A DNA stretch of 64,000 bases from NCBI GenBank assembly GCA_958296185.1, contig CATQIB010000001.1, positions 49,379 to 113,378 of the forward strand, in the 5' to 3' direction. Origin of the DNA: an uncultured Mesonia sp. (GTDB lineage Bacteria; Bacteroidota; Bacteroidia; Flavobacteriales; Flavobacteriaceae). The notes below the pieces were generated by a model. That model was given only the letters and a program-made list of their open reading frames with translations. It was not told where the DNA came from and did not search any database. Below are positions 1 through 64,000 of this stretch, in pieces. A program made the position numbers and the translations under genes. Every line of letters starts with the position of its first letter. Within the stretch, counting starts at the first letter, position 1.

Positions 1-21
1 ATAATTAATAACGATGAAGTT

Positions 22-495
22 ATGAGTAAAGTATCTTATTACACTGCTGATGGTTTGAAAAAACTTAAAGCAGAGCTTGATCATTTAAGAGACGTTGAGC
101 GTCCTAAAGCTTCGCAGGCTATAGCAGAAGCTAGAGACAAAGGAGATTTAAGTGAGAATGCAGAGTATGACGCAGCTAAAGAAGCCCAAGGTTTATTAGA
201 AATGAAAATTTCTAAACTAGAAGAGGTGGTTTCAAATGCGAGAGTAATTGATGAATCACAACTAGACACCTCAAAAATATTAATCCACTCTACGGTGAAG
301 CTAAAAAACCTTGCCAATAATATGGAGATGCAATATAAATTAGTAGCCCAAAGCGAAGCCGATTTGAAAGCCGGTAAAATTTCGGTAGATTCTCCTATTG
401 GGAAAGGATTGTTGGGTAAGAAAGCAGGTGAAGAAGCTGAGATTCAAGTGCCTAATGGCAAGATTACTTTTGAAATCTTAGAAATTTCTAGGTAA
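22..495 (+). CDS. greA: Transcription elongation factor GreA
   Basis: 157 aa ORF; coiled-coil N-terminus (YYTADGLKKLKAELDHL...DLSENAEYDAAKE) and C-terminal 'SPIGKGLLGKKAGEEAEIQVPNG' typical of GreA. Confidence 0.97.
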   Translation: MSKVSYYTADGLKKLKAELDHLRDVERPKASQAIAEARDKGDLSENAEYDAAKEAQGLLEMKISKLEEVVSNARVIDESQLDTSKILIHSTVKLKNLANNMEMQYKLVAQSEADLKAGKISVDSPIGKGLLGKKAGEEAEIQVPNGKITFEILEISR

Positions 496-516
496 TTTAT
501 TAAATCTAAAATTTAG

Positions 517-549
517 AAAGAGGCGGAGAGATATCTTCGCCTCTTTTTT
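517..549. terminator. Bidirectional rho-independent terminator between convergent greA and purine nucleoside phosphorylase gene
   Basis: AAAGAGGCG (517-525) / CGCCTCTTT (538-546) stem followed by T-run. Confidence 0.85.
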
Positions 550-1358
550 TATAAACTTGCGATGAGTTTACAGAATAAAGTGATCATTTGCGGCTCAGCT
601 TGCTTAGCGGCTTGCATTATACTTTTAATATTCACAGGTTTTAAATGGTCTGGATCACACAAATCGGTAATAACCGATAAAGCAATGACAGGTAGTTTTA
701 AATGATTGGCTACAATAATTTCTGGTACGGTGCTCATTCCTACTGCATCGGCGCCAATCAGTTTCAAATACCTATACTCTGCCCTGGTTTCTAATTGCGG
801 ACCCTTTACTGCGGCATACACCCCTTGATGTAGCTTAATGTTTTCTTCCTTAGCTATTTTCATTAGCTTTTTGCGCATACCAGTGTCATAGGGATTACTC
901 ATATCTACAAAACGCTCTCCATGTTTTGCAACACCTTTAAAAGCTAAAGGTGAATCTCCTAATAAGTTAATATGATCTTCAAGAAGCATTAAGTCGCTGG
1001 TCTTATAATTCAAATTTAAACCGCCAGCTGCATTAGATACCAATAAGTGTTTCACCCCTAGATTTTTCATTATACGTACCGGGTAAGTCACATCCCGTAA
1101 AGTATAGCCTTCATAAAAATGAAATCGCCCTTGCATAACCATAATTTTCTTTCCGCTTAACTCACCATATATAAGTTTCCCCTTATGAAATTCAACAGTT
1201 GCGGTAGGAAAATGCGGAATATGATTGTAAGATACCTCTTGAATAATATTGATATGATTCACAAAATCGCTCAATCCGCTACCTAATATGATACCAATTT
1301 CTGGTACCTCAAAACCTTTCTCTTTTAAATAGACAGAAGTCTCATTAATAAAACGCAT
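549..1358 (-). CDS. punA: Purine-nucleoside phosphorylase (PNP family)
   Basis: 269 aa; 'GIILGSGLSDF', 'GRFHFYEGYTLRDVTYPVRIMKNLGVKHLLVSNAAGGLN', 'VKGPQLETRAEYRYLKLIGADAVGMSTVPE' motifs. Confidence 0.95.
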   Translation of the reverse strand: MRFINETSVYLKEKGFEVPEIGIILGSGLSDFVNHINIIQEVSYNHIPHFPTATVEFHKGKLIYGELSGKKIMVMQGRFHFYEGYTLRDVTYPVRIMKNLGVKHLLVSNAAGGLNLNYKTSDLMLLEDHINLLGDSPLAFKGVAKHGERFVDMSNPYDTGMRKKLMKIAKEENIKLHQGVYAAVKGPQLETRAEYRYLKLIGADAVGMSTVPEIIVANHLKLPVIALSVITDLCDPDHLKPVNIKSIMQAAKQAEPQMITLFCKLIASL

Positions 1359-1639
1359 AATTTTTAACCTTTAAATTAAGATTAAAGGTACAAAATTGAT
1401 CTTTAACTACAGATAATAGTTTTATGACGACGAAAAACAACCTTAAATCGATTTTACAAGTACTTTATCTAGAGTGATTTATCTGTATAAAGTTATTTTA
1501 ATTCACTGAAATACAATATGTTAAAAAAATATTAAAAAATTGTTTGTTATTTATCCGAAATAAAATACCTTTAATCGTGTAAAAATTAAGATAATCGATT
1601 ATTTTTGCCATCGATTTTAAGAATAAATTAGGAGTTGCT

Positions 1640-4600
1640 ATGAAATATGCTGTGTTGGTTGTTTTTTTGATCTTCAATATTGGATTTAGTCAGAATGTGC
1701 AGGTAGATGTGAATACATATAATGCACAAGACTTAAGTGAAATGTTATTGAATAATGCGTGTTCTAGTTTATTCAATGCCGAGATGTCATCCAGTCAAGC
1801 AGTTGGTTATTTTTCTCATAACAACAGTAATTTTCCTATTGAGGAAGGCGTGATTATTCGAAGTGGAAACGCAAAGCATAGCGAAGGTCCGTTTTCAGGG
1901 AACCACCTGAGTTCTCAAATAAATCAAAATACTAATGCCTACTTAGAAAATTTAAATGCTGCCTCGGGGCAACACGCTCAAATTACCGACGTGGCATTTT
2001 TATCATTTGAGTTTGTTCCGTTGTCTCATGACTTCAGTTTTAACTTTGTCTTTGCTTCAAATGAGTATGGGCAGTGGCAATGTGTATCTAGTGATGTTTT
2101 TGCGTTTTTATTGACCAATCTTAACACTGGTCAATCACAAAACCTAGCGGTAATACCCGGAACAACTACCCCTGTTTCCGTAAAGAATATAAAAGACAAG
2201 GCTTATAACAATTCTTGTTCATCAGATAATAAACATTTGTTTGGTGAATATTTGGTAAATAAACCCAATGCTGGTTTAAATATGCGCGGGTATACCAAGG
2301 TGATGAAAGCCTCGGCTCAAATTGTCCCAGGTGATACCTATAAAATAGAGCTTTTAATAGCAGATTCTAACGATGCTAATTTTGATTCGGCCATTTTTTT
2401 GGAGGCGGGTAGTTTTCAAACCAATGTAAATCTTGGAGACGATGAAGCTATTTGTTTGGGGCAATCTAAAACCTTGACTACGGGATTAGATACTCAGCTT
2501 TATAACCATACATGGAAAATGAATGGTAGCGTGGTGAACTACACCAATACCAATACCCTTACGGTGACCAATCCTGGGGATTATAGTGTTGAGGTTACCG
2601 AAAATAATACAGGTTGTCTTTTAACCGACGAGATACAATTGACACAAGTGCAAATAAATGAAGCTAATAATTTAAAGATATGTTACGACAATCGAGCTAA
2701 TTATTTCTGGGATTTAACCGTCAATAATCACCAGATTCTAGGTGTGTCGCCATCAGATTATGAGCTTTTTTATTACGCCAGTTTGCAAGATTTGAATAAT
2801 GATTTACCTATACCTGCAGCAAATACTTCAGCTTTTGCGGGTACACCCAACCAAAGTGTTTACATCAAACTGAAAGCTAAAAATAATAATAATTGGTGTA
2901 CCCAAATCATCGACTTTAAGTTAGAAGTAGCCGATAAAATTCACTTAGGGCCGTTAGAAGATATTCAACTGTGCGATATCACAAAAACACATCTGGTAGA
3001 TCTCACTCAGGTAAACGAAGATTTAGTAGGCTACACCCAAAACTATATGTTTGCATATTATTACAGTCAAGCTGATTTGGAAGCTGGTCAAAATGAGATC
3101 CAAAATTACCGAGCCTTTTCTGTTTCCCCTAGTCGACGCTCAAATAACCAGAACATCTATGTAAAAGTAACCGATAGATATATGCCCGAGTGTTACGTAT
3201 TTACCAGTTTTCAAATTCAAGTAAATGGATTGCCTTTGGTAGATGAATTGCCCGATGTTATTGAGTGTAGTACTTACACTTTGCCCCCCTTGACACACGG
3301 TAATTATTTTACCCGAGCGCAAGGTGGCGGAACCCCGCTTTTTGCAGGCGACATAATAGATGAAAGCGGAACCTATTATATTTATAACGGTCCAACAGAT
3401 GCAGGTTGTTATAACCAAAGCAGTTTTACGGTTCAACTCATTGAAGAGTATGGTATAAAAGATGAATACTGCGAATTTATGCGGGTTCCATCTCCACCTG
3501 CGGGCAATTTTTATACTTTGCCTGGTGGACCATCTGGTGGCGGAAAAATAATTCCGCCGGGTACCATCTATTATAATGACGCTAGCATTCATTATTATGC
3601 CGAAGTGAATGGTGTATTCTGTAAAGAAGATACCTTTTCTTTTCAGGTTTTTCCTTTGCCTCCAGTAGATCAACCAGCAGATGTAATTACCTGTAACAGT
3701 TACACCTTACCCGCCTTGACTCATGGTGATTATTACACACAGTCTGGCGGTGCGGGTGACCAATTGTTACCAGGAACAGTCATCACCGAGACCACTACGC
3801 TTTATGCCTTTAACTTTGATGGTAGATGCGCAAACGAATCAGAATTCACTGTATTCATAACCCCTCGATTTGACGATGTTGTCTCCTGTGGAGCTTTTCA
3901 ACTTCCCGAGGTCGAAGTAGGTGGTTTTTATAGCTTACCCAACGGTCAAGGAAACTTACTCACACCAACTACTAAAATTAAGTTTTCTCAGACTATATAT
4001 TATTTTGCAGAAACCACTACATCGCCAAATTGTACAACAAACCAAAGCTTTGAGGTGACAATTTTTGATAAACCTAAGGTAGACACTTTGCCTAATGTGG
4101 TGCAGTGTGCAAGCACTCCTTATGTTTTGCCTCCTTTGCAAGATGGTGAATACTTTACAGAGAAAAAACGGGGTGGGCAAATGCTAACTCCAGGCGATGT
4201 GATAGCAGAATCACAAACCATCTTTATCAATAATGCTACCACTACTTGTATGAGCGAGACCTCTTTTACCGTAACTTTAATTCCCTTACCCGTGGTGCCT
4301 AATTTTGCCGATGTTTATACTTGTGATACTTACGAATTGCCAGAGATAACAGGTGCAAAATACTTTAGTGGCCCTAATGGAAGTGGAAGTGAATACTTTT
4401 CAGGTGACCTAATTCATTCTACTCAGAAGTTATTTTTGTATAAAGAGTCTAGCAGTTTAGTGGGTTGCGACAATGAAGATTCTTTTACCGTATATGTAGA
4501 GGGCGTAGAGGCAACTCAATTACCTGATGTTCTTGCTTGTGAGACTTTTGTATTACCTCGATTAGCAGTAGGGGAGTATTTTACAGAACCTTATGCTAAG

Positions 4601-5704
4601 GGGCAGAAACTTGAACCTGGAACCGAAATTAAAGAGAGTAAAACAGTATATATTTTTGCTCAAAAAGGAGATCGATTTACGTGTTTTGATCAAACCACTT
4701 TTAGGGTAGAAGTAGAACCTAAAATAGATTTAAGCGCTTTTGAGCACTATACGCACTGCGGAGAATTATATCTGCCAGATCTGGCTCAAGAAAATCAAGA
4801 TTTTAGGTTTTTTGTAGATCCTAATTTCAGTAAACCTGTAAGTCCAAATGCTTTGCGATTAACAAAACCAGGAAAGTATATTTTTTATGTACAAGCCTCT
4901 TCTACTTTAATGGATGGTTGCATAAGTGAAGGCCGATTCGAGATAGAAATATTCCCGATAAAACAACTTAACATAGAACCGGCTGCTATATGTTTAGACC
5001 CAGCAACAGGTGAACTATTGTCTACAGCTTTTCTAGAAACAGGACTTGATCCAAATAAGTACAATGTCTACTGGTACCTGGAAAATCAACTGGTGCATGA
5101 AGGAGTTAACTTTGAGGTTACTCAGGCAGGAACTTTTGAAATAGAGGTAGAGTTAAAAGAGATTAGCTCTGTCGAGGATTGTGGCTATTACGCAACCCAG
5201 GTTCAGGTTTATGCCTCTAGCCGACCAGAGATTAAAGTTAATGTGTCTGAGCCCTTTTCTGGGGGAGCAGAGGTTTTTGTTGAGGTGGTAAAAGCTGAAG
5301 GTGAAATGATGTACCAAATCGATGATCAGCCTTACCAAGAAAGTCCTTATTTTACCGGAGTAGCTTCTGGCCCTCATTTGGTACGGGCTAAAGGTAAATA
5401 TGCCGATTGTGGCGAGGTAGTTAAAGAGATTCAAGTTATTAATTATCCTAAATTTTTCACCCCCAATACCGATGGAATAAACGATTATTGGAATATTAAC
5501 GATATGTACGATTATCCAGAGGCTAAAATTTATATTTACGATCGTTTTGGTAAATTAATTACTTCTACCAATCCGCGAAAGCGAGGTTGGGACGGTTCTT
5601 TTAACGGAAAACAAATGCCGTCTGCAGATTATTGGTTTCAAGTAGAGTATAAATATCAAGGAAATATAAAGGTGTTTAAATCACACTTTACGCTTAAAAG
5701 ATAG
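1640..5704 (+). CDS. Large secreted repeat protein: choice-of-anchor L-like N-terminus, ~9 tandem repeats, gliding-motility-associated (T9SS type B) C-terminal sorting domain
   Basis: Signal peptide; N-terminal 'LLNNACSSLF...' anchor-L-like; repeats of type 'LPDVI.C.(T/S)Y.LP.L..G.YFT....GG..L..GD.I....T.YIY....(C)....SFTV'; C-terminal 'KFFTPNTDGINDYWNI...IYDRFGKLI...GWDGSFNGKQMPSADYWFQVEYK...FKSHFTLKR'. Confidence 0.9.
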   Translation: MKYAVLVVFLIFNIGFSQNVQVDVNTYNAQDLSEMLLNNACSSLFNAEMSSSQAVGYFSHNNSNFPIEEGVIIRSGNAKHSEGPFSGNHLSSQINQNTNAYLENLNAASGQHAQITDVAFLSFEFVPLSHDFSFNFVFASNEYGQWQCVSSDVFAFLLTNLNTGQSQNLAVIPGTTTPVSVKNIKDKAYNNSCSSDNKHLFGEYLVNKPNAGLNMRGYTKVMKASAQIVPGDTYKIELLIADSNDANFDSAIFLEAGSFQTNVNLGDDEAICLGQSKTLTTGLDTQLYNHTWKMNGSVVNYTNTNTLTVTNPGDYSVEVTENNTGCLLTDEIQLTQVQINEANNLKICYDNRANYFWDLTVNNHQILGVSPSDYELFYYASLQDLNNDLPIPAANTSAFAGTPNQSVYIKLKAKNNNNWCTQIIDFKLEVADKIHLGPLEDIQLCDITKTHLVDLTQVNEDLVGYTQNYMFAYYYSQADLEAGQNEIQNYRAFSVSPSRRSNNQNIYVKVTDRYMPECYVFTSFQIQVNGLPLVDELPDVIECSTYTLPPLTHGNYFTRAQGGGTPLFAGDIIDESGTYYIYNGPTDAGCYNQSSFTVQLIEEYGIKDEYCEFMRVPSPPAGNFYTLPGGPSGGGKIIPPGTIYYNDASIHYYAEVNGVFCKEDTFSFQVFPLPPVDQPADVITCNSYTLPALTHGDYYTQSGGAGDQLLPGTVITETTTLYAFNFDGRCANESEFTVFITPRFDDVVSCGAFQLPEVEVGGFYSLPNGQGNLLTPTTKIKFSQTIYYFAETTTSPNCTTNQSFEVTIFDKPKVDTLPNVVQCASTPYVLPPLQDGEYFTEKKRGGQMLTPGDVIAESQTIFINNATTTCMSETSFTVTLIPLPVVPNFADVYTCDTYELPEITGAKYFSGPNGSGSEYFSGDLIHSTQKLFLYKESSSLVGCDNEDSFTVYVEGVEATQLPDVLACETFVLPRLAVGEYFTEPYAKGQKLEPGTEIKESKTVYIFAQKGDRFTCFDQTTFRVEVEPKIDLSAFEHYTHCGELYLPDLAQENQDFRFFVDPNFSKPVSPNALRLTKPGKYIFYVQASSTLMDGCISEGRFEIEIFPIKQLNIEPAAICLDPATGELLSTAFLETGLDPNKYNVYWYLENQLVHEGVNFEVTQAGTFEIEVELKEISSVEDCGYYATQVQVYASSRPEIKVNVSEPFSGGAEVFVEVVKAEGEMMYQIDDQPYQESPYFTGVASGPHLVRAKGKYADCGEVVKEIQVINYPKFFTPNTDGINDYWNINDMYDYPEAKIYIYDRFGKLITSTNPRKRGWDGSFNGKQMPSADYWFQVEYKYQGNIKVFKSHFTLKR

Positions 5705-6413
5705 TCCTGATTATTTAATTTTTCTCACCCAATAAACAATGGTTAAATACCTATGAATTAAACCATTATATTTTTTCTGTTTAACGTTTTTATTCTAACT
5801 TAAAGAAAAAAAAGTTATGAATCCGAACAGTTAAAAAAAATCAGATCAAGAAAAAGATGAATTTATTCTAGCCGATATGCACTAAAATGGTGTTTACTTT
5901 GATGAGTCTGTGCTAAGACCTCTATCGGCCAAAGCACCAGCTAAGAAAAATACTAATAAAAGATTAGAGAAGTGATTATTGGCGGACTAAAAATGGGACT
6001 AACCAGTCTAAAATTTTAATTTGCAAATGTTTGAATACATTATATGCCCTTGGTATTATTGAGTCATTACTAGGAAAGGTTAAACAATTATCCTATTTTA
6101 ATTGCATCTTGTCTTGATTGGTTTGTAAAAGCGAAAAATCATATATAAATTGGTTTATTTGTACTACTAACCCTAAGAATATAATTTTTACCGATACATT
6201 TATCATATAAACTTAGTAATTGAGATAAAACTTTAAAATTTTTAACTTTTAGATGTTATTCTTTTTATTCTTGCAATTGTGTTTGGTCAAGCATCTAAAA
6301 AAAGTATAATTAAATTTAAAAAATAAAATGAAAAATTTATTTAGAGTACCTTTTGTTAGGTTGTTAGCAAGTATGGTTTTTGCTACTTGTAGTAAGGAAG
6401 ACTATTAAGAATA

Positions 6414-6590
6414 ATGAATAAAGACCGCGATATTTCTATTTTTTCCGTAGCTATATTACTTTTTATAGCTTTAAAACTATTTGGAGTTATTAATTTTCAT
6501 TCAGTTACAGGTATATTTTTTGCCGTATTAATTATAATTCCTGTAATTTTAAGAGTGATTAGACTTGCCTTGCAGAATTATCGAAAATAA
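6414..6590 (+). CDS. Small predicted membrane protein (58 aa)
   Basis: ATG at 6414; MNKDRDISIFSVAILLFIALKLFGVINFHSVTGIFFAVLIIIPVILRVIRLALQNYRK; two hydrophobic segments; immediately upstream of the next lipoprotein. Confidence 0.5.
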   Translation: MNKDRDISIFSVAILLFIALKLFGVINFHSVTGIFFAVLIIIPVILRVIRLALQNYRK

Positions 6591-6595
6591 AATAA

Positions 6596-7348
6596 ATGAA
6601 TTATAGAATTTTATATTCAGTTAATACGCTAGTGGTTGTTTTTATGGCAATTAGCGTATTGGCTTCTTGTCAGAATAAAGCAAGAAGTGTGAAGCTTATA
6701 GATGAAGTGTATAGCGATTCTATTAGCTATACTATCTATGAAGGTAAAAATAAAACGAATGCAGATAATGATATTCAGTGTGCAAAATATTATTCCTATA
6801 AAAAACTAGAAAATGGTTATGATGTAAGAGGAGCAGATTTGCGACATTTAATTTCTTTTCTTCAAGATGTTGATTTAAAAGATGTTATTGTTGATACCAG
6901 CATTGACAAAAATTTTTACACTTTAGAGTATAGAGGCCAAAATGCTACAGCGCATAGAAACCATATATTAAAAAGGTTTCTTGATTATTATGATTTACAT
7001 ATAAATAAAAATCAAAAGTTAGAGAAAGGCTATATTTTAGGTCTAGAAAATGATAAAATAAAGATTTATCTGGCAGAAAACAATCAAAACACTAGTGTAG
7101 AGCAAAACGGCAGCATAGTTAATATGCGTAATGCTAATTTAAAAATATTAGCCAGTGTTATTCAAGATCTATATGGGGTAAAGGTTAATACGGGTAAAGG
7201 GCGAGAAAATTTACAAGGATATAATATAAACTTTGATTCAGGTATGTCTATTACTTCGTTACAAAACTTTTTAAATGAAAAATATGGTATTCAATTTGAA
7301 GAAGAGCAATTTAGTGTGTTGAAGTATAAGTTGACAAAGAAAGACTAA
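6596..7348 (+). CDS. Putative lipoprotein, hypothetical (250 aa)
   Basis: Lipobox-like 'SVLASC'; two repeated alpha/beta segments (DLRHLISFLQDVDLKDVIVDTS / NLKILASVIQDLYGVKVNTG). Confidence 0.6.
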   Translation: MNYRILYSVNTLVVVFMAISVLASCQNKARSVKLIDEVYSDSISYTIYEGKNKTNADNDIQCAKYYSYKKLENGYDVRGADLRHLISFLQDVDLKDVIVDTSIDKNFYTLEYRGQNATAHRNHILKRFLDYYDLHINKNQKLEKGYILGLENDKIKIYLAENNQNTSVEQNGSIVNMRNANLKILASVIQDLYGVKVNTGKGRENLQGYNINFDSGMSITSLQNFLNEKYGIQFEEEQFSVLKYKLTKKD

Positions 7349-7486
7349 TGAATTGCTTACACAAAGCTATTAAGTTATTCTATTCTTTCTGTGGTTGTCT
7401 CCTTGAATCTTATTTTTTTGCACATTCTTATATTTATCCACATTTAAAAAACCACTAGCATATTCGAGAGCTATTTTAAATAAGTC

Positions 7487-8017
7487 CTATTCACGATTGC
7501 TGAAATTCCTCAGCAAGACTTCCGCTTGTAAGTAATTAGAGTTCTTTTTAAAGTCCCTCTTCTTTGCCAGACGAAGGTTGATAATTTCTCCAAAACGAGT
7601 TTTTTGTTCCAAATGATGAATTAACTTTAAAATAGAATTATAATCTCCTTGGATCGTAAAAGAGTAGGATTTGGTAATTAAATTATCTTGCTCATACTGA
7701 TGAGGTTCTATAAAACTGGTAATATCCAAATTGTTTTCCTCTGCATATCGGTTTAAAGTTTTCAAAAGGTTGTTTTGAAGAGAGCTTTCCTTGAGCTGGT
7801 ATTTTGTGAGGATAGAATCATAGTAACGTTCTTTTTGCTTCAATAAAGAAAACTGCTTTGGTATATTTTTAAAAATAGCTTCTTCTTGTAGAAGTTTCTC
7901 TTTCTGCTTCTTTAATTCTAAAGTTTTAGAAAATGCAAATTCATAACAGATAAAAAGGCTTAATATAAAACCAACTACTAGTAAGATATTTTTATATTTT
8001 TTAATCATTATCAACAA
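7487..8017 (-). CDS. PilO/GspM-like inner-membrane assembly protein
   Basis: Single N-terminal TM, coiled coil, ferredoxin-like C-terminus ('SYSFTIQGDYNSILKLIHHLEQKTRFGEIINLRLAKK'); in operon with secretin and ATPase. Confidence 0.65.
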   Translation of the reverse strand: MLIMIKKYKNILLVVGFILSLFICYEFAFSKTLELKKQKEKLLQEEAIFKNIPKQFSLLKQKERYYDSILTKYQLKESSLQNNLLKTLNRYAEENNLDITSFIEPHQYEQDNLITKSYSFTIQGDYNSILKLIHHLEQKTRFGEIINLRLAKKRDFKKNSNYLQAEVLLRNFSNRE

Positions 8018-9209
8018 TTTCTAATTTGATCATGAATTCAGTACTATCTTCTATATCTCCGTAATTTAGTATACTTACTTTCTTTATCCAATCCATCTTT
8101 TCCAACTCATAAATCCAATAAGAAAAGCCCTCCCTTTCAGTTGTAGTACCAGAGATTGTTATGCTGTTATTAGTGAATTCTACAGGTTTTTCTTTTCTTA
8201 TTCTTTTTTCTAGAGGTTGGTAGTCGAACTCTGTTAAAAGCACCGTAGGGGGCAAGGAATGGATAACCTCATTGAGAAAGAAGGAGCTAGCGGATGAAGA
8301 GCTATTCATAATGTTTTCTACGATCAGTTGTTTCTTTTCCACTTCGGCATTTAGAACATTAATGCTGTTTTTAGTATCACTATTTATTTTAGAGGTTTCC
8401 TGTAATTCTTGCACAGCAGTATAATTACTGTTAAAGAATATAAAGTTGATTAATAGCGAAATTAACAAGAAGGCAATCGCAAAATTGGAAAACAATTTAA
8501 AAAAGCGTTCTTGCAAATATGCTTTTTGTAGCTTTTTATTGCTTTCTACAAGGTTAGTATATAAAGGTTCAAAATTCAACAGTAACGAAATGGAAGCAAG
8601 AAAAGACAAGAGGTGATGATTGGAAACAGACAATCCTTTGAAACCGTAGTTTTCCTTTATATCCCCTAAATTTTTTCTTTTGATATTTTTTATACTGTTG
8701 CCCTCTATACTTATAACAGAGTTAGAAGTTTTAAATGTTTTATTTTCTGAAAATAGGTGGAGGTGTTGCGCTAAAAAGTTGCTCAAGTTCACTTCCACAA
8801 CTGGATATTTTAAAGCAGTAAACTTATTTACTATTTTTTCTAACTGAATTTTCCTGCAAAGAAAAATGTGTACATTAGAACCGTTGGAATTGATTTGATA
8901 AAAAAACTCTGCGATATTAATGTTCGGAAAAGCAATATTGATTAAGGTCTCTTCCTCTTTTTGGTTACTTTCAATGTATTTATAGAGGACATCTTTAGTG
9001 TTTATGACAAGCGATATAGCTCTATTTTTAGGAACATATTCTGGTAAAGAATCTATACTATCCGTTTGAAAGGTTTTATCGATATCTACCTCATCTTTGG
9101 CTTTCTTTATAACAGTCCCGTTCCATGCAAAACCATCGGAAGATTCCAAAAGCTCAATCCCATAGACGGTGTTCCCATAATATAGATATGTTTTTAAACT
9201 CTCGAGCAT
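8001..9209 (-). CDS. PilM/PilN-like (GspL-type) fusion protein
   Basis: 402 aa; degenerate cytoplasmic domain, mid TM (FAIAFLLISLLINFIFF), coiled coil and C-terminal PilN-like domain ('LPPTVLLTEFDYQPL...ITISGTTTEREGFSYWIYELEKMDWIKKVSILNYG'). Confidence 0.65.
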   Translation of the reverse strand: MLESLKTYLYYGNTVYGIELLESSDGFAWNGTVIKKAKDEVDIDKTFQTDSIDSLPEYVPKNRAISLVINTKDVLYKYIESNQKEEETLINIAFPNINIAEFFYQINSNGSNVHIFLCRKIQLEKIVNKFTALKYPVVEVNLSNFLAQHLHLFSENKTFKTSNSVISIEGNSIKNIKRKNLGDIKENYGFKGLSVSNHHLLSFLASISLLLNFEPLYTNLVESNKKLQKAYLQERFFKLFSNFAIAFLLISLLINFIFFNSNYTAVQELQETSKINSDTKNSINVLNAEVEKKQLIVENIMNSSSSASSFFLNEVIHSLPPTVLLTEFDYQPLEKRIRKEKPVEFTNNSITISGTTTEREGFSYWIYELEKMDWIKKVSILNYGDIEDSTEFMIKLEIVDND

Positions 9210-11356
9210 TAATAAATAATTGTGGGTTTGATCAATACGGTCAATTTTGATTTGGAATCCTCCCTTCTTCTGGAGCTAAATAACCATTTTATGATCGGAA
9301 TTCTTGAAAGCAATGGAACACCTGTGCCAGAATCATCTTTTACCTGTTCTTCCAATCCTCCAAGCACTACAATATCCTGATCTTCTACCCTGATGATGGA
9401 GCTAAATTCCCTAGAATTAATATTGGGAGGAGCATTTTCTTCTATCCTACTACCAAAATCGGATTGAATAACAAAGATATCCAAGGTTACCTGTCCGTCA
9501 CCAGAAACCAAAGGTTTGATGGTCAGACCCAATTCTGCGTCAATGGGAACATAGTTGGTTATTTCAGAAGTTTGAGGGTTATCCGTACCATAGATGTTTC
9601 TTTGGGTAACCGCATAATAGGAAGTCTGTCCATTGGAGAAAGTAGCCCGATGTCCATTTAGAGTAGATAGTTTTGGGGTAGACCTGATTTTCAGGTTGCC
9701 ATTTGCCTCCATTGCTTTAATAGTAGCATAAAAATTAGGCACTACTTTTCCGAGATTGAAAGAACCAAAACCATCAAAACCACCAATAACTTTATTAATG
9801 GTCTTTGAACTCAAGGTCATATTGGTGGAAGGAAATATAGACCCTTGGGTTACTACAGGCTCATCACCTATACCCCAACTCACACCAGTTTCCACGGTAG
9901 CACTTCTTCTTACTTCTATGATCATAACTTCTATAAGTACAACAGGTACGGGTTTGTCGATCTTTGCAATAAATGTTTTAAACCTTTTTATTTTCTCGCT
10001 TGTGCCGTTGACATAGAAACTGTTCATCTCAAAATCAATTTTGATGTCAAGCCCTTCTTTTATTTCATCTGGTAGTATACTAATCAGTGCCTCTGCCTTG
10101 GAATTATAATTACCAAAACTATTATTTTGAGGCGTAGCTACTTGTTCCCTATGCCTATTGGAGTAATTATCAAATTGACCGGAATTCTGGTAATTATTGC
10201 CATAATTGTTGTAATTACCTGTTGGGATATTCCCCGCTCTTCGGTTGGACGTATTTCCTTTTCCAGAAGGATCCGCTAATAACTCTACGGAACGATGCTG
10301 TAGGTGAACTATCTCGACCTCCCGAACGCTTAATTGATCTTTAGTCCCAAAGAAATACAGGTTGCCTTCTTTCTTATAAGTAAAAATGGTGTTATTTGAA
10401 CCATTTCCCTGTGGGTTGGTTCCATTGCCACTGGAGATATTTCCTTGTACTTTGAATATTTCAGAAAGCAACTGGTCAAAATAAATGGTTTTCGCCTTTA
10501 AAGTAATAGTACCTGCTTGTGAGAGAGGGGAAGCCGTAAAAATATCAATTCCCAGTTCTTCTCCGATGTTGTAGACGATATCTTCAACAGGAGAAGAGGT
10601 GAAATCCACGCTTAATAACTTAGATTCAGAATCCAGGATCTCATAGTTAAAGCCTGCCCTTCTCTGCCTTTTGGAAACAGGGGTGTTGTTGTTGGAAGAG
10701 GAAGACGGCGAGTCGTCCTCAAACAAGTAAAAATTATCCTCTGTTTTCTCCACAAAAAGATAATTGGCATATGCCAGTTTTTGCATCGCACTCTCAAAAG
10801 GAGTGTCCTTCATATATACCGTTAGCTTCTTGTTTTCGATACCTGGAGAAAAAACCAAGTTCTTTCCAGATTCGTTTATTATTTTTTTAAAAACCTCATA
10901 CAACTTGTCATTATTTAGGTCTAGGGAGATAAGGTCTTCATTGGGACTATAGGAAATTGGTATAATTCTTTTTTCAGGTACAGGTTCTGGTTCGTAGTAT
11001 TTCTTTACCGATAATATATTTCCTGTAAAATCAATCGTTAAGCTGTATTCCTTGCACAAAAAGACCAAAAGGTCTGCAACCGTGACATTGGAAAAATTGT
11101 TTACAATGTTAATTTGGTTGAGTTCGGGGGATACATTAATATTTAAGTTATGAATGTCAGAAATAGCCAATAAGAAATTACTTAAATTGACATTTGTTAC
11201 ATTGATTTCCGTCTTTACATTCTCCGTCAAACCTGGCTCTTCAACCGCCAGAATAGTCAATTGATTTTTTATACGCTCAATCCTATTGGGTTCTTGAGCG
11301 TTTAAAAAAGAGCTATAAATTAAGAATAAAAGAGTATATAGGAGTTTCTTGGACAT
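9209..11356 (-). CDS. gspD: Type II/III secretin-family outer-membrane protein (GspD/PilQ-like)
   Basis: 715 aa, signal peptide, STN/N-domains, secretin core 'VLIEVMIIEVRRSATVETGVSWG...LKIRSTPKLSTLNGHRATFSNGQ...EFSSIIRVEDQDIVVLGGLEEQVKDDSGTGVPLLSRIPIIKWLFSSRRRE'. Confidence 0.92.
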   Translation of the reverse strand: MSKKLLYTLLFLIYSSFLNAQEPNRIERIKNQLTILAVEEPGLTENVKTEINVTNVNLSNFLLAISDIHNLNINVSPELNQINIVNNFSNVTVADLLVFLCKEYSLTIDFTGNILSVKKYYEPEPVPEKRIIPISYSPNEDLISLDLNNDKLYEVFKKIINESGKNLVFSPGIENKKLTVYMKDTPFESAMQKLAYANYLFVEKTEDNFYLFEDDSPSSSSNNNTPVSKRQRRAGFNYEILDSESKLLSVDFTSSPVEDIVYNIGEELGIDIFTASPLSQAGTITLKAKTIYFDQLLSEIFKVQGNISSGNGTNPQGNGSNNTIFTYKKEGNLYFFGTKDQLSVREVEIVHLQHRSVELLADPSGKGNTSNRRAGNIPTGNYNNYGNNYQNSGQFDNYSNRHREQVATPQNNSFGNYNSKAEALISILPDEIKEGLDIKIDFEMNSFYVNGTSEKIKRFKTFIAKIDKPVPVVLIEVMIIEVRRSATVETGVSWGIGDEPVVTQGSIFPSTNMTLSSKTINKVIGGFDGFGSFNLGKVVPNFYATIKAMEANGNLKIRSTPKLSTLNGHRATFSNGQTSYYAVTQRNIYGTDNPQTSEITNYVPIDAELGLTIKPLVSGDGQVTLDIFVIQSDFGSRIEENAPPNINSREFSSIIRVEDQDIVVLGGLEEQVKDDSGTGVPLLSRIPIIKWLFSSRRREDSKSKLTVLIKPTIIY

Positions 11357-11366
11357 TGGTGTATAA

Positions 11367-12770
11367 TTAATCGGTTAAAAGCGAATATACTTCTTCTATA
11401 GAAGTCGTTCCAAATCGTATTAAATGGATGGCATTGCTTTTTAAGGTTTCTATATTATTCTTTTGTAAATAACCATCAATGGATAACTCATTGTCTTTGA
11501 TGTAAGGTATTAATCCCTTTGTAATGGGTATGATCTCATAAACGGCTTTCCTCCCCTTATACCCCGTATAATAACAACTACTACAACCAATAGCTTTAAA
11601 ATGTGTGTTTAAATTTTTAGGGATGGAAAAGTTCTTTGGGAACAGATTGGAGGAAATCACATCTTCTTTTTTACATTCATCACAGAGCTTCCTTACCAAA
11701 CGCTGTGCAATACTGACATTAAGCGTACTTGCAATTAAAAAGGGAGGGATACCCATATCGATCAATCTGGAAATGGTTGCCCACGCAGAATTGGTATGAA
11801 TGGTGGACAGTACCAAATGTCCTGTAAGAGAAGCACGGATAGCCATTTGTGCGGTTTTTACATCCCTGATTTCACCGACCATAATGATATCCGGGTCTTG
11901 TCTTAAGAATGTTCGTAGTGCACTGGCAAAATCTAGACCTATGTTTTCTTTTAATTGTACTTGATTTACTCCTTCTAATGTATACTCAATGGGATCTTCG
12001 ATAGTCAAAATATTGGAAGTTTCATCGTTTAAAACTTTAAGCGTGGCATAGAGGGTAGTGGTTTTTCCAGAGCCAGTAGGTCCAGAAATTAGCACAATAC
12101 CATTGGGGTTTTTAATGCTCTCTTTGTAGGTTTTAAGCTCCCTTGTATTAAAGCCTAAATCTTCAAGGTTTAAATGATTGGTTTCCTTACTTAAGATTCT
12201 CAATACTATTTTTTCACCATAAAGCGTTGGAAGGGAAGAGACCCTGATGTCAAATTCTTCTGTTTGGGATTTAAAGGTAATCCTTCCATCTTGCGGAAGC
12301 CGCTTCTCTGAGATATCCAGACCAGCCTTAATTTTAACTTTGTTAATGATTATTGGGTATTCTTCAAAAGAAATGGAATAATACTCTTTTAATTTTCCAT
12401 CCAACCGAAAACGGACTCTACAACTTTCTTCATAGGGTTCAAAATGGATATCACTGCTACCAATATCTTTTGCGGTAAATAAAAGTTTTTCTAAAAAGTC
12501 ATTACTATAATGAAAATCTCGATTTTGGTAAGAGGATTCCCGATAGTTCTGCGATAGGTATTTCTGTAAGATTTCCTTTGTGGTCAATATTAAATCGACG
12601 GATAAGCCCAATAGGATTTCCAGCTCTTGCTTTAGATCTTCGGAATCATTTTCACTATAAAGCGTCAGAAGATCGTCCTTAAAGTCCACAGGTACAATGC
12701 GGTAATGATACGCCTGTTTACTGCTGATTTTTTGTAGTAAAGAAGTTGATATGTTGTGTTTCTCTTCCAA
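11367..12770 (-). CDS. gspE: GspE/PulE family ATPase
   Basis: Walker A 'GPTGSGKTTTLYATL', Asp box, Walker B 'DPDIIMVGEIRD', His box 'TGHLVLSTIHTNSA', C-terminal Zn motif 'CDECKKED...CSSCYYTGYKGR'. Confidence 0.95.
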   Translation of the reverse strand: MEEKHNISTSLLQKISSKQAYHYRIVPVDFKDDLLTLYSENDSEDLKQELEILLGLSVDLILTTKEILQKYLSQNYRESSYQNRDFHYSNDFLEKLLFTAKDIGSSDIHFEPYEESCRVRFRLDGKLKEYYSISFEEYPIIINKVKIKAGLDISEKRLPQDGRITFKSQTEEFDIRVSSLPTLYGEKIVLRILSKETNHLNLEDLGFNTRELKTYKESIKNPNGIVLISGPTGSGKTTTLYATLKVLNDETSNILTIEDPIEYTLEGVNQVQLKENIGLDFASALRTFLRQDPDIIMVGEIRDVKTAQMAIRASLTGHLVLSTIHTNSAWATISRLIDMGIPPFLIASTLNVSIAQRLVRKLCDECKKEDVISSNLFPKNFSIPKNLNTHFKAIGCSSCYYTGYKGRKAVYEIIPITKGLIPYIKDNELSIDGYLQKNNIETLKSNAIHLIRFGTTSIEEVYSLLTD

Positions 12771-12780
12771 ATAATTCTGG

Positions 12781-13263
12781 TTAAATTCTATAAAGTGAAT
12801 CTACTACCCCCATCCAATAGGCAAGATAGGTAAATAGAAAAAACAAACTCATGTGACCTGCTAAGGGGACAGAAGACTGGGAGGCTTTATTTTTTAAAAT
12901 TAAGTGTAATGATAAAGAAAAAATCAACGACATCACAAATAATACAATAAAAGAAAATGAGCTAAAGGAAAATGTGATAGCAATAAAAAACAGGAGGTCC
13001 CCATAACCAAAAACATGGCTAAATTTTTCTTTTAACTTTAATTTTATATAAAAAAAGGTTAGTATGAAAATAAATAAGACGAAAAAGACATTATAGATTA
13101 AGGTAAGTAAAAAAACTTCTTTCAATACTTCATTAAAATGCAGAACACCTGTAAGAATACCTACAATAGGAAATAGAAACCAATACACCTCCCTATCCTT
13201 AAAATCTTGAAAAAAAATATAAAGGAGAGAAGCGATAAGAATCAATTTAATAGCAATGATCAA
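12781..13263 (-). CDS. A24-family prepilin peptidase (short form, no N-terminal methylase-type cytoplasmic domain)
   Basis: Multi-TM; catalytic Asp motifs 'FFQDFKDREVYW' and 'FGYGDLLFF' (GxGD); adjacent to pseudopilin. Confidence 0.8.
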   Translation of the reverse strand: MIIAIKLILIASLLYIFFQDFKDREVYWFLFPIVGILTGVLHFNEVLKEVFLLTLIYNVFFVLFIFILTFFYIKLKLKEKFSHVFGYGDLLFFIAITFSFSSFSFIVLFVMSLIFSLSLHLILKNKASQSSVPLAGHMSLFFLFTYLAYWMGVVDSLYRI

Positions 13264-13661
13264 TCTTTTACGATTTGTTTTGGGTTTCCGTTTTCATCGA
13301 TTTCCCAGATGTTAAAAACTCCATCTCCATCAAAATCTGTAACAGCCGTAGCTCTTGCTTTAAAAGTATTATTGTTTGCTTGAATAATATCATAACTGTA
13401 ATTAGCAGCCCCACCATCTTTCACGGTTTTTGGAGCTTCAAAATCTAGTTCGCTTAAATCGGGCGAATATTTGGAGTACATATACATGTGAGTAGTCTGA
13501 GAATTATATAAATACTTTAACTGGGTCTGAGCTTCCACGCTCTTAGCTTTGCTGATCAAAGGCATTAAGTTAGGCAGCGCTAAGAGTAACAATATCCCGA
13601 TTATCGCTAAAACGATCAAGATTTCTTGCAGGTTAAACGAAGGTATTTTTTTCATGCTCAT
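13260..13661 (-). CDS. gspG: Major pseudopilin-like protein (GspG-like)
   Basis: N-terminal 'KKIPS|FNLQEILIVLAIIGILLLLALPNLMPLISKAKS' with Glu+5 and hydrophobic helix; C-terminal 'TDFDGDGVFNIWEIDENG'. Confidence 0.85.
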   Translation of the reverse strand: MSMKKIPSFNLQEILIVLAIIGILLLLALPNLMPLISKAKSVEAQTQLKYLYNSQTTHMYMYSKYSPDLSELDFEAPKTVKDGGAANYSYDIIQANNNTFKARATAVTDFDGDGVFNIWEIDENGNPKQIVKD

Positions 13662-13818
13662 TTCATTAATTATTCTGCAAATGTAAAAATTTTCTTAAAA
13701 TTTATTTGTAGCAAATGTTAAATATAGCTTTATTTGCGCTCTGCAAAATTATGTTGGTGGTTAAAATTCCTTTAAATTAACTAATGATCCAATTTAATTG
13801 TAAAAAAAATTTTATAAA

Positions 13819-16800
13819 ATGAAAAGAATTAAGCTTTTTTATGTTTTCTCACTTGTATCACTCATTGCTAACTCTCAAGACGCATTTACCAAATACGATA
13901 ATTTACATCAAAACTATTTCTTGGCACCAGAGGTTAAATCTTTTTTGCAGACAAACTTAACCTCTAATGATATGGTATCTGGTAAAATAGGTCTTACACT
14001 ACCATTGTATGAAATAAGATCTGGAAGATTGAGGTACCCAATACAGTTAAGTTATAATTCTGGGGGTGTTAATGTTAATCAAGAATCCTCCGAGGTAGGG
14101 CTAAATTGGAGTATTTCTAAGTCAGTTATTATAAGAAAAATTATGGACGGACATGATTTTGACAATAAGGGCTCTCAGTTTCTTGATCCTGTAGGAGGAG
14201 GTTTTTCTGTAAATAGTACCGAACATGATGATGATTGGAATTGGAGTAGAAAAAAAATGGGTTACTTGCTTAAAACCAAACTCAATTTCTTAGCAGATCC
14301 AGATATATCAAATGTAGATGACTTGCCTGACATTTTTACCTTTTTAAGTGCGGATGGCTATAATACTAAATTTTATTTAAAAAATTATAATACTATTGTA
14401 GAAATGACAGAAAAAGAATCTTTGTTCACGTTTGATACAATTAAAAAGTTTTATAATAATCCTGAATACGCATCCAATTCTTTTTATCCTGAATTCCCGA
14501 TGCGCGATATAAAGAAAGTAGTTATTAAAGGTAATAATGGAATTGAATACACTTTTGAGCATTTTGATGTTTCAATAACGAGAACAGAATACCTTGGAGG
14601 GTCATATTATCAACTCGCTGATATTTCACCACAGGTTAGCGCTTGGCATATTAGTAAGATTGAAGATATCAGAAATGGTGACAAGATAGAGTTTGAATAT
14701 CAAACATATAATCCTGATCCGATAAATTCAGAATATACTTATCCAAACTCTCCTATACCAGCAGGTTTAAAAGTCTTAAACTATACTAAAACTTTTCCGC
14801 ACAAAACTTGGCTGAACGATAATTTTATAAAAACTGCCTTTTCATCTATTGAGCAATCTATTGGTTATTACAGTACTCTGCAATCAGCCCAGCACAAGTT
14901 GAAATCCAATTTTTATACATACACTAGATTTCTTCAAAAGAATAAATTAACGAAGATTAAGTTCAATAAAGGAGTAGTGGTTTTTAATTGGTCAAATCGT
15001 CAAGATTTGTACGGAGATTATAAGTTAGACAGTATTAATGTATACAATAAAAAGGTTAATCCTGTCTTGGGGAATAGGGTGCGAAAGATTAATTTTAATT
15101 ATGGATACTTTAGTTCAAATAGCGGATGCAGAGATACTTATCTGTGTAAACGTTTGAAACTTAAAAGTTTGATTTTAGATGATTTGAAAGAATATTCATT
15201 TAATTATTATGATGAATACTCACAAACCTTTCCCAACAAGGAAAGTAATAGGCAAGATTTGTATGGGTACTATTCGAGTAACGTGAACGGAAATACAGAC
15301 TCACCAGATTTATATTTCTATCCAAATAAAAAGGAACTTTCTCTATTACCATTTAATATTCCGTATGTGGAAAGGTATCGAGTACCTGGCACTCATACTC
15401 TTACGTCCTCTTCCTTAGAGGATGTAAGAAAATGGACATTGTCTTCAATAAAACATCCAACAGGGATACTGGAGAGTTTTGAATATGAATTGAATGATGT
15501 TAATATTTTTAACCAAGACGTTATTACATCAGGGTTAAGATTGAAAGAGAATTTTTTTGAAAAAGAAGGAAAAACTATTCGGAAGTATAATTATTTATAT
15601 AAGAATGAAGCGGGGAAGAGTTCAGGTGTTTTAACACAGGTGCCAATTTTTGGTAAGCCAAATGCAATTATAACTCAATCAGATTTGCGAAATTGGAATC
15701 AAGAGTTAATCCACGAAACTTTTACAACTCACTCTATTCCAGCAATTTTTAGTTTTAGCCCTAAATCCAATTTGCTATATAATAGAGTTACTATGAAAGA
15801 GTCTGGAAACGGCTATGTGATAAATCATTTCACTACTTCTGACGAAAAGCCAAACATATACGATAGAAGTCCAATTTCTTCTCAAAATCTAAATGATTTT
15901 ACTGACGTAACACACATACCTAATTATCTATTGAATAATAGTTCATTTGGTTCAAATTTTTATCTAGATAACTCATTTCAAAGAAGAAAGCTATTAAAGT
16001 CCCAAACCTTTAATGAATCTGGGGATCTTTTGAAAGAGATTATAAATGTTTATAGCGAGAATTCAAGTTATTTTAAGGATGATTTTACAAAACGATTGTT
16101 TTTTAAACAGACACTTGGTTTTGATAATGATGATTATGAAAACGTAATCGATGTAAATATTGGCTACAAAAAAGAAACTTTAAAACTAGTCGAAACTACA
16201 GAAAAAAATTATTTTAATGAAGGAACTATAAACTCTAGTTTGACCTATACTTATAACCAGTTAGGACTATTATCGAGTTCATCCATGAAGTCTAATGAAA
16301 ATGAAGATAAATTTCACATTACCAATTATGTATATGGAATAGATACGGATAATCAATCAATAAAGAATACCCTCTCAGGCCTTCACTATCTTTCTAAAAT
16401 GCTCCAAAGAGAAGTTTTAGTTGAAAAAGACAACAATAAGATTTCACTTGAAAAACATGATATAGCTATTGATGCAAATGGTTTTGATAAACTTATCAGG
16501 CGTAGTAATAAAAGCTCTACTTATTTTCCTGAAAAAGAGATAACCAGGCGAGATAATAGGGGTAATATTTTGGAATACATCAATAAACAAGGACAAATTA
16601 TTTCTCTAATTTACGGTTATGGTTATAGTAACCCAATAGCAAGGGTAGAGAATGCTTCTTATGCACAAATAGCTTCAGCAATGAATGCAACTGTAAACTA
16701 TGTAAAAGGGCTTGATGAAACAGACATGTATCTAATAGACAACTTAAGAAATAAACCAGAAATGAAAGAAGCTAGAATAACAACATATACTTATAAACCT

Positions 16801-16938
16801 TTGGTTGGAATTACAAGAATACGAGATGAACGTGGTAGAGCAATAAATTACGAATACGATGATTACAATCGTTTAGAATTTATCAAGGACCAAGCCGGAA
16901 ATATCATTGAGGAGAATAAATATAATTATAAAGACTAA
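13819..16938 (+). CDS. YD/RHS-repeat shell protein A1 (cassette 1, secreted)
   Basis: Signal peptide; 'LRYPIQLSYNSGGVNVNQESSEVGLNWSIS'; C-terminal YD-repeats 'YTYKPLVGITRIRDERGRAINYEYDDYNRLEFIKDQAGNIIEENKYNYKD'. Confidence 0.85.
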   Translation: MKRIKLFYVFSLVSLIANSQDAFTKYDNLHQNYFLAPEVKSFLQTNLTSNDMVSGKIGLTLPLYEIRSGRLRYPIQLSYNSGGVNVNQESSEVGLNWSISKSVIIRKIMDGHDFDNKGSQFLDPVGGGFSVNSTEHDDDWNWSRKKMGYLLKTKLNFLADPDISNVDDLPDIFTFLSADGYNTKFYLKNYNTIVEMTEKESLFTFDTIKKFYNNPEYASNSFYPEFPMRDIKKVVIKGNNGIEYTFEHFDVSITRTEYLGGSYYQLADISPQVSAWHISKIEDIRNGDKIEFEYQTYNPDPINSEYTYPNSPIPAGLKVLNYTKTFPHKTWLNDNFIKTAFSSIEQSIGYYSTLQSAQHKLKSNFYTYTRFLQKNKLTKIKFNKGVVVFNWSNRQDLYGDYKLDSINVYNKKVNPVLGNRVRKINFNYGYFSSNSGCRDTYLCKRLKLKSLILDDLKEYSFNYYDEYSQTFPNKESNRQDLYGYYSSNVNGNTDSPDLYFYPNKKELSLLPFNIPYVERYRVPGTHTLTSSSLEDVRKWTLSSIKHPTGILESFEYELNDVNIFNQDVITSGLRLKENFFEKEGKTIRKYNYLYKNEAGKSSGVLTQVPIFGKPNAIITQSDLRNWNQELIHETFTTHSIPAIFSFSPKSNLLYNRVTMKESGNGYVINHFTTSDEKPNIYDRSPISSQNLNDFTDVTHIPNYLLNNSSFGSNFYLDNSFQRRKLLKSQTFNESGDLLKEIINVYSENSSYFKDDFTKRLFFKQTLGFDNDDYENVIDVNIGYKKETLKLVETTEKNYFNEGTINSSLTYTYNQLGLLSSSSMKSNENEDKFHITNYVYGIDTDNQSIKNTLSGLHYLSKMLQREVLVEKDNNKISLEKHDIAIDANGFDKLIRRSNKSSTYFPEKEITRRDNRGNILEYINKQGQIISLIYGYGYSNPIARVENASYAQIASAMNATVNYVKGLDETDMYLIDNLRNKPEMKEARITTYTYKPLVGITRIRDERGRAINYEYDDYNRLEFIKDQAGNIIEENKYNYKD

Positions 16939-16970
16939 TCATCAACTAAGCCAGTCAAAAAAACTAAAAG

Positions 16971-19900
16971 ATGAAAAAAAATATATTTTTTATTTTATTA
17001 CTCCTTTCAATACATTTTATATCCAAAGCACAGAGCAGTACAGAAAATTACATACACACTAAAACGTATAAGGTTGAAACTACTAATGGTAATGTTAGTT
17101 CAGATAACATTCTAGAAAAAGTTGCTTATTATGACGGTCTAGGTAGGTTAAAACAAACTGCGAGAAAAAGTGGTAAGGATGGTGATAGGGTTGTTATTAT
17201 TCCTGTAGAATATGATGAGTATGGCCGTCAAACCAAAGAATACATGCCGTATTCAAAATATAGAATGAGCAGCACTGCTTTAGATTTTGAATCAAACAAC
17301 CTGGTTATTTCTGAATCAGAAAATTATTACACTAGTCAATACCCTAATGAACTTAATTCAAATAGTCCTAACGTTTACAGTGAAAAGTCATATGAAAAGT
17401 CTCCCCTAAGCAGAGTATTGGAGCAAGGAGCCCCAGGGAAATCTTGGGAGCTTACAAGCAGCAATGCAGACCATTCTATTAAGTATGCTTATGAAACAAA
17501 TATTGAGAATGAAGTTATTTATTTTAAAGTTAATTTTAATGACCCAAATAATACGGAAAAACCTAGCTTAATAAGAGAAGGTTTTTATATAGAAAACCAG
17601 TTATTTAAACAAGTAACAAAAGATGAAAATTGGCAGCCAAATCAAATCTTTCCTAATGATCATACGACACAAGAGTTTACAAATAAGGAAGGTCATCTGA
17701 TTCTAAAACGTACATTTAATAAGGGCATAGCACATGATACTCACTATATTTATGATGATTATGGAAATTTAACTTACGTTTTGCCTCCTGATAGTTACAC
17801 CACAGAAGTACATAATGAATTAATATATATATATCATTACGACACAAAAAACCGTTTGATTGAAAAAAAAATACCAGGAAAAGGTTGGGAGTTTATTGTA
17901 TATGACAACCGAGACAACCCTGTACTTACTCAAGATGCCAAATTAAGAAGTGTTAATGATTGGCTTTTTACTAAATATGATAAACTTGAACGGATTATTT
18001 ATACAGGTAAGCATCATTATTTACCGAAAGATACTCTTTATGAGAGTCAAGCACGGATAGAATTACAAAGCTTATTAAATAGTGAGAGTTTTTCGAACAG
18101 AGAAAGTCGAATTACTAATTCGTTACCTATTGATGGACCATCTTCCTTTTATTATACCAATAACCACTACCCAACATCGAACATAGAAATATACACTGTC
18201 AATTATTACGATAAGTATTTGAATGTGAGTGACACAAACGGAAACATTTTTTCTATACCAAATACAGTTGAAAACCAGTTGGTAAATCATGAAAGTTCAG
18301 GCTTACAAACAACTAATGTTGGACTAAAGTTAATCAATAAAACCCGTGTTTTAGGCACTAATGACTTTATTACAACGTTTAATGCCTTTGATAGAAAGGC
18401 TAGGTTAATATATAAAGCAATAGATAATCCATTTTTGCAAACACAGGATGAGTATAAAATTAAATTAGACTTTATCGGTAATGAGCAATACACAATTCAC
18501 ACTCATAATAGGTCTGGTAAATCACCAATCGTAATTACTGATGAGTTTAACTATGATTATGAAAACAGGCGTGTCTCGCATTTTCAAAAAGGATTACATA
18601 GCTTAATCTCTTCAAAAGAAAAAATTTATAGAAATGTATATGGTAAGCAGGGTAATTTGATTACAAAATATATTGGAGGTACTTTCCATAATATTAAGTC
18701 AGCATCTGGTCAAATTATACCCAATTATCATTTGCAAAAAATTGATTATAATTATAATATAAGAGGTTGGTTGACAGGGATTAATGAAACGCCTCTTATA
18801 GAAGAAGATTTATTTGGTTTTAATTTAGAATATGATAAATCTTCAATCTCACAATATAACGGTAATATAGGCTCAACAAGTTGGATGACTGCTACAGACT
18901 CACCAGGAATGTTATCTAATTCTGTTTTAAGACGCTATACATACAGATACGATGCTCTTAATCGTTTAAATAGTGCAAACTATACGGCTACATATATGCG
19001 TGCTTTTTTGAATGAGGATTATAGTTTAAGAGATGTTACATACGATAAAAGAGGTAATATTATTAATTTAAGTAGGATTGGAAAATTACATGATTCCCAA
19101 GGTAACCCTATATCCAGCTATCATAATGATCCTAATAATTTTAATTATATCGATAGGTTGACATACACTTATAAGCCTCATAGTAATACTTTAAGAAAAG
19201 TAGATGAAACAGCATCATCATATGATGGGTACAAGGAAAACACAAGCTATATAGAAGATTTCTCTTATGATGTTAATGGGAATATGATTGAAAATAAAGA
19301 TAAAAACATTACAGAAATTACTTATAACCACTTGAACCAGCCTCAATATGTACAATTTGGTCCTTTTACTGAAAATGGGACCGATTATTTAGGGGCCGGG
19401 ATAGAGTATGTGTATACAGCTACAGGAGAAAAAATACAGAAAAAAGTTATTAAATACAAACCTGATTCAAGGCCTTTTTTCAATCCAATAGTTGATTATG
19501 TAGAGGGAGTTATATATGAAAATTCAAATTTAAAATTTATTAATCATCCGGAAGGATATGCTGAGCCTAAAAACACTTTTGATTATTCACTTGGTTTTGA
19601 TTATATTTATCAATATAAAGACCACTTAGGGAATGTAAGATTAAACTATAAAGAAGATTTAACTGTTAATGTAGAAAATATAGAGGAGAGTGTTTTCTAT
19701 GATAATTTAGATGATAGTAGTGGTTGGGATAGTGAAGGGGCTTTATATGGTACTTTTGGTAATATTGTGAATGATTTTGGATACTCCGGCAATAATTCCG
19801 TGAGATTAAAATCAATTGATCAAAGCGTATATGCTCATAGCAATACTTGGGTTGAGATAGATAATCCCCAGACTACAACATATAAATTTTCAGGTTATAT

Positions 19901-21065
19901 GTATGTCACATCAACTGGACCATCTAATTCCTGCTACGCACGACTGTTGTTATTTATGAATGAGAATGAAGAACAAAGTTATTATACGAACGTTGTACAC
20001 GGAGAGAGACAGTACACAAAGGGACAGTGGGTGTATTATGAGGAAGAAGTAGATGTCCCTGCTAATATTGATAAGATTAACTTGCGGATAGACCTCGGAA
20101 GGAACACGTCTGGGAATTTTTCAGCTTGGTTTGATGATCTTAAAATTGAGCGAATATTAAAACAAAAACCTACAAAAATTTTAAAAGAGAATAATTACTA
20201 TCCTTTTGGACTTGAACATAAAGGGTACAATAATGTCGTGAACGGTACTGAAAACAATTATTTTAACTACAATGGTAAGGAGCTGAATGAAAGTCTTGAT
20301 CTGAATATGGTCGAGATGGACTGGAGACAATATGACCCAGCTATTGCAAGGTTCAATGTTGTTGACCCGTTGGCCGATTTCGCTAACCAGGTTGATAAAT
20401 CACCATATTCATTTGGTTGGAATAACCCAATTTTATATAGCGACCCATCAGGTCTATGCCCTGAATGCCCTAACCCATCCGACTATAATGAAGGGGATAC
20501 TTATGAAATTAATGGAGAAGTCTACGTAATTGATAGCACTGGACAATGGTCGAGGCAAGGAGGTGAGTTGGAGGCTTCTATCATTACCGCCCCCGCTGCT
20601 TCTAGTGATGATGAATCAGAGCTCACTACAGGTATGATGCCATCTTCATCTTATGATTATTCCAGTGAAGTTATACCTGGAAAACAGGATCAGGATATAA
20701 ATTTCATTTTAAATGGTTATGAACCGGGTATGGACACTATGCTTCATAGATTAGTGGCTATTTTGGATAGGGATTATAATGCAGATACTAACTCACAGGA
20801 AATGGTTGAAGTTTTGACTTTGACTACACCTTTTAAGGTCAAAGGAAAAAGCATTAATAGCAGTGTAACTATACCAAAAAAATTTAAAAAAACTAAAGAA
20901 TTTGGTAGGCAACATGGACAAGAAGTCTATAAATACAAAAATAAATATTATTCTCCTGATGTAGATTCACATAACGGCGGAACTTGGAAAGTCTTTGAAA
21001 AGAAAGGTGGCAAATTGGTTAGAATTGGAACAGCAGATGAAAATTTAAAAATCTTTAAAAAATGA
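16971..21065 (+). CDS. DUF6443/RHS-repeat core protein B1 with C-terminal putative toxin domain (cassette 1)
   Basis: Signal peptide; DUF6443-like 'EKVAYYDGLGRLKQTARKSGKDGDRVVIIPVEYDEYGRQTKEYMPY'; RHS-core 'YQYKDHLGNVRL...NYYPFGLEHKGYNNVVNG...DPAIARFNVVDPLADFANQVDKSPYSFGWNNPILYSDPSGL'; variable C-terminus. Confidence 0.9.
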   Translation: MKKNIFFILLLLSIHFISKAQSSTENYIHTKTYKVETTNGNVSSDNILEKVAYYDGLGRLKQTARKSGKDGDRVVIIPVEYDEYGRQTKEYMPYSKYRMSSTALDFESNNLVISESENYYTSQYPNELNSNSPNVYSEKSYEKSPLSRVLEQGAPGKSWELTSSNADHSIKYAYETNIENEVIYFKVNFNDPNNTEKPSLIREGFYIENQLFKQVTKDENWQPNQIFPNDHTTQEFTNKEGHLILKRTFNKGIAHDTHYIYDDYGNLTYVLPPDSYTTEVHNELIYIYHYDTKNRLIEKKIPGKGWEFIVYDNRDNPVLTQDAKLRSVNDWLFTKYDKLERIIYTGKHHYLPKDTLYESQARIELQSLLNSESFSNRESRITNSLPIDGPSSFYYTNNHYPTSNIEIYTVNYYDKYLNVSDTNGNIFSIPNTVENQLVNHESSGLQTTNVGLKLINKTRVLGTNDFITTFNAFDRKARLIYKAIDNPFLQTQDEYKIKLDFIGNEQYTIHTHNRSGKSPIVITDEFNYDYENRRVSHFQKGLHSLISSKEKIYRNVYGKQGNLITKYIGGTFHNIKSASGQIIPNYHLQKIDYNYNIRGWLTGINETPLIEEDLFGFNLEYDKSSISQYNGNIGSTSWMTATDSPGMLSNSVLRRYTYRYDALNRLNSANYTATYMRAFLNEDYSLRDVTYDKRGNIINLSRIGKLHDSQGNPISSYHNDPNNFNYIDRLTYTYKPHSNTLRKVDETASSYDGYKENTSYIEDFSYDVNGNMIENKDKNITEITYNHLNQPQYVQFGPFTENGTDYLGAGIEYVYTATGEKIQKKVIKYKPDSRPFFNPIVDYVEGVIYENSNLKFINHPEGYAEPKNTFDYSLGFDYIYQYKDHLGNVRLNYKEDLTVNVENIEESVFYDNLDDSSGWDSEGALYGTFGNIVNDFGYSGNNSVRLKSIDQSVYAHSNTWVEIDNPQTTTYKFSGYMYVTSTGPSNSCYARLLLFMNENEEQSYYTNVVHGERQYTKGQWVYYEEEVDVPANIDKINLRIDLGRNTSGNFSAWFDDLKIERILKQKPTKILKENNYYPFGLEHKGYNNVVNGTENNYFNYNGKELNESLDLNMVEMDWRQYDPAIARFNVVDPLADFANQVDKSPYSFGWNNPILYSDPSGLCPECPNPSDYNEGDTYEINGEVYVIDSTGQWSRQGGELEASIITAPAASSDDESELTTGMMPSSSYDYSSEVIPGKQDQDINFILNGYEPGMDTMLHRLVAILDRDYNADTNSQEMVEVLTLTTPFKVKGKSINSSVTIPKKFKKTKEFGRQHGQEVYKYKNKYYSPDVDSHNGGTWKVFEKKGGKLVRIGTADENLKIFKK

Positions 21066-21547
21066 TAGAACCTAATGAAATAGATCTAAAGTTAAAAGAA
21101 ACTTTTGGTTTAAAAAATTTTTTATCTTTAACTAATTTAGACAAGAGGAACAGGGTTGAATTAGGTCAGGATTATGACGGAAGCAAAAGAATTAAAGTAG
21201 CAGTAACTAAAGCTATTGAAGAACTAAATTCATGCTTTAAAGGGGAGAACTTATGGTTGAGAGTTATTTTGTGGGATAAGACTGATGAAAAAGACTTATT
21301 GAATCCGGTTTTGGAATCTATAAAGGAAAACTTGAAATATAGCTTGATTGAAGACAATAGCTTTATACTGTATTATTTTTTTGATATTTTTGATATTGAC
21401 AAAATAATTACATTAGTTAAATCAAGCATTTATTATGATTTAGGTATAGAGCCTTCTATCAATATTACGTGTTTTTATTTTAATTTAGAAACACAAATTT
21501 TAGTAAATATATATGATGATCGGGGAATGGATATTGTGGAGATATAG
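21062..21547 (+). CDS. Putative immunity protein (DUF3885-like)
   Basis: 161 aa, overlaps stop codon of the toxin-bearing B1 gene; 'LWLRVILWDKTDE' and 'VNIYDDRGMDIVEI' resemble DUF3885 from memory. Confidence 0.65.
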   Translation: MIEPNEIDLKLKETFGLKNFLSLTNLDKRNRVELGQDYDGSKRIKVAVTKAIEELNSCFKGENLWLRVILWDKTDEKDLLNPVLESIKENLKYSLIEDNSFILYYFFDIFDIDKIITLVKSSIYYDLGIEPSINITCFYFNLETQILVNIYDDRGMDIVEI

Positions 21548-21699
21548 CAAATAGTTTTGTTAAATCTTATCCTAATGTTGAGATATAATTGCAAAACTTC
21601 TTAAAAGTATTTTTTTAAATTATATAATAAGTGATGTAGCAAACGGGCTCTTTGCTAAAGCATCTTTTCTTAGTGTGTGAAAATCATTAAGCTAACAAA

Positions 21700-21840
21700 A
21701 TAAAACTTCTTATAAAGCCCTCCTACTTTCGTGCTTTGAAACAATAAAAACTCCTTAGAAGTTATAAAATAAGACTTTTGTATCTTTATGTGTATTAAAC
21801 TGGTGCCGTTTATTTGCAATTATGGATTGTAAGAATTGTA
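21700..21840 (+). mobile_element. IS1-family 5'-end remnant (copy a)
   Basis: GTTATAAAATAAGACTT...TATTTGCAATTATGGATTGTAAGAATTGTA matches the 5' end of the second remnant at 22.4 kb; only ~9 codons of the InsA-like ORF remain. Confidence 0.6.
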
Positions 21841-21841
21841 A

Positions 21842-22078
21842 GGGAGAGTTACAAACGTAACTAAATCTCAAAGTACAATTTGGAAAAAATTTCAAAGTGC
21901 CAATGTAAATGGAAGAAAGATGTCAGGAAAAGGAAAAAAAAGGAAATATTATGAATGGGATCATACACATAATGATATAGAGGTTTATAATTTTCGTGGG
22001 ATTCATTTAGGTTCAATGAATCCTCAATCTGGTAAGATGTACAAGCCTGCTGTAGATGGAAGAACAATTGATCTTTAA
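21842..22078 (+). pseudogene. Orphan toxin tip: colicin E3/cloacin-like ribonuclease C-terminal domain, truncated at its 5' end
   Basis: In-frame VTKSQSTIWKKFQSANVNGRKMSGKGKKRKYYEWDHTHNDIEVYNFRGIHLGSMNPQSGKMYKPAVDGRTIDL*, matching the E3-type 'YYEWD..HGD.E.Y...G.HLGS.DP.TG' signature; 5' end abuts an IS1-type remnant. Confidence 0.7.
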
Positions 22079-22089
22079 AAAGTTTTAAT

Positions 22090-22371
22090 ATGAAACATTG
22101 TTGCAATAAAATGAATTTTTTCATAAAGGAAAGTAAGTTAGCAATAGGGTATAATGCTAAGTTCAGGGAATATTTTATTGACTTAAAAAATACCGATGGG
22201 AAACAGTTAATATGCTTTTGTCCTTGGTGTGGCTCTGCTTTACCTGAAAGCTTATTGGATCTGTGGTTCGATATATTAGAAAAACAACACAATATCGACG
22301 ACCCTCTACATGATAGAGATAAAATTCCAGATGATTATAAAACTGACACTTGGTGGAAAGCATTAAACTAA
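22090..22371 (+). CDS. Putative immunity protein, DUF6980-like (Cys-rich)
   Basis: 93 aa 'MKHCCNKMNFF...LICFCPWCGSALPESLLDLWFDILEK...IPDDYKTDTWW', directly follows the E3-like toxin tip. Confidence 0.7.
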   Translation: MKHCCNKMNFFIKESKLAIGYNAKFREYFIDLKNTDGKQLICFCPWCGSALPESLLDLWFDILEKQHNIDDPLHDRDKIPDDYKTDTWWKALN

Positions 22372-22409
22372 TCCAAAACCTTACCTTTAGTACTTGCAAA
22401 TTATAAAGG

Positions 22410-22940
22410 TTTGCTAGAGGTTATAAAATAAGACTTCCATATCCCTATGTGCAGTAAACGGGTGCTTGCCTATATTTGCAATTATGGATTGTAAAAATTG
22501 TAGTAGTCCCAATTGTATCAAAAAGGGAAGACGAAATGGGAGACAACGCTATTTTTGTAAAAACTGTAATTTTAATTTCAGTTAGATTATAGTTATAATG
22601 CCTATAAGCCGCAAACGAATATATTAATAAAAGACTTATTAAAAGAAGGCTGTGGAGTAAGGAGTATTTCCCGAATTATGAATATTTCCAGAAAAACTGT
22701 CCTTTCTAGAATGCTGAAAATAAGTAAACAAGCCAAAACTCCCTATTTCAATACGCTAGAGTGTAAGTTTGAAGTTGATGAGATGTGGACATACATAAAA
22801 CGAAAAAAAGATTTCACTTGGATTACTTATGTAATAGAGAGAGAATCAAAAACAGTAATTGATTTTTTTATCGGTCGTAAATTAAAGGATAATATAAAGT
22901 CCTTGATTAACAAGGTAGTTATTTTCTTAAAGAAAACCTC
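22410..22940 (+). mobile_element. IS1-family transposase 5' part (copy b, truncated)
   Basis: InsA-like Zn-finger MDCKNCSSPNCIKKGRRNGRQRYFCKNCNFNFS* (22484-22585), then a frame with 'INISRKTVLSRML...ECKFEVDEMWTYIKRKKDFTWITYVIERESKTVIDFFIGRKLKDNIKSLINKV' ending abruptly. Confidence 0.75.
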
Positions 22941-22995
22941 CTCAGTCTTAAATTTTTATTTTAGGTTTGTACAATACTTACATTACTATTTCTGT

Positions 22996-25900
22996 ATGAA
23001 ATTAAAACAAATTATGCCTATAATGTTTTTATTGGCAGCTTTTTTTTCTAAAAAATCATATTGTCAAATCCAGTTACAGAATGATAAACCCGAATTTGAA
23101 AAAGTGGTTTACCCTTCACCTACTGTTCAGGCTTTAGATGCTTTTAGTGAAGTTCCGGTAAATCATTACACAGGTGTTCCAGATATTAATATCCCGTTTT
23201 TTAATGTTAAAACCTTAAATAATAAAAAGGCCTTAAATTTGAATTTAAGGTATCACCCTTCTAATGTGAAAGTTGAACAAATACCAGGTTGGGAAGGTTT
23301 AGGTTGGTCATTATCTGGCTTAGGAGCAATTTATAAGAATATAAACGGTATTGATGATGAGAGTTATGTAGATGGTGGTGTTTATAACGCAAACAATCCA
23401 TTTGATAGTGAGTTCTTTGATTATAACGAGAATTTCATTTCTAGTACTTTAGGAATGAACGATGAAGAAATATATGACAGAAATTTTTTTCTGTATAATG
23501 CGGGTGTAAAGCATAAATTTGATACTAGTTACGATCTATACAACTTAAATTATGGAAATTTACAGGCAAAATTCTATGTAAAAAAATTAAATAACAATTA
23601 TTTAGTAAAACCATTGTTTTTAGATCAAGTTTTAGATATAAATGTATTGTCTGATACTTATGTTAATGGGAAGTTATATATAAAGGGTTTTGAAATTATT
23701 GACTCAAATGGCTTTAAATATTTGTTCGATGAAAAAGAAGAGGTTTTTATTTCCTCTGAAACCTATAGCTACACTGATGTAGAATCACGAAATATAGATC
23801 ATAGAAGTAACGTAAATGCTTTTTGGATTCGACAGATAAAAGGGCCTAACGATAATATTCTAATATCATTCGATTATGATATCATTAAAGAAGAGTATGC
23901 TAAAAGCAATGTTTCAAAATACAATGCTTTTCAAAATTTTATGAATCCTTGGTCCGATCCAAAGTATAATTCTCCACCTCGTCCAGGTAATAGTCTGCCG
24001 CGTCCGATTAATAGACCTTTGGGATTGAAACCTAATATGATTGCAAATTTTCTTTATTATACCGTCGATTCGAAAAAAATAAGTCATATAGACATAAAGG
24101 GGGTTGGTGATGTATATATTAATTCAGAGGTGGGAAGACTAGATTTTAAGAATCCTAATGAGGCATCTAAATTATCTGAAATAATCATAAAAAATAAAGA
24201 TAGCGTTACAATAAAAAAGATAAAGTTTAACCATAGTTATAGAAGTCAAGCTGACCGTTTGGTTTTAAATAGTATTGATTTTGTTAATCCCGCTGGTCAA
24301 ACCGAGAAAAGCTACAGTTTTTTTTATAAAAATATAGATCAACTGCCGATTTTTGACTCCAAGGAAAAAGATATTTGGGGATACTATAATGGACCCAACC
24401 TAACTAATACTCCTCACACTTATACACCCAATGAGAACTTTACAGATATCGGGTTGCTTAATAAAATGATAATACCCTCAGGAGGTGCATATGTTTTTGA
24501 TTTTGAAAGTAATGCGTATGCATATGTCAATGATGATTTACAGGAGGATTTTCCTAATAAGAATAACGAGCAACTTGTCTCAAAAAAAGATACATACATC
24601 GGTTATCAAGATGAGGGGGGCCAGATGAAAAATATAATCTATATCAGCAACGATCAGGAAGTTAAATTTATTTTAAAAGCTTTAAGTTACAACACTAGTT
24701 TCCCAGAAGATAAAGCGTTTTGGGATTTTGATATAAAACCCGTGATAATTGATGAGTCTCAGGTAAATATCAATAATTATTTGCCAGGAAATTTTCAATT
24801 GACACAAATAGACAAAGATTACCTTATAGATGACCTATATAATTCTGCTACCCAAAATGGTAGACCATCTTATCGAATTAATGCAGGGGACTTTCAGGAT
24901 TATTTAAATATCAATAACTATATTAAGACATTTTTATTAAGAAAAGGCTTCTATATAATTGATTTCAAAACCTCAGATGTAAACCCTATAGCTAATAATT
25001 CTGTTACCTATGAATTAGAATATGATTTTTATCATCATACAAATGAATATAAATATATACCTGGTGGTGGAAATCGGATAAAATCTATCGGCTATTTTAG
25101 TGACGGAAATATATCTTCTTCATTTTTTGAAGATAGAAATAACTATCCCATTTCTAATAAACCTGATATCGAAATTAATTATGATTATCAATTATTCGAT
25201 GCCGAAAGTACCTCTAGTGGATCAATAATATCCCTACCAAAGGCAAATTACTATTTAAATCATAATTTCTTAGTAAAAAAAACTGCACCAGATGGTCGAG
25301 AGTTTTTTAATCCATACAGTGTGTCCTATATTGTTGAAAACGATTATAATGTTTTAGAAGGTATCCAAACACAAGGAAATTATGTGGGTTATAAAAATGT
25401 AAAAGTTAACAAGATTGAAGCAAATGTGACAATTGAGAACTTTTTTGATATAATCATAGAGAAATATGAAAATGGAGAGTCCAGATACACTTATAGTTCA
25501 CCTATGGATATACCTTTTACGAGAGACAGTGATTTTCCTTTCGTTGAGCAACCTTATCCACATTATAGAAATGGTAATCTTTTAAAGGTTTCAAACTTTG
25601 ATGCCAAAGGAAAACTTTTAAAAGTCAAGATAACCTTTATAATTATGAAGAAAATCAAAGAGTTTATGGTATTAAAACTTTTTTGCCCAATGGAGGATGC
25701 CCATGGTTTTTTTTGAATGGCTTTTCTTCAGATCCCGCTCCCTCATATTTTTGTAATTATCCTTATATCCCATATGTTATAGATTACCGAGCATTAAAGT
25801 ATACTTATGGTAGATCTGATCTGATCTTTAGAAAATCTACCAACTACTATTATGACAAAAACGAAAACCTCGCTGGCACCGTTGAGACTAGGGAGGAATT

Positions 25901-26654
25901 CGACTACGAGCCGTTTAACTATCAGCTAAGAGAACACCGAACTTACTTAAATGATAATAGCCAAGAGCAAGAGTTTATAAAAGTGTATAAATATCCTTAT
26001 AATCTTTTAAGCAATACTGATGGCCAGGGCCTCTACAACAAGCATCGCCTTAATGAGGTATTGGAAGAATATCTGTACAAGGACGGAAAACTTTTATCGG
26101 TACGCAGGAACGAATACTCTGAATTCCCTGTAGGCTCTGGTAATTGGTTTTTAAGTAAAGTGAAAACAGGCAAGTTCTCGGGGAACACCTTAGGCCTCAC
26201 TAAGCAACAGATCCAACAGCAACTGGAGGACAGACTGGAGTACGTGGAATACGATGACCGTGGAAACCCACTGGAGCTTCGCAAAGCGGAAGGACTGCCG
26301 GTAAGCTATATTTGGGGCTACAGCCAAGCCTATCCCGTGGCAAAGATAGAGGGAGCCTCCTTGGGAGAGGTGAAAACGGCATTGGGCATCAACCCTTCAC
26401 AGCCCATAGACCTTGGAGCTTCGGGGCTCACACCCTCACAGGAAAGCGCTTTGCGAAACAATCTGACTGGGGCCCTGATCACCACCTATGATTACAAGCC
26501 CTTGGTAGGTATCACCAAGATTACTGATCCAAGAGGTAAAAAGACTACCTATCATTATGGTAGTTTTAACCGTTTAAAAGAAATCAGGGATGAAAATGGC
26601 AACATCATCGAGGATTACGATTACAATTACCGACCAACAACAATTACCCCCTAA
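22996..26654 (+). CDS. YD/RHS-repeat shell protein A2 (cassette 2), interrupted by a -1 frame change near 25623
   Basis: Own ATG and signal peptide at 22996 (MKLKQIMPIMFLLAAFFSKKSYCQ); the two ORF-track pieces 22678-25716 and 25683-26654 join in the -1 frame to match paralog A3 (44709-48392). Confidence 0.8.
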
Positions 26655-26664
26655 TCAACCAAAG

Positions 26665-29600
26665 ATGAAAAGAACTCTATTTATACCTACAGTGTTGCTA
26701 AGTTTAATTGGTTACGGTCAATCCCTGCCAACCGATTCGGAGAACTACGTACACACCAGAACCTATAAAGTAGAAACCACCACAGGAAATGTAAGCCCTG
26801 ATGAAGTCTTGGAAAATGTCAGTTATTTTGATGGTTTAGGTAGGTTGAAACAAACCGTTGTAAGGGGAGGCAAAGATGGGGACAAAGTAATTATCACTCC
26901 TGTTGTATATGACAGTTATGGTCGGCAGACAAAAGAATACCTGCCTTATGTAAAGCATAGGCCTACCACTACGCTCCTGGGTTATGAGAACAACGATGTG
27001 GTAATCCCCGAACTGGAGACGTATTATATCAACCAGTACCCCAATGAGATTAACCAGACTTCTCCCAACCCATACAGTGAAAAGGTTTTTGAACTATCTC
27101 CACTGAACAGGGTTATGGAACAGGGAGCCCCGGGAACATCTTGGAAGGCAGATGGTGCAAGTGATAATGACCACACCATCAAATTCGGTTACCAGACCAA
27201 CCAATTTGAAGAAGTTGCCTATTTCAAGATGGTTTTTCCCGATCCGCAAAATACCGAAGAACCGAAACTCTTTAGGGACGGTTATTATGCTACGGCACAG
27301 CTCTACAAACAGATTACCAAAGATGAAAACTGGCAACCCAACCAACTATACCCCAATGACCATACTACGCAGGAGTTTACCAACAAGTTGGGACAGGTGG
27401 TGCTCAAACGCACCTTTAATGAAGGTCAAAACCACGATACCTATTACGTCTATGACGATTATGGCAACCTGACCTATGTGCTTCCCCCGGGAAGCTTTTC
27501 AACAACAGATGATGTAATTGTTTATTCAAGACCAGAAGGAGCAATCAACTATCCTTGGACAAGGCTGGTAGAAGTTGATGAAGGATTGGCCGCGGAATAC
27601 GAACACCTTTTGGAGGATTATGACAACGAACAGATCTTGAACGTTGACCTATCTGCTGAATATGGAGGCCAGGGAGGTTTCAGCATTAGCCCTTCGAGCA
27701 ACGGGGAGGAGCTGATTTTCAATATCAACTTTACGGCAACAGAAGCTTTTGCGCTCCAGCAAGGACAATTGGTTTCTTTGGAAGAATTCGGAATATTCAA
27801 CAATACAGAATTAGGCAGGCTCGAAGGAGAGGGCTACAACTATATTTTCACGATTTCGGAAAATAATATCTTAATTAGAGGGGATGGTAAAGTTAACAAT
27901 ATCAACAAGGTTTTCTCTAGCGGGGCAACGTTGGCCTACAGTAAAAATTACCCTTGGGTGGATTATATGAATGTTGAACCAGAGTATGTCGATCAATATT
28001 ATACCGCTTTGGAAGGCTATGAGAATGAAGATATTTTAACGGCTATTGTTCCCAATGAGTATAATGGTCTAGGAGGTTTGAACATCAGTGTAAGTGAAGA
28101 CGATATTGTCACTTTAACGCTTAACAGTAGTTATACGGGTAGCTTTTCGTTAAGAACAGGAGTTGTTATCCCTTTAGAACTAGGTAGAAGTATTGAAGAT
28201 AGGATTTTGGGCACCATTGAAGGGGAAGGTTATGAGTATGTGTTCAGTATTTATGAAAACAACCTTCGCATAGAGGGGGAAGGTGTATTGGTTGGCCATA
28301 GTTATGTTTGGCAGGTTTCAAACCCAATGACCGTATCGCAGACAGATATCTATGACGAACTGATCTATATCTACCACTACGACCATAGGAACAGGCTTAT
28401 CGAGAAGAAAATACCCGGCAAGGGCTGGGAACATATGGTTTACGACAACCAGGATATGCCAGTACTTACCCAGGATGCCAATCTAAGGAGTACCAACGAT
28501 TGGCTGTTCACCAAATATGACAGGTTGGGAAGGGTGGCCTATACCGGAAGCCACCATTACGTTCCGAGCTCAGGCTCTACCGATGAGAACAAGGGCAGGA
28601 AAGAACTACAGGATATACTTGACAACGAAAACTTTACGGACAGGGAAGAAAGAACCACAACGGCAAACACTGTAGCAGGGGCAGGTTCTTTTTATTATAC
28701 CAATACACACTACCCTACTGCCAGTATCGATATCTATACGATTAACTATTACGATAGCTACCTTAACACTGGTGACCCCAATGGCAACATCTTTAGCGTT
28801 CCCACTACGGTAGAGGGTCAGTCCGTCACAACGGCTACACAGGGTTTACCTACGGTCTCCAAGGTAAGGGTCTTGGAGAGCAATCCGCCTCAGTTTATCA
28901 CTGTCCTAACGGCCTATGAGGAAAAGCGTTTGACAGCGGTTTATACCGCTACGGACAATCCTTATCTCGGGACACAGGATGAGATAAAGACCAAGCTGGA
29001 TGAAAATTTTATAGGTAAAGTCAAGTATACAAAGCACGGGCATTCAAAACAAGGAAAAAGCCCTATTACCGTTACGGATAGTTACACCTATGATTATGAG
29101 GGAAAACTAATAGAGCATACCCAAACAGGGCTCCACTCTACTTTGAGCAAGGAAAGATTGGTGCTTAACCACTACGATGAACTGGGGCAATTGACAAATA
29201 AAAAAGTTGGGGGAACCGCTCCGGTACTGTCACAGACAGTGGATGAACTCCAACAAGTAGACTTTAAGTACAACATCAGGGGCTGGTTAAAGAATATAAA
29301 CGACCCTGCCAATCTAGCGAACGACCTGTTTGCCTTTGGTATTGGGTATGACTCGGGACAAAATGCCCTTTATAACGGGAATATCAGCAGTACCAGTTGG
29401 AAGACCGCCACACCTCCAACAGGGCCTGGGTCTTCACCGGTTCCAGCAGATAGAGGCTATAAATACACTTATGATGCTTTGAACCGTATAAAATCTGCGG
29501 ACTACAGTGCGAGCTATACCACAGCCCAGGGAAGTTCTCTGTTGCCAGAAAATTACACCTTGAGCAAAGTCAAATACGACAAAAGGGGGAATATCATAGA

Positions 29601-31161
29601 ATTAGATAGAAAAGGTTTCAATGGATCAACGGCAGGTTATATAGATAAGTTTACATATACTTATATAGACAAGCTCACTTATACTTATAAGGTTAATAGT
29701 AATCTTTTGGAAAGGGTGGATGATATAGCCTCCTCTTTGGAGGGTTATCAGGAAAATATTAGTAACATCGTAGACTTTACCTATGACATCAATGGCAATT
29801 TGATTTCTGATAAGGAAAAAGAGATAACAGAAATAAGTTACAACCATCTCAATTTACCTTTGCGAATAAGTAAAAACAATGATAATGAAGGCTATATCGA
29901 GTATGTATATGATGCCACTGGGGTGAAACTGGAAAAGACAGTAACCGACCTAAGTACTTCTTCGGCATTGAGCACAGCTTATGCAGGTAATTATATCTAT
30001 GAAAACAACGAACTTAAATTTATAAGCCACCCCGAGGGGTATGCGCAACCAAAGGATGCTAGCGACTATGCTCAAGGTTTTGACTATGTTTATCAATATA
30101 AGGACCATTTGGGGAACGTCCGACTGTCCTACAGCGACCTCGATGGAAACGGTAGTATAGACCCGAATACCGAAATCCTTAACGAGAAAAATTATTATCC
30201 ATTTGGGCTTGAACATAAAGGATACAATAATGTCGTCAATGGCGTTGAGAATAACTATAAGCACTATCAAGGACAGGAATGGACAGAAGACCTCGGTTTA
30301 AATGTTCACGAATTTAAATTTAGAATAAGTGACCCAGCCATTGGAAGGTTCTGGCAAGTTGATCCATTAGCTGAAAAATTTGCACATAATGGAGTGTATA
30401 ATTTTTCTGAAAATAGAGTTATTGATGGCATAGAATTAGAAGGTTTAGAGAGGTTAGATTTTAGATATACTTTGGATGACAATGGTTATGCTCAATTTTC
30501 TAGTTTAACTATTGATTTTGAGCAAGACTTTAGCGCAAACTACAATCTAAATGGAAGAAACACTTCTTTTGAAACAATAAGTAAAATTAATGGATGGTCA
30601 GAGAATGACCCTGTCGTGCAGAAAGGGATAGATAAATTGCGTTCTGATAATGCTAGTAATGGAGGTAATTTTTCAGATAATTATTATGCTGAATTTGGAG
30701 GTTTCTTAATAAATAATTCAATACCATCAATGTCAAGTATAAGAAATGATAAAAATTCAATGGGAGCAATAAAAGATGGGGTTAGCAGTGTTACAGGTTT
30801 TTTGGATAATACCACAGGTTTTGGCAATGGTAAAGGAGCTCCTTTATTCCATCTCTACGAAAATATGGTAAGAAAAAATGACGACACTGGTTATGACAAA
30901 TTAATGCATTTTTCATTTACAGCTAAATATGCAACATATGGTGTAGGTTTGTTTATGGGAGAAATGAAAGAATTCTTTAAGGATGAAGTCCCTAGTTGGT
31001 TTGGTAATGATAAAGGTTGGGATAATATGGATATTAAAGCGAATCAGCGAGGTAATAGTTATATGCTAAATATTATTAGACAAATTGGAGCTAATGACCC
31101 AACATCTTTACACAATAGTTCCTTGTTTAATAATAATCTTAATAAAGGAAGAAGATTTTAG
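26665..31161 (+). CDS. DUF6443/RHS-repeat core protein B2 with variable C-terminus (cassette 2)
   Basis: True start likely ATG 26665 (MKRTLFIPTVLLSLIGYGQ signal peptide); same architecture as B1 and B3; C-terminus with 'YDKLMHFSFTAKYATYGVGLFMGEMKEFFKDEVPSWFGNDKGWDNMDIKANQRG'. Confidence 0.88.
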   Translation: MKRTLFIPTVLLSLIGYGQSLPTDSENYVHTRTYKVETTTGNVSPDEVLENVSYFDGLGRLKQTVVRGGKDGDKVIITPVVYDSYGRQTKEYLPYVKHRPTTTLLGYENNDVVIPELETYYINQYPNEINQTSPNPYSEKVFELSPLNRVMEQGAPGTSWKADGASDNDHTIKFGYQTNQFEEVAYFKMVFPDPQNTEEPKLFRDGYYATAQLYKQITKDENWQPNQLYPNDHTTQEFTNKLGQVVLKRTFNEGQNHDTYYVYDDYGNLTYVLPPGSFSTTDDVIVYSRPEGAINYPWTRLVEVDEGLAAEYEHLLEDYDNEQILNVDLSAEYGGQGGFSISPSSNGEELIFNINFTATEAFALQQGQLVSLEEFGIFNNTELGRLEGEGYNYIFTISENNILIRGDGKVNNINKVFSSGATLAYSKNYPWVDYMNVEPEYVDQYYTALEGYENEDILTAIVPNEYNGLGGLNISVSEDDIVTLTLNSSYTGSFSLRTGVVIPLELGRSIEDRILGTIEGEGYEYVFSIYENNLRIEGEGVLVGHSYVWQVSNPMTVSQTDIYDELIYIYHYDHRNRLIEKKIPGKGWEHMVYDNQDMPVLTQDANLRSTNDWLFTKYDRLGRVAYTGSHHYVPSSGSTDENKGRKELQDILDNENFTDREERTTTANTVAGAGSFYYTNTHYPTASIDIYTINYYDSYLNTGDPNGNIFSVPTTVEGQSVTTATQGLPTVSKVRVLESNPPQFITVLTAYEEKRLTAVYTATDNPYLGTQDEIKTKLDENFIGKVKYTKHGHSKQGKSPITVTDSYTYDYEGKLIEHTQTGLHSTLSKERLVLNHYDELGQLTNKKVGGTAPVLSQTVDELQQVDFKYNIRGWLKNINDPANLANDLFAFGIGYDSGQNALYNGNISSTSWKTATPPTGPGSSPVPADRGYKYTYDALNRIKSADYSASYTTAQGSSLLPENYTLSKVKYDKRGNIIELDRKGFNGSTAGYIDKFTYTYIDKLTYTYKVNSNLLERVDDIASSLEGYQENISNIVDFTYDINGNLISDKEKEITEISYNHLNLPLRISKNNDNEGYIEYVYDATGVKLEKTVTDLSTSSALSTAYAGNYIYENNELKFISHPEGYAQPKDASDYAQGFDYVYQYKDHLGNVRLSYSDLDGNGSIDPNTEILNEKNYYPFGLEHKGYNNVVNGVENNYKHYQGQEWTEDLGLNVHEFKFRISDPAIGRFWQVDPLAEKFAHNGVYNFSENRVIDGIELEGLERLDFRYTLDDNGYAQFSSLTIDFEQDFSANYNLNGRNTSFETISKINGWSENDPVVQKGIDKLRSDNASNGGNFSDNYYAEFGGFLINNSIPSMSSIRNDKNSMGAIKDGVSSVTGFLDNTTGFGNGKGAPLFHLYENMVRKNDDTGYDKLMHFSFTAKYATYGVGLFMGEMKEFFKDEVPSWFGNDKGWDNMDIKANQRGNSYMLNIIRQIGANDPTSLHNSSLFNNNLNKGRRF

Positions 31162-31407
31162 ATGAGTAAAATTATTAAAATTATACTGTTATTAGTGATA
31201 ATAGTTATTGAAATAATAGCGATATCACTATTATATAATAAGTGGTTCGATACTCTTGATATGATAAATAGTGATGCTACTTTTAGTCCTGAAGAATATT
31301 ATAATAGACCTAGTAAAATATGGGAAAACATAATATTTTATTCTGCAATCATTTTATTTTTATTAGCAGACTTTATTTATATTAAAAAAGTTTTATTAAA
31401 GAAATAA
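31162..31407 (+). CDS. Small two-TM protein, candidate immunity protein for B2 C-terminus
   Basis: 81 aa, start codon immediately follows the B2 stop; two hydrophobic helices. Confidence 0.5.
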   Translation: MSKIIKIILLLVIIVIEIIAISLLYNKWFDTLDMINSDATFSPEEYYNRPSKIWENIIFYSAIILFLLADFIYIKKVLLKK

Positions 31408-31418
31408 TACAAGAAAAG

Positions 31419-31442
31419 CCACTCTTCCAGAGTGGTTTTTTT
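31419..31442. terminator. Rho-independent terminator after cassette 2
   Basis: CCACTCT-TCC-AGAGTGG followed by TTTTTTT. Confidence 0.9.
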
Positions 31443-31770
31443 ATGCGTAAGTATTACGAGCTTTAGCATCACGAATTAATGCATTAATCGTAGTAAAGAT
31501 ATGCTCTCTATCTTCATTGTTCAACTTCTGTAAACTGGTAACAACATCAACAATATTTTTATCAAGTTCCAAATCAGATAAGCCAGTTAAATAATCCAAA
31601 GATACTTCGAGGGCTTTAGCAATCTTAAATGCTGTCTCAATAGATGGTTTTACTTCGTCTCGTTCGTAACGACCAATCACAGGAGCGTGTACACCAATCT
31701 GTTTAGCAAGTTCATCTTGCGACATCTTCCTTTTTTTACGAGTAATTAATAAGCGTTCACCAAACAACAT
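31441..31770 (-). CDS. XRE-family helix-turn-helix transcriptional regulator
   Basis: 'MSQDELAKQIGVHAPVIGRYERDEVKPSIETAFKIAKALEVSLDYLTG'. Confidence 0.9.
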   Translation of the reverse strand: MLFGERLLITRKKRKMSQDELAKQIGVHAPVIGRYERDEVKPSIETAFKIAKALEVSLDYLTGLSDLELDKNIVDVVTSLQKLNNEDREHIFTTINALIRDAKARNTYA

Positions 31771-31912
31771 AAGTTCTAAATATATCGGTTAAATAAAGTA
31801 ATACGCAAATATATAAAACATAAAGTATCTATCTAAATATTAAATTGTTTGACAAATAAGAACATATTTTATACTTTTGGACAATATATGTTCTAAAAAA
31901 TATTTTTCAACA

Positions 31913-32245
31913 ATGTTAGATACGACCAATGCCAACAACTACTCATACATCACAAAACATCTTGAAATCCACATTTTAGGAGGTTTAAAGACCAATAAAT
32001 TAGAGAGTTTACGAGTAACCATTAGCATCCAAAAACTAAAGCAGTTCAACGTAGTTAGACAAAGCATTGATTTATACAACGACAATCAAATAGAAAAGTT
32101 AGTTAGGAAAATAGAAGGACAACCAACACAAAAAGCACAACGTGCAGGACATAATGTAGGTTATCCTATATATAAGCAACGTCAACTTGAAAGGCAAATT
32201 GAAAGATTAACTAATCCTTGGCCAAACACCAGTCTGAAATATTAG
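31913..32245 (+). pseudogene. N-terminal fragment resembling a Bacteroidetes mobile-element primase/DUF3987-type protein
   Basis: 'TKHLEIHILGGLKTNKLESLRVTISIQKL...VRQSIDLYNDNQIEKLVRKI', then diverges and ends. Confidence 0.4.
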
Positions 32246-32250
32246 AAGTT

Positions 32251-32721
32251 ATGAAAAGAGTAATAATATTAACTTGCATACTTTTCTTAATACTAAGTAG
32301 TTGTAAATCTACTGGGGTAAGATCTTTTTACTGTTTGTCAAAAGATAAGTGCATAACCGTTTGGGAAACAAGGGATAATAGTACGTTTATTATTCTTGGA
32401 AAATATAATAGTTCAACAACACCTTCTGATGATTATATTAAATTGATTAATATTACTAATGCTGTTGATTGGTATGCAAGTGTTATATTTACTAAGGATG
32501 ATAAGTTGCTTGTTGATGTTGTCGATGATAATACAAAAGTTATTAGTCAATCTTCAAAAGGCACTATAGAGTTATATAATAATATAAAGACTTTGAATGA
32601 TAGCTTGTATACTTATTTTGATGGTAACTACAGGCGTTACAAGAATGACGTTGAATATATTAGTATAGATATAAAGGAAAACTATGCCACAGATAAAACG
32701 GGTAAAAAAATAGGACAATAG
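32251..32721 (+). CDS. Hypothetical lipoprotein
   Basis: ATG 32251; 'MKRVIILTCILFLILSSCKSTG' lipobox. Confidence 0.6.
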   Translation: MKRVIILTCILFLILSSCKSTGVRSFYCLSKDKCITVWETRDNSTFIILGKYNSSTTPSDDYIKLINITNAVDWYASVIFTKDDKLLVDVVDDNTKVISQSSKGTIELYNNIKTLNDSLYTYFDGNYRRYKNDVEYISIDIKENYATDKTGKKIGQ

Positions 32722-32733
32722 TTTTAAGAACAG

Positions 32734-32760
32734 AAAGTCATATAATTAGAATGGCTTTTT
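32734..32760 (+). terminator. Rho-independent terminator
   Basis: AAAGTCAT / ATGGCTTT stem (one G-U pair) followed by T-run. Confidence 0.65.
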
Positions 32761-32763
32761 TAT

Positions 32764-33075
32764 TTATAAAGCAACCTTATTTTTATTAAAAAAACCCTTA
32801 TATCTTTTTTTAGTCGGAATTGTGTATACTATCGGCACTTTTCTTTGCAGTAGCGTTACAGCTGGCAAATTATCTTTCTTTACTTTTAGACTATCCATTT
32901 TTGGAAGTATCGGGCAAAAGCACGGTTCTACCTTATAAAAACGTGGCTCGAAATGATAGACCTTTGTAGTGTCCTTTTTAACGGTCTTTTTTTCCTGTGC
33001 GGAAACCACGCAGAAAGCAAGTAGGAAAGTTATTGTAAAGAATACCCCCCCCCCGCTCCCGCACGATTGAAGCAT
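32764..33075 (-). CDS. Hypothetical secreted protein with a G10 tract just upstream of its signal peptide
   Basis: 103 aa ORF; signal peptide-like 'FFTITFLLAFCVVSAQEKK'; homopolymer at 33045-33054. Confidence 0.45.
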   Translation of the reverse strand: MLQSCGSGGGVFFTITFLLAFCVVSAQEKKTVKKDTTKVYHFEPRFYKVEPCFCPILPKMDSLKVKKDNLPAVTLLQRKVPIVYTIPTKKRYKGFFNKNKVAL

Positions 33076-34307
33076 TGTAGGCTTCCCTTTTTTGGGACAC
33101 CTTAAAGTTCGATAAATAATTATTATTTAAGTTAGATTTGATGAAGAATTTAAATTCTTCATCAAATCTGGGCATATATTCTTTAGGTGATTTATTTCCT
33201 AAGGATTTATGTGGATGGTTAAAATTATAGTCCTCTCTCCAAATTATCGCTTATTTTTTGCAATTGATATTTGTCATTGAAGTAATAGACATCTAATATA
33301 TCTTCTCTAAAGAATCGATTAAAACGTTCGATATATCCGTTTTGCATTGGTTTTCTAGGTTGTGTATATTTAATTTCTATAAAGCTCTTTTGACACCAGT
33401 TCATAAAGGTCTTAGAGATAAATTCTGGTCCGTTATCACATCTTATATATTTTGGTGTGCCTATTTCTTCTTTTAAACGTTCTAATGTATCTACTACAGC
33501 TCTAACTGGATATGATAGTCCTGCTTCAATGGCTAAAGCTTCTCGATTACAATCGTCAATAACGTTAAATACGCGCACCTTTATAACATCGGTAAGTACA
33601 TCACTCATAAAGTCCATACTTCAGCATTCATTGAGCTGCGTAGGTGTTTCCAAAGGTTGTTATACGCGTTTTACTAAACGCTTTTTGTGCTTATTCCTTA
33701 AACTTAGTTTCATATCTCTATAAATGCGAAGCACTCGCTTTCTATTTCATTTTAAGCCTTCACGACGGATTTTATGAAAATACTCATCAAAACCTTTAGT
33801 TAGATAGGATTCCGCAAGCTCTGTGAGTTTATCAATGACTTCGCTGTCATCTTTCTTGCGCTGATAATACCACATTGACCTACTTAAACCTACAACTTTG
33901 CAGGCTCGTACAATGGGCACTGTAAACTCCTTAACAAGTTATTTGACACGAACTCGCTTGTCGGAAGGCTTTAGAACTTTTTTGACAATACGTCCTTCAA
34001 CATCTTATTATCTAAACTCACATCCGCATACTTTTGTTTGAGCCTGTTGTTTTCCTCTTCAAGTTCCTTCAACCTCTTAAGTTGTTGCTGTTCCATACCC
34101 CCATACTTCTTACGCCAATAATAGAATGTACTTTTGTCAATCCCTAATTCGCTTGATAAAACGCCCACAGATCTTCCTTGTTTGTTTTCCTTGAGTACCT
34201 TGATTATCTGACTCTCGCTAAATTTGCTTTTTTTTCATTGTGACAGTTTGAATTTAAAATTAATAAATTAGAATTTATAACTGTCCTGTTTTTTAGGGAT
34301 GCCTACA
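33076..34307 (-). mobile_element. Degraded IS3-family insertion sequence
   Basis: Ends TGTAGGCTTCCCT... / ...AGGGATGCCTACA form imperfect terminal inverted repeats; fragments of OrfA (33971-34168) and DDE integrase OrfB (33225-33617: 'IRCDNGPEFISKTFMNWCQ...YTQPRKPMQNGYIERFNR') broken by frameshifts and stops. Confidence 0.8.
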
Positions 34308-34482
34308 AAATCAATTTGATATAACATTTAATAAGGGTATCTTTAACGAGTATTATCTAGAAACAAAAAAACGTTTTTCACATTATTCGTTATATGTTTT
34401 TTTTTAATAGAAAATGAGAATGTTGTTTATAAAACTATTGAGTTAAAACCTTTTATCGAAGGCCGAATATTATTTATATAAA

Positions 34483-34845
34483 TCATTCAAATAAACTATA
34501 TTCTTTTTCTATTCTTTCCGTCAATTCTATGTAATAATTCTTTTTTTCTGTAGTAAGCTTTTGTTCTAGTTGAAATATGTGTTTAACAATTGATAAAAGA
34601 TCATTTTTTTGTTTTAAAACAAATAATTTTCCAACTTGAATATTTAATTGATCACAAATTAAAAGAAGTATTTCCCAATTACTACTATGTTCTGCCCTTT
34701 CAATACGTCCGATAGTGGTAGAAGTGCAATCAGTTAAAAGTGCTAACTCTCCTTGAGATAAGCCTTTTTTTAATCTAGCCAATTTGATAATGCAACCAAT
34801 TTGAAGTCGTATTAGCCTTATCTTAGTTTTATTCACACCACTCAT
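34483..34845 (-). CDS. XRE-family helix-turn-helix regulator
   Basis: 'KLARLKKGLSQGELALLTDCTSTTIGRIERAEHSSNWEILLLICDQLNIQVGKLF'. Confidence 0.88.
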   Translation of the reverse strand: MSGVNKTKIRLIRLQIGCIIKLARLKKGLSQGELALLTDCTSTTIGRIERAEHSSNWEILLLICDQLNIQVGKLFVLKQKNDLLSIVKHIFQLEQKLTTEKKNYYIELTERIEKEYSLFE

Positions 34846-34867
34846 AGCGTAAATGTTGAAAAAAAAA

Positions 34868-34907
34868 TAGTTTTTATTCGATACAAATTTGGGTTGAATA
34901 AAAACTA
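34868..34907. promoter_or_regulatory. Palindromic operator candidate: TAGTTTTTATTC-N16-GAATAAAAACTA
   Basis: Perfect 12-bp inverted repeat upstream of the divergent XRE gene and overlapping the forward promoter. Confidence 0.7.
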
Positions 34908-34919
34908 TTTATATATTTG
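34889..34919 (+). promoter_or_regulatory. Bacteroidetes-consensus promoter TTG-N20-TATATTTG
   Basis: TTG 34889-34891, TATATTTG 34912-34919; matches the flavobacterial TTG/TAnnTTTG consensus. Confidence 0.7.
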
Positions 34920-34983
34920 TTTGAATAACATATATTTGCGATTCTTCTTTAGATAAAATATTAGAAGCATTCGCTTTGAATCT

Positions 34984-35092
34984 CGGATTGAAAACTGGTA
35001 ATTTTTAGACAACGAGAGGATAAGCAAGGATGCTCACGACCCGGGCGTGAGTACTCGCTTATCGTTGTCAGGTATACCAGTACCCCAATCCG
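34984..35092 (+). ncRNA. Candidate structured RNA: extended imperfect hairpin with five nested helices
   Basis: CGGATTG/CAATCCG, ACTGGTA/TACCAGT, GACAAC/GTTGTC, GATAAGC/GCTTATC, CTCACG/CGTGAG nested in order, ~65 nt downstream of the consensus promoter. Confidence 0.55.
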
Positions 35093-35359
35093 GTAAGTAG
35101 AGGCTTACGCCTATTTTTATAGGGTCCTTTTTAAATTTCAAGGCAGATATTTCTATTTTTTAGGTTATGAAGTTCGCTTCACTATACTTAAATGTATACT
35201 AACACCCAAAAGCCTATGAGATAAAAATGAATGTTGAAGTTTTGAGTTACTACACAAAACCATATTATAATGAGTTGGTAAACTTTTGGTTGAAAATTTA
35301 TTTGAAGTAAGAGAATTACTCCTCACAACGCTCTAAATAAAAGTTTGAGTTTACTGCTA

Positions 35360-35400
35360 AAAAAAAGCCCTCCTAAAGCTTTGCACGGCTAGGAAGGCTA
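35360..35400 (-). terminator. Minus-strand rho-independent terminator candidate just upstream of susC-like gene
   Basis: Minus strand: AGCCTTCCTA...TAGGAGGGCT stem followed by TTTTTTTT. Confidence 0.6.
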
Positions 35401-35438
35401 GATATTAATTTACTAAACGTAATTAACTATACAAAGTT

Positions 35439-38402
35439 ATGAAATTTTATTACACCCCCATTTATGGGTGCAGACTACTTTTGGCCATACTTTTCTTTTT
35501 ATCAGGAAAAGTATGGTCCCAACAAGAATATTCGCTTACAGGTAGTGTTACAGACACTACAGGATTAGCCATTCCTGGCGTACACGTACAACGCTTAGGA
35601 ACCTCAACGGGGAGCACCACAGATTTTGAAGGCAAGTTTAGCATAATGGTAAGCGCTACAGACAGCTTAAAGCTGACCTATTTAGGCTTTAAAACTAGAG
35701 TTCTCCCCGTTAATAATCGTACCCATATTAAGGTACAACTCTATCCTAATGAAGAAACTTTACAAGAGGTTGTCATCAATGCAGGCTATTATACCACCAC
35801 CGAGAGAGAACGTACAGGAAGTATCGCAAAAGTTACTGCAAAAGAAATTGAACTGCAGCCTGTAGTTAGTCCGTTGCAAGCCTTACAAGGTCGAATGGCA
35901 GGGGTAGAAGTAAGCCCAAGAAGTGATCTTCCTGGTGCTGCATCTAAAGTACAAATTCGTGGGCAAAATAGTTTGCGACAAAATGGTAATTTTCCTCTTT
36001 ATATTATTGATGGGATGCCATTTAACTCGACACCTTTAGAAACTAATAGTACCTTAAAGTTTACGGGTATTGACCCCTTGAATACAATGAACCCAGCCGA
36101 TATAGAAAGTATAGAAGTGTTAAAAGGTGCTGATGCTACGGCCATATACGGTTCAAGAGGTGCAAATGGGGTTATTTTAATAACCACCAAAAAAGGAACG
36201 CCAGGTGAAACGATGGTACAAGCACGAGTAAGCTCTGGATTTTCTGAAGTCCCTAACCGAATTGAATTGCTTAATACCGCAGAATATTTGAAAATACGCC
36301 AAAAAGCATTTGAAAACGATGGTATAGTACCTACCGAAAATAATGCTTATGATTTGTTGGTATGGGATCAAAACAGAGAAACCGACTGGCAAGAAAGGTT
36401 TTTTGGTAACCAAGCAGATTTTACCCAAGCCAACCTATCAATCTCAGGAGGAGGGACAACTAGTCGCTACCGTGTTAATGGCTCTTATTTAAACCAAGGG
36501 AGTATTTATCCTGGCGGTGCCAACTACCAAAAAGCCACAGGTAGTGCTCAATTCAATCATTTAAGTAAAGATGATAAACTTTCATTAGATATGGCGTTTA
36601 GTTATGGCGTAGATAATAATCAAACAATTGGTATAAGTGCTATAAATCGTCAAGTGTTCGACTTAGCACCTAACTCCCCAAAAATTTTTAATCTAGACGG
36701 TAGTTTACATTGGGAAGAATGGAGTAAAGTAGGTAAGGAAAATCCATTTCAAGGTTATTTAAATACCAGTGATATTAAAATAAATAATTCACTTGCTAAC
36801 CTAAACCTAAGTTATAGGTTGCTGAAAGGATTAAATTTTTCCGGTAATTTTGGTTATACTCGTGTTAATACTAGTGAATTAACTAAACGCCCAAAAGAGT
36901 CCTATAATCCTTTATACAGGGAATTTATAGACCATGAATCTGCTCATTTACAAGGTGAAAGTGCCTCCTGGGTTATCGAACCTCAACTTTCTTATCAAAA
37001 GAATAAAAATAAATTTGGAATTAAAGCATTACTGGGGGCTACACTACAAGAGCAAATAAACCGTCAAGATGGAGTTACTGGCACTGGCTATGCTACTCGC
37101 TCGATGATCGGGAATCTATCCGCAGCCACAAATTTAACTAGGGGGCTTCATCGAGAAACCAAGTACCGTTACTTGGCATTCTTTAGTCGATTGGGTATAG
37201 ATTGGGATAAAAAAATTTTTATAAACCTCACCGGTAGAAGAGACGGTTCGTCTCGTTTTGGCCCCGATAAACGTTTTGCTAATTTTGGTGCCATAGGAGC
37301 AGCTTGGATTTTCACAGAAGAAAACTGGGTTTCAAAACAAGTACCTTGGCTATCTTTCGGTAAACTACGAGGTAGTTATGGAAGTACCGGAAACGATCAG
37401 ATTGGGGATTATGGTTATTTAGACGCCTATGAAGCCACTCAGGGGCCTGGAGGCCTTTATCCTACCCGTTTAGCCAATCCGTCTTATTCCTGGGAGGTCA
37501 ATAAAAAATTAGAAACAGCGCTTCAGTTAGGTTTTTTAAAAGATCGTTTACAACTCAATGTCAGTTATTATAAAAATCGTTCCTCTAACCAATTGGTGGG
37601 CTATAGTTTGCCTAGTATTACAGGGTTTACTTCTGTACAGGCCAACTTACCTGCTACGGTTGAAAATAGAGGTTGGGAAATAGAAGCACACGCTAAAATT
37701 ATCAACACAAGTGACTGGAAATGGCATAGCTCTTTAAATTTTACCCTGCCTAAAAATGAGTTGGTAAGCTATCCCAATTTAGAACAGTCTCCTTATGCCA
37801 ATAGTTACCGGATTGGGAAACCATTAAATATAGAATTGTTATATCGTTATGAGGGCATTGATCCAAACACAGGTTTTTATCAAATTGCCGATGTTAATGA
37901 AGATGGAAGGCTAGATTACGAAGATAGAGTAATCACAAAAGATAGAAACTCCGAGTTATTTGGAGGATGGCAAAACAGCTTACAATTCAAAAATTTCAAC
38001 CTTCAATTTTTATTTCAATTTGCAAAAAAAGAAGGGGAGTTTGCATTAATTGATGCAGGCCGTGTTGGTGCCCTTCGGCAAGAAGATTATATTGGTTTAG
38101 AGGGTGATAAGTTTCAAACCATATCTACGCAACTCGATGCGATAAGAGGCTATAGTAATTTAATGCAAACCTCTTTCCCTTATACCGATGCTTCATTTAT
38201 ACGTCTTAAATCCTTAGCGTTAGGCTACTCAATTTCTAATAAGCCTCTTCAAAAAATTGGAATAAGGAGCTTTAAGTTATTTGTACAAGGTCAAAACCTT
38301 TTTACTCTTACCCGTTATCGTGGTATGGATCCTGCTATTGGAACAGGTTCTACATTTGGTGTCTTGCGTACACTTACGACCGGCATAGAAATTAACCTTT
38401 AA
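35439..38402 (+). CDS. SusC/RagA-family TonB-linked outer membrane protein
   Basis: Carboxypeptidase-like 'SLTGSVTDTTGLAIPGVHVQRLGTSTGSTTDFEGKF', plug 'LQALQGRMAGVEVSPRSDLPGAASKVQIRGQNSLRQNGNFPLYIIDGMP...IESIEVLKGADATAIYGSRGANGVILITTKKG'. Confidence 0.95.
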   Translation: MKFYYTPIYGCRLLLAILFFLSGKVWSQQEYSLTGSVTDTTGLAIPGVHVQRLGTSTGSTTDFEGKFSIMVSATDSLKLTYLGFKTRVLPVNNRTHIKVQLYPNEETLQEVVINAGYYTTTERERTGSIAKVTAKEIELQPVVSPLQALQGRMAGVEVSPRSDLPGAASKVQIRGQNSLRQNGNFPLYIIDGMPFNSTPLETNSTLKFTGIDPLNTMNPADIESIEVLKGADATAIYGSRGANGVILITTKKGTPGETMVQARVSSGFSEVPNRIELLNTAEYLKIRQKAFENDGIVPTENNAYDLLVWDQNRETDWQERFFGNQADFTQANLSISGGGTTSRYRVNGSYLNQGSIYPGGANYQKATGSAQFNHLSKDDKLSLDMAFSYGVDNNQTIGISAINRQVFDLAPNSPKIFNLDGSLHWEEWSKVGKENPFQGYLNTSDIKINNSLANLNLSYRLLKGLNFSGNFGYTRVNTSELTKRPKESYNPLYREFIDHESAHLQGESASWVIEPQLSYQKNKNKFGIKALLGATLQEQINRQDGVTGTGYATRSMIGNLSAATNLTRGLHRETKYRYLAFFSRLGIDWDKKIFINLTGRRDGSSRFGPDKRFANFGAIGAAWIFTEENWVSKQVPWLSFGKLRGSYGSTGNDQIGDYGYLDAYEATQGPGGLYPTRLANPSYSWEVNKKLETALQLGFLKDRLQLNVSYYKNRSSNQLVGYSLPSITGFTSVQANLPATVENRGWEIEAHAKIINTSDWKWHSSLNFTLPKNELVSYPNLEQSPYANSYRIGKPLNIELLYRYEGIDPNTGFYQIADVNEDGRLDYEDRVITKDRNSELFGGWQNSLQFKNFNLQFLFQFAKKEGEFALIDAGRVGALRQEDYIGLEGDKFQTISTQLDAIRGYSNLMQTSFPYTDASFIRLKSLALGYSISNKPLQKIGIRSFKLFVQGQNLFTLTRYRGMDPAIGTGSTFGVLRTLTTGIEINL

Positions 38403-38412
38403 ACATTAAATT

Positions 38413-39789
38413 ATGAAACTATATAACAAAATAAGTGTTTTACTTATTCTCTGCTTTTTAACTTCATGTGAAGATTTCGTCGAAGTAGATACTCCCAACC
38501 ACCAATTACCTGTTACTATGGTATTCGAAAATCAGGAAACCGCGCGTAGTGCTATGTTGGGCATCTATTATCAGCTTTTTAGAAGTGTAGATTTTAGCAA
38601 TGGTCACAGCAGTAGTGTTACTGCCTTAGCGGGTCTCAGCGCGGGCACCTTAGCTCCTCTAGATGCTACCAACACTGTTTATACAGAGTTTATGCAGCAC
38701 GAAGTATTACCTCAAAATCCTAATAATTTAAAATTATGGTCTAGCGCCTACCAAACCGTTTATATGGTCAATTCATTTTTGGAAGGACTCGAAGCAGCAG
38801 ACAGCCTGCCCGAAGAATTAACTAACCAATTAAGGGGAGAAGCCTTGTTTGTTAGAGGGTTTACCTACTTTTACTTAAGACAGCTATATGGGAAAGCACC
38901 TTTAATTGTTACAAGTGATTACCGTATAAATGCTTCGGCCACCTCTAATACACCAGAAGAAATACTCACTCAAATTCTAGCCGATTTAAAAATAGCAGAG
39001 AGTCTTCTTTCCGATGCTTACTCTCACCAAGAGCGTACCTATGTAAATCGATATGTAGTAAAAGCCTTATTGGCACGTATAGCCCTCTATGAAGAAAACT
39101 GGGAGCTTGCCTTGCAATACAGTAGCGAAGTAATCGCACATACTGCGCTTTACAATTTAGAAGCAAGCTTAAACGACGTGTTTTTGGCCAATAGCCAGGA
39201 AGCCATTTGGCAAATTTCACCATTAGGAGGAGGTAATAGCACTACCAATACCCACGAATGGACAATTTTTTCGTCTACATTTCCTCGATTACGATTAACA
39301 ACTGGTTTTGAAAATAATTTTGAAACAGGAGATTTGCGTAAAGAGTACTGGATAGAGCAGCCAGAAAATTCAACCTATCGTCCTTTTAAATACAAAGCAG
39401 GTAATACAGGTAGTGCTATTACAGAATATTCTATGGTACTTCGTTTAGCAGAGCAGTATTTTATACGAGCAGAGGCACAAGCACAACTAGGCAATATGCC
39501 AGCTGCGATAGCCGATTTAGATCACATTAGAGCAAGAGCAGGGGTTTCTCTAATAGCACAAACACAGCCTAGTATTACTAAGGAAGATTTTTTAATACTG
39601 CTATTAGAAGAGCGCCACAGAGAACTCTTTGCCGAATGGGGGCATCGTTGGTTAGACTTGCGACGTACCCAGAGAGCAGCCGCAACTTTTGGCGATAGTC
39701 CGTTTTGGGAACCTACAGATGAACTGTACCCCATACCAGAGGAAGAACGTATAAAAAACCCCAACTTAACCCAAAACCCTGGTTACTAA
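38413..39789 (+). CDS. SusD/RagB-family lipoprotein
   Basis: Lipobox 'LTSCEDF'; 'RGEALFVRGFTYFYLRQLYGKAPLI'; C-terminal 'ERHRELFAEWGHRWLDLRR...LYPIPEEERIKNPNLTQNPGY'. Confidence 0.95.
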   Translation: MKLYNKISVLLILCFLTSCEDFVEVDTPNHQLPVTMVFENQETARSAMLGIYYQLFRSVDFSNGHSSSVTALAGLSAGTLAPLDATNTVYTEFMQHEVLPQNPNNLKLWSSAYQTVYMVNSFLEGLEAADSLPEELTNQLRGEALFVRGFTYFYLRQLYGKAPLIVTSDYRINASATSNTPEEILTQILADLKIAESLLSDAYSHQERTYVNRYVVKALLARIALYEENWELALQYSSEVIAHTALYNLEASLNDVFLANSQEAIWQISPLGGGNSTTNTHEWTIFSSTFPRLRLTTGFENNFETGDLRKEYWIEQPENSTYRPFKYKAGNTGSAITEYSMVLRLAEQYFIRAEAQAQLGNMPAAIADLDHIRARAGVSLIAQTQPSITKEDFLILLLEERHRELFAEWGHRWLDLRRTQRAAATFGDSPFWEPTDELYPIPEEERIKNPNLTQNPGY

Positions 39790-42644
39790 TGAAAATAAAA
39801 CATAACCACCTAAAAAGCTTTTGCTTCATACTTCTAGCAGTTTTATATTTTGCTAGTTATGGTCAAGCTCCAGCAACTATAAAAGACTTATCTTTAGATC
39901 CAAGCATTATACACGGGCAACTCTCTAATGGCTTAACCTATTACATTAAGCCTTTAAAAGAAAGTACATCTGATGTTAAAATGAGTTTATGGGTAAAAGC
40001 AGGAATAATGCAACAAGGAGTAAACCAACCTGATCTCGCTCATTTTTTAGAGCATATGGCCTTTAAATCCAGCACCCATTTTCCTGAAGGATTAAAAGTA
40101 GATAGTTTACGTTTAACCAAAGCAGGCATCCGAAATTTAAGGGATGTTAACGCAGCCAGCGGGTATTACAGCACTAATTACCAATTCCCCGTCGCATCGA
40201 GCAATCCCGAAGGAATCCACACGGCTTTATTATGGTTTAAAGATATTGCACATGGCTTAAAACTTACCGATGAAGATATTGAGAATGAACGGGGGGTATT
40301 GCTACAAGAATTTAATACACGGGTGCAAAATTTGGCTGCGCATCGGGCCAAATCAAAGATGCTGCAACACGTTAATCCCTGTTTTTCCTCTTCAGAAAAT
40401 TTCTTCGACTACAATGCCCATTTTCCTGCAACAGAATTACGGGAGTTTTATGCCACTTGGTACCGTCCTGATTTGATGGCAATAGGTGTGGTGGGAAATA
40501 TAGAAAATTCTGAAGAGCTCAAGGCAAAAATCGAACGAATGTTTGGAGGTATCCCCATGCCTAAAAACCCAAAACCACTCCCTGAATGTGAGTTGACGGG
40601 GCAACCCACCTCTTGGGTTAACATCACTCAAGGAGAAAAAGAGATTACACAAGTCAAAAACAACCGAAATCGATTATATTTAGGTTTTAGAGATTCATCT
40701 ACCCAAGAAAAAATACATCGTCTTGAAGGACTAAAACAACTTTTCCTTTGGCAATCCACGACACAACTTTTGCAAAACCGCTTGAATAAATTACAGCAGT
40801 CTTATGACATTCATTTTAATTTTTTAAATAAGCACACCTACCGGTCACAAGTCGTTATGAGTTTTAAAGCGCATAATGTTTTGATTGATTTTGAAGTAGG
40901 ATACGGGGAAAAAGCTTTAGAGACCTTTATAAGTTATTTACATCAATTGAAAGAATTCGGAGTGCATCCAGAGGAATGGTCAGAAGTGGTAAAAAATCAA
41001 AATCTTATTCTTGATTCCCAAGACACCACTAGTACGAACTATTGGTCGCAAGAAATTTACCGGCATTATGTAACAGGAGAAGCCTTACCTGCCCAGAAAA
41101 AAACTTTATTAAAACAATGGTGGAATGAGATGAGTGTCACCCAATTCAATCAAGAACTTAAAAAATTAATCCAATTGGTACCAGAAGACATAGCCGTGAT
41201 TGCCACAAAAGGAAGTGAAGCGGCCAATTATACGGAAGTGCAGGTAAGAAATCTAATTGATAAAACGCTTCAAAAGCCTGTCAAACCTTACCTGCCAGAA
41301 AAATGGAACCAGTCTTTGTTGAGCAGCGAGATGATCGCCTCTTTGACGTCTCAAAAAATCAAAGCGAAAGGAACGACCAAAAGTGGTGGTAAACGATTTT
41401 CCTTAAAGAATGGCGCACAATTGATTTTCCATAAAGATACCACTGCCCGTTATAAAAACGGTAAAGTAGAAATTATGGGTTTTAATCCGTGGGGTAGTCA
41501 TTGTTTTCCATACCCCGTTAACTATGCCGCACAAAATGCGGCAAATATAGTACTTCAATCGGGCATGAGTGCTTGGGATAAATTTGATCTCGAACAATTT
41601 ATGGAACAGCAGCCCCAACCCTTTACCATCGCACCCTATATCGAAGCGGAGGAATCAGGTATTGCAGGTAAAGCTTCGATAGAAACTTTAGAAAAATGGT
41701 TTCAAATGATGTATCTTTATATGACTCAACCCCGTTATGACACCAAGGCATTTCATTATTGGAAACGGCAGAAAAAGATAGTATATTTTCAATCTCCCTA
41801 TGACGTCTCTTTTTTAAACTTTAAAAATCGGGTAGATGAACTTATGGGTCGAAATACTTATGCGAATGTAGGAGAACAATTATGGACCGGTGTTAAAAAG
41901 ACAGATTTAGACACCGCCTACCGAAGCTATCAGCAGCTCTTCGGGCAGACCCATGATTTTACTTTTGTGGTGAGGGGAAATATAGAAGAGTCTGCGTTAC
42001 TTTCCCTAGCTCAAAAATATATAGGTAACCTACCGCAGAGTAATTCTAAATTTAAATGCCAACCTAGGCTAAAGCAAAAAAACAAAGCACAAAAGCACCC
42101 TGTACTCAATAATATAGGCGACACGATAATTAATTCAGAGAAGACTCAATATTTAATACGTTATATATTGACCGATATTCCACCAAATAGCCAAGAGTAT
42201 TTAGGCTTACAGATGCTTAGCCGAATATTAGGGGAACGTCTCATGAACTTGCGCTACGAGGAGAATTTTTCTATCTATGGGGTGAATGCTAGTTTTAACC
42301 CGCCATCTAAATCCCATGCCTATGATTTTTCATTTCATATGGGCTGTAAGGCCAAAGAACTGCCATTGATACGAAAAGAAGCAAAAAAAATAATAGAGAA
42401 TATAAAATTGGGAAATATAGATAAAGAGGAGTTTAAAGCTGCCCAATCCTATGTCATAAGTTTGGCTTCAGGCTCCCTGTCAACCCAAAATCGACTCTTA
42501 GCTTATTATAAAGGGCATAGCCCTTGGGTTAACTTAGAAAGCATAAAATTAACTGTAAACGCTATTACTCCAAAATTACTTAAAAACCTAGCAAAACGAT
42601 ATATAAGGGACGAATGCCTGTACGAATTTGCAACTTATGAGTAG
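39789..42644 (+). CDS. M16-family (pitrilysin/insulinase-like) zinc metalloprotease
   Basis: 'LAHFLEHMAFKSSTHFPEG' (HxxEH motif: HFLEH); C-terminal partner domain; signal peptide. Confidence 0.93.
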   Translation: MKIKHNHLKSFCFILLAVLYFASYGQAPATIKDLSLDPSIIHGQLSNGLTYYIKPLKESTSDVKMSLWVKAGIMQQGVNQPDLAHFLEHMAFKSSTHFPEGLKVDSLRLTKAGIRNLRDVNAASGYYSTNYQFPVASSNPEGIHTALLWFKDIAHGLKLTDEDIENERGVLLQEFNTRVQNLAAHRAKSKMLQHVNPCFSSSENFFDYNAHFPATELREFYATWYRPDLMAIGVVGNIENSEELKAKIERMFGGIPMPKNPKPLPECELTGQPTSWVNITQGEKEITQVKNNRNRLYLGFRDSSTQEKIHRLEGLKQLFLWQSTTQLLQNRLNKLQQSYDIHFNFLNKHTYRSQVVMSFKAHNVLIDFEVGYGEKALETFISYLHQLKEFGVHPEEWSEVVKNQNLILDSQDTTSTNYWSQEIYRHYVTGEALPAQKKTLLKQWWNEMSVTQFNQELKKLIQLVPEDIAVIATKGSEAANYTEVQVRNLIDKTLQKPVKPYLPEKWNQSLLSSEMIASLTSQKIKAKGTTKSGGKRFSLKNGAQLIFHKDTTARYKNGKVEIMGFNPWGSHCFPYPVNYAAQNAANIVLQSGMSAWDKFDLEQFMEQQPQPFTIAPYIEAEESGIAGKASIETLEKWFQMMYLYMTQPRYDTKAFHYWKRQKKIVYFQSPYDVSFLNFKNRVDELMGRNTYANVGEQLWTGVKKTDLDTAYRSYQQLFGQTHDFTFVVRGNIEESALLSLAQKYIGNLPQSNSKFKCQPRLKQKNKAQKHPVLNNIGDTIINSEKTQYLIRYILTDIPPNSQEYLGLQMLSRILGERLMNLRYEENFSIYGVNASFNPPSKSHAYDFSFHMGCKAKELPLIRKEAKKIIENIKLGNIDKEEFKAAQSYVISLASGSLSTQNRLLAYYKGHSPWVNLESIKLTVNAITPKLLKNLAKRYIRDECLYEFATYE

Positions 42645-42692
42645 GAATAGCTCAAACTTTAAAAAACATACTAACAAATTGAAAAAAAATAA

Positions 42693-42720
42693 GAAACCGG
42701 ACTATCGCCCGGTTTCTATT
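42693..42720. terminator. Bidirectional terminator between convergent M16 gene and DUF6520-like gene
   Basis: GAAACCGG-N8-CCGGTTTC with flanking A/T runs. Confidence 0.85.
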
Positions 42721-42728
42721 TTTAAAGA

Positions 42729-43004
42729 TTAATCTAAAGTAACTTCTCCTACCACTTTCCCACTACCAATTTTGGGGTCAGAGAAACTTTGTGAATCATA
42801 AATTGGATAGTTTGTGCCATCGGGCAGTACACGTACCAAACAGCTTTGGTCTTGATTAACACAACTCATCTCAGGGATGGCATGCCAACTTCCATTTTTG
42901 AAGATAAAATCTTCGCTTGGATTTGCTTCTGTATCGGCCGTTGTAAAGGCCATCGCTGTAGAAAACACTACAGCCAACATCGGAATTAAAAATTGCTTTT
43001 TCAT
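42729..43004 (-). CDS. DUF6520-like small secreted protein
   Basis: 91 aa, 'MKKQFLIPMLAVVFSTAMAFTTADTEANPS...MSCVNQDQSCLVRV' signal peptide plus short mature peptide with two Cys. Confidence 0.6.
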   Translation of the reverse strand: MKKQFLIPMLAVVFSTAMAFTTADTEANPSEDFIFKNGSWHAIPEMSCVNQDQSCLVRVLPDGTNYPIYDSQSFSDPKIGSGKVVGEVTLD

Positions 43005-43033
43005 ATTAAAAGAATTTAAGTGAATATTAATGT

Positions 43034-43495
43034 CTACTCTGTTTTGCCAGGTTTTCGATCTACACCCTGTTTACTGCGCAGTAAAAAAAAGTTATATATA
43101 TTAAAGATTACGAGAACTATATAAACCAAGCTAGCATAAAAATGCACTTCCCAACTCAAAAACGGAAACAGACTCTTACAAGTGCAGGCTATGCTTTCTT
43201 GTACATACACCAAATGCCAAAGTAAAGAGGTGTAAAAGAGCATGAGTAAAAGCGCCAATGCATAGAGCCAAAAAGAGCTATAGAAACATAAAGCTATACC
43301 CAGTAAGAGCTCTAAAAAAGCCAATGACCAACTCAATAGGCTTAGGCCGGTAGTAAAGCCTAAAAACTCTGCATCTGCCAAACTACGTACAAATACATCT
43401 ATGCCCCGGAGCTTTACTATTCCAGCATAAATCAAAATCCCTCCCAAGATTAAGTGATTCAGACCGTTTAAAATAGATATACGATAAGGGCGCAT
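43034..43495 (-). CDS. MauE/DoxX-like integral membrane protein
   Basis: Four TMs, 'GILIYAGIVKLRGIDVFVRSLADAEFLG', 'LAFLELLLGIALCF', 'CTCKSLFPF'. Confidence 0.75.
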   Translation of the reverse strand: MRPYRISILNGLNHLILGGILIYAGIVKLRGIDVFVRSLADAEFLGFTTGLSLLSWSLAFLELLLGIALCFYSSFWLYALALLLMLFYTSLLWHLVYVQESIACTCKSLFPFLSWEVHFYASLVYIVLVIFNIYNFFLLRSKQGVDRKPGKTE

Positions 43496-43662
43496 AATGC
43501 TCGATTTTTAAGTGAACAACTAATTTACAGCCTAAACCTAGAAGTGGGGTAGTGTTTTGAATTACTATAGGTAGTTGAAAAATACACTGCTGGCCATTTA
43601 AAGCCTTAAAAGCCTATGCCAAGCCGCGTTTTACCTAAGAGATACGGCATAGCTACCTCGGA

Positions 43663-43745
43663 GCTTCCTCGTAACTCCTTCGATAAAACTTCGATAAATC
43701 CTTATATTACGAGGAAGCAACGAAGAAGTATCGAAGGAGTTACGA
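43663..43745. repeat. Overlapping inverted repeats that can form mutually exclusive hairpins
   Basis: GCTTCCTCGTAA (43663-43674)/TTACGAGGAAGC (43707-43718) and TCGTAACTCCTTCGATA (43669-43685)/TATCGAAGGAGTTACGA (43729-43745). Confidence 0.85.
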
Positions 43746-43842
43746 ACTAGGTACACTTTTGAACTACTTTTTGTAGTTGAAAAATCTACTGTTTTAGCTA
43801 TTAGTGAGGCTAACTTTATATCGAGATCAAAAACAAAAGAAA

Positions 43843-44484
43843 ATGGCAAGAATTACCGAAAATACATTGGGACGCTTATCGGGTAAGGTGGGTGGTTTGG
43901 TTTTTAAGCAAAGTGAGTTTGGCGACTACGTAAGTGCTATGCCTAGCGCTACCCAACATAAGCCCAGTTTAGCCCAGCGTCGGCAACGGAATCGCATGCG
44001 TTTGTGTATGGATTTTATTAAAGGTGTAGGGCATATCATCCAGCACGTTTATTTACCCACGGCTAGCACAAGAACACGGCACAATCAGCTAAAATCACAC
44101 CTGCTTAAAAATGCGATGCAAAGTACGGGTAAGGGCTTATCTTTAATTTATTCTCAAGTAATGCTGAGTAGAGGAGATTTGCGGCCATTAATGCTAAAGC
44201 AGTTAGAAAATTTGGGAGCAGGGGAGTATGGTTTAAAATTTGACCCCCAATTGAATCAAGCCATGACCCACGCAGACGATCAGGTGTTTTTGGTGCTTTA
44301 CCGTCCTGCACAACCACAATTTCATTGGAGTCCGTTGCTGGGCTACCGCACGGCAGCTAGCATCCGCTTTTGTACTCCAAAGGTGTGGCCAAGTGGAGAA
44401 CCCTTACACGCCTGGGTAGGTTTTTTTAATCCAACTCTTAGCGAAGCCTCTATTAGCACCTATTTAGGCGAAATAGTTAGTTAA
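43843..44484 (+). CDS. DUF6266-like protein
   Basis: 'MARITENTLGRLSGKVGGLVFKQ' N-terminus typical of the family (from memory); internal ATG preferred over 43804. Confidence 0.65.
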   Translation: MARITENTLGRLSGKVGGLVFKQSEFGDYVSAMPSATQHKPSLAQRRQRNRMRLCMDFIKGVGHIIQHVYLPTASTRTRHNQLKSHLLKNAMQSTGKGLSLIYSQVMLSRGDLRPLMLKQLENLGAGEYGLKFDPQLNQAMTHADDQVFLVLYRPAQPQFHWSPLLGYRTAASIRFCTPKVWPSGEPLHAWVGFFNPTLSEASISTYLGEIVS

Positions 44485-44708
44485 TATGATAGAGACGATT
44501 AGCAGTTGCGTTTCTCTGGGATTATTTGGGATATTCTAAATCTTCTGTTTGCTTAAAAATGCCCTTAGAGCACTACAAACTAATTTTTTTTAGTTGTATG
44601 TTTTTCAATTTGTAAATAGATAAAAAAATATTTTCATCTGTATTATTTTTAGTAAGTTTTGTAGATATTATGAATATTTTATTTATTTGCAGTTAAATTT
44701 TGAAAAAA

Positions 44709-47700
44709 ATGAAAAATTACTTAGTAGCCTTGATTGTTCTAGTTTTGTTTGAAACGAGTTTTGCACAAGGGCAAGGAGGGGGTATGGAGTTTGATAAAGT
44801 ATTGGGGCCTTCGCCTACAGTGCAATCCTTTGCGACTTTTCAAGAAGTTCCAGTGAATAATTATACGGGGATACCAGATATTAAAATACCGCTTTTTGAA
44901 ACAGAAACTTTAGGGAGTCAGCGTAAATTTACGTTGGCATTAAGGTATCATCCTTCTAATGTTAAGGTTGAGCAGGTGCCTGGTTGGGAGGGTTTTGGTT
45001 GGTCCCTAATGGCTGGCGGCGCTATATATAAATCTGTTTCAGGGGATGACGATGAGAATTATGTAAACAGTAAAGGTATGTATGGCGTTGAGAATCCGTT
45101 TGAGGAAGAATTTTTTGACTCATACGACCAATTTATTTATAATATTTTGAATTTTACAGATGATAGAATTAAACAAAGAAATAAGTATTTGTATGATGTT
45201 ACTTATTTAAATAAATACGACACAAGCTATGATCTATATAGCCTTAATTATGGCAGTTTGAGTGCTAAATTTTATATAAAAAAGCCCGGTGGAGTGCATA
45301 ACTATGACTATCAAATTGAATATCTCAGTAATGACAATAGAATAAAGATAAGTGTTATATCAGAACTTATTGGGGGCGCTCCGTATATAAAAGGCTTCGT
45401 GGTAACAGATGATAATGGTTTTGTTTACACTTTCGATCAAAAGGAAAAAACTGAGGTTATTACCGAAACTCAAACTATAAATTTTGTTCACGAGCCTCCT
45501 AATATGTCTAATTCATACGATACTTATTCAAGTGCATTCTGGGTGAGTGAGGTAAAGGATCCGCAAGGCAATGTTTTAATTGATTTCGATTATAATACCA
45601 TACTAGAAGAATATAAAAAAAATAATTTCATTCAATATATTTCGGAAGACCATCCTTATTGTACACCTATTGATAGCTTTGCTGTTTATACCGGATTGAT
45701 GCCTTATAATGTTTCTAATACCCTTTATACAAAGGTTACATCGCAAAAACTTTCCAAAATTGATGTAAAAGGCAAGTGTAAAGTGTATTTTACTACAGAA
45801 ACGGGTAGGATGGATATGGAAAATCCTAATGTTGCTGTGAGATTATCTCAAATTAATATAAAGAATTATGAAAATGAAACTATACAAGAAATAGAACTGG
45901 GACATTCTTACCGATCTCAAGCGCAGAGGCTCATTTTGGAAAAGGTAAGATTTTTTGATAAAAATCAGGAGTTGTCAAAAAAATATGAATTGAATTATAA
46001 TAAAATAGATCAGTTGCCTGCTTTTGACTCAAAAGAAAAAGACTTGTGGGGCTTTTATAATGGACCCAATGCTTCTGGAACGGCGCATAACTTTTTGCCT
46101 GACGAAAAATACTCAACGGTTGGTTTGCTTAATAAAATGGTTATTCCGACAGGGGGAGCCTATATTTTTGATTTCGAAAGTAATGATTATGCATTTGTAG
46201 CTAGCACCATGCTAGATGATTTTTTGAATCGCGAAAACGAACAAGAGATGGTTAAGAGTTTAAACTATAAAGGTTTTCAAGATGAATCGAATACTAATGT
46301 GGAAATTTTTTATATTTCTAACGATCAAGATGTGGTTTTTGATTTAGAAGCACTTAGTTTTAATCCAAATAGTTTAATAGATAAGGCCTTTTGGAGTTTT
46401 GATATTAGGCCTGTTAAGATTGATGAAAGTCAAGCAAATATTGATAATTATTTGCCCGGTCCATTTCAATTGTCATCAATCAATGAAAATTTCTTGTTAG
46501 ACGATATTTATTCAGGGGTGCTTCCAGGTGGGCGCTTTTTGAAAAAAATGAATTTAAGTAATTCACAGAATTTTCCGTCCGGGGTATCGCAGCACAATAT
46601 CTTTTTTTTGAAAAAAGGCTTTTATGCGATCAAGTTTTATCAAGATCCTGAGCAAACTATAGCCACAAACGGGGTAGAGTATAATTTGGAATATAAATTT
46701 ACAGCTAACACTAACCAATACAAGTACAACGTTGGCGGAGGTAATAGAATTAAGAGTATAGGTTATTTCGCAAATGCTGGCGTCTCTCCAAATTTTTTTA
46801 ATGATCGTGAATCGTATAGTTTAAATTACAAGCCCAAAGTAGAGGTTAATTTTAACTATAGGAGTTTTGAAGACGGGTCTATGTCTAGTGGTGGGGTAGT
46901 TTCAATACCTAGAAACAGTTATCCTATTAAAAATAATTATCTTTTTGAGATTCCTAGTAAATTTTTAAAGGATAGGCGTTCTCATGAATTTTTAGTGCTC
47001 GGTGATTATAACCTTATAGGCGGACTTCAAACCCAAGGTAGTTATGTGGGTTATAAAAATGTCGAGGTTAGTAAAGTAGTTACGGAACAAGAGGTTTTTA
47101 ATTCATTTGATATAGTTTTGCATAAATATAAAAATGGTGTTGTTGAGTATACCTATAGTTCACCGATAGATGTTCCTTATTATATTAACATAAATTATCC
47201 TTTTGTCAATGAACCTTATCCTCACTTTAAAACCGCAAATTTGTTGAAACAAGTTACAAAGGATCGTGCTAACAGAATACAGGTTGAAGAGAATTATGAA
47301 TATAATTACACTTTCAACGAAAAAATTTATGGTATAAAGTCTTATTATGTAAACGGCGGCTGTGAATTTTTTAGTAAAACTATTGGATTTGGATCTTATT
47401 ACAATGAATACTTAAGAGGTTTAGAGTCTGGACATCCTCAAAATACCTGTGGTTATCCACTATTTTTACGAATAATTGATTTTATGCCGATTAAATATAA
47501 ATACGGAAGAGCTGATTTAGTAACTAAGAAGACACGTAATTTTTTCTATAATGAAATCAATAGTGGTCTGCAGGATACGGTTACTACTACTACGTCCTTT
47601 ACCTATCACCCTTTTAATTATCAAATGAAGGAAAAGAAAAATTTCGTTACCAAAGAAGGAAAATCAATCGAAATACGGGAGGTGTATGATTATCCAAGTA

Positions 47701-48392
47701 GACAAGACCCAGAGTATTATTCGGTAGATTTATTCAATCAGCACAGGTTGAATGAAGTCTTATCGGTGAGAACTTATAAAAATGATACTTTGTTATCGGT
47801 AAGAAAGAATAGGTTTGGTTATCCTATTTGTGGCTTAGGACAAGTGATTACTGCTGAAGGTCAGCAAGATAGTTCGAGTACGGGTGCTGCTGGTTTATTT
47901 CTTAAGTCAGTTGAGCTTGGTAAATACAATCTGGCTAGTGACGAAATTACATCAGCTTTAATTGAAGCAGGGCTAGAGGAGCGACTATCTTATGATTGTT
48001 ATGATCAATTTGGTAATCCGTTACAGATCCATAAACCAAATGGAGTCTCTATTTGTTATATCTGGGGTTATAATAATTCATATCCAGTAGCTAAGGTAGA
48101 GAATGCAACCTATGCCGAGATTGAATCTGTCTTAGGTAATGACTTTGATTTGGGAAATAATGGACTTAGTGGGACACAAGAGAGTGATCTTCGCAATGCA
48201 TTAGTTTTTAAAGATGCAATGATTACTACGTTTGATTATGAACCGTTAGTAGGGGTAATTAGACAGACGGATTACCGGGGTTACACCATTTATTATAAAT
48301 ACGATTCACAAAATCGTCTTAAATATATTCAGGACACTAATGGTAATGTTTTGAAATCTTTTGATTATAACTACCGTACAGTATCGAAATAA
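44709..48392 (+). CDS. YD/RHS-repeat shell protein A3 (cassette 3)
   Basis: Close paralog of A2 ('PSPTVQSFATFQEVPVNNYTGIPDIKIPLFETETL...LRYHPSNVKVEQVPGWEGFGWSL'), signal peptide, C-terminal YD repeats. Confidence 0.88.
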   Translation: MKNYLVALIVLVLFETSFAQGQGGGMEFDKVLGPSPTVQSFATFQEVPVNNYTGIPDIKIPLFETETLGSQRKFTLALRYHPSNVKVEQVPGWEGFGWSLMAGGAIYKSVSGDDDENYVNSKGMYGVENPFEEEFFDSYDQFIYNILNFTDDRIKQRNKYLYDVTYLNKYDTSYDLYSLNYGSLSAKFYIKKPGGVHNYDYQIEYLSNDNRIKISVISELIGGAPYIKGFVVTDDNGFVYTFDQKEKTEVITETQTINFVHEPPNMSNSYDTYSSAFWVSEVKDPQGNVLIDFDYNTILEEYKKNNFIQYISEDHPYCTPIDSFAVYTGLMPYNVSNTLYTKVTSQKLSKIDVKGKCKVYFTTETGRMDMENPNVAVRLSQINIKNYENETIQEIELGHSYRSQAQRLILEKVRFFDKNQELSKKYELNYNKIDQLPAFDSKEKDLWGFYNGPNASGTAHNFLPDEKYSTVGLLNKMVIPTGGAYIFDFESNDYAFVASTMLDDFLNRENEQEMVKSLNYKGFQDESNTNVEIFYISNDQDVVFDLEALSFNPNSLIDKAFWSFDIRPVKIDESQANIDNYLPGPFQLSSINENFLLDDIYSGVLPGGRFLKKMNLSNSQNFPSGVSQHNIFFLKKGFYAIKFYQDPEQTIATNGVEYNLEYKFTANTNQYKYNVGGGNRIKSIGYFANAGVSPNFFNDRESYSLNYKPKVEVNFNYRSFEDGSMSSGGVVSIPRNSYPIKNNYLFEIPSKFLKDRRSHEFLVLGDYNLIGGLQTQGSYVGYKNVEVSKVVTEQEVFNSFDIVLHKYKNGVVEYTYSSPIDVPYYININYPFVNEPYPHFKTANLLKQVTKDRANRIQVEENYEYNYTFNEKIYGIKSYYVNGGCEFFSKTIGFGSYYNEYLRGLESGHPQNTCGYPLFLRIIDFMPIKYKYGRADLVTKKTRNFFYNEINSGLQDTVTTTTSFTYHPFNYQMKEKKNFVTKEGKSIEIREVYDYPSRQDPEYYSVDLFNQHRLNEVLSVRTYKNDTLLSVRKNRFGYPICGLGQVITAEGQQDSSSTGAAGLFLKSVELGKYNLASDEITSALIEAGLEERLSYDCYDQFGNPLQIHKPNGVSICYIWGYNNSYPVAKVENATYAEIESVLGNDFDLGNNGLSGTQESDLRNALVFKDAMITTFDYEPLVGVIRQTDYRGYTIYYKYDSQNRLKYIQDTNGNVLKSFDYNYRTVSK

Positions 48393-48411
48393 ACTATAAC
48401 AGAGAGTAATT

Positions 48412-51400
48412 ATGAAAAATATCCTAACTAGTTTTACTTTGTTTTTAATCACTGGTTTAGTGATTGGGCAAACCGATACAGAAAATTACGTTCAAACAAC
48501 CACCTATAAAAAAGAAGGAGTTACAATTCTTGAAATTGAAAATAACCAGGTGCCCTCGATCGATAAAATAGAAGATATTACATATTATGACGGACTTGGA
48601 AGACCAATTCAGCAGATTTCGGCTCAGGCAGGAGGTAACGGTCAAGATATTATTAAATATATGAGTTATGATGGTTACGGGCGTCAAGTCAAAGAATACC
48701 TACCCTTTGCCGATGCGGAACAAACTTTTAATAATTCAAGCTTAGATTATCGCCCAAACATTTTAAGAGAAATAGAGACCTTTTATAAGACCCGCTATTC
48801 TACTGAAATAGACACTGCAAATCCTAATCCATATACAGAAAAAATTCTTGAAGATTCTCCTTTAGGGCGTGTATTGGAGCAGGGGGCTCCTGGAAAAACT
48901 TGGCAGATTAGTGATAGTAGTAGTGGGCATACCGTCAAATTTAAATACCAATCAAATAAAGCAAGCGAAGTACTTCATTTTAAAACAATCTTTCCCAATC
49001 AGTTCGAAACTGATAAGCACGAATTAAAATATTCAGGTCACTATCACCGTGGTGAGTTATATAAAACTATTACAAAAGATGAGAACTGGTATCCTAACCA
49101 GAAATATGAGAATGACCATACAACAGCAGAATTTAAGGATGTTCAAGGTAATATTGTATTAAAAAGGACATATAATAAAGGACTGCAACACGATACTTAT
49201 TATGTATATGATAAATACGGAAATTTGTCCTATGTGATACCGCCTAAAGCTTCAGCTTCTATTATTAAATCAGATTTAATTCCTACGGGAATAGAAGCAA
49301 TCCATCGCCCGTGGACTTCTTTAGCCGCTGTAGATAGTGATTTTGCCGAGGAATACAATAGGCGTTTGTTGGAATATGAAGACGCAGACATTTTAAATGC
49401 AGATATTGAAAATGAATATGGGGGCCAAGGCGGGTTTAGTATAACTTCTAATAATGGCACACTCTCTGTGAATGTCACTTTATCAACGAACACCCCGCTA
49501 GTTTTAAGGAATGGTCAGATTGCAAGCTTGAATGAGCTGGGGTCATTCCCTGATATGGAGATGGGTAGAATTGAAGGAGCAAACTTTCATTATGTTTTTT
49601 TAATTATAGATAATCATTTGTATATAGAAGGAGATGGTGAGTTGCATACAATTAACAAAACCTTTTTAGGTGAGAATAAATTGGAATATACTAAAAACTA
49701 TTCTTGGATAGATTATGTTAAGGTTGATGAAATGGATAGAACTACATATAAAGAGCAATTGAGATCTTATGAAGATCATCAAATATTAACAGCCAACATA
49801 GCTAACCCTTATAACGGGATAGGAGGCTTTCAATTTCACCTAACGACGAATAATGAACTAACTATTACGCTAAATCATACTACGGGATCTTTGGTAGAAC
49901 TAGAAACAGAACGTCCTATCCCTTTAGATATCGAACGGAGATTGCCCAATATGGAGCTAGGGAGTATACGCGGGGCAGGCTATGAATATACATTTTCTGT
50001 TTTAGAAAATAATCTTGTGATTCAGGGTGAAGGTAAAATAACTGGGCCAGTTAATACCATTCTTAATGCCGCTTATGTTGTAAATAACTCAATACGCTCT
50101 GAGGCAATAGAAGGCTTGTGTTATATTTATAATTATGATGATAGAAACCGGTTAATACGCAAGAATATTCCAGGTAAAGGTTGGGAATATATAGTCTACG
50201 ATAGACTCGATCGCCCTATAATGTCTCAAGACGCTAGACAACGATTAGATCATCAATGGTTGTTTACTAAATATGATGTGCATAATAGAGTAGTATATAC
50301 AGGGAAATACGTAATTCCGGAGCAAACAATAATATCACCCAATTTTGGCGATGCCCAGGATTGGGTGAGAGAACAAGTTGAAAATACGTCCCATTTAAAT
50401 GAATACTATACAGAAAATTTAGGTACCTGGACTCAAGAAGATATTTACTATACAAACAGGGTTTTTCCTACTTATGACTACCAGAATGGGGGGGATGAGC
50501 TGTTTACTATCAACTATTATGATGTTTATCCCGTAGGATATAATAATATCTTCCCCAGCCAGATTACAGTGCCAACTTTAGAACTCACTGATAAAACGCA
50601 TTCGCTACCTACGGTAAGCCGAATTAAAACACTAGGTACACACCAGTGGTCTACGAGTGTGACTAAGTATGATGACAAAGGACGAGCCCTTTATATTGCC
50701 GCCATAAATGAAACGCTTCAAAGTGAAGATTATGTGGTAAACACTTATGACTTTCTAGGCAATACTACAAAGGTAGAGACCGAACACAGTAAAAACGGTA
50801 AAGCCCTTACCATTAATAATATTTATTCTTATGATCATATAGGTAGGGCAACTCGACTTAAACAGGTAATAAATGGAGGTGCCGGTTTTAATCCTATAAT
50901 CTTTAAAAATATGTATGACGAGCTAGGTCAACTGAATGTTAAAGAAATAGGCGGGAAAGTAAATTATTACGGTACTTTGAAGGAGCCATTGCAAAAAGTA
51001 AATTATTCTTATAACATTCGTGGATGGTTACGTAAAATCAATAATCCAAATGATCTTAGTTTAGGACAAGCTAGTGATATGGCCGATTTATTCGCCTTTG
51101 AAATTGGCTACGATCAACCTTCAGTTTTCTCTAGCACAAAAGCTCTATATAACGGTAACATCACTGAGACAAGTTGGAAGACTGCCAATGATAATAAGTT
51201 AAGAGGTTATTATTATAAATATGATGCTTTAAACCGTATTGTCAAGGCAAGTAACCCGCCAATTAACCTAAAGCCAGGCGAATTTTATTCAAGTTATGAT
51301 TTGTCTTCCGTGACTTATGACCGTAATGGAAATATTTTAAACTTAAAACGTACTGGTCAATCTTCAATTATGGTGCAGGGGTATAATCATACTGACATTA

Positions 51401-52872
51401 TAGACGATTTAACCTATCATTACAAACCTTATAGTAACCAATTAGAAAAAGTAGAGGATGCACAGCTTGGTCAAGTTAATGACCAAGGGTTTATAGACGG
51501 TGCCAGTGGTACAGACGATTATAGCTACGACCTAAATGGTAATATGATTACAGATGCCAATAAACAAATAGTATCGATAGACTATAATCACTTACATCTT
51601 CCTAATCGAATAGAAATAGAAAGTAGAATTAATAATAATATAAATTATATTGACTATATTTACGATGCTACGGGGGTAAAATTAGAAAAGCGAGTAACTG
51701 ATTACGATAACGAAATTAATGGGGATCCCACCAATACTATTACCCAGTATGCAGGGAACTATATTTACAAACAAGAGAACCAGTTACAGGCTATGAATTT
51801 AAAGTTCTTCAGCCACCCAGAGGGTTATGTGGAACCAAAGGATCCTAGTAATTATACACAGGGGTTTGACTATGTATATCAATATAAAGACCACTTGGGG
51901 AACGTTAGACTGTCCTACTCGGACCTTGATTTGAACGGGGCCATCGACCCAAATACGGAAATCCTTTCAGAGAAAAACTACTACCCATTTGGACTTGAAC
52001 ATAAAGGGTACAATAATGTTGTGAATGGTACTGAACACAAGTGGAAATATCAAGGTAAAGAACACGAAGAAGAACTTGGGTTAAATACTTATGATTTTGG
52101 TGCGAGAAATTATATGTCTGATTTAGGAAGATGGACAACTATTGACCCGTTAGCAGATGCTACAGGTCAAATACATAACTCACCTTACAATTATGCTCTC
52201 AATAATCCAATTTACTTTATAGATCCGGATGGTAATTGCCCTCCAGGTATTGATTGTTCTGGAATTATTTCAGCATTATTTAATGGTGCCAAAGATAAAG
52301 TTAATAATTTCCTTGAAAATAATGATTTAGTTTTTGATGTTAAAGGGGGTGTAGATTTAAAAATAGGGGCAGGTTTAGAGGTAGATTCAGAAAATTTGGA
52401 TATGGCTGCTGATGTGGAATTACTAAATGTCGAATTGATGTCCTTTGAAGGAGATATGACAGATTTGAATAATAGTGAAATTGATTTTGTTGGAAAAGAT
52501 GGGGAATTGGAAATTAGTCAAAAAGCAGAATTCAGTTTAACAACAAAAGATACAAAATTCACTGCCGTCGATGCAAAAAGTAGTTTTTCTGCTTATGCTC
52601 CCGATTATTCTGCTACTAATAAAACTTCAAGTACTGAATTTTTCAGTAAAACTTCTTTAACAATGGGGAGTAGTACTGGCGAGAGTGGTGGATTAAGTAG
52701 AGAGAGTACTCACGGGAACACTACGGTAAGTAATGGAACAACAAGAACCCCTAAAGCTTCAGCTAAGTTAAATGCTACTAATAATTCTTCGACAGTTAGT
52801 TTTGGTGTAAAAGGTGGAGCAATTCTAAATTATAACTTCAGTGTGAATTTAGGGTTTAAAAAGAAAGAATAA
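48412..52872 (+). CDS. DUF6443/RHS-repeat core protein B3 with variable C-terminus (cassette 3)
   Basis: Same architecture as B1/B2: 'YQYKDHLGNVRLSYSDLDLNGAIDPNTEILSEKNYYPFGLEHKGYNNVVNG...YNYALNNPIYFIDPDGNCPP'; Ser/Thr-rich C-terminal tail. Confidence 0.9.
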   Translation: MKNILTSFTLFLITGLVIGQTDTENYVQTTTYKKEGVTILEIENNQVPSIDKIEDITYYDGLGRPIQQISAQAGGNGQDIIKYMSYDGYGRQVKEYLPFADAEQTFNNSSLDYRPNILREIETFYKTRYSTEIDTANPNPYTEKILEDSPLGRVLEQGAPGKTWQISDSSSGHTVKFKYQSNKASEVLHFKTIFPNQFETDKHELKYSGHYHRGELYKTITKDENWYPNQKYENDHTTAEFKDVQGNIVLKRTYNKGLQHDTYYVYDKYGNLSYVIPPKASASIIKSDLIPTGIEAIHRPWTSLAAVDSDFAEEYNRRLLEYEDADILNADIENEYGGQGGFSITSNNGTLSVNVTLSTNTPLVLRNGQIASLNELGSFPDMEMGRIEGANFHYVFLIIDNHLYIEGDGELHTINKTFLGENKLEYTKNYSWIDYVKVDEMDRTTYKEQLRSYEDHQILTANIANPYNGIGGFQFHLTTNNELTITLNHTTGSLVELETERPIPLDIERRLPNMELGSIRGAGYEYTFSVLENNLVIQGEGKITGPVNTILNAAYVVNNSIRSEAIEGLCYIYNYDDRNRLIRKNIPGKGWEYIVYDRLDRPIMSQDARQRLDHQWLFTKYDVHNRVVYTGKYVIPEQTIISPNFGDAQDWVREQVENTSHLNEYYTENLGTWTQEDIYYTNRVFPTYDYQNGGDELFTINYYDVYPVGYNNIFPSQITVPTLELTDKTHSLPTVSRIKTLGTHQWSTSVTKYDDKGRALYIAAINETLQSEDYVVNTYDFLGNTTKVETEHSKNGKALTINNIYSYDHIGRATRLKQVINGGAGFNPIIFKNMYDELGQLNVKEIGGKVNYYGTLKEPLQKVNYSYNIRGWLRKINNPNDLSLGQASDMADLFAFEIGYDQPSVFSSTKALYNGNITETSWKTANDNKLRGYYYKYDALNRIVKASNPPINLKPGEFYSSYDLSSVTYDRNGNILNLKRTGQSSIMVQGYNHTDIIDDLTYHYKPYSNQLEKVEDAQLGQVNDQGFIDGASGTDDYSYDLNGNMITDANKQIVSIDYNHLHLPNRIEIESRINNNINYIDYIYDATGVKLEKRVTDYDNEINGDPTNTITQYAGNYIYKQENQLQAMNLKFFSHPEGYVEPKDPSNYTQGFDYVYQYKDHLGNVRLSYSDLDLNGAIDPNTEILSEKNYYPFGLEHKGYNNVVNGTEHKWKYQGKEHEEELGLNTYDFGARNYMSDLGRWTTIDPLADATGQIHNSPYNYALNNPIYFIDPDGNCPPGIDCSGIISALFNGAKDKVNNFLENNDLVFDVKGGVDLKIGAGLEVDSENLDMAADVELLNVELMSFEGDMTDLNNSEIDFVGKDGELEISQKAEFSLTTKDTKFTAVDAKSSFSAYAPDYSATNKTSSTEFFSKTSLTMGSSTGESGGLSRESTHGNTTVSNGTTRTPKASAKLNATNNSSTVSFGVKGGAILNYNFSVNLGFKKKE

Positions 52873-53225
52873 TGAAAATTGGTAGAGGAGGAAAGATTTT
52901 AATCTATACTGTATTAGGTGTTTTTTTATTTGTGATAATAGTAACAGTGGGAAACACCATAAGAATATCTAACTCCAGAGAGTTTTTAGTTGCGAAGGAG
53001 TACTTGAAGTCAAATCCTGAAATATTAGAAAAGGTTGGTGAGATAAAAGATTTCGGGAACTTTCCTTCTGGTAGTATTAGGAGCGAGGACGGCAGCATTT
53101 TTGCCCAAATAGAAGTAGAAGTGCAAGGGGCAAAATCTAGAGCTGATATTGTTTTAATTATGAGTAAAAGCCCAAATGCGGCGTGGTCATATGACGAAAT
53201 ATTAATTAAGGATAGTAATGATTAA
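52872..53225 (+). CDS. Coa1-like single-TM protein, candidate immunity protein for B3 C-terminus
   Basis: 117 aa; TM then 'LKSNPEILEKVGEIKDFGNFPSGSI...IFAQIEVEVQGAKSRADI'; start overlaps B3 stop. Confidence 0.55.
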   Translation: MKIGRGGKILIYTVLGVFLFVIIVTVGNTIRISNSREFLVAKEYLKSNPEILEKVGEIKDFGNFPSGSIRSEDGSIFAQIEVEVQGAKSRADIVLIMSKSPNAAWSYDEILIKDSND

Positions 53226-53421
53226 ATTCTTGTACGTTTTAGCTTCAGTATTTACAATAGTTGCTTTATTTTCTATAATTAATTTAATAGGGTATCTTTT
53301 AGATGGAGAATTCATTTTAATAGAAGTTCTCCAGTATTCAGCAGAGATACTATTTTTTAGTCTCTTATTTTTCATCTCTTATTTTTATATTAAAAAGCTA
53401 AAAAAGAGGAAGTCAGATTAA
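53218..53421 (+). CDS. Small two-TM protein, translationally coupled to the preceding gene
   Basis: 67 aa; overlaps the 3' end of 52872-53225. Confidence 0.5.
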   Translation: MIKFLYVLASVFTIVALFSIINLIGYLLDGEFILIEVLQYSAEILFFSLLFFISYFYIKKLKKRKSD

Positions 53422-53427
53422 ATAAAT

Positions 53428-54183
53428 TTATTGCTTGAGAGTAATTGAGTACCCCAACTCTTGGAATAATAATCTATAATTAGAAATTTCATTTTTAGGT
53501 GAATTGCCATTAAAAGTTATGACTTTGTTATTAATTTCTAACCATATTAATACTCCTGCGATATCGACTTCATTAGTCGTTGAAAGATATTTTAATTCAA
53601 AAGAAGGTATTCTACTTATTTTACTTTCTTTAAATTCTATTTCTTTGAAATTTTCAATAGCATCTGTTAAAGCTTCTACGTTTTTAATAACATAATCCTC
53701 GAATTGGGTATTTCCTAACTCTTCATAACTAACTACAATATTAGGACAATAAGAGCTTTGGTTTTCACAATCTTTTACAGAGGTCAACAAAATATTTTGA
53801 TTACTTAAATCGAGGTTAGTTTTCCAGTTTTTAGGAATAGCTAAATATGAATTTATTTCTTTTAAGTATTTCTCTTCATACTTATAATCATTCTCGTCTA
53901 AAACAAGCTGTAAACTATCATTAACATATTTTTCAGCTTTAACTAAATCATTGTTTTGATAATACTTCCATACACCTACCTTCTTGCCTTTTAACATATA
54001 ACCTTCTTTCACTTTGGCCCCTTTAGGATTTAATTCTATATATTTTCCATGATATTGTCCGTTTACTTTATCAGCTTCTATTTCATTTGATGATTGAGAT
54101 TTTGAGCTGGTACTTGTTTCATTTTTACATGAAACAAATGAGACTAAAGCTATGAGTAAGATATAAGTATATATTTTTTTCAT
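53428..54183 (-). CDS. Hypothetical lipoprotein with MORN-like segment
   Basis: 'LVSFVSCKNETS' lipobox; 'GQYHGKYIELNPKGAKVKEGYMLKGKKVGVWKYY'. Confidence 0.6.
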   Translation of the reverse strand: MKKIYTYILLIALVSFVSCKNETSTSSKSQSSNEIEADKVNGQYHGKYIELNPKGAKVKEGYMLKGKKVGVWKYYQNNDLVKAEKYVNDSLQLVLDENDYKYEEKYLKEINSYLAIPKNWKTNLDLSNQNILLTSVKDCENQSSYCPNIVVSYEELGNTQFEDYVIKNVEALTDAIENFKEIEFKESKISRIPSFELKYLSTTNEVDIAGVLIWLEINNKVITFNGNSPKNEISNYRLLFQELGYSITLKQ

Positions 54184-54302
54184 TTTAATGTTTATTTTTT
54201 CGGTTTTATTTATATCTCATAACTTCTCTAAATAAAAATCCACTCTGTGAATTGGGTCCGTAGTTTTACAAAACAAGAGCAAGTATGGAAGTTTTTTACA
54301 CT

Positions 54303-54671
54303 TCAAAGCGAAGCAACATTTTTAGAAAAGAAATCCTTAAACTTTTTAGAAGTCAGCATCTTATCAATCATCTTAAAGATAATAGCTCTATCATCAGTAT
54401 CGAGTTCAGAAATCAAACGTAACTGTTCTTGTGCTTGCTTATCTTCAATAACAACTTCTTTGGGCAAACCATCATTGAGGTTAATCACTTGGTCAACCGT
54501 AATATTATAAAACTCTGCAAGTCTCTGTAATTCTTTTACGGAAATCTCACGATTACCGTTCTCAATTTTATTGTAGTTGGAATAACCAATATCAAGAGCG
54601 TTGTTGGCAACCTCTTTTTGGCGAAGCTCTTTATCTTCTCTTAATTTTTTAATATTATCAGCTAAACTCAT
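54303..54671 (-). CDS. XRE-family helix-turn-helix regulator
   Basis: 'LREDKELRQKEVANNALDIGYSNYNKIENGNREISVKELQRLAEFYNITVDQVIN'. Confidence 0.9.
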   Translation of the reverse strand: MSLADNIKKLREDKELRQKEVANNALDIGYSNYNKIENGNREISVKELQRLAEFYNITVDQVINLNDGLPKEVVIEDKQAQEQLRLISELDTDDRAIIFKMIDKMLTSKKFKDFFSKNVASL

Positions 54672-54749
54672 ATAAACCTGTATTAGAAGTTGTAAAAGTA
54701 GCGAAAAACGATATAAATATGAAATATTAGTGAAATATCAAATTATTAA

Positions 54750-56070
54750 TGTGTTTTGACCCCTATAAAACAAGAGTATTCTTTTAAATTTCGTTAGTTA
54801 AATTATGCGGTTAATTTTCTCATTAAAATTAGATGTTTTTTAGCGTTCCATTTTTCCATCGGTGTTATTCTTCCCAATAGTCCGTGTAGCCTTTCGTTAT
54901 TGTAAAACAGCACGTAATCCTTAAGTATTTTCTCTATTTCTCCAAAGGTCCTATATTCAAATCGGTTGAACACTTCTTTCTTTAAAATTCCGTGATAAGC
55001 TTCTATATGAGCATTTTCTCCTGGTGTTGCAATGTGGGTAAACTCTTGGCCCACGCCTATTAGGGCTAAATATTCTCGGACGTTCTTTGCGATAAACTGA
55101 CTTCCATTATCGCTTCTTATGACAACATCATCGGGATGCTGATATTTCATAAATAATTCTGATAGTAGGTTTATTACTTGGGCCTGTTTAATTGAAAAGG
55201 CAAAGAGATATATTAATATTCTTCGGGTGTGAACATCTATTACAGATAGCAGGTATGCATTTTTACCTGCGTGGGGAATCCAAACCATCTTTATATCCAT
55301 CTCTAGACATTCAAAAGGTCTTTGAGTGTTTACCTTTCTAAACTTAACAAACTTACGTCCAGAACCACTTCTATCTATCCGGTCTTCTAGTTTTAATAGG
55401 TTTGCCTCTTTCATTATTCTATAAAGCTTTTTATGGTTTATAATATAGCCATCTCGCTTTAAATAAGAGGTCATTAATCGATATCCACAATCTATAAATG
55501 GGTGGCTCAAAATTGACTTTACAGACTCAATAACAGTGTCTTGGGTAACTAGACCTTTTTTATGGTGGTAAGTAAATTCACTTGGCTTATTTCCCTTCTT
55601 ACCATGGGTGGATTTTCTGTAATAGCTGCTAGGAACCATTCCTACCATATTGATAAGCTTGGTTTTACTGATCTTATGCTTGTTATACATCCTATCTACT
55701 AAATCTTTTTTGGATCTGATGTCCCAAACTTTTTTTTTAAAAGCTCACGTTGAATCTCCAATTCAACTTCCTTGTCACACAGAAGCTTACGAAGAACCCT
55801 ATTCTCCTCTTCAGCTTGTTTGAGTTCCTTGCTTCTATCGTCATAAGTTACTTTTAAACCCGCTTCTCCGTGATTCTCATACTTGCGTTTCCAATTGTAA
55901 AATGTACCAGTACTAAGACTGTATTTACGGCAGGCAGAAACAACTCCTATTTCTTCTGCACAGGATAGAATTTCAAGCTTTTCTTTTAAACTCCACTTCT
56001 TATATTTCATATTTCAAAGGTATTAATTGAAATTTAAAATATCACTCCGAACTATTAAGGGGCTAAAGTA
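54750..56070 (-). mobile_element. IS3-family insertion sequence, copy 1 (OrfA 55699-56010, OrfB 54803-55690)
   Basis: OrfA HTH/leucine-zipper and OrfB DDE integrase ('VIRSDNGSQF', 'HIEAYHGILKKEVF'); same ends and same 1321-bp length as copy 2. Confidence 0.93.
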
Positions 56071-56330
56071 AAATATTTACCCCAGTATGATCCCAAAAGA
56101 AATTCACAGACGATTTCAATATGCTACCAATAAAATCGAAAGAATGAATCTAACTCTCAGAACCCATATTAAGAGGCTAGGCAGAAAGATGATATGTTTT
56201 TCAAAGAAAACGCTTTACTTAGAAGCACCTTTAAAGATATACTTTTGTGGCATTAACTTCCCACTTTTTGAAATGACAGTTATAAAATTACTTACAAATC
56301 TTGAAAAAATAAATATTGAATCTTAAGAGT
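56071..56330 (+). mobile_element. IS1-family transposase 3' part (truncated)
   Basis: In-frame 'NIYPSMIPKEIHRRFQYATNKIERMNLTLRTHIKRLGRKMICFSKKTLYLEAPLKIYF' begins exactly at the IS3 copy 1 right end. Confidence 0.78.
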
Positions 56331-56374
56331 TTTTGATTACTTAAAATTTAACTAACTTTACCGAAAGTTATGGA

Positions 56375-57106
56375 ATGACTTCACGTTTTGTATTTGTACT
56401 AATTTTTTTTTCTGTTTTCTCAGCCTGTAAAACCGTTTCCATCAACCAAGATACCTATAGGATTACTAGTGATTCTGTACTGTTAGGAAGTATTGGTACT
56501 GGTAAAGAATACGTATTAGAAGGAGATTATAATAATACTGCTTTTGTAGCATACGAACAGCCGATAAAGCTGAGCAGTTCTATCCTTCCTTTTTCAAAAA
56601 AGACGTATCAGCTATTTACTGAGGCCTCAAAAAAGCAACCTAGTGGTCTAAATATTAATTACACCGATTCTCTGAACGAAAAACCTAAGTTTGTTCAATT
56701 GCATATTTCTGATAAAGTAACTGTTTTAGATCAGTTAAATAATGAAAACAACGAACATTTGTTAAACTATTTAAAAGTACAACCTGAAGCTAAAATGGTG
56801 ACATCGATTTCCTTGGCTTTAAGTCAAGAACATATGAAGCAGATTCAAATTGCAGAAAGTGTTTTTTTAATCCAATCTGGTTATAAACATTATGTGATTA
56901 GCTTATATAAGGAAGGAGAACCAATAGATCAAATACAATTTAACGATGGGGCGGTTTTTGCTTACGAAACCAGTTCTTTCTGTTGGAAAGAAAACAAGAG
57001 ACGCCAATTACAAATCGTGGATATTACCAATGAGGATCCCTGTCCTAAAAAAACATATTCCAACTCAAGAAAAGTAATTAAGGAAGAAAATTATTTTAAA
57101 CTTTAA
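56375..57106 (+). CDS. Hypothetical lipoprotein, first gene of second secretion block
   Basis: 'FFSVFSACKTVS' lipobox; 243 aa. Confidence 0.6.
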   Translation: MTSRFVFVLIFFSVFSACKTVSINQDTYRITSDSVLLGSIGTGKEYVLEGDYNNTAFVAYEQPIKLSSSILPFSKKTYQLFTEASKKQPSGLNINYTDSLNEKPKFVQLHISDKVTVLDQLNNENNEHLLNYLKVQPEAKMVTSISLALSQEHMKQIQIAESVFLIQSGYKHYVISLYKEGEPIDQIQFNDGAVFAYETSSFCWKENKRRQLQIVDITNEDPCPKKTYSNSRKVIKEENYFKL

Positions 57107-57116
57107 ATCTCCTCAA

Positions 57117-57488
57117 ATGAAAGCCCAGTTTCTTATAATTATTTTAACAGCCTCTACAATGCTAACAGGATGTGAAGATATCATAGAAGTAGATAATATT
57201 TCGGAAGAAAAGGTTAAATTATTGGCGCCAGCAGATGATGTGATTTCAAAAAGCACTACCATATCTTTTAGTTGGGAAAAGGTAGAAGAAGCGGATACTT
57301 ATCAGCTCCAGATTGCTAAACCTGCTTTTGAACAAGCTTTAGAAATTGTTACCGATACCACATCCAGTTCCACCAGATATTCGGAAACCTATAGCGAGGG
57401 TAGCTTTGAGTGGCGGGTAAAAGCTTTGAACAGTGCATATGAGACTGAATATACAACCCACAGCTTCTCGATCGTACAAGAAGAATGA
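57117..57488 (+). CDS. Lipoprotein with fibronectin type III-like domain
   Basis: 'TASTMLTGCED' lipobox; 'LLAPADDVISKSTTISFSWEKVEEADTYQLQIAK...EGSFEWRVKALNSAYETEYT'. Confidence 0.65.
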   Translation: MKAQFLIIILTASTMLTGCEDIIEVDNISEEKVKLLAPADDVISKSTTISFSWEKVEEADTYQLQIAKPAFEQALEIVTDTTSSSTRYSETYSEGSFEWRVKALNSAYETEYTTHSFSIVQEE

Positions 57489-57494
57489 CCAAAG

Positions 57495-57962
57495 ATGAAA
57501 AAGCGTACCAAAACATATGTTTTGCTAAGTATAGTGATTGTGGTATGGGCTATTATTGGCTACAAGGTTATTTCAGCTTTAAATCCAGATGAGCCCAATA
57601 ACCAACATATCAAAAATTTTAAAACGGTTTTCAACCCGACAAATCAAGAGGCAAGGGACACTTTTTCAGTACAGCCCGTTAGAAAAGATCCATTCCTTGG
57701 TATTTTATTGATAAAACCCGAGACAAAGAAAATAACAAAATCTACCGTAAACACAAAGAAATTACAGTGGCCAACGGTCAGCTATCAAGGACTTGTCAGT
57801 AAAATGAGTTCCAAACGAGATAAAGTATATATTGTAACAATCAATCAAGTTCAGTACTTGGCGAAGAAAGGTCAAATCATTGATAGTATCAAGGTAGTTA
57901 ATGGAAATGAAAACCAAGTCGTTCTAAGGTATAAAAATGAACTAAAAACAATTTCCTTATAA
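57495..57962 (+). CDS. GspC/PilP-like periplasmic-linker protein
   Basis: N-terminal TM, 'VRKDPFLG', 'VSYQGLVSKMSSKRDKVYIVTINQVQYLAKKGQIIDSIKVVNGNENQVVLRYKNELKTISL'. Confidence 0.6.
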   Translation: MKKRTKTYVLLSIVIVVWAIIGYKVISALNPDEPNNQHIKNFKTVFNPTNQEARDTFSVQPVRKDPFLGILLIKPETKKITKSTVNTKKLQWPTVSYQGLVSKMSSKRDKVYIVTINQVQYLAKKGQIIDSIKVVNGNENQVVLRYKNELKTISL

Positions 57963-57971
57963 AAATTAATT

Positions 57972-59264
57972 ATGTTCTTTAAAGTAAAGGCAGGGGCATT
58001 GCAATTGACCATTTATATTGTGGTGGTTATAGCTATCCTTCTGTCCGGTTTTTTGATCCTGGTACATACCCAAAACTATTTTAAGCTTACACACGAGCAA
58101 TTATTAAATGCCACTAAATTAAACGACAAAGCAATAAACCATTCTTTGATTCATCATCCAATTCCTTTAGAAGACTCTTTAAACCTTGAGCTTTTTGAGG
58201 ACGAAAATATGCAAGTAAGTGTTAAAAGAACTTATTGGGGAATTTTTAATAGAATCGAAGCGACAAGCACATTCAAAAGAAATTCAATCAAGAAGATTGC
58301 CTTAACTGGTGCAAAACAAGAACTGAATTCGAGACCCGCATTATATTTAGCAGATTTTAATAGACCATTGGTGGTTGTCGGAAGTACATATATCAAAGGA
58401 ACGGCGTATGTTACCCCGCAGGGCGTTCGGGCAGGGAATATTAATGGGAAAAGCTTTTACAGTTCACAATTAATAGAGGGACCAGTTTATAATTATCCAC
58501 GGAAATTACCTCAACTAAACAATGAGTTACAACACCAAATCAGGTTCATTCCAGAAAATTTTAAAGAATTATCGGACTCTCATTTTTTGCCAAATACTAT
58601 TGTTGATTCCATTAGTAATTCGTTTCACTCTCCTGTTCAAATCTTATATGAGAAAAAATCACTTAATCTTGAGCATTGTAGAATAACAGGAAACTTTATC
58701 ATCCAATCGAATAACAAAATAACGGTTGCGCCAACAGCTAAATTAACAGATGTCGTTTTGATAGCACCTGAGATAGAAATACAAGACCATACAAATGGAA
58801 CATTTCAAGTATTTGCCACAGAGAAAATTACTGTTGGAAAAAATGTAACTTTACAATATCCATCCGCTTTAGTACTGAACAAAAAAAAAGAAAGAAAGGC
58901 AGCGGATAGTACTAAAAATATAATCCCGAATAATTCAAAAAGTCGCCTTAAAATCGATAGGGATTCCACAATTGAAGGAATTGTATTGGATCTGGGAGAG
59001 TATAATCCCCAAAGCTATAATTCAGATGTTTTAATGGAAGAGAACACAGAGATACTTGGCGAACTTTATGCCACGGGAAATATTGAACTAAAGGGGAGGA
59101 TCAAAGGAACGGTGTATGCCAATAATTTCTTAACTAAGGAAAAAGGCTCTATTTACCAGAACCATTTGTTCAACGTAACCATAGATGTCAGTAAGCTATC
59201 AGAGGAGTATGTGGGTCTGGATATCGAGAACAAAGAAAAAGGAATTGTTAAATGGTTGTACTAA
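57972..59264 (+). CDS. Membrane-anchored protein with bactofilin/beta-helix-like repeats (candidate GspK/minor-component replacement)
   Basis: N-terminal helix 'GALQLTIYIVVVIAILLSGFLILVHTQ'; repeats such as 'GTAYVTPQGVRAGNINGKSF', 'ITVAPTAKLTDVVLIAPEIEIQDHT', 'GELYATGNIELKGRIKGTVYANNF'. Confidence 0.5.
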   Translation: MFFKVKAGALQLTIYIVVVIAILLSGFLILVHTQNYFKLTHEQLLNATKLNDKAINHSLIHHPIPLEDSLNLELFEDENMQVSVKRTYWGIFNRIEATSTFKRNSIKKIALTGAKQELNSRPALYLADFNRPLVVVGSTYIKGTAYVTPQGVRAGNINGKSFYSSQLIEGPVYNYPRKLPQLNNELQHQIRFIPENFKELSDSHFLPNTIVDSISNSFHSPVQILYEKKSLNLEHCRITGNFIIQSNNKITVAPTAKLTDVVLIAPEIEIQDHTNGTFQVFATEKITVGKNVTLQYPSALVLNKKKERKAADSTKNIIPNNSKSRLKIDRDSTIEGIVLDLGEYNPQSYNSDVLMEENTEILGELYATGNIELKGRIKGTVYANNFLTKEKGSIYQNHLFNVTIDVSKLSEEYVGLDIENKEKGIVKWLY

Positions 59265-59587
59265 AAAAAATAAAATCCTCGACACTAATGGAAACCTTGG
59301 TGGCTACCATAATCCTTATCATCATATTTGTGATATCAAGTTTAATTCTGAACAATATTTTTGGTGCTAGCATTCAGGGCGATAAAGGAAAGATCAATAA
59401 TAGGCTAAAGGAACTGGAATATTTTTACAGATATGATAAAATAGAATTGCCATATGAAGAGGATTTCAATGGATGGGGAGTCTATATCAATTCTTATATA
59501 GAAAGTAATCAACAGCTGGTGCGTTTTGAAATAACGAATAAAGACACTAATAAATCCTTGATTTACAGCATATATGCAGAAGATTAA
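59252..59587 (+). CDS. Minor pseudopilin-like protein
   Basis: 'KKIKS|STLMETLVATIILIIIFVISSLILNNIFG' prepilin-like N-terminus. Confidence 0.75.
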   Translation: MVVLKKIKSSTLMETLVATIILIIIFVISSLILNNIFGASIQGDKGKINNRLKELEYFYRYDKIELPYEEDFNGWGVYINSYIESNQQLVRFEITNKDTNKSLIYSIYAED

Positions 59588-60041
59588 AAAAATACCTTCC
59601 TATACGCTAAGTGAGTTAGTGGTAGTGATTATTATAACAAGTATTGTTGTGGGGCTGGCATTTTCTATACTGCGCCTGGTTCAGAATCAAATATTCTCTA
59701 TCAGAAAGAATTTTGAAAATACCACAGAATTAAGAAAACTCGAGCAATCCTTAACTCTAGATTTTAATAGGTATTCAACCATAAGCTATGACCCTATAAA
59801 AGATAAATTGTATTTTTCAACTCCGATCAATTCCACAAATTACCAATTTGAAGATGATTTTGTGGTAAAAGAGTTAGATACCTTTCGAGTTTCTATAGAA
59901 AGAAAAAATTTTTATGAAATGGGAGAAACGGTTAATGATGGTAAAATAGATGGGATGAAGCTATTCTGCTCTAAAACAAATCAATCCAGAGAATTGTTTA
60001 TTTTCAAACAGAATGCAGCAATAGATTATATAGAAGAATGA
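59574..60041 (+). CDS. Minor pseudopilin-like protein (GspJ-like)
   Basis: 'KKIPS|YTLSELVVVIIITSIVVGLAFSILRLVQNQ' prepilin-like N-terminus. Confidence 0.78.
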   Translation: MQKIKKIPSYTLSELVVVIIITSIVVGLAFSILRLVQNQIFSIRKNFENTTELRKLEQSLTLDFNRYSTISYDPIKDKLYFSTPINSTNYQFEDDFVVKELDTFRVSIERKNFYEMGETVNDGKIDGMKLFCSKTNQSRELFIFKQNAAIDYIEE

Positions 60042-61171
60042 GTTTTCGTATTGATGAGATAAAAGTAGAAGGAAAGCGGAACAAAAATAAAACTCCAACT
60101 ACCTCTATTTTAAAAAAGGAGATTGTGCTCTTTGGAAATTCCTTTTCCAATAAAGTAAAAGAGGATTTTTATACAGAACTGGGAGTACTCTTAAAAGCAG
60201 GGGTTTCCTTGAAAGAATCTTTAACCCTGTTAAGAAATGCTCAAAAAAAGAACATAAATAGAGAAACGCTTGATAATGTAATTCACCAAATTGTAGAAGG
60301 AAAAGGTTTTTCGGAGGCTGTTTGGGAAGCGAATCATTTTTCAGAATATGAATATTACTCCTTAAAAATTGGAGAAGAAACAGGAACGTTAGCAAAAGTG
60401 TCGGAGCAGTTAAGTGAATATTATTTCCGTAAAAATGAACAAAGAAGGAATATAATCAATGCGTTGACCTATCCGATAATTATTTTAAGCACCGCAATTT
60501 TGGTGGTCATCTTTATGCTACAATTTGTGGTTCCAATGTTCCAAGATATTTTTGAACAGCAAAACGTAGAATTACCATTTATTACGCAATTTATCGTTGA
60601 TGTATCCGAAAGACTTCAAAAATATGGGTGGTGGGTGTTACTTGCCATAATCTTCTTTTTTATTGGTTGCATTTTTTTAAACAAAAAACTATGGTTTAGA
60701 AAAGTGAAAGATAAGGCACTTTTAAAAATTCCATTTCTGGGTGATTTCTATAAAACCGTTTACCTATCTCAATTCACCCAAGCAGTATCCTTGTTAATGT
60801 CTTCGAAGGTTCCAATGGTTCATAGTATTCAATTAGTAAAAAAAATGATTAATTTTTACCCGTTGCAAAAAGCTTTATCACAAGTTGAGAAAGATTTGCT
60901 ACGAGGAGAGTCGTTAAGTAAAAGTTTAAAGGGACACCACATATTTGATGAGAAGATGATCGCTCTTGTAAAAGTAGCAGAGGAAACCAATCAGAACGAG
61001 TTTATTTTCGATAGATTAAATCACCAGTACAATACCCAGATGCAGCAAAAATCAAAGTTGCTTTCAACGGTTATGGAACCGTTTATTATCCTTTTTGTAG
61101 GAATCTTAGTTGGGGTAATCCTTATTGCAATGTACTTACCTATGTTTAAGTTGAGCAGTGTTTTAGGATAA
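60038..61171 (+). CDS. gspF: GspF/PilC-family inner-membrane platform protein
   Basis: 'FYTELGVLLKAGVSLKESLTLLRNAQ', 'LSEYYFRKNEQRRNIINALTYPIIILSTAILVVIFMLQFVVPMFQDIF', 'VMEPFIILFVGILVGVILIAMYLPMFKL'. Confidence 0.95.
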   Translation: MSFRIDEIKVEGKRNKNKTPTTSILKKEIVLFGNSFSNKVKEDFYTELGVLLKAGVSLKESLTLLRNAQKKNINRETLDNVIHQIVEGKGFSEAVWEANHFSEYEYYSLKIGEETGTLAKVSEQLSEYYFRKNEQRRNIINALTYPIIILSTAILVVIFMLQFVVPMFQDIFEQQNVELPFITQFIVDVSERLQKYGWWVLLAIIFFFIGCIFLNKKLWFRKVKDKALLKIPFLGDFYKTVYLSQFTQAVSLLMSSKVPMVHSIQLVKKMINFYPLQKALSQVEKDLLRGESLSKSLKGHHIFDEKMIALVKVAEETNQNEFIFDRLNHQYNTQMQQKSKLLSTVMEPFIILFVGILVGVILIAMYLPMFKLSSVLG

Positions 61172-61351
61172 TCACGAACATATTCAAGAGCTAAAACTAA
61201 ATCAGCAATTAAATTTTAAGTTACATATGGGTAAACGAAAATTTAATGTGGTACTATGAGAAGCTTATTTAGGAAATTTCAAATACCCTTTAAGATATAC
61301 TACAAATAATACTGACCGATTCGCATTTTAAATTTAGACCTTATTATTTTC

Positions 61352-62672
61352 TGTGTTTTGACCCCTATAAAACAAGAGTATTCTTTTAAATTTCGTTAGT
61401 TAAAGTATGCGGTTAATTTTTTCATTAAAATTAGATGTTTTTTAGCGTTCCATTTTTCCATCGGTGTTATTCTTCCCAATAGTCCGTGTAGCCTTTCGTT
61501 ATTGTAAAACAGCACGTAATCCTTAAGTATTTTCTCTATTTCTCCAAAGGTCCTATATTCAAATCGGTTGAACACTTCTTTCTTTAAAATTCCGTGATAA
61601 GCTTCTATATGAGCATTTTCTTCTGGTGTTACAATATGGGTAAACTCTTGGCCCACGCCTATCAGAGCTAAATATTCTCGGACGTTCTTTGCGATAAACT
61701 GACTTCCATTATCGCTTCTTATGACAACGTCATCGGGATGCTGATATTTCATAAATAATTCTGATAGTAAGTTTATTACTTGGGCCTGTTTAATTGAAAA
61801 GGCAAAGAGATATATTAATATTCTTCGGGTGTGAACGTCTATTACAGATAGCAGGTATGCATTTTTACCTGCGTGGGGAATCCAAACCATCTTTATATCC
61901 ATCTCTAGACATTCAAAAGGTCTTTGAGTGTCTACCTTTCTAAACTTAACAAACTTACGTCCAGAACCACTCCTATCTATCCGGTCTTCTAGTTTTAATA
62001 GGTTTGCCTCTTTCATTATTCTATAAAGCTTTTTATGGTTTATGATATAGCCATCTCGCTTTAAATAAGAGGTCATTAATCGATATCCACAATCTATAAA
62101 TGGGTGGCTCAAAATTGACTTTACAGACTCAATAACAGTGTCTTGGGTAACTAGACCTTTTTTATGGTGGTAAGTAAATTCACTTGGCTTATTTCTCTTC
62201 TTACCATGGGTGGATTTTCTGTAATAGCTGCTAGGAACCATTCCTACCATATTGATGAGCTTGGTTTTACTGATCTTATGCTTGCTATACATCCTATCTA
62301 CTAAATCTTTTTTGGATCTGATGTCCCAAACTTTTTTTTTAAAAGCTCACGTTGAATCTCTAATTCAACTTCCTTGTCACACAGAAGCTTACGAAGAACC
62401 CTATTCTCCTCTTCAGCTTGTTTGAGTTCTTTGCTTCTATCGTCATAAGTTACTTTTAAACCCGCTTCTCCGTGATTCTCATACTTGCGTTTCCAATTGT
62501 AAAATGTGCCAGTACTAAGACTGTATTTACGGCAGGCAGAAACAACTCCTATTTCTTCTGCACAGGATAGGATCTCAAGCTTTTCTTTTAAACTCCACTT
62601 CTTATATTTCATATTTCAAAGGTATTAATTGAAATTTAAAATATCACTCCGAACTATTAAGGGGCTAAAGTA
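61352..62672 (-). mobile_element. IS3-family insertion sequence, copy 2 (OrfA 62301-62612, OrfB 61396-62292)
   Basis: OrfA protein identical and OrfB nearly identical to copy 1; same orientation and 1321-bp span. Confidence 0.93.
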
Positions 62673-62979
62673 GGAGCAAAGAAGAAATTTCAATCAGTTT
62701 TTTAAAGAATTACAAAAAGAGAACTTAATAAATAAAGAAAAGGACTATGTAGCGACTATTAGGAGATTAGGTTTAATAGCGTTTCGTCTAATGATGATTT
62801 TAACTTGTATTAGAAGAGCAGAAAATAAAACAATTACTAGTGAAATGAAATGTGAAAATGATGATTTTAATTCTGCATTAGAGATTGTAAAAGTATTAAT
62901 AATCCACGCTAATGCTATTCACGATAAACTTCCACAAACAGAACAAACGGGTAAGGCGAGAAGAAAGAAAAATTTTTGA
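62673..62979 (+). pseudogene. C-terminal fragment resembling DUF3987-type mobile-element protein
   Basis: Frame open from the IS3 right end: 'GAKKKFQSVFKELQKENLINKEKDYVATIRRLGLIAFRLMMILTCIRRAENK...EIVKVLIIHANAIHDKLP...ARRKKNF*'. Confidence 0.5.
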
Positions 62980-63328
62980 AGCTTTTACCGAAAAATTTTG
63001 ATAGAAATGTTTATAGCAATGGGCTAATTCTTTAGATATAAAATATAAAACAGCAGAAGCATAAATTACAGAGTTTATTAAAGAGGGTTACTTATCCAGA
63101 CCAGAGCACCGTAAATATTTAAACCTATCTAAACTTTAAGCATAGGAATTGAGGAAATAAATGCTTACAATTTTTGTAGGTCTTTTTTTATACAATTTAT
63201 TTTTAAAATTATATATAAAAAAATACAATATAATTTAATTTTTATATATTTGTAAGGTAAAAAAATATCTCTGCGCCAACAGAGATATTAAATATTCGGT
63301 CGTACCGATTTCAAATACTTTTTATTTT

Positions 63329-63943
63329 ATGTTACAAAATTACGAAAAAAAAACCAATTATCGTCAAAATAAAAGACGATTAGCAACTTTGCAGGGTGCA
63401 AAGTTTGATTTAGAAAAAGAGCTTCCTTTAATGTTTAAGGCGTTTCGAGAGGCTTATGAACTTTACGAAATTGAAATTTCTAATACTCCACCTCAAGCTA
63501 GAGCTAGAGCTTTTGAAGCTTCATTATTGAACTCAAAAATGATTCAATCTATACAAAAGTATTTCCCTAATCATTGGAGGTTTGGAAAATACAAGAGATT
63601 TACACTTCGTACCAATGGTTATATTGTTTTATTCAAGAAATTGGATAATTACAATAGACCAATGAATGTGAAAACCAAATCTGTTTTAGCAATTTCTCAA
63701 CAGCTTTCACTACCATTATATAGTGAAGCAAATTTTGTTGAGGAACCAATATTATTTTTCGGTTATAAAAAGGATAAAGTTGGTAATATTGCAGAACCTA
63801 AATTGGTTTATTTAGATGAAGAACGAGTAAAGTGGATAGTTACACCTAATGATATTACTGTAGATACATCAGTAAAGACTTCTACTCAATCTCGAAAAGT
63901 TGCTGCTCCTATAATAAGAAACAGCAACAAAAAAATTGGCTAA
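63329..63943 (+). CDS. Conserved-looking hypothetical protein
   Basis: 204 aa intact ORF; no family recognised. Confidence 0.55.
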   Translation: MLQNYEKKTNYRQNKRRLATLQGAKFDLEKELPLMFKAFREAYELYEIEISNTPPQARARAFEASLLNSKMIQSIQKYFPNHWRFGKYKRFTLRTNGYIVLFKKLDNYNRPMNVKTKSVLAISQQLSLPLYSEANFVEEPILFFGYKKDKVGNIAEPKLVYLDEERVKWIVTPNDITVDTSVKTSTQSRKVAAPIIRNSNKKIG

Positions 63944-64000
63944 TTATTTATTAATCTAATCTAGTACGACCGATTATTTTAAACTAAAACAAAATCTTAA

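Follow-up and report, generated by a model that had tools for sequence, protein, structure and literature searches.

The extended hairpin at 34984-35092 of the window (the whole 64,000-nt stretch of DNA analysed here) is, judged by sequence comparison, one member of a Bacteroidota-wide RNA family of ~175 nt that has no Rfam match. Our reading, to which we assign a probability of about 0.68 as a whole, is that it is a cis-acting 5' leader of the susC-susD-M16 operon that carries a conditional terminator, and that in relatives the same element is the target of a nuclease-dead Cas12f (dCas12f)-sigma system. A literature search, whose reach did not extend to the dCas12f-sigma publication itself, found no published description of the RNA family, which is apparently previously undescribed.

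The hairpin, its promoter and its neighbors

All five nested helices of the original prediction (CGGATTG/CAATCCG, ACTGGTA/TACCAGT, GACAAC/GTTGTC, GATAAGC/GCTTATC and CTCACG/CGTGAG, with loop ACCCGGG) were found in the sequence, and the fold beat its shuffles both as RNA (34970-35125, -54.4 kcal/mol where the shuffles averaged -37.7, z -4.22, with 0 of 200 shuffles equal or better) and as DNA (z = -5.14). The interval held no credible ORFs, as had been claimed, and the expected promoter lay 65 nt upstream of the hairpin (TTTG at 34888, N20, TATATTTG at 34912-34919). At the gathering score Rfam 15 gave 0 matches within the window, and at permissive thresholds the leader drew only chance-level Rfam matches (E up to 10). 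The promoter region and the flanking genes are laid out thus:

34483..34845, - strand: divergent XRE/Cro-CI-type HTH regulator gene, 120 aa (ORF; Pfam HTH_3, E 1e-7)
34865..34910, no strand: palindrome overlapping the -33 box (23-nt arms, 87% complementary)
34888..34919, + strand: Bacteroidota-type promoter TTTG-N20-TATATTTG (from sequence; box conserved in the alignment)
34931..34938, + strand: further TATATTTG box, better conserved than the first, which in most loci lies ~60 nt 5' of the core (TAnnTTTG clusters at -63..-56)
35439..38402, + strand: SusC-type TonB-dependent receptor, first gene of the operon (Pfam Plug, E 3.5e-21; CarbopepD_reg_2)
38413..39789, + strand: SusD-type lipoprotein (Pfam SusD_RagB, E 2e-25)
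39789..42644, + strand: M16 peptidase (Pfam Peptidase_M16_C, E 2e-31)

A small divergent ORF stands 90-190 nt upstream in about half of the family's loci (87), and 61 of the 87 match HTH_3. Over these loci palindromes exceed those of shuffled sequence (P = 1e-6), the palindrome differing from locus to locus; that of the window recurs, as TATTCGATACAAATTTGTATTGAATA or a near-match, at L009, L031, L039 and L091. The palindrome is likely the operator of the XRE protein, and its presence together with the gene arrangement suggests that the window promoter probably answers to the divergent regulator.

Some further features of the region were noted. Near the XRE gene an ORF (33225-33617) resembles, by eye, a fragment of an IS3-type integrase core, and large RHS/YD-repeat-like proteins (26590-31161 and 44700-52872, also by eye) flank the region. 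Between the leader and susC, at 35360-35400, the hairpin AGCC.TCCTA/TAGGA.GGCT, preceded by an A-run, is terminator-like for the minus strand.

Two conserved folds compete for one strand

The hairpin had been held too long for a terminator and devoid of a T-run, a view that did not survive inspection of its 3' side: 35093-35111 is complementary to the apical 3' arm of the five-helix rod (35044-35062), and T-rich sequence follows at 35112-35120. The small AGGC-TTAC-GCCT hairpin proposed for this place belongs to the 3' half of the terminator, and as a local hairpin it is lacking in most homologues. The elements of the two folds, all on the + strand, are:

34965..34976, +: 5' hairpin P0 (AAGC/GCTT), from inspected alignments, P0 having no score of its own
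34981..34985, +: D1 5' strand UCUCG, pairing with CGAGA at 35013-35017, a pseudoknot to the rod (covariants TCTTG/CAAGA and GTCCC/GGGAC)
34984..34990, +: P1 5' strand, pairing with 35086-35092 (double changes at 7 of 7 pairs)
34991..35005, +: hairpin A, AAAA at 34991-34994 with UUUU at 35002-35005, loop 34995-35001 (overlaps the P2 5' strand)
34994..35000, +: P2 5' strand ACUGGUA, pairing with 35075-35081 (covariation in divergent members)
35008..35013, +: P3 5' strand, pairing with 35064-35069 (swap test, 157 loci)
35019..35024, +: P4 5' strand GAUAAG, pairing with 35058-35063, incompatible with the terminator fold (rod covariation)
35032..35054, +: P5 apical hairpin, incompatible with the terminator fold (rod covariation)
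35044..35062, +: strand B, GGCGTGAGTACTCGCTTAT, 5' half of the terminator (RNAalifold fold; guide matches)
35071..35084, +: hairpin H (GGUA/UACC), its loop UACCAG being the P2 3' strand (double changes GGUA/UACC to GGCA/UGCC; more covariants in divergent members)
35093..35111, +: strand C, GTAAGTAGAGGCTTACGCC, 3' half of the terminator (covariation of the alternative fold)
35112..35120, +: U-tract, TATTTTTAT (T count after the stem, 147 of 157 loci)

Covariation was scored on an alignment of 42 homologues against a shuffle control that treats the sequences as unrelated. With relatedness thus ignored, the rod had 136 double-change cells versus 49.9 in the shuffles, and in the same alignment the signal was lost when partner strands were slid against each other. 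RNAalifold, applied to the 42 homologues, favored a second fold that is mutually exclusive with the rod. There, strand B (GGCGUGGGCUC.CUUAU) pairs with the tail AUAAG..GAG...CCACGCC, with the U-tract directly 3', a hairpin GGYA[UACCAG]URCC sits within the terminator loop, and the 5' side has UCUCG paired to CGAGA. This terminator fold had 42 double-change cells versus 9.3 expected from shuffles that again ignore relatedness, both-side changes at 13 of its 28 pairs, and 95.6% of its cells paired.

An alignment-free swap test, exchanging 3' strands among 157 loci, backed P1 and P3 very strongly (longest helix 7.9 bp with the own partner versus 3.9 bp with swapped ones for P1, and 8.1 bp versus 5.1 bp for P3) and the remaining helices clearly, D1 too pairing better with its own strand than with swapped partners. 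P2 (ACUGGUA/UACCAGU) had appeared unvarying, an artefact of its invariance in close relatives and of a search pattern that itself demanded it; divergent members found only by the covariance model carry compensated variants, namely CUUAGGAA/UUCCUAAG, CUGGACA/UGUCCAG, CUGCCA/UGGCAG and others. The stems flanking P2 (GAAA..UUUC and GGNN..NNCC) covary by eye. Among homologues P1, P2 and P3 covary, and so does the second fold.

Both folds claim strand B, in exclusive ways, and their mean predicted energies are nearly equal (-47.8 kcal/mol for the rod versus -48.9 for the 5' domain plus terminator). In 147 of the 157 loci T fills four or more of the seven positions that follow the terminator stem. 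Sequence and covariation together thus describe an arrangement typical of a transcription-attenuating leader, an intrinsic terminator with its U-tract competing with a second conserved fold. The core can also be drawn as a four-way junction whose hairpins A and H have complementary loops, a model taken from inspection and not computed.

Distribution of the family

The window's own genome has three copies, the second at 79% identity to the first and the third divergent (L172, G000:C15:37112-37285, where P2 is CUUAGGAA/UUCCUAAG and a 69-aa ORF lies just downstream); L242, in the congener G014, is near-identical to L172. By BLAST, 22 of 100 relatives carry the element, a single genome having as many as six copies; a covariance model built from the family found it in 23 of 60 relatives and in 37 of 297 genomes sampled from the whole phylum. 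A pattern scan gave at least 119 stretches, nearly all of them from Bacteroidota, and matched 11 viral contigs, 10 of which are real members by inspection; a DNA search of phage and plasmid records returned one weak plasmid match only. Throughout the relatives and the phylum genomes the copies are isolated, none standing in arrays.

Several groups of copies have settings of their own. Bacteroidales-type copies lie ~80 nt upstream of RibD/DHFR-like genes (L061, L067, L088, L101, L102, L116, L123, L149, L176 and L177), one of them in a MAG labelled Pelotomaculum and several preceded by a small HTH-like gene with a resemblance to conjugative-element proteins. In Mucilaginibacter (L060 and L084) the RNA is upstream of what are probably two RteC-family genes, possibly in conjugative elements. 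Members in MAGs labelled Lentisphaerae and Pelotomaculum (L043, L052 and L101) may reflect binning errors.

Position relative to downstream genes

Taking the nearest ORF of at least 110 aa as the downstream neighbor, we found it on the same strand as the RNA at 130 loci versus on the opposite strand at 10, while upstream neighbors divided 69:73 and the same-strand share among neighboring ORFs in these loci was 76%. Of 118 loci, 100 have a TAnnTTTG box 5' of the RNA and 5 have one between the U-tract and the gene, where shuffling predicts 12.4. In many divergent members the start codon comes 17-60 nt past the matched RNA. The element is thus 5' of the gene that it would control, nearly always on the same strand and rarely with a promoter in between, an arrangement for which a 5' leader that acts in cis and carries a conditional terminator is the most likely explanation. 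A cis-regulatory leader of the susC operon had been one of three guesses in the original prediction, and co-directional genes, promoter depletion and short spacing make it the best supported of them.

The downstream genes (n = 127) include 46 of SusC type (Plug domain), 11 sigma factors, 8 RibD_C and 7 response regulators, among others; TlpA-like, RteC and small secreted proteins are further types. Genes under a riboswitch usually belong to one pathway; the controlled genes here share no common function and so point to no particular ligand. A AACTTCACTTTGGGACTGGG-like string follows the U-tract ahead of small secreted-protein genes at L104, L137, L146, L175, L179, L182 and L193.

Guides of dCas12f carry the sequence of strand B

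About a dozen elements are followed by an ECF sigma gene, and wherever the gene after that was examined it encodes a protein of ~364 aa. One of these, when tested, matched PDB 9n9c 'Nuclease-deactivated Cas12f' (E 8e-162), and the other neighbors align to that protein. Among the 60 relatives, 11 gave dCas12f matches (fragments in two or three cases), and every one of the 11 is among the 23 element carriers (Fisher P = 4e-6); the element often lies directly ahead of the ECF-sigma-dCas12f operon. Downstream of dCas12f there is a conserved scaffold, GAGGGTGCTTG...CAAC, with a guide after it; the scaffold was found in 10 of the 60 relatives, each with a dCas12f match. The linked guides have the sequence of strand B: GCGTGGGCTCTCTTAT, GCGTGGGTTCTCTTATCTAT, GGCGTGGGTTCT and similar (GGCGTGGGYTC...). 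Of 398 genomes of the order, 23 have the scaffold, and almost all of these carry one or more B-type guides; a reversed-pattern control gave none. Guide arrays at L286, L302, L303 and L304 also hold other guides (AAAAGCCTTCCCC, TGAGCGGTTTTC and AGAGCTCCTC).

The dCas12f-sigma complex recognises a 5'-G TAM, and transcription starts at a fixed distance downstream of it. Placed on the window, the site used in relatives would be:

35044 (TAM G) and 35045..35062 (matched bases), +: dCas12f guide site within strand B, in relatives (guide matches)

A guide match next to a G at the TAM position known for the system was found in the relatives G003, G004, G005, G014 and G077. A guide of G014 matches the element before a SusC gene (L026) at 16 of 16 bases, and the guide of G005 tracks its own element (L030) into bases absent from most other copies. 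Over ten genomes, every exact match of TAM plus target, GGCGTGGGYTCTCTTAT, was at an element, and one-mismatch matches were at elements or guides. Many guides have C at the position of the target's TAM G, which would avoid self-targeting. Since guides carry strand B, the leaders look like the main DNA targets of RNA-guided transcription, and the matches suggest that in relatives the element is a DNA target of the dCas12f-ECF sigma system. As a dCas12f guide RNA the element was ruled out, the scaffold being unrelated to it and downstream of dCas12f. A strand B guide is also complementary to strand C, so that guide action at the RNA level is conceivable; guides whose sequence tracks that of strand B weaken masking of strand C in the nascent RNA as an explanation.

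The guide of the congener G014, GGCGTGAGTATTCGCTTAC, fits strand B of the window with 1 mismatch in 18 nt. Neither dCas12f nor the guide scaffold was detected in the window's own genome, whose assembly is ~90% complete, so that loss of dCas12f and its absence from the assembly look alike. As far as can be seen, the dCas12f part of our reading does not apply to this genome.

Alternative explanations

The element might instead be an independent, constitutively terminated sRNA gene that acts in trans, with the XRE protein as its regulator and the operon using a start site of its own. A promoter of its own and a conserved terminator-like 3' end would fit this, as would the typical distance of 240-500 nt to the start of the next gene in the divergent-XRE loci, and dedicated dCas12f-sigma initiation in some species means that susC need not rely on read-through. 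A simple terminated sRNA would have no need of the conserved competing antiterminator fold, however, and the 130:10 co-directionality, the depletion of promoter boxes between RNA and gene and the many members so close to a start codon also tell against it. We consider this explanation unlikely. The sRNA guess of the original prediction thus loses ground as to a purely trans-acting role, with a possible exception in three phage contigs (L157, L159 and L160) that have no co-directional downstream gene; a convergent XRE-type gene stands after the RNA there, which departs from the chromosomal order.

The conserved DNA might on the other hand serve mainly as an RNA-guided promoter site for dCas12f, its RNA folds being by-products or relics. 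In its favor, 23 genomes of the order have guides matching strand B, and exact matches to the target occur nowhere but at elements; yet the family is present in many genomes without dCas12f (12 of the 23 element-bearing relatives, Bacteroidales and phages), and P1, P2 and P3, which lie outside the target, are kept by covariation. We regard this account as quite improbable. Least credible of all is the remaining guess, a folded ssDNA recombination site or mobile palindrome (attC-like or MITE-like). A patchy, multi-copy distribution, a strong DNA fold and copies in phage and ICE-like contexts would suit it. Against it, the copies are not identical ones at unrelated loci but divergent, with compensatory helix changes between them that include G-U pairs and so point to RNA; the second RNA fold is conserved as well, and the strand and position bias relative to genes is strong. 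On the compensatory changes and the lack of integron-type cassette arrays we reject a mobile palindrome or attC site.

Proposed mechanism and relation to known systems

As a conditional leader, the RNA would be transcribed from a promoter that is probably under the divergent XRE regulator. In the rod fold (P1-P5, in which hairpins A and H may kiss via their complementary loops) the U-tract strand would be left free and polymerase would run into susC; alternatively, strands B and C would pair as an intrinsic terminator. We infer that the balance between the two folds is regulated and that the predicted termination really occurs. In strains with dCas12f-sigma, initiation downstream of strand B would yield a transcript without the 5' half of the terminator, which should therefore read into the operon, the dCas12f operon included. 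In the window's own genome, where dCas12f is not detectable, the element is expected to work as an XRE-controlled leader. More tentatively, and with an appreciable minority chance of being right, the leader may be an ancient, phylum-wide bistable one that governs many unrelated Bacteroidota operons by its conditional terminator; dCas12f-sigma would then have evolved to activate just these operons, having copied one terminator arm into its guide, and initiation beyond that arm would escape termination (RNA-guided terminator bypass).

The dCas12f-sigmaE system is reportedly described, as a system of RNA-guided transcription, in the publication behind PDB 9n9c and its sister entries. The relatives share with it a 364-365-aa nuclease-dead Cas12f beside an ECF sigma gene, the type of guide RNA linked to it, and the apparent targeting of SusC-type operons; the present element differs in being the target side, a structured leader RNA far more widely spread than dCas12f and here without it. 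Like attenuators and riboswitch leaders, it is a 5' leader with two exclusive conserved folds and a GC stem followed by a U-tract; unlike them, the family has no known ligand, no Rfam match, very diverse downstream genes and a four-way-junction-like core with complementary loops, and no leader peptide was seen. The PUL-associated sRNAs of Bacteroides are cis-encoded antisense RNAs. Both they and the present RNA lie near Bacteroidota susC genes, whereas the latter is on the sense strand and upstream of susC. PMC9723704 cites them (its ref. 62) as cis-encoded small RNAs. Rfp18 of Flavobacterium psychrophilum, compared by its description only, is likewise a structured conserved flavobacterial RNA and differs as an sRNA acting on protease mRNAs (PMC9723704).

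An apparently undescribed, widespread structured leader RNA is thereby added to Bacteroidota, where few RNA switches are known. For dCas12f it would provide a unifying address: one guide could switch on every element-bearing operon, SusCD operons and the dCas12f operon included. It also becomes possible to test which signal the leader responds to across the phylum, and by what route natural CRISPR activation reaches its regulon.
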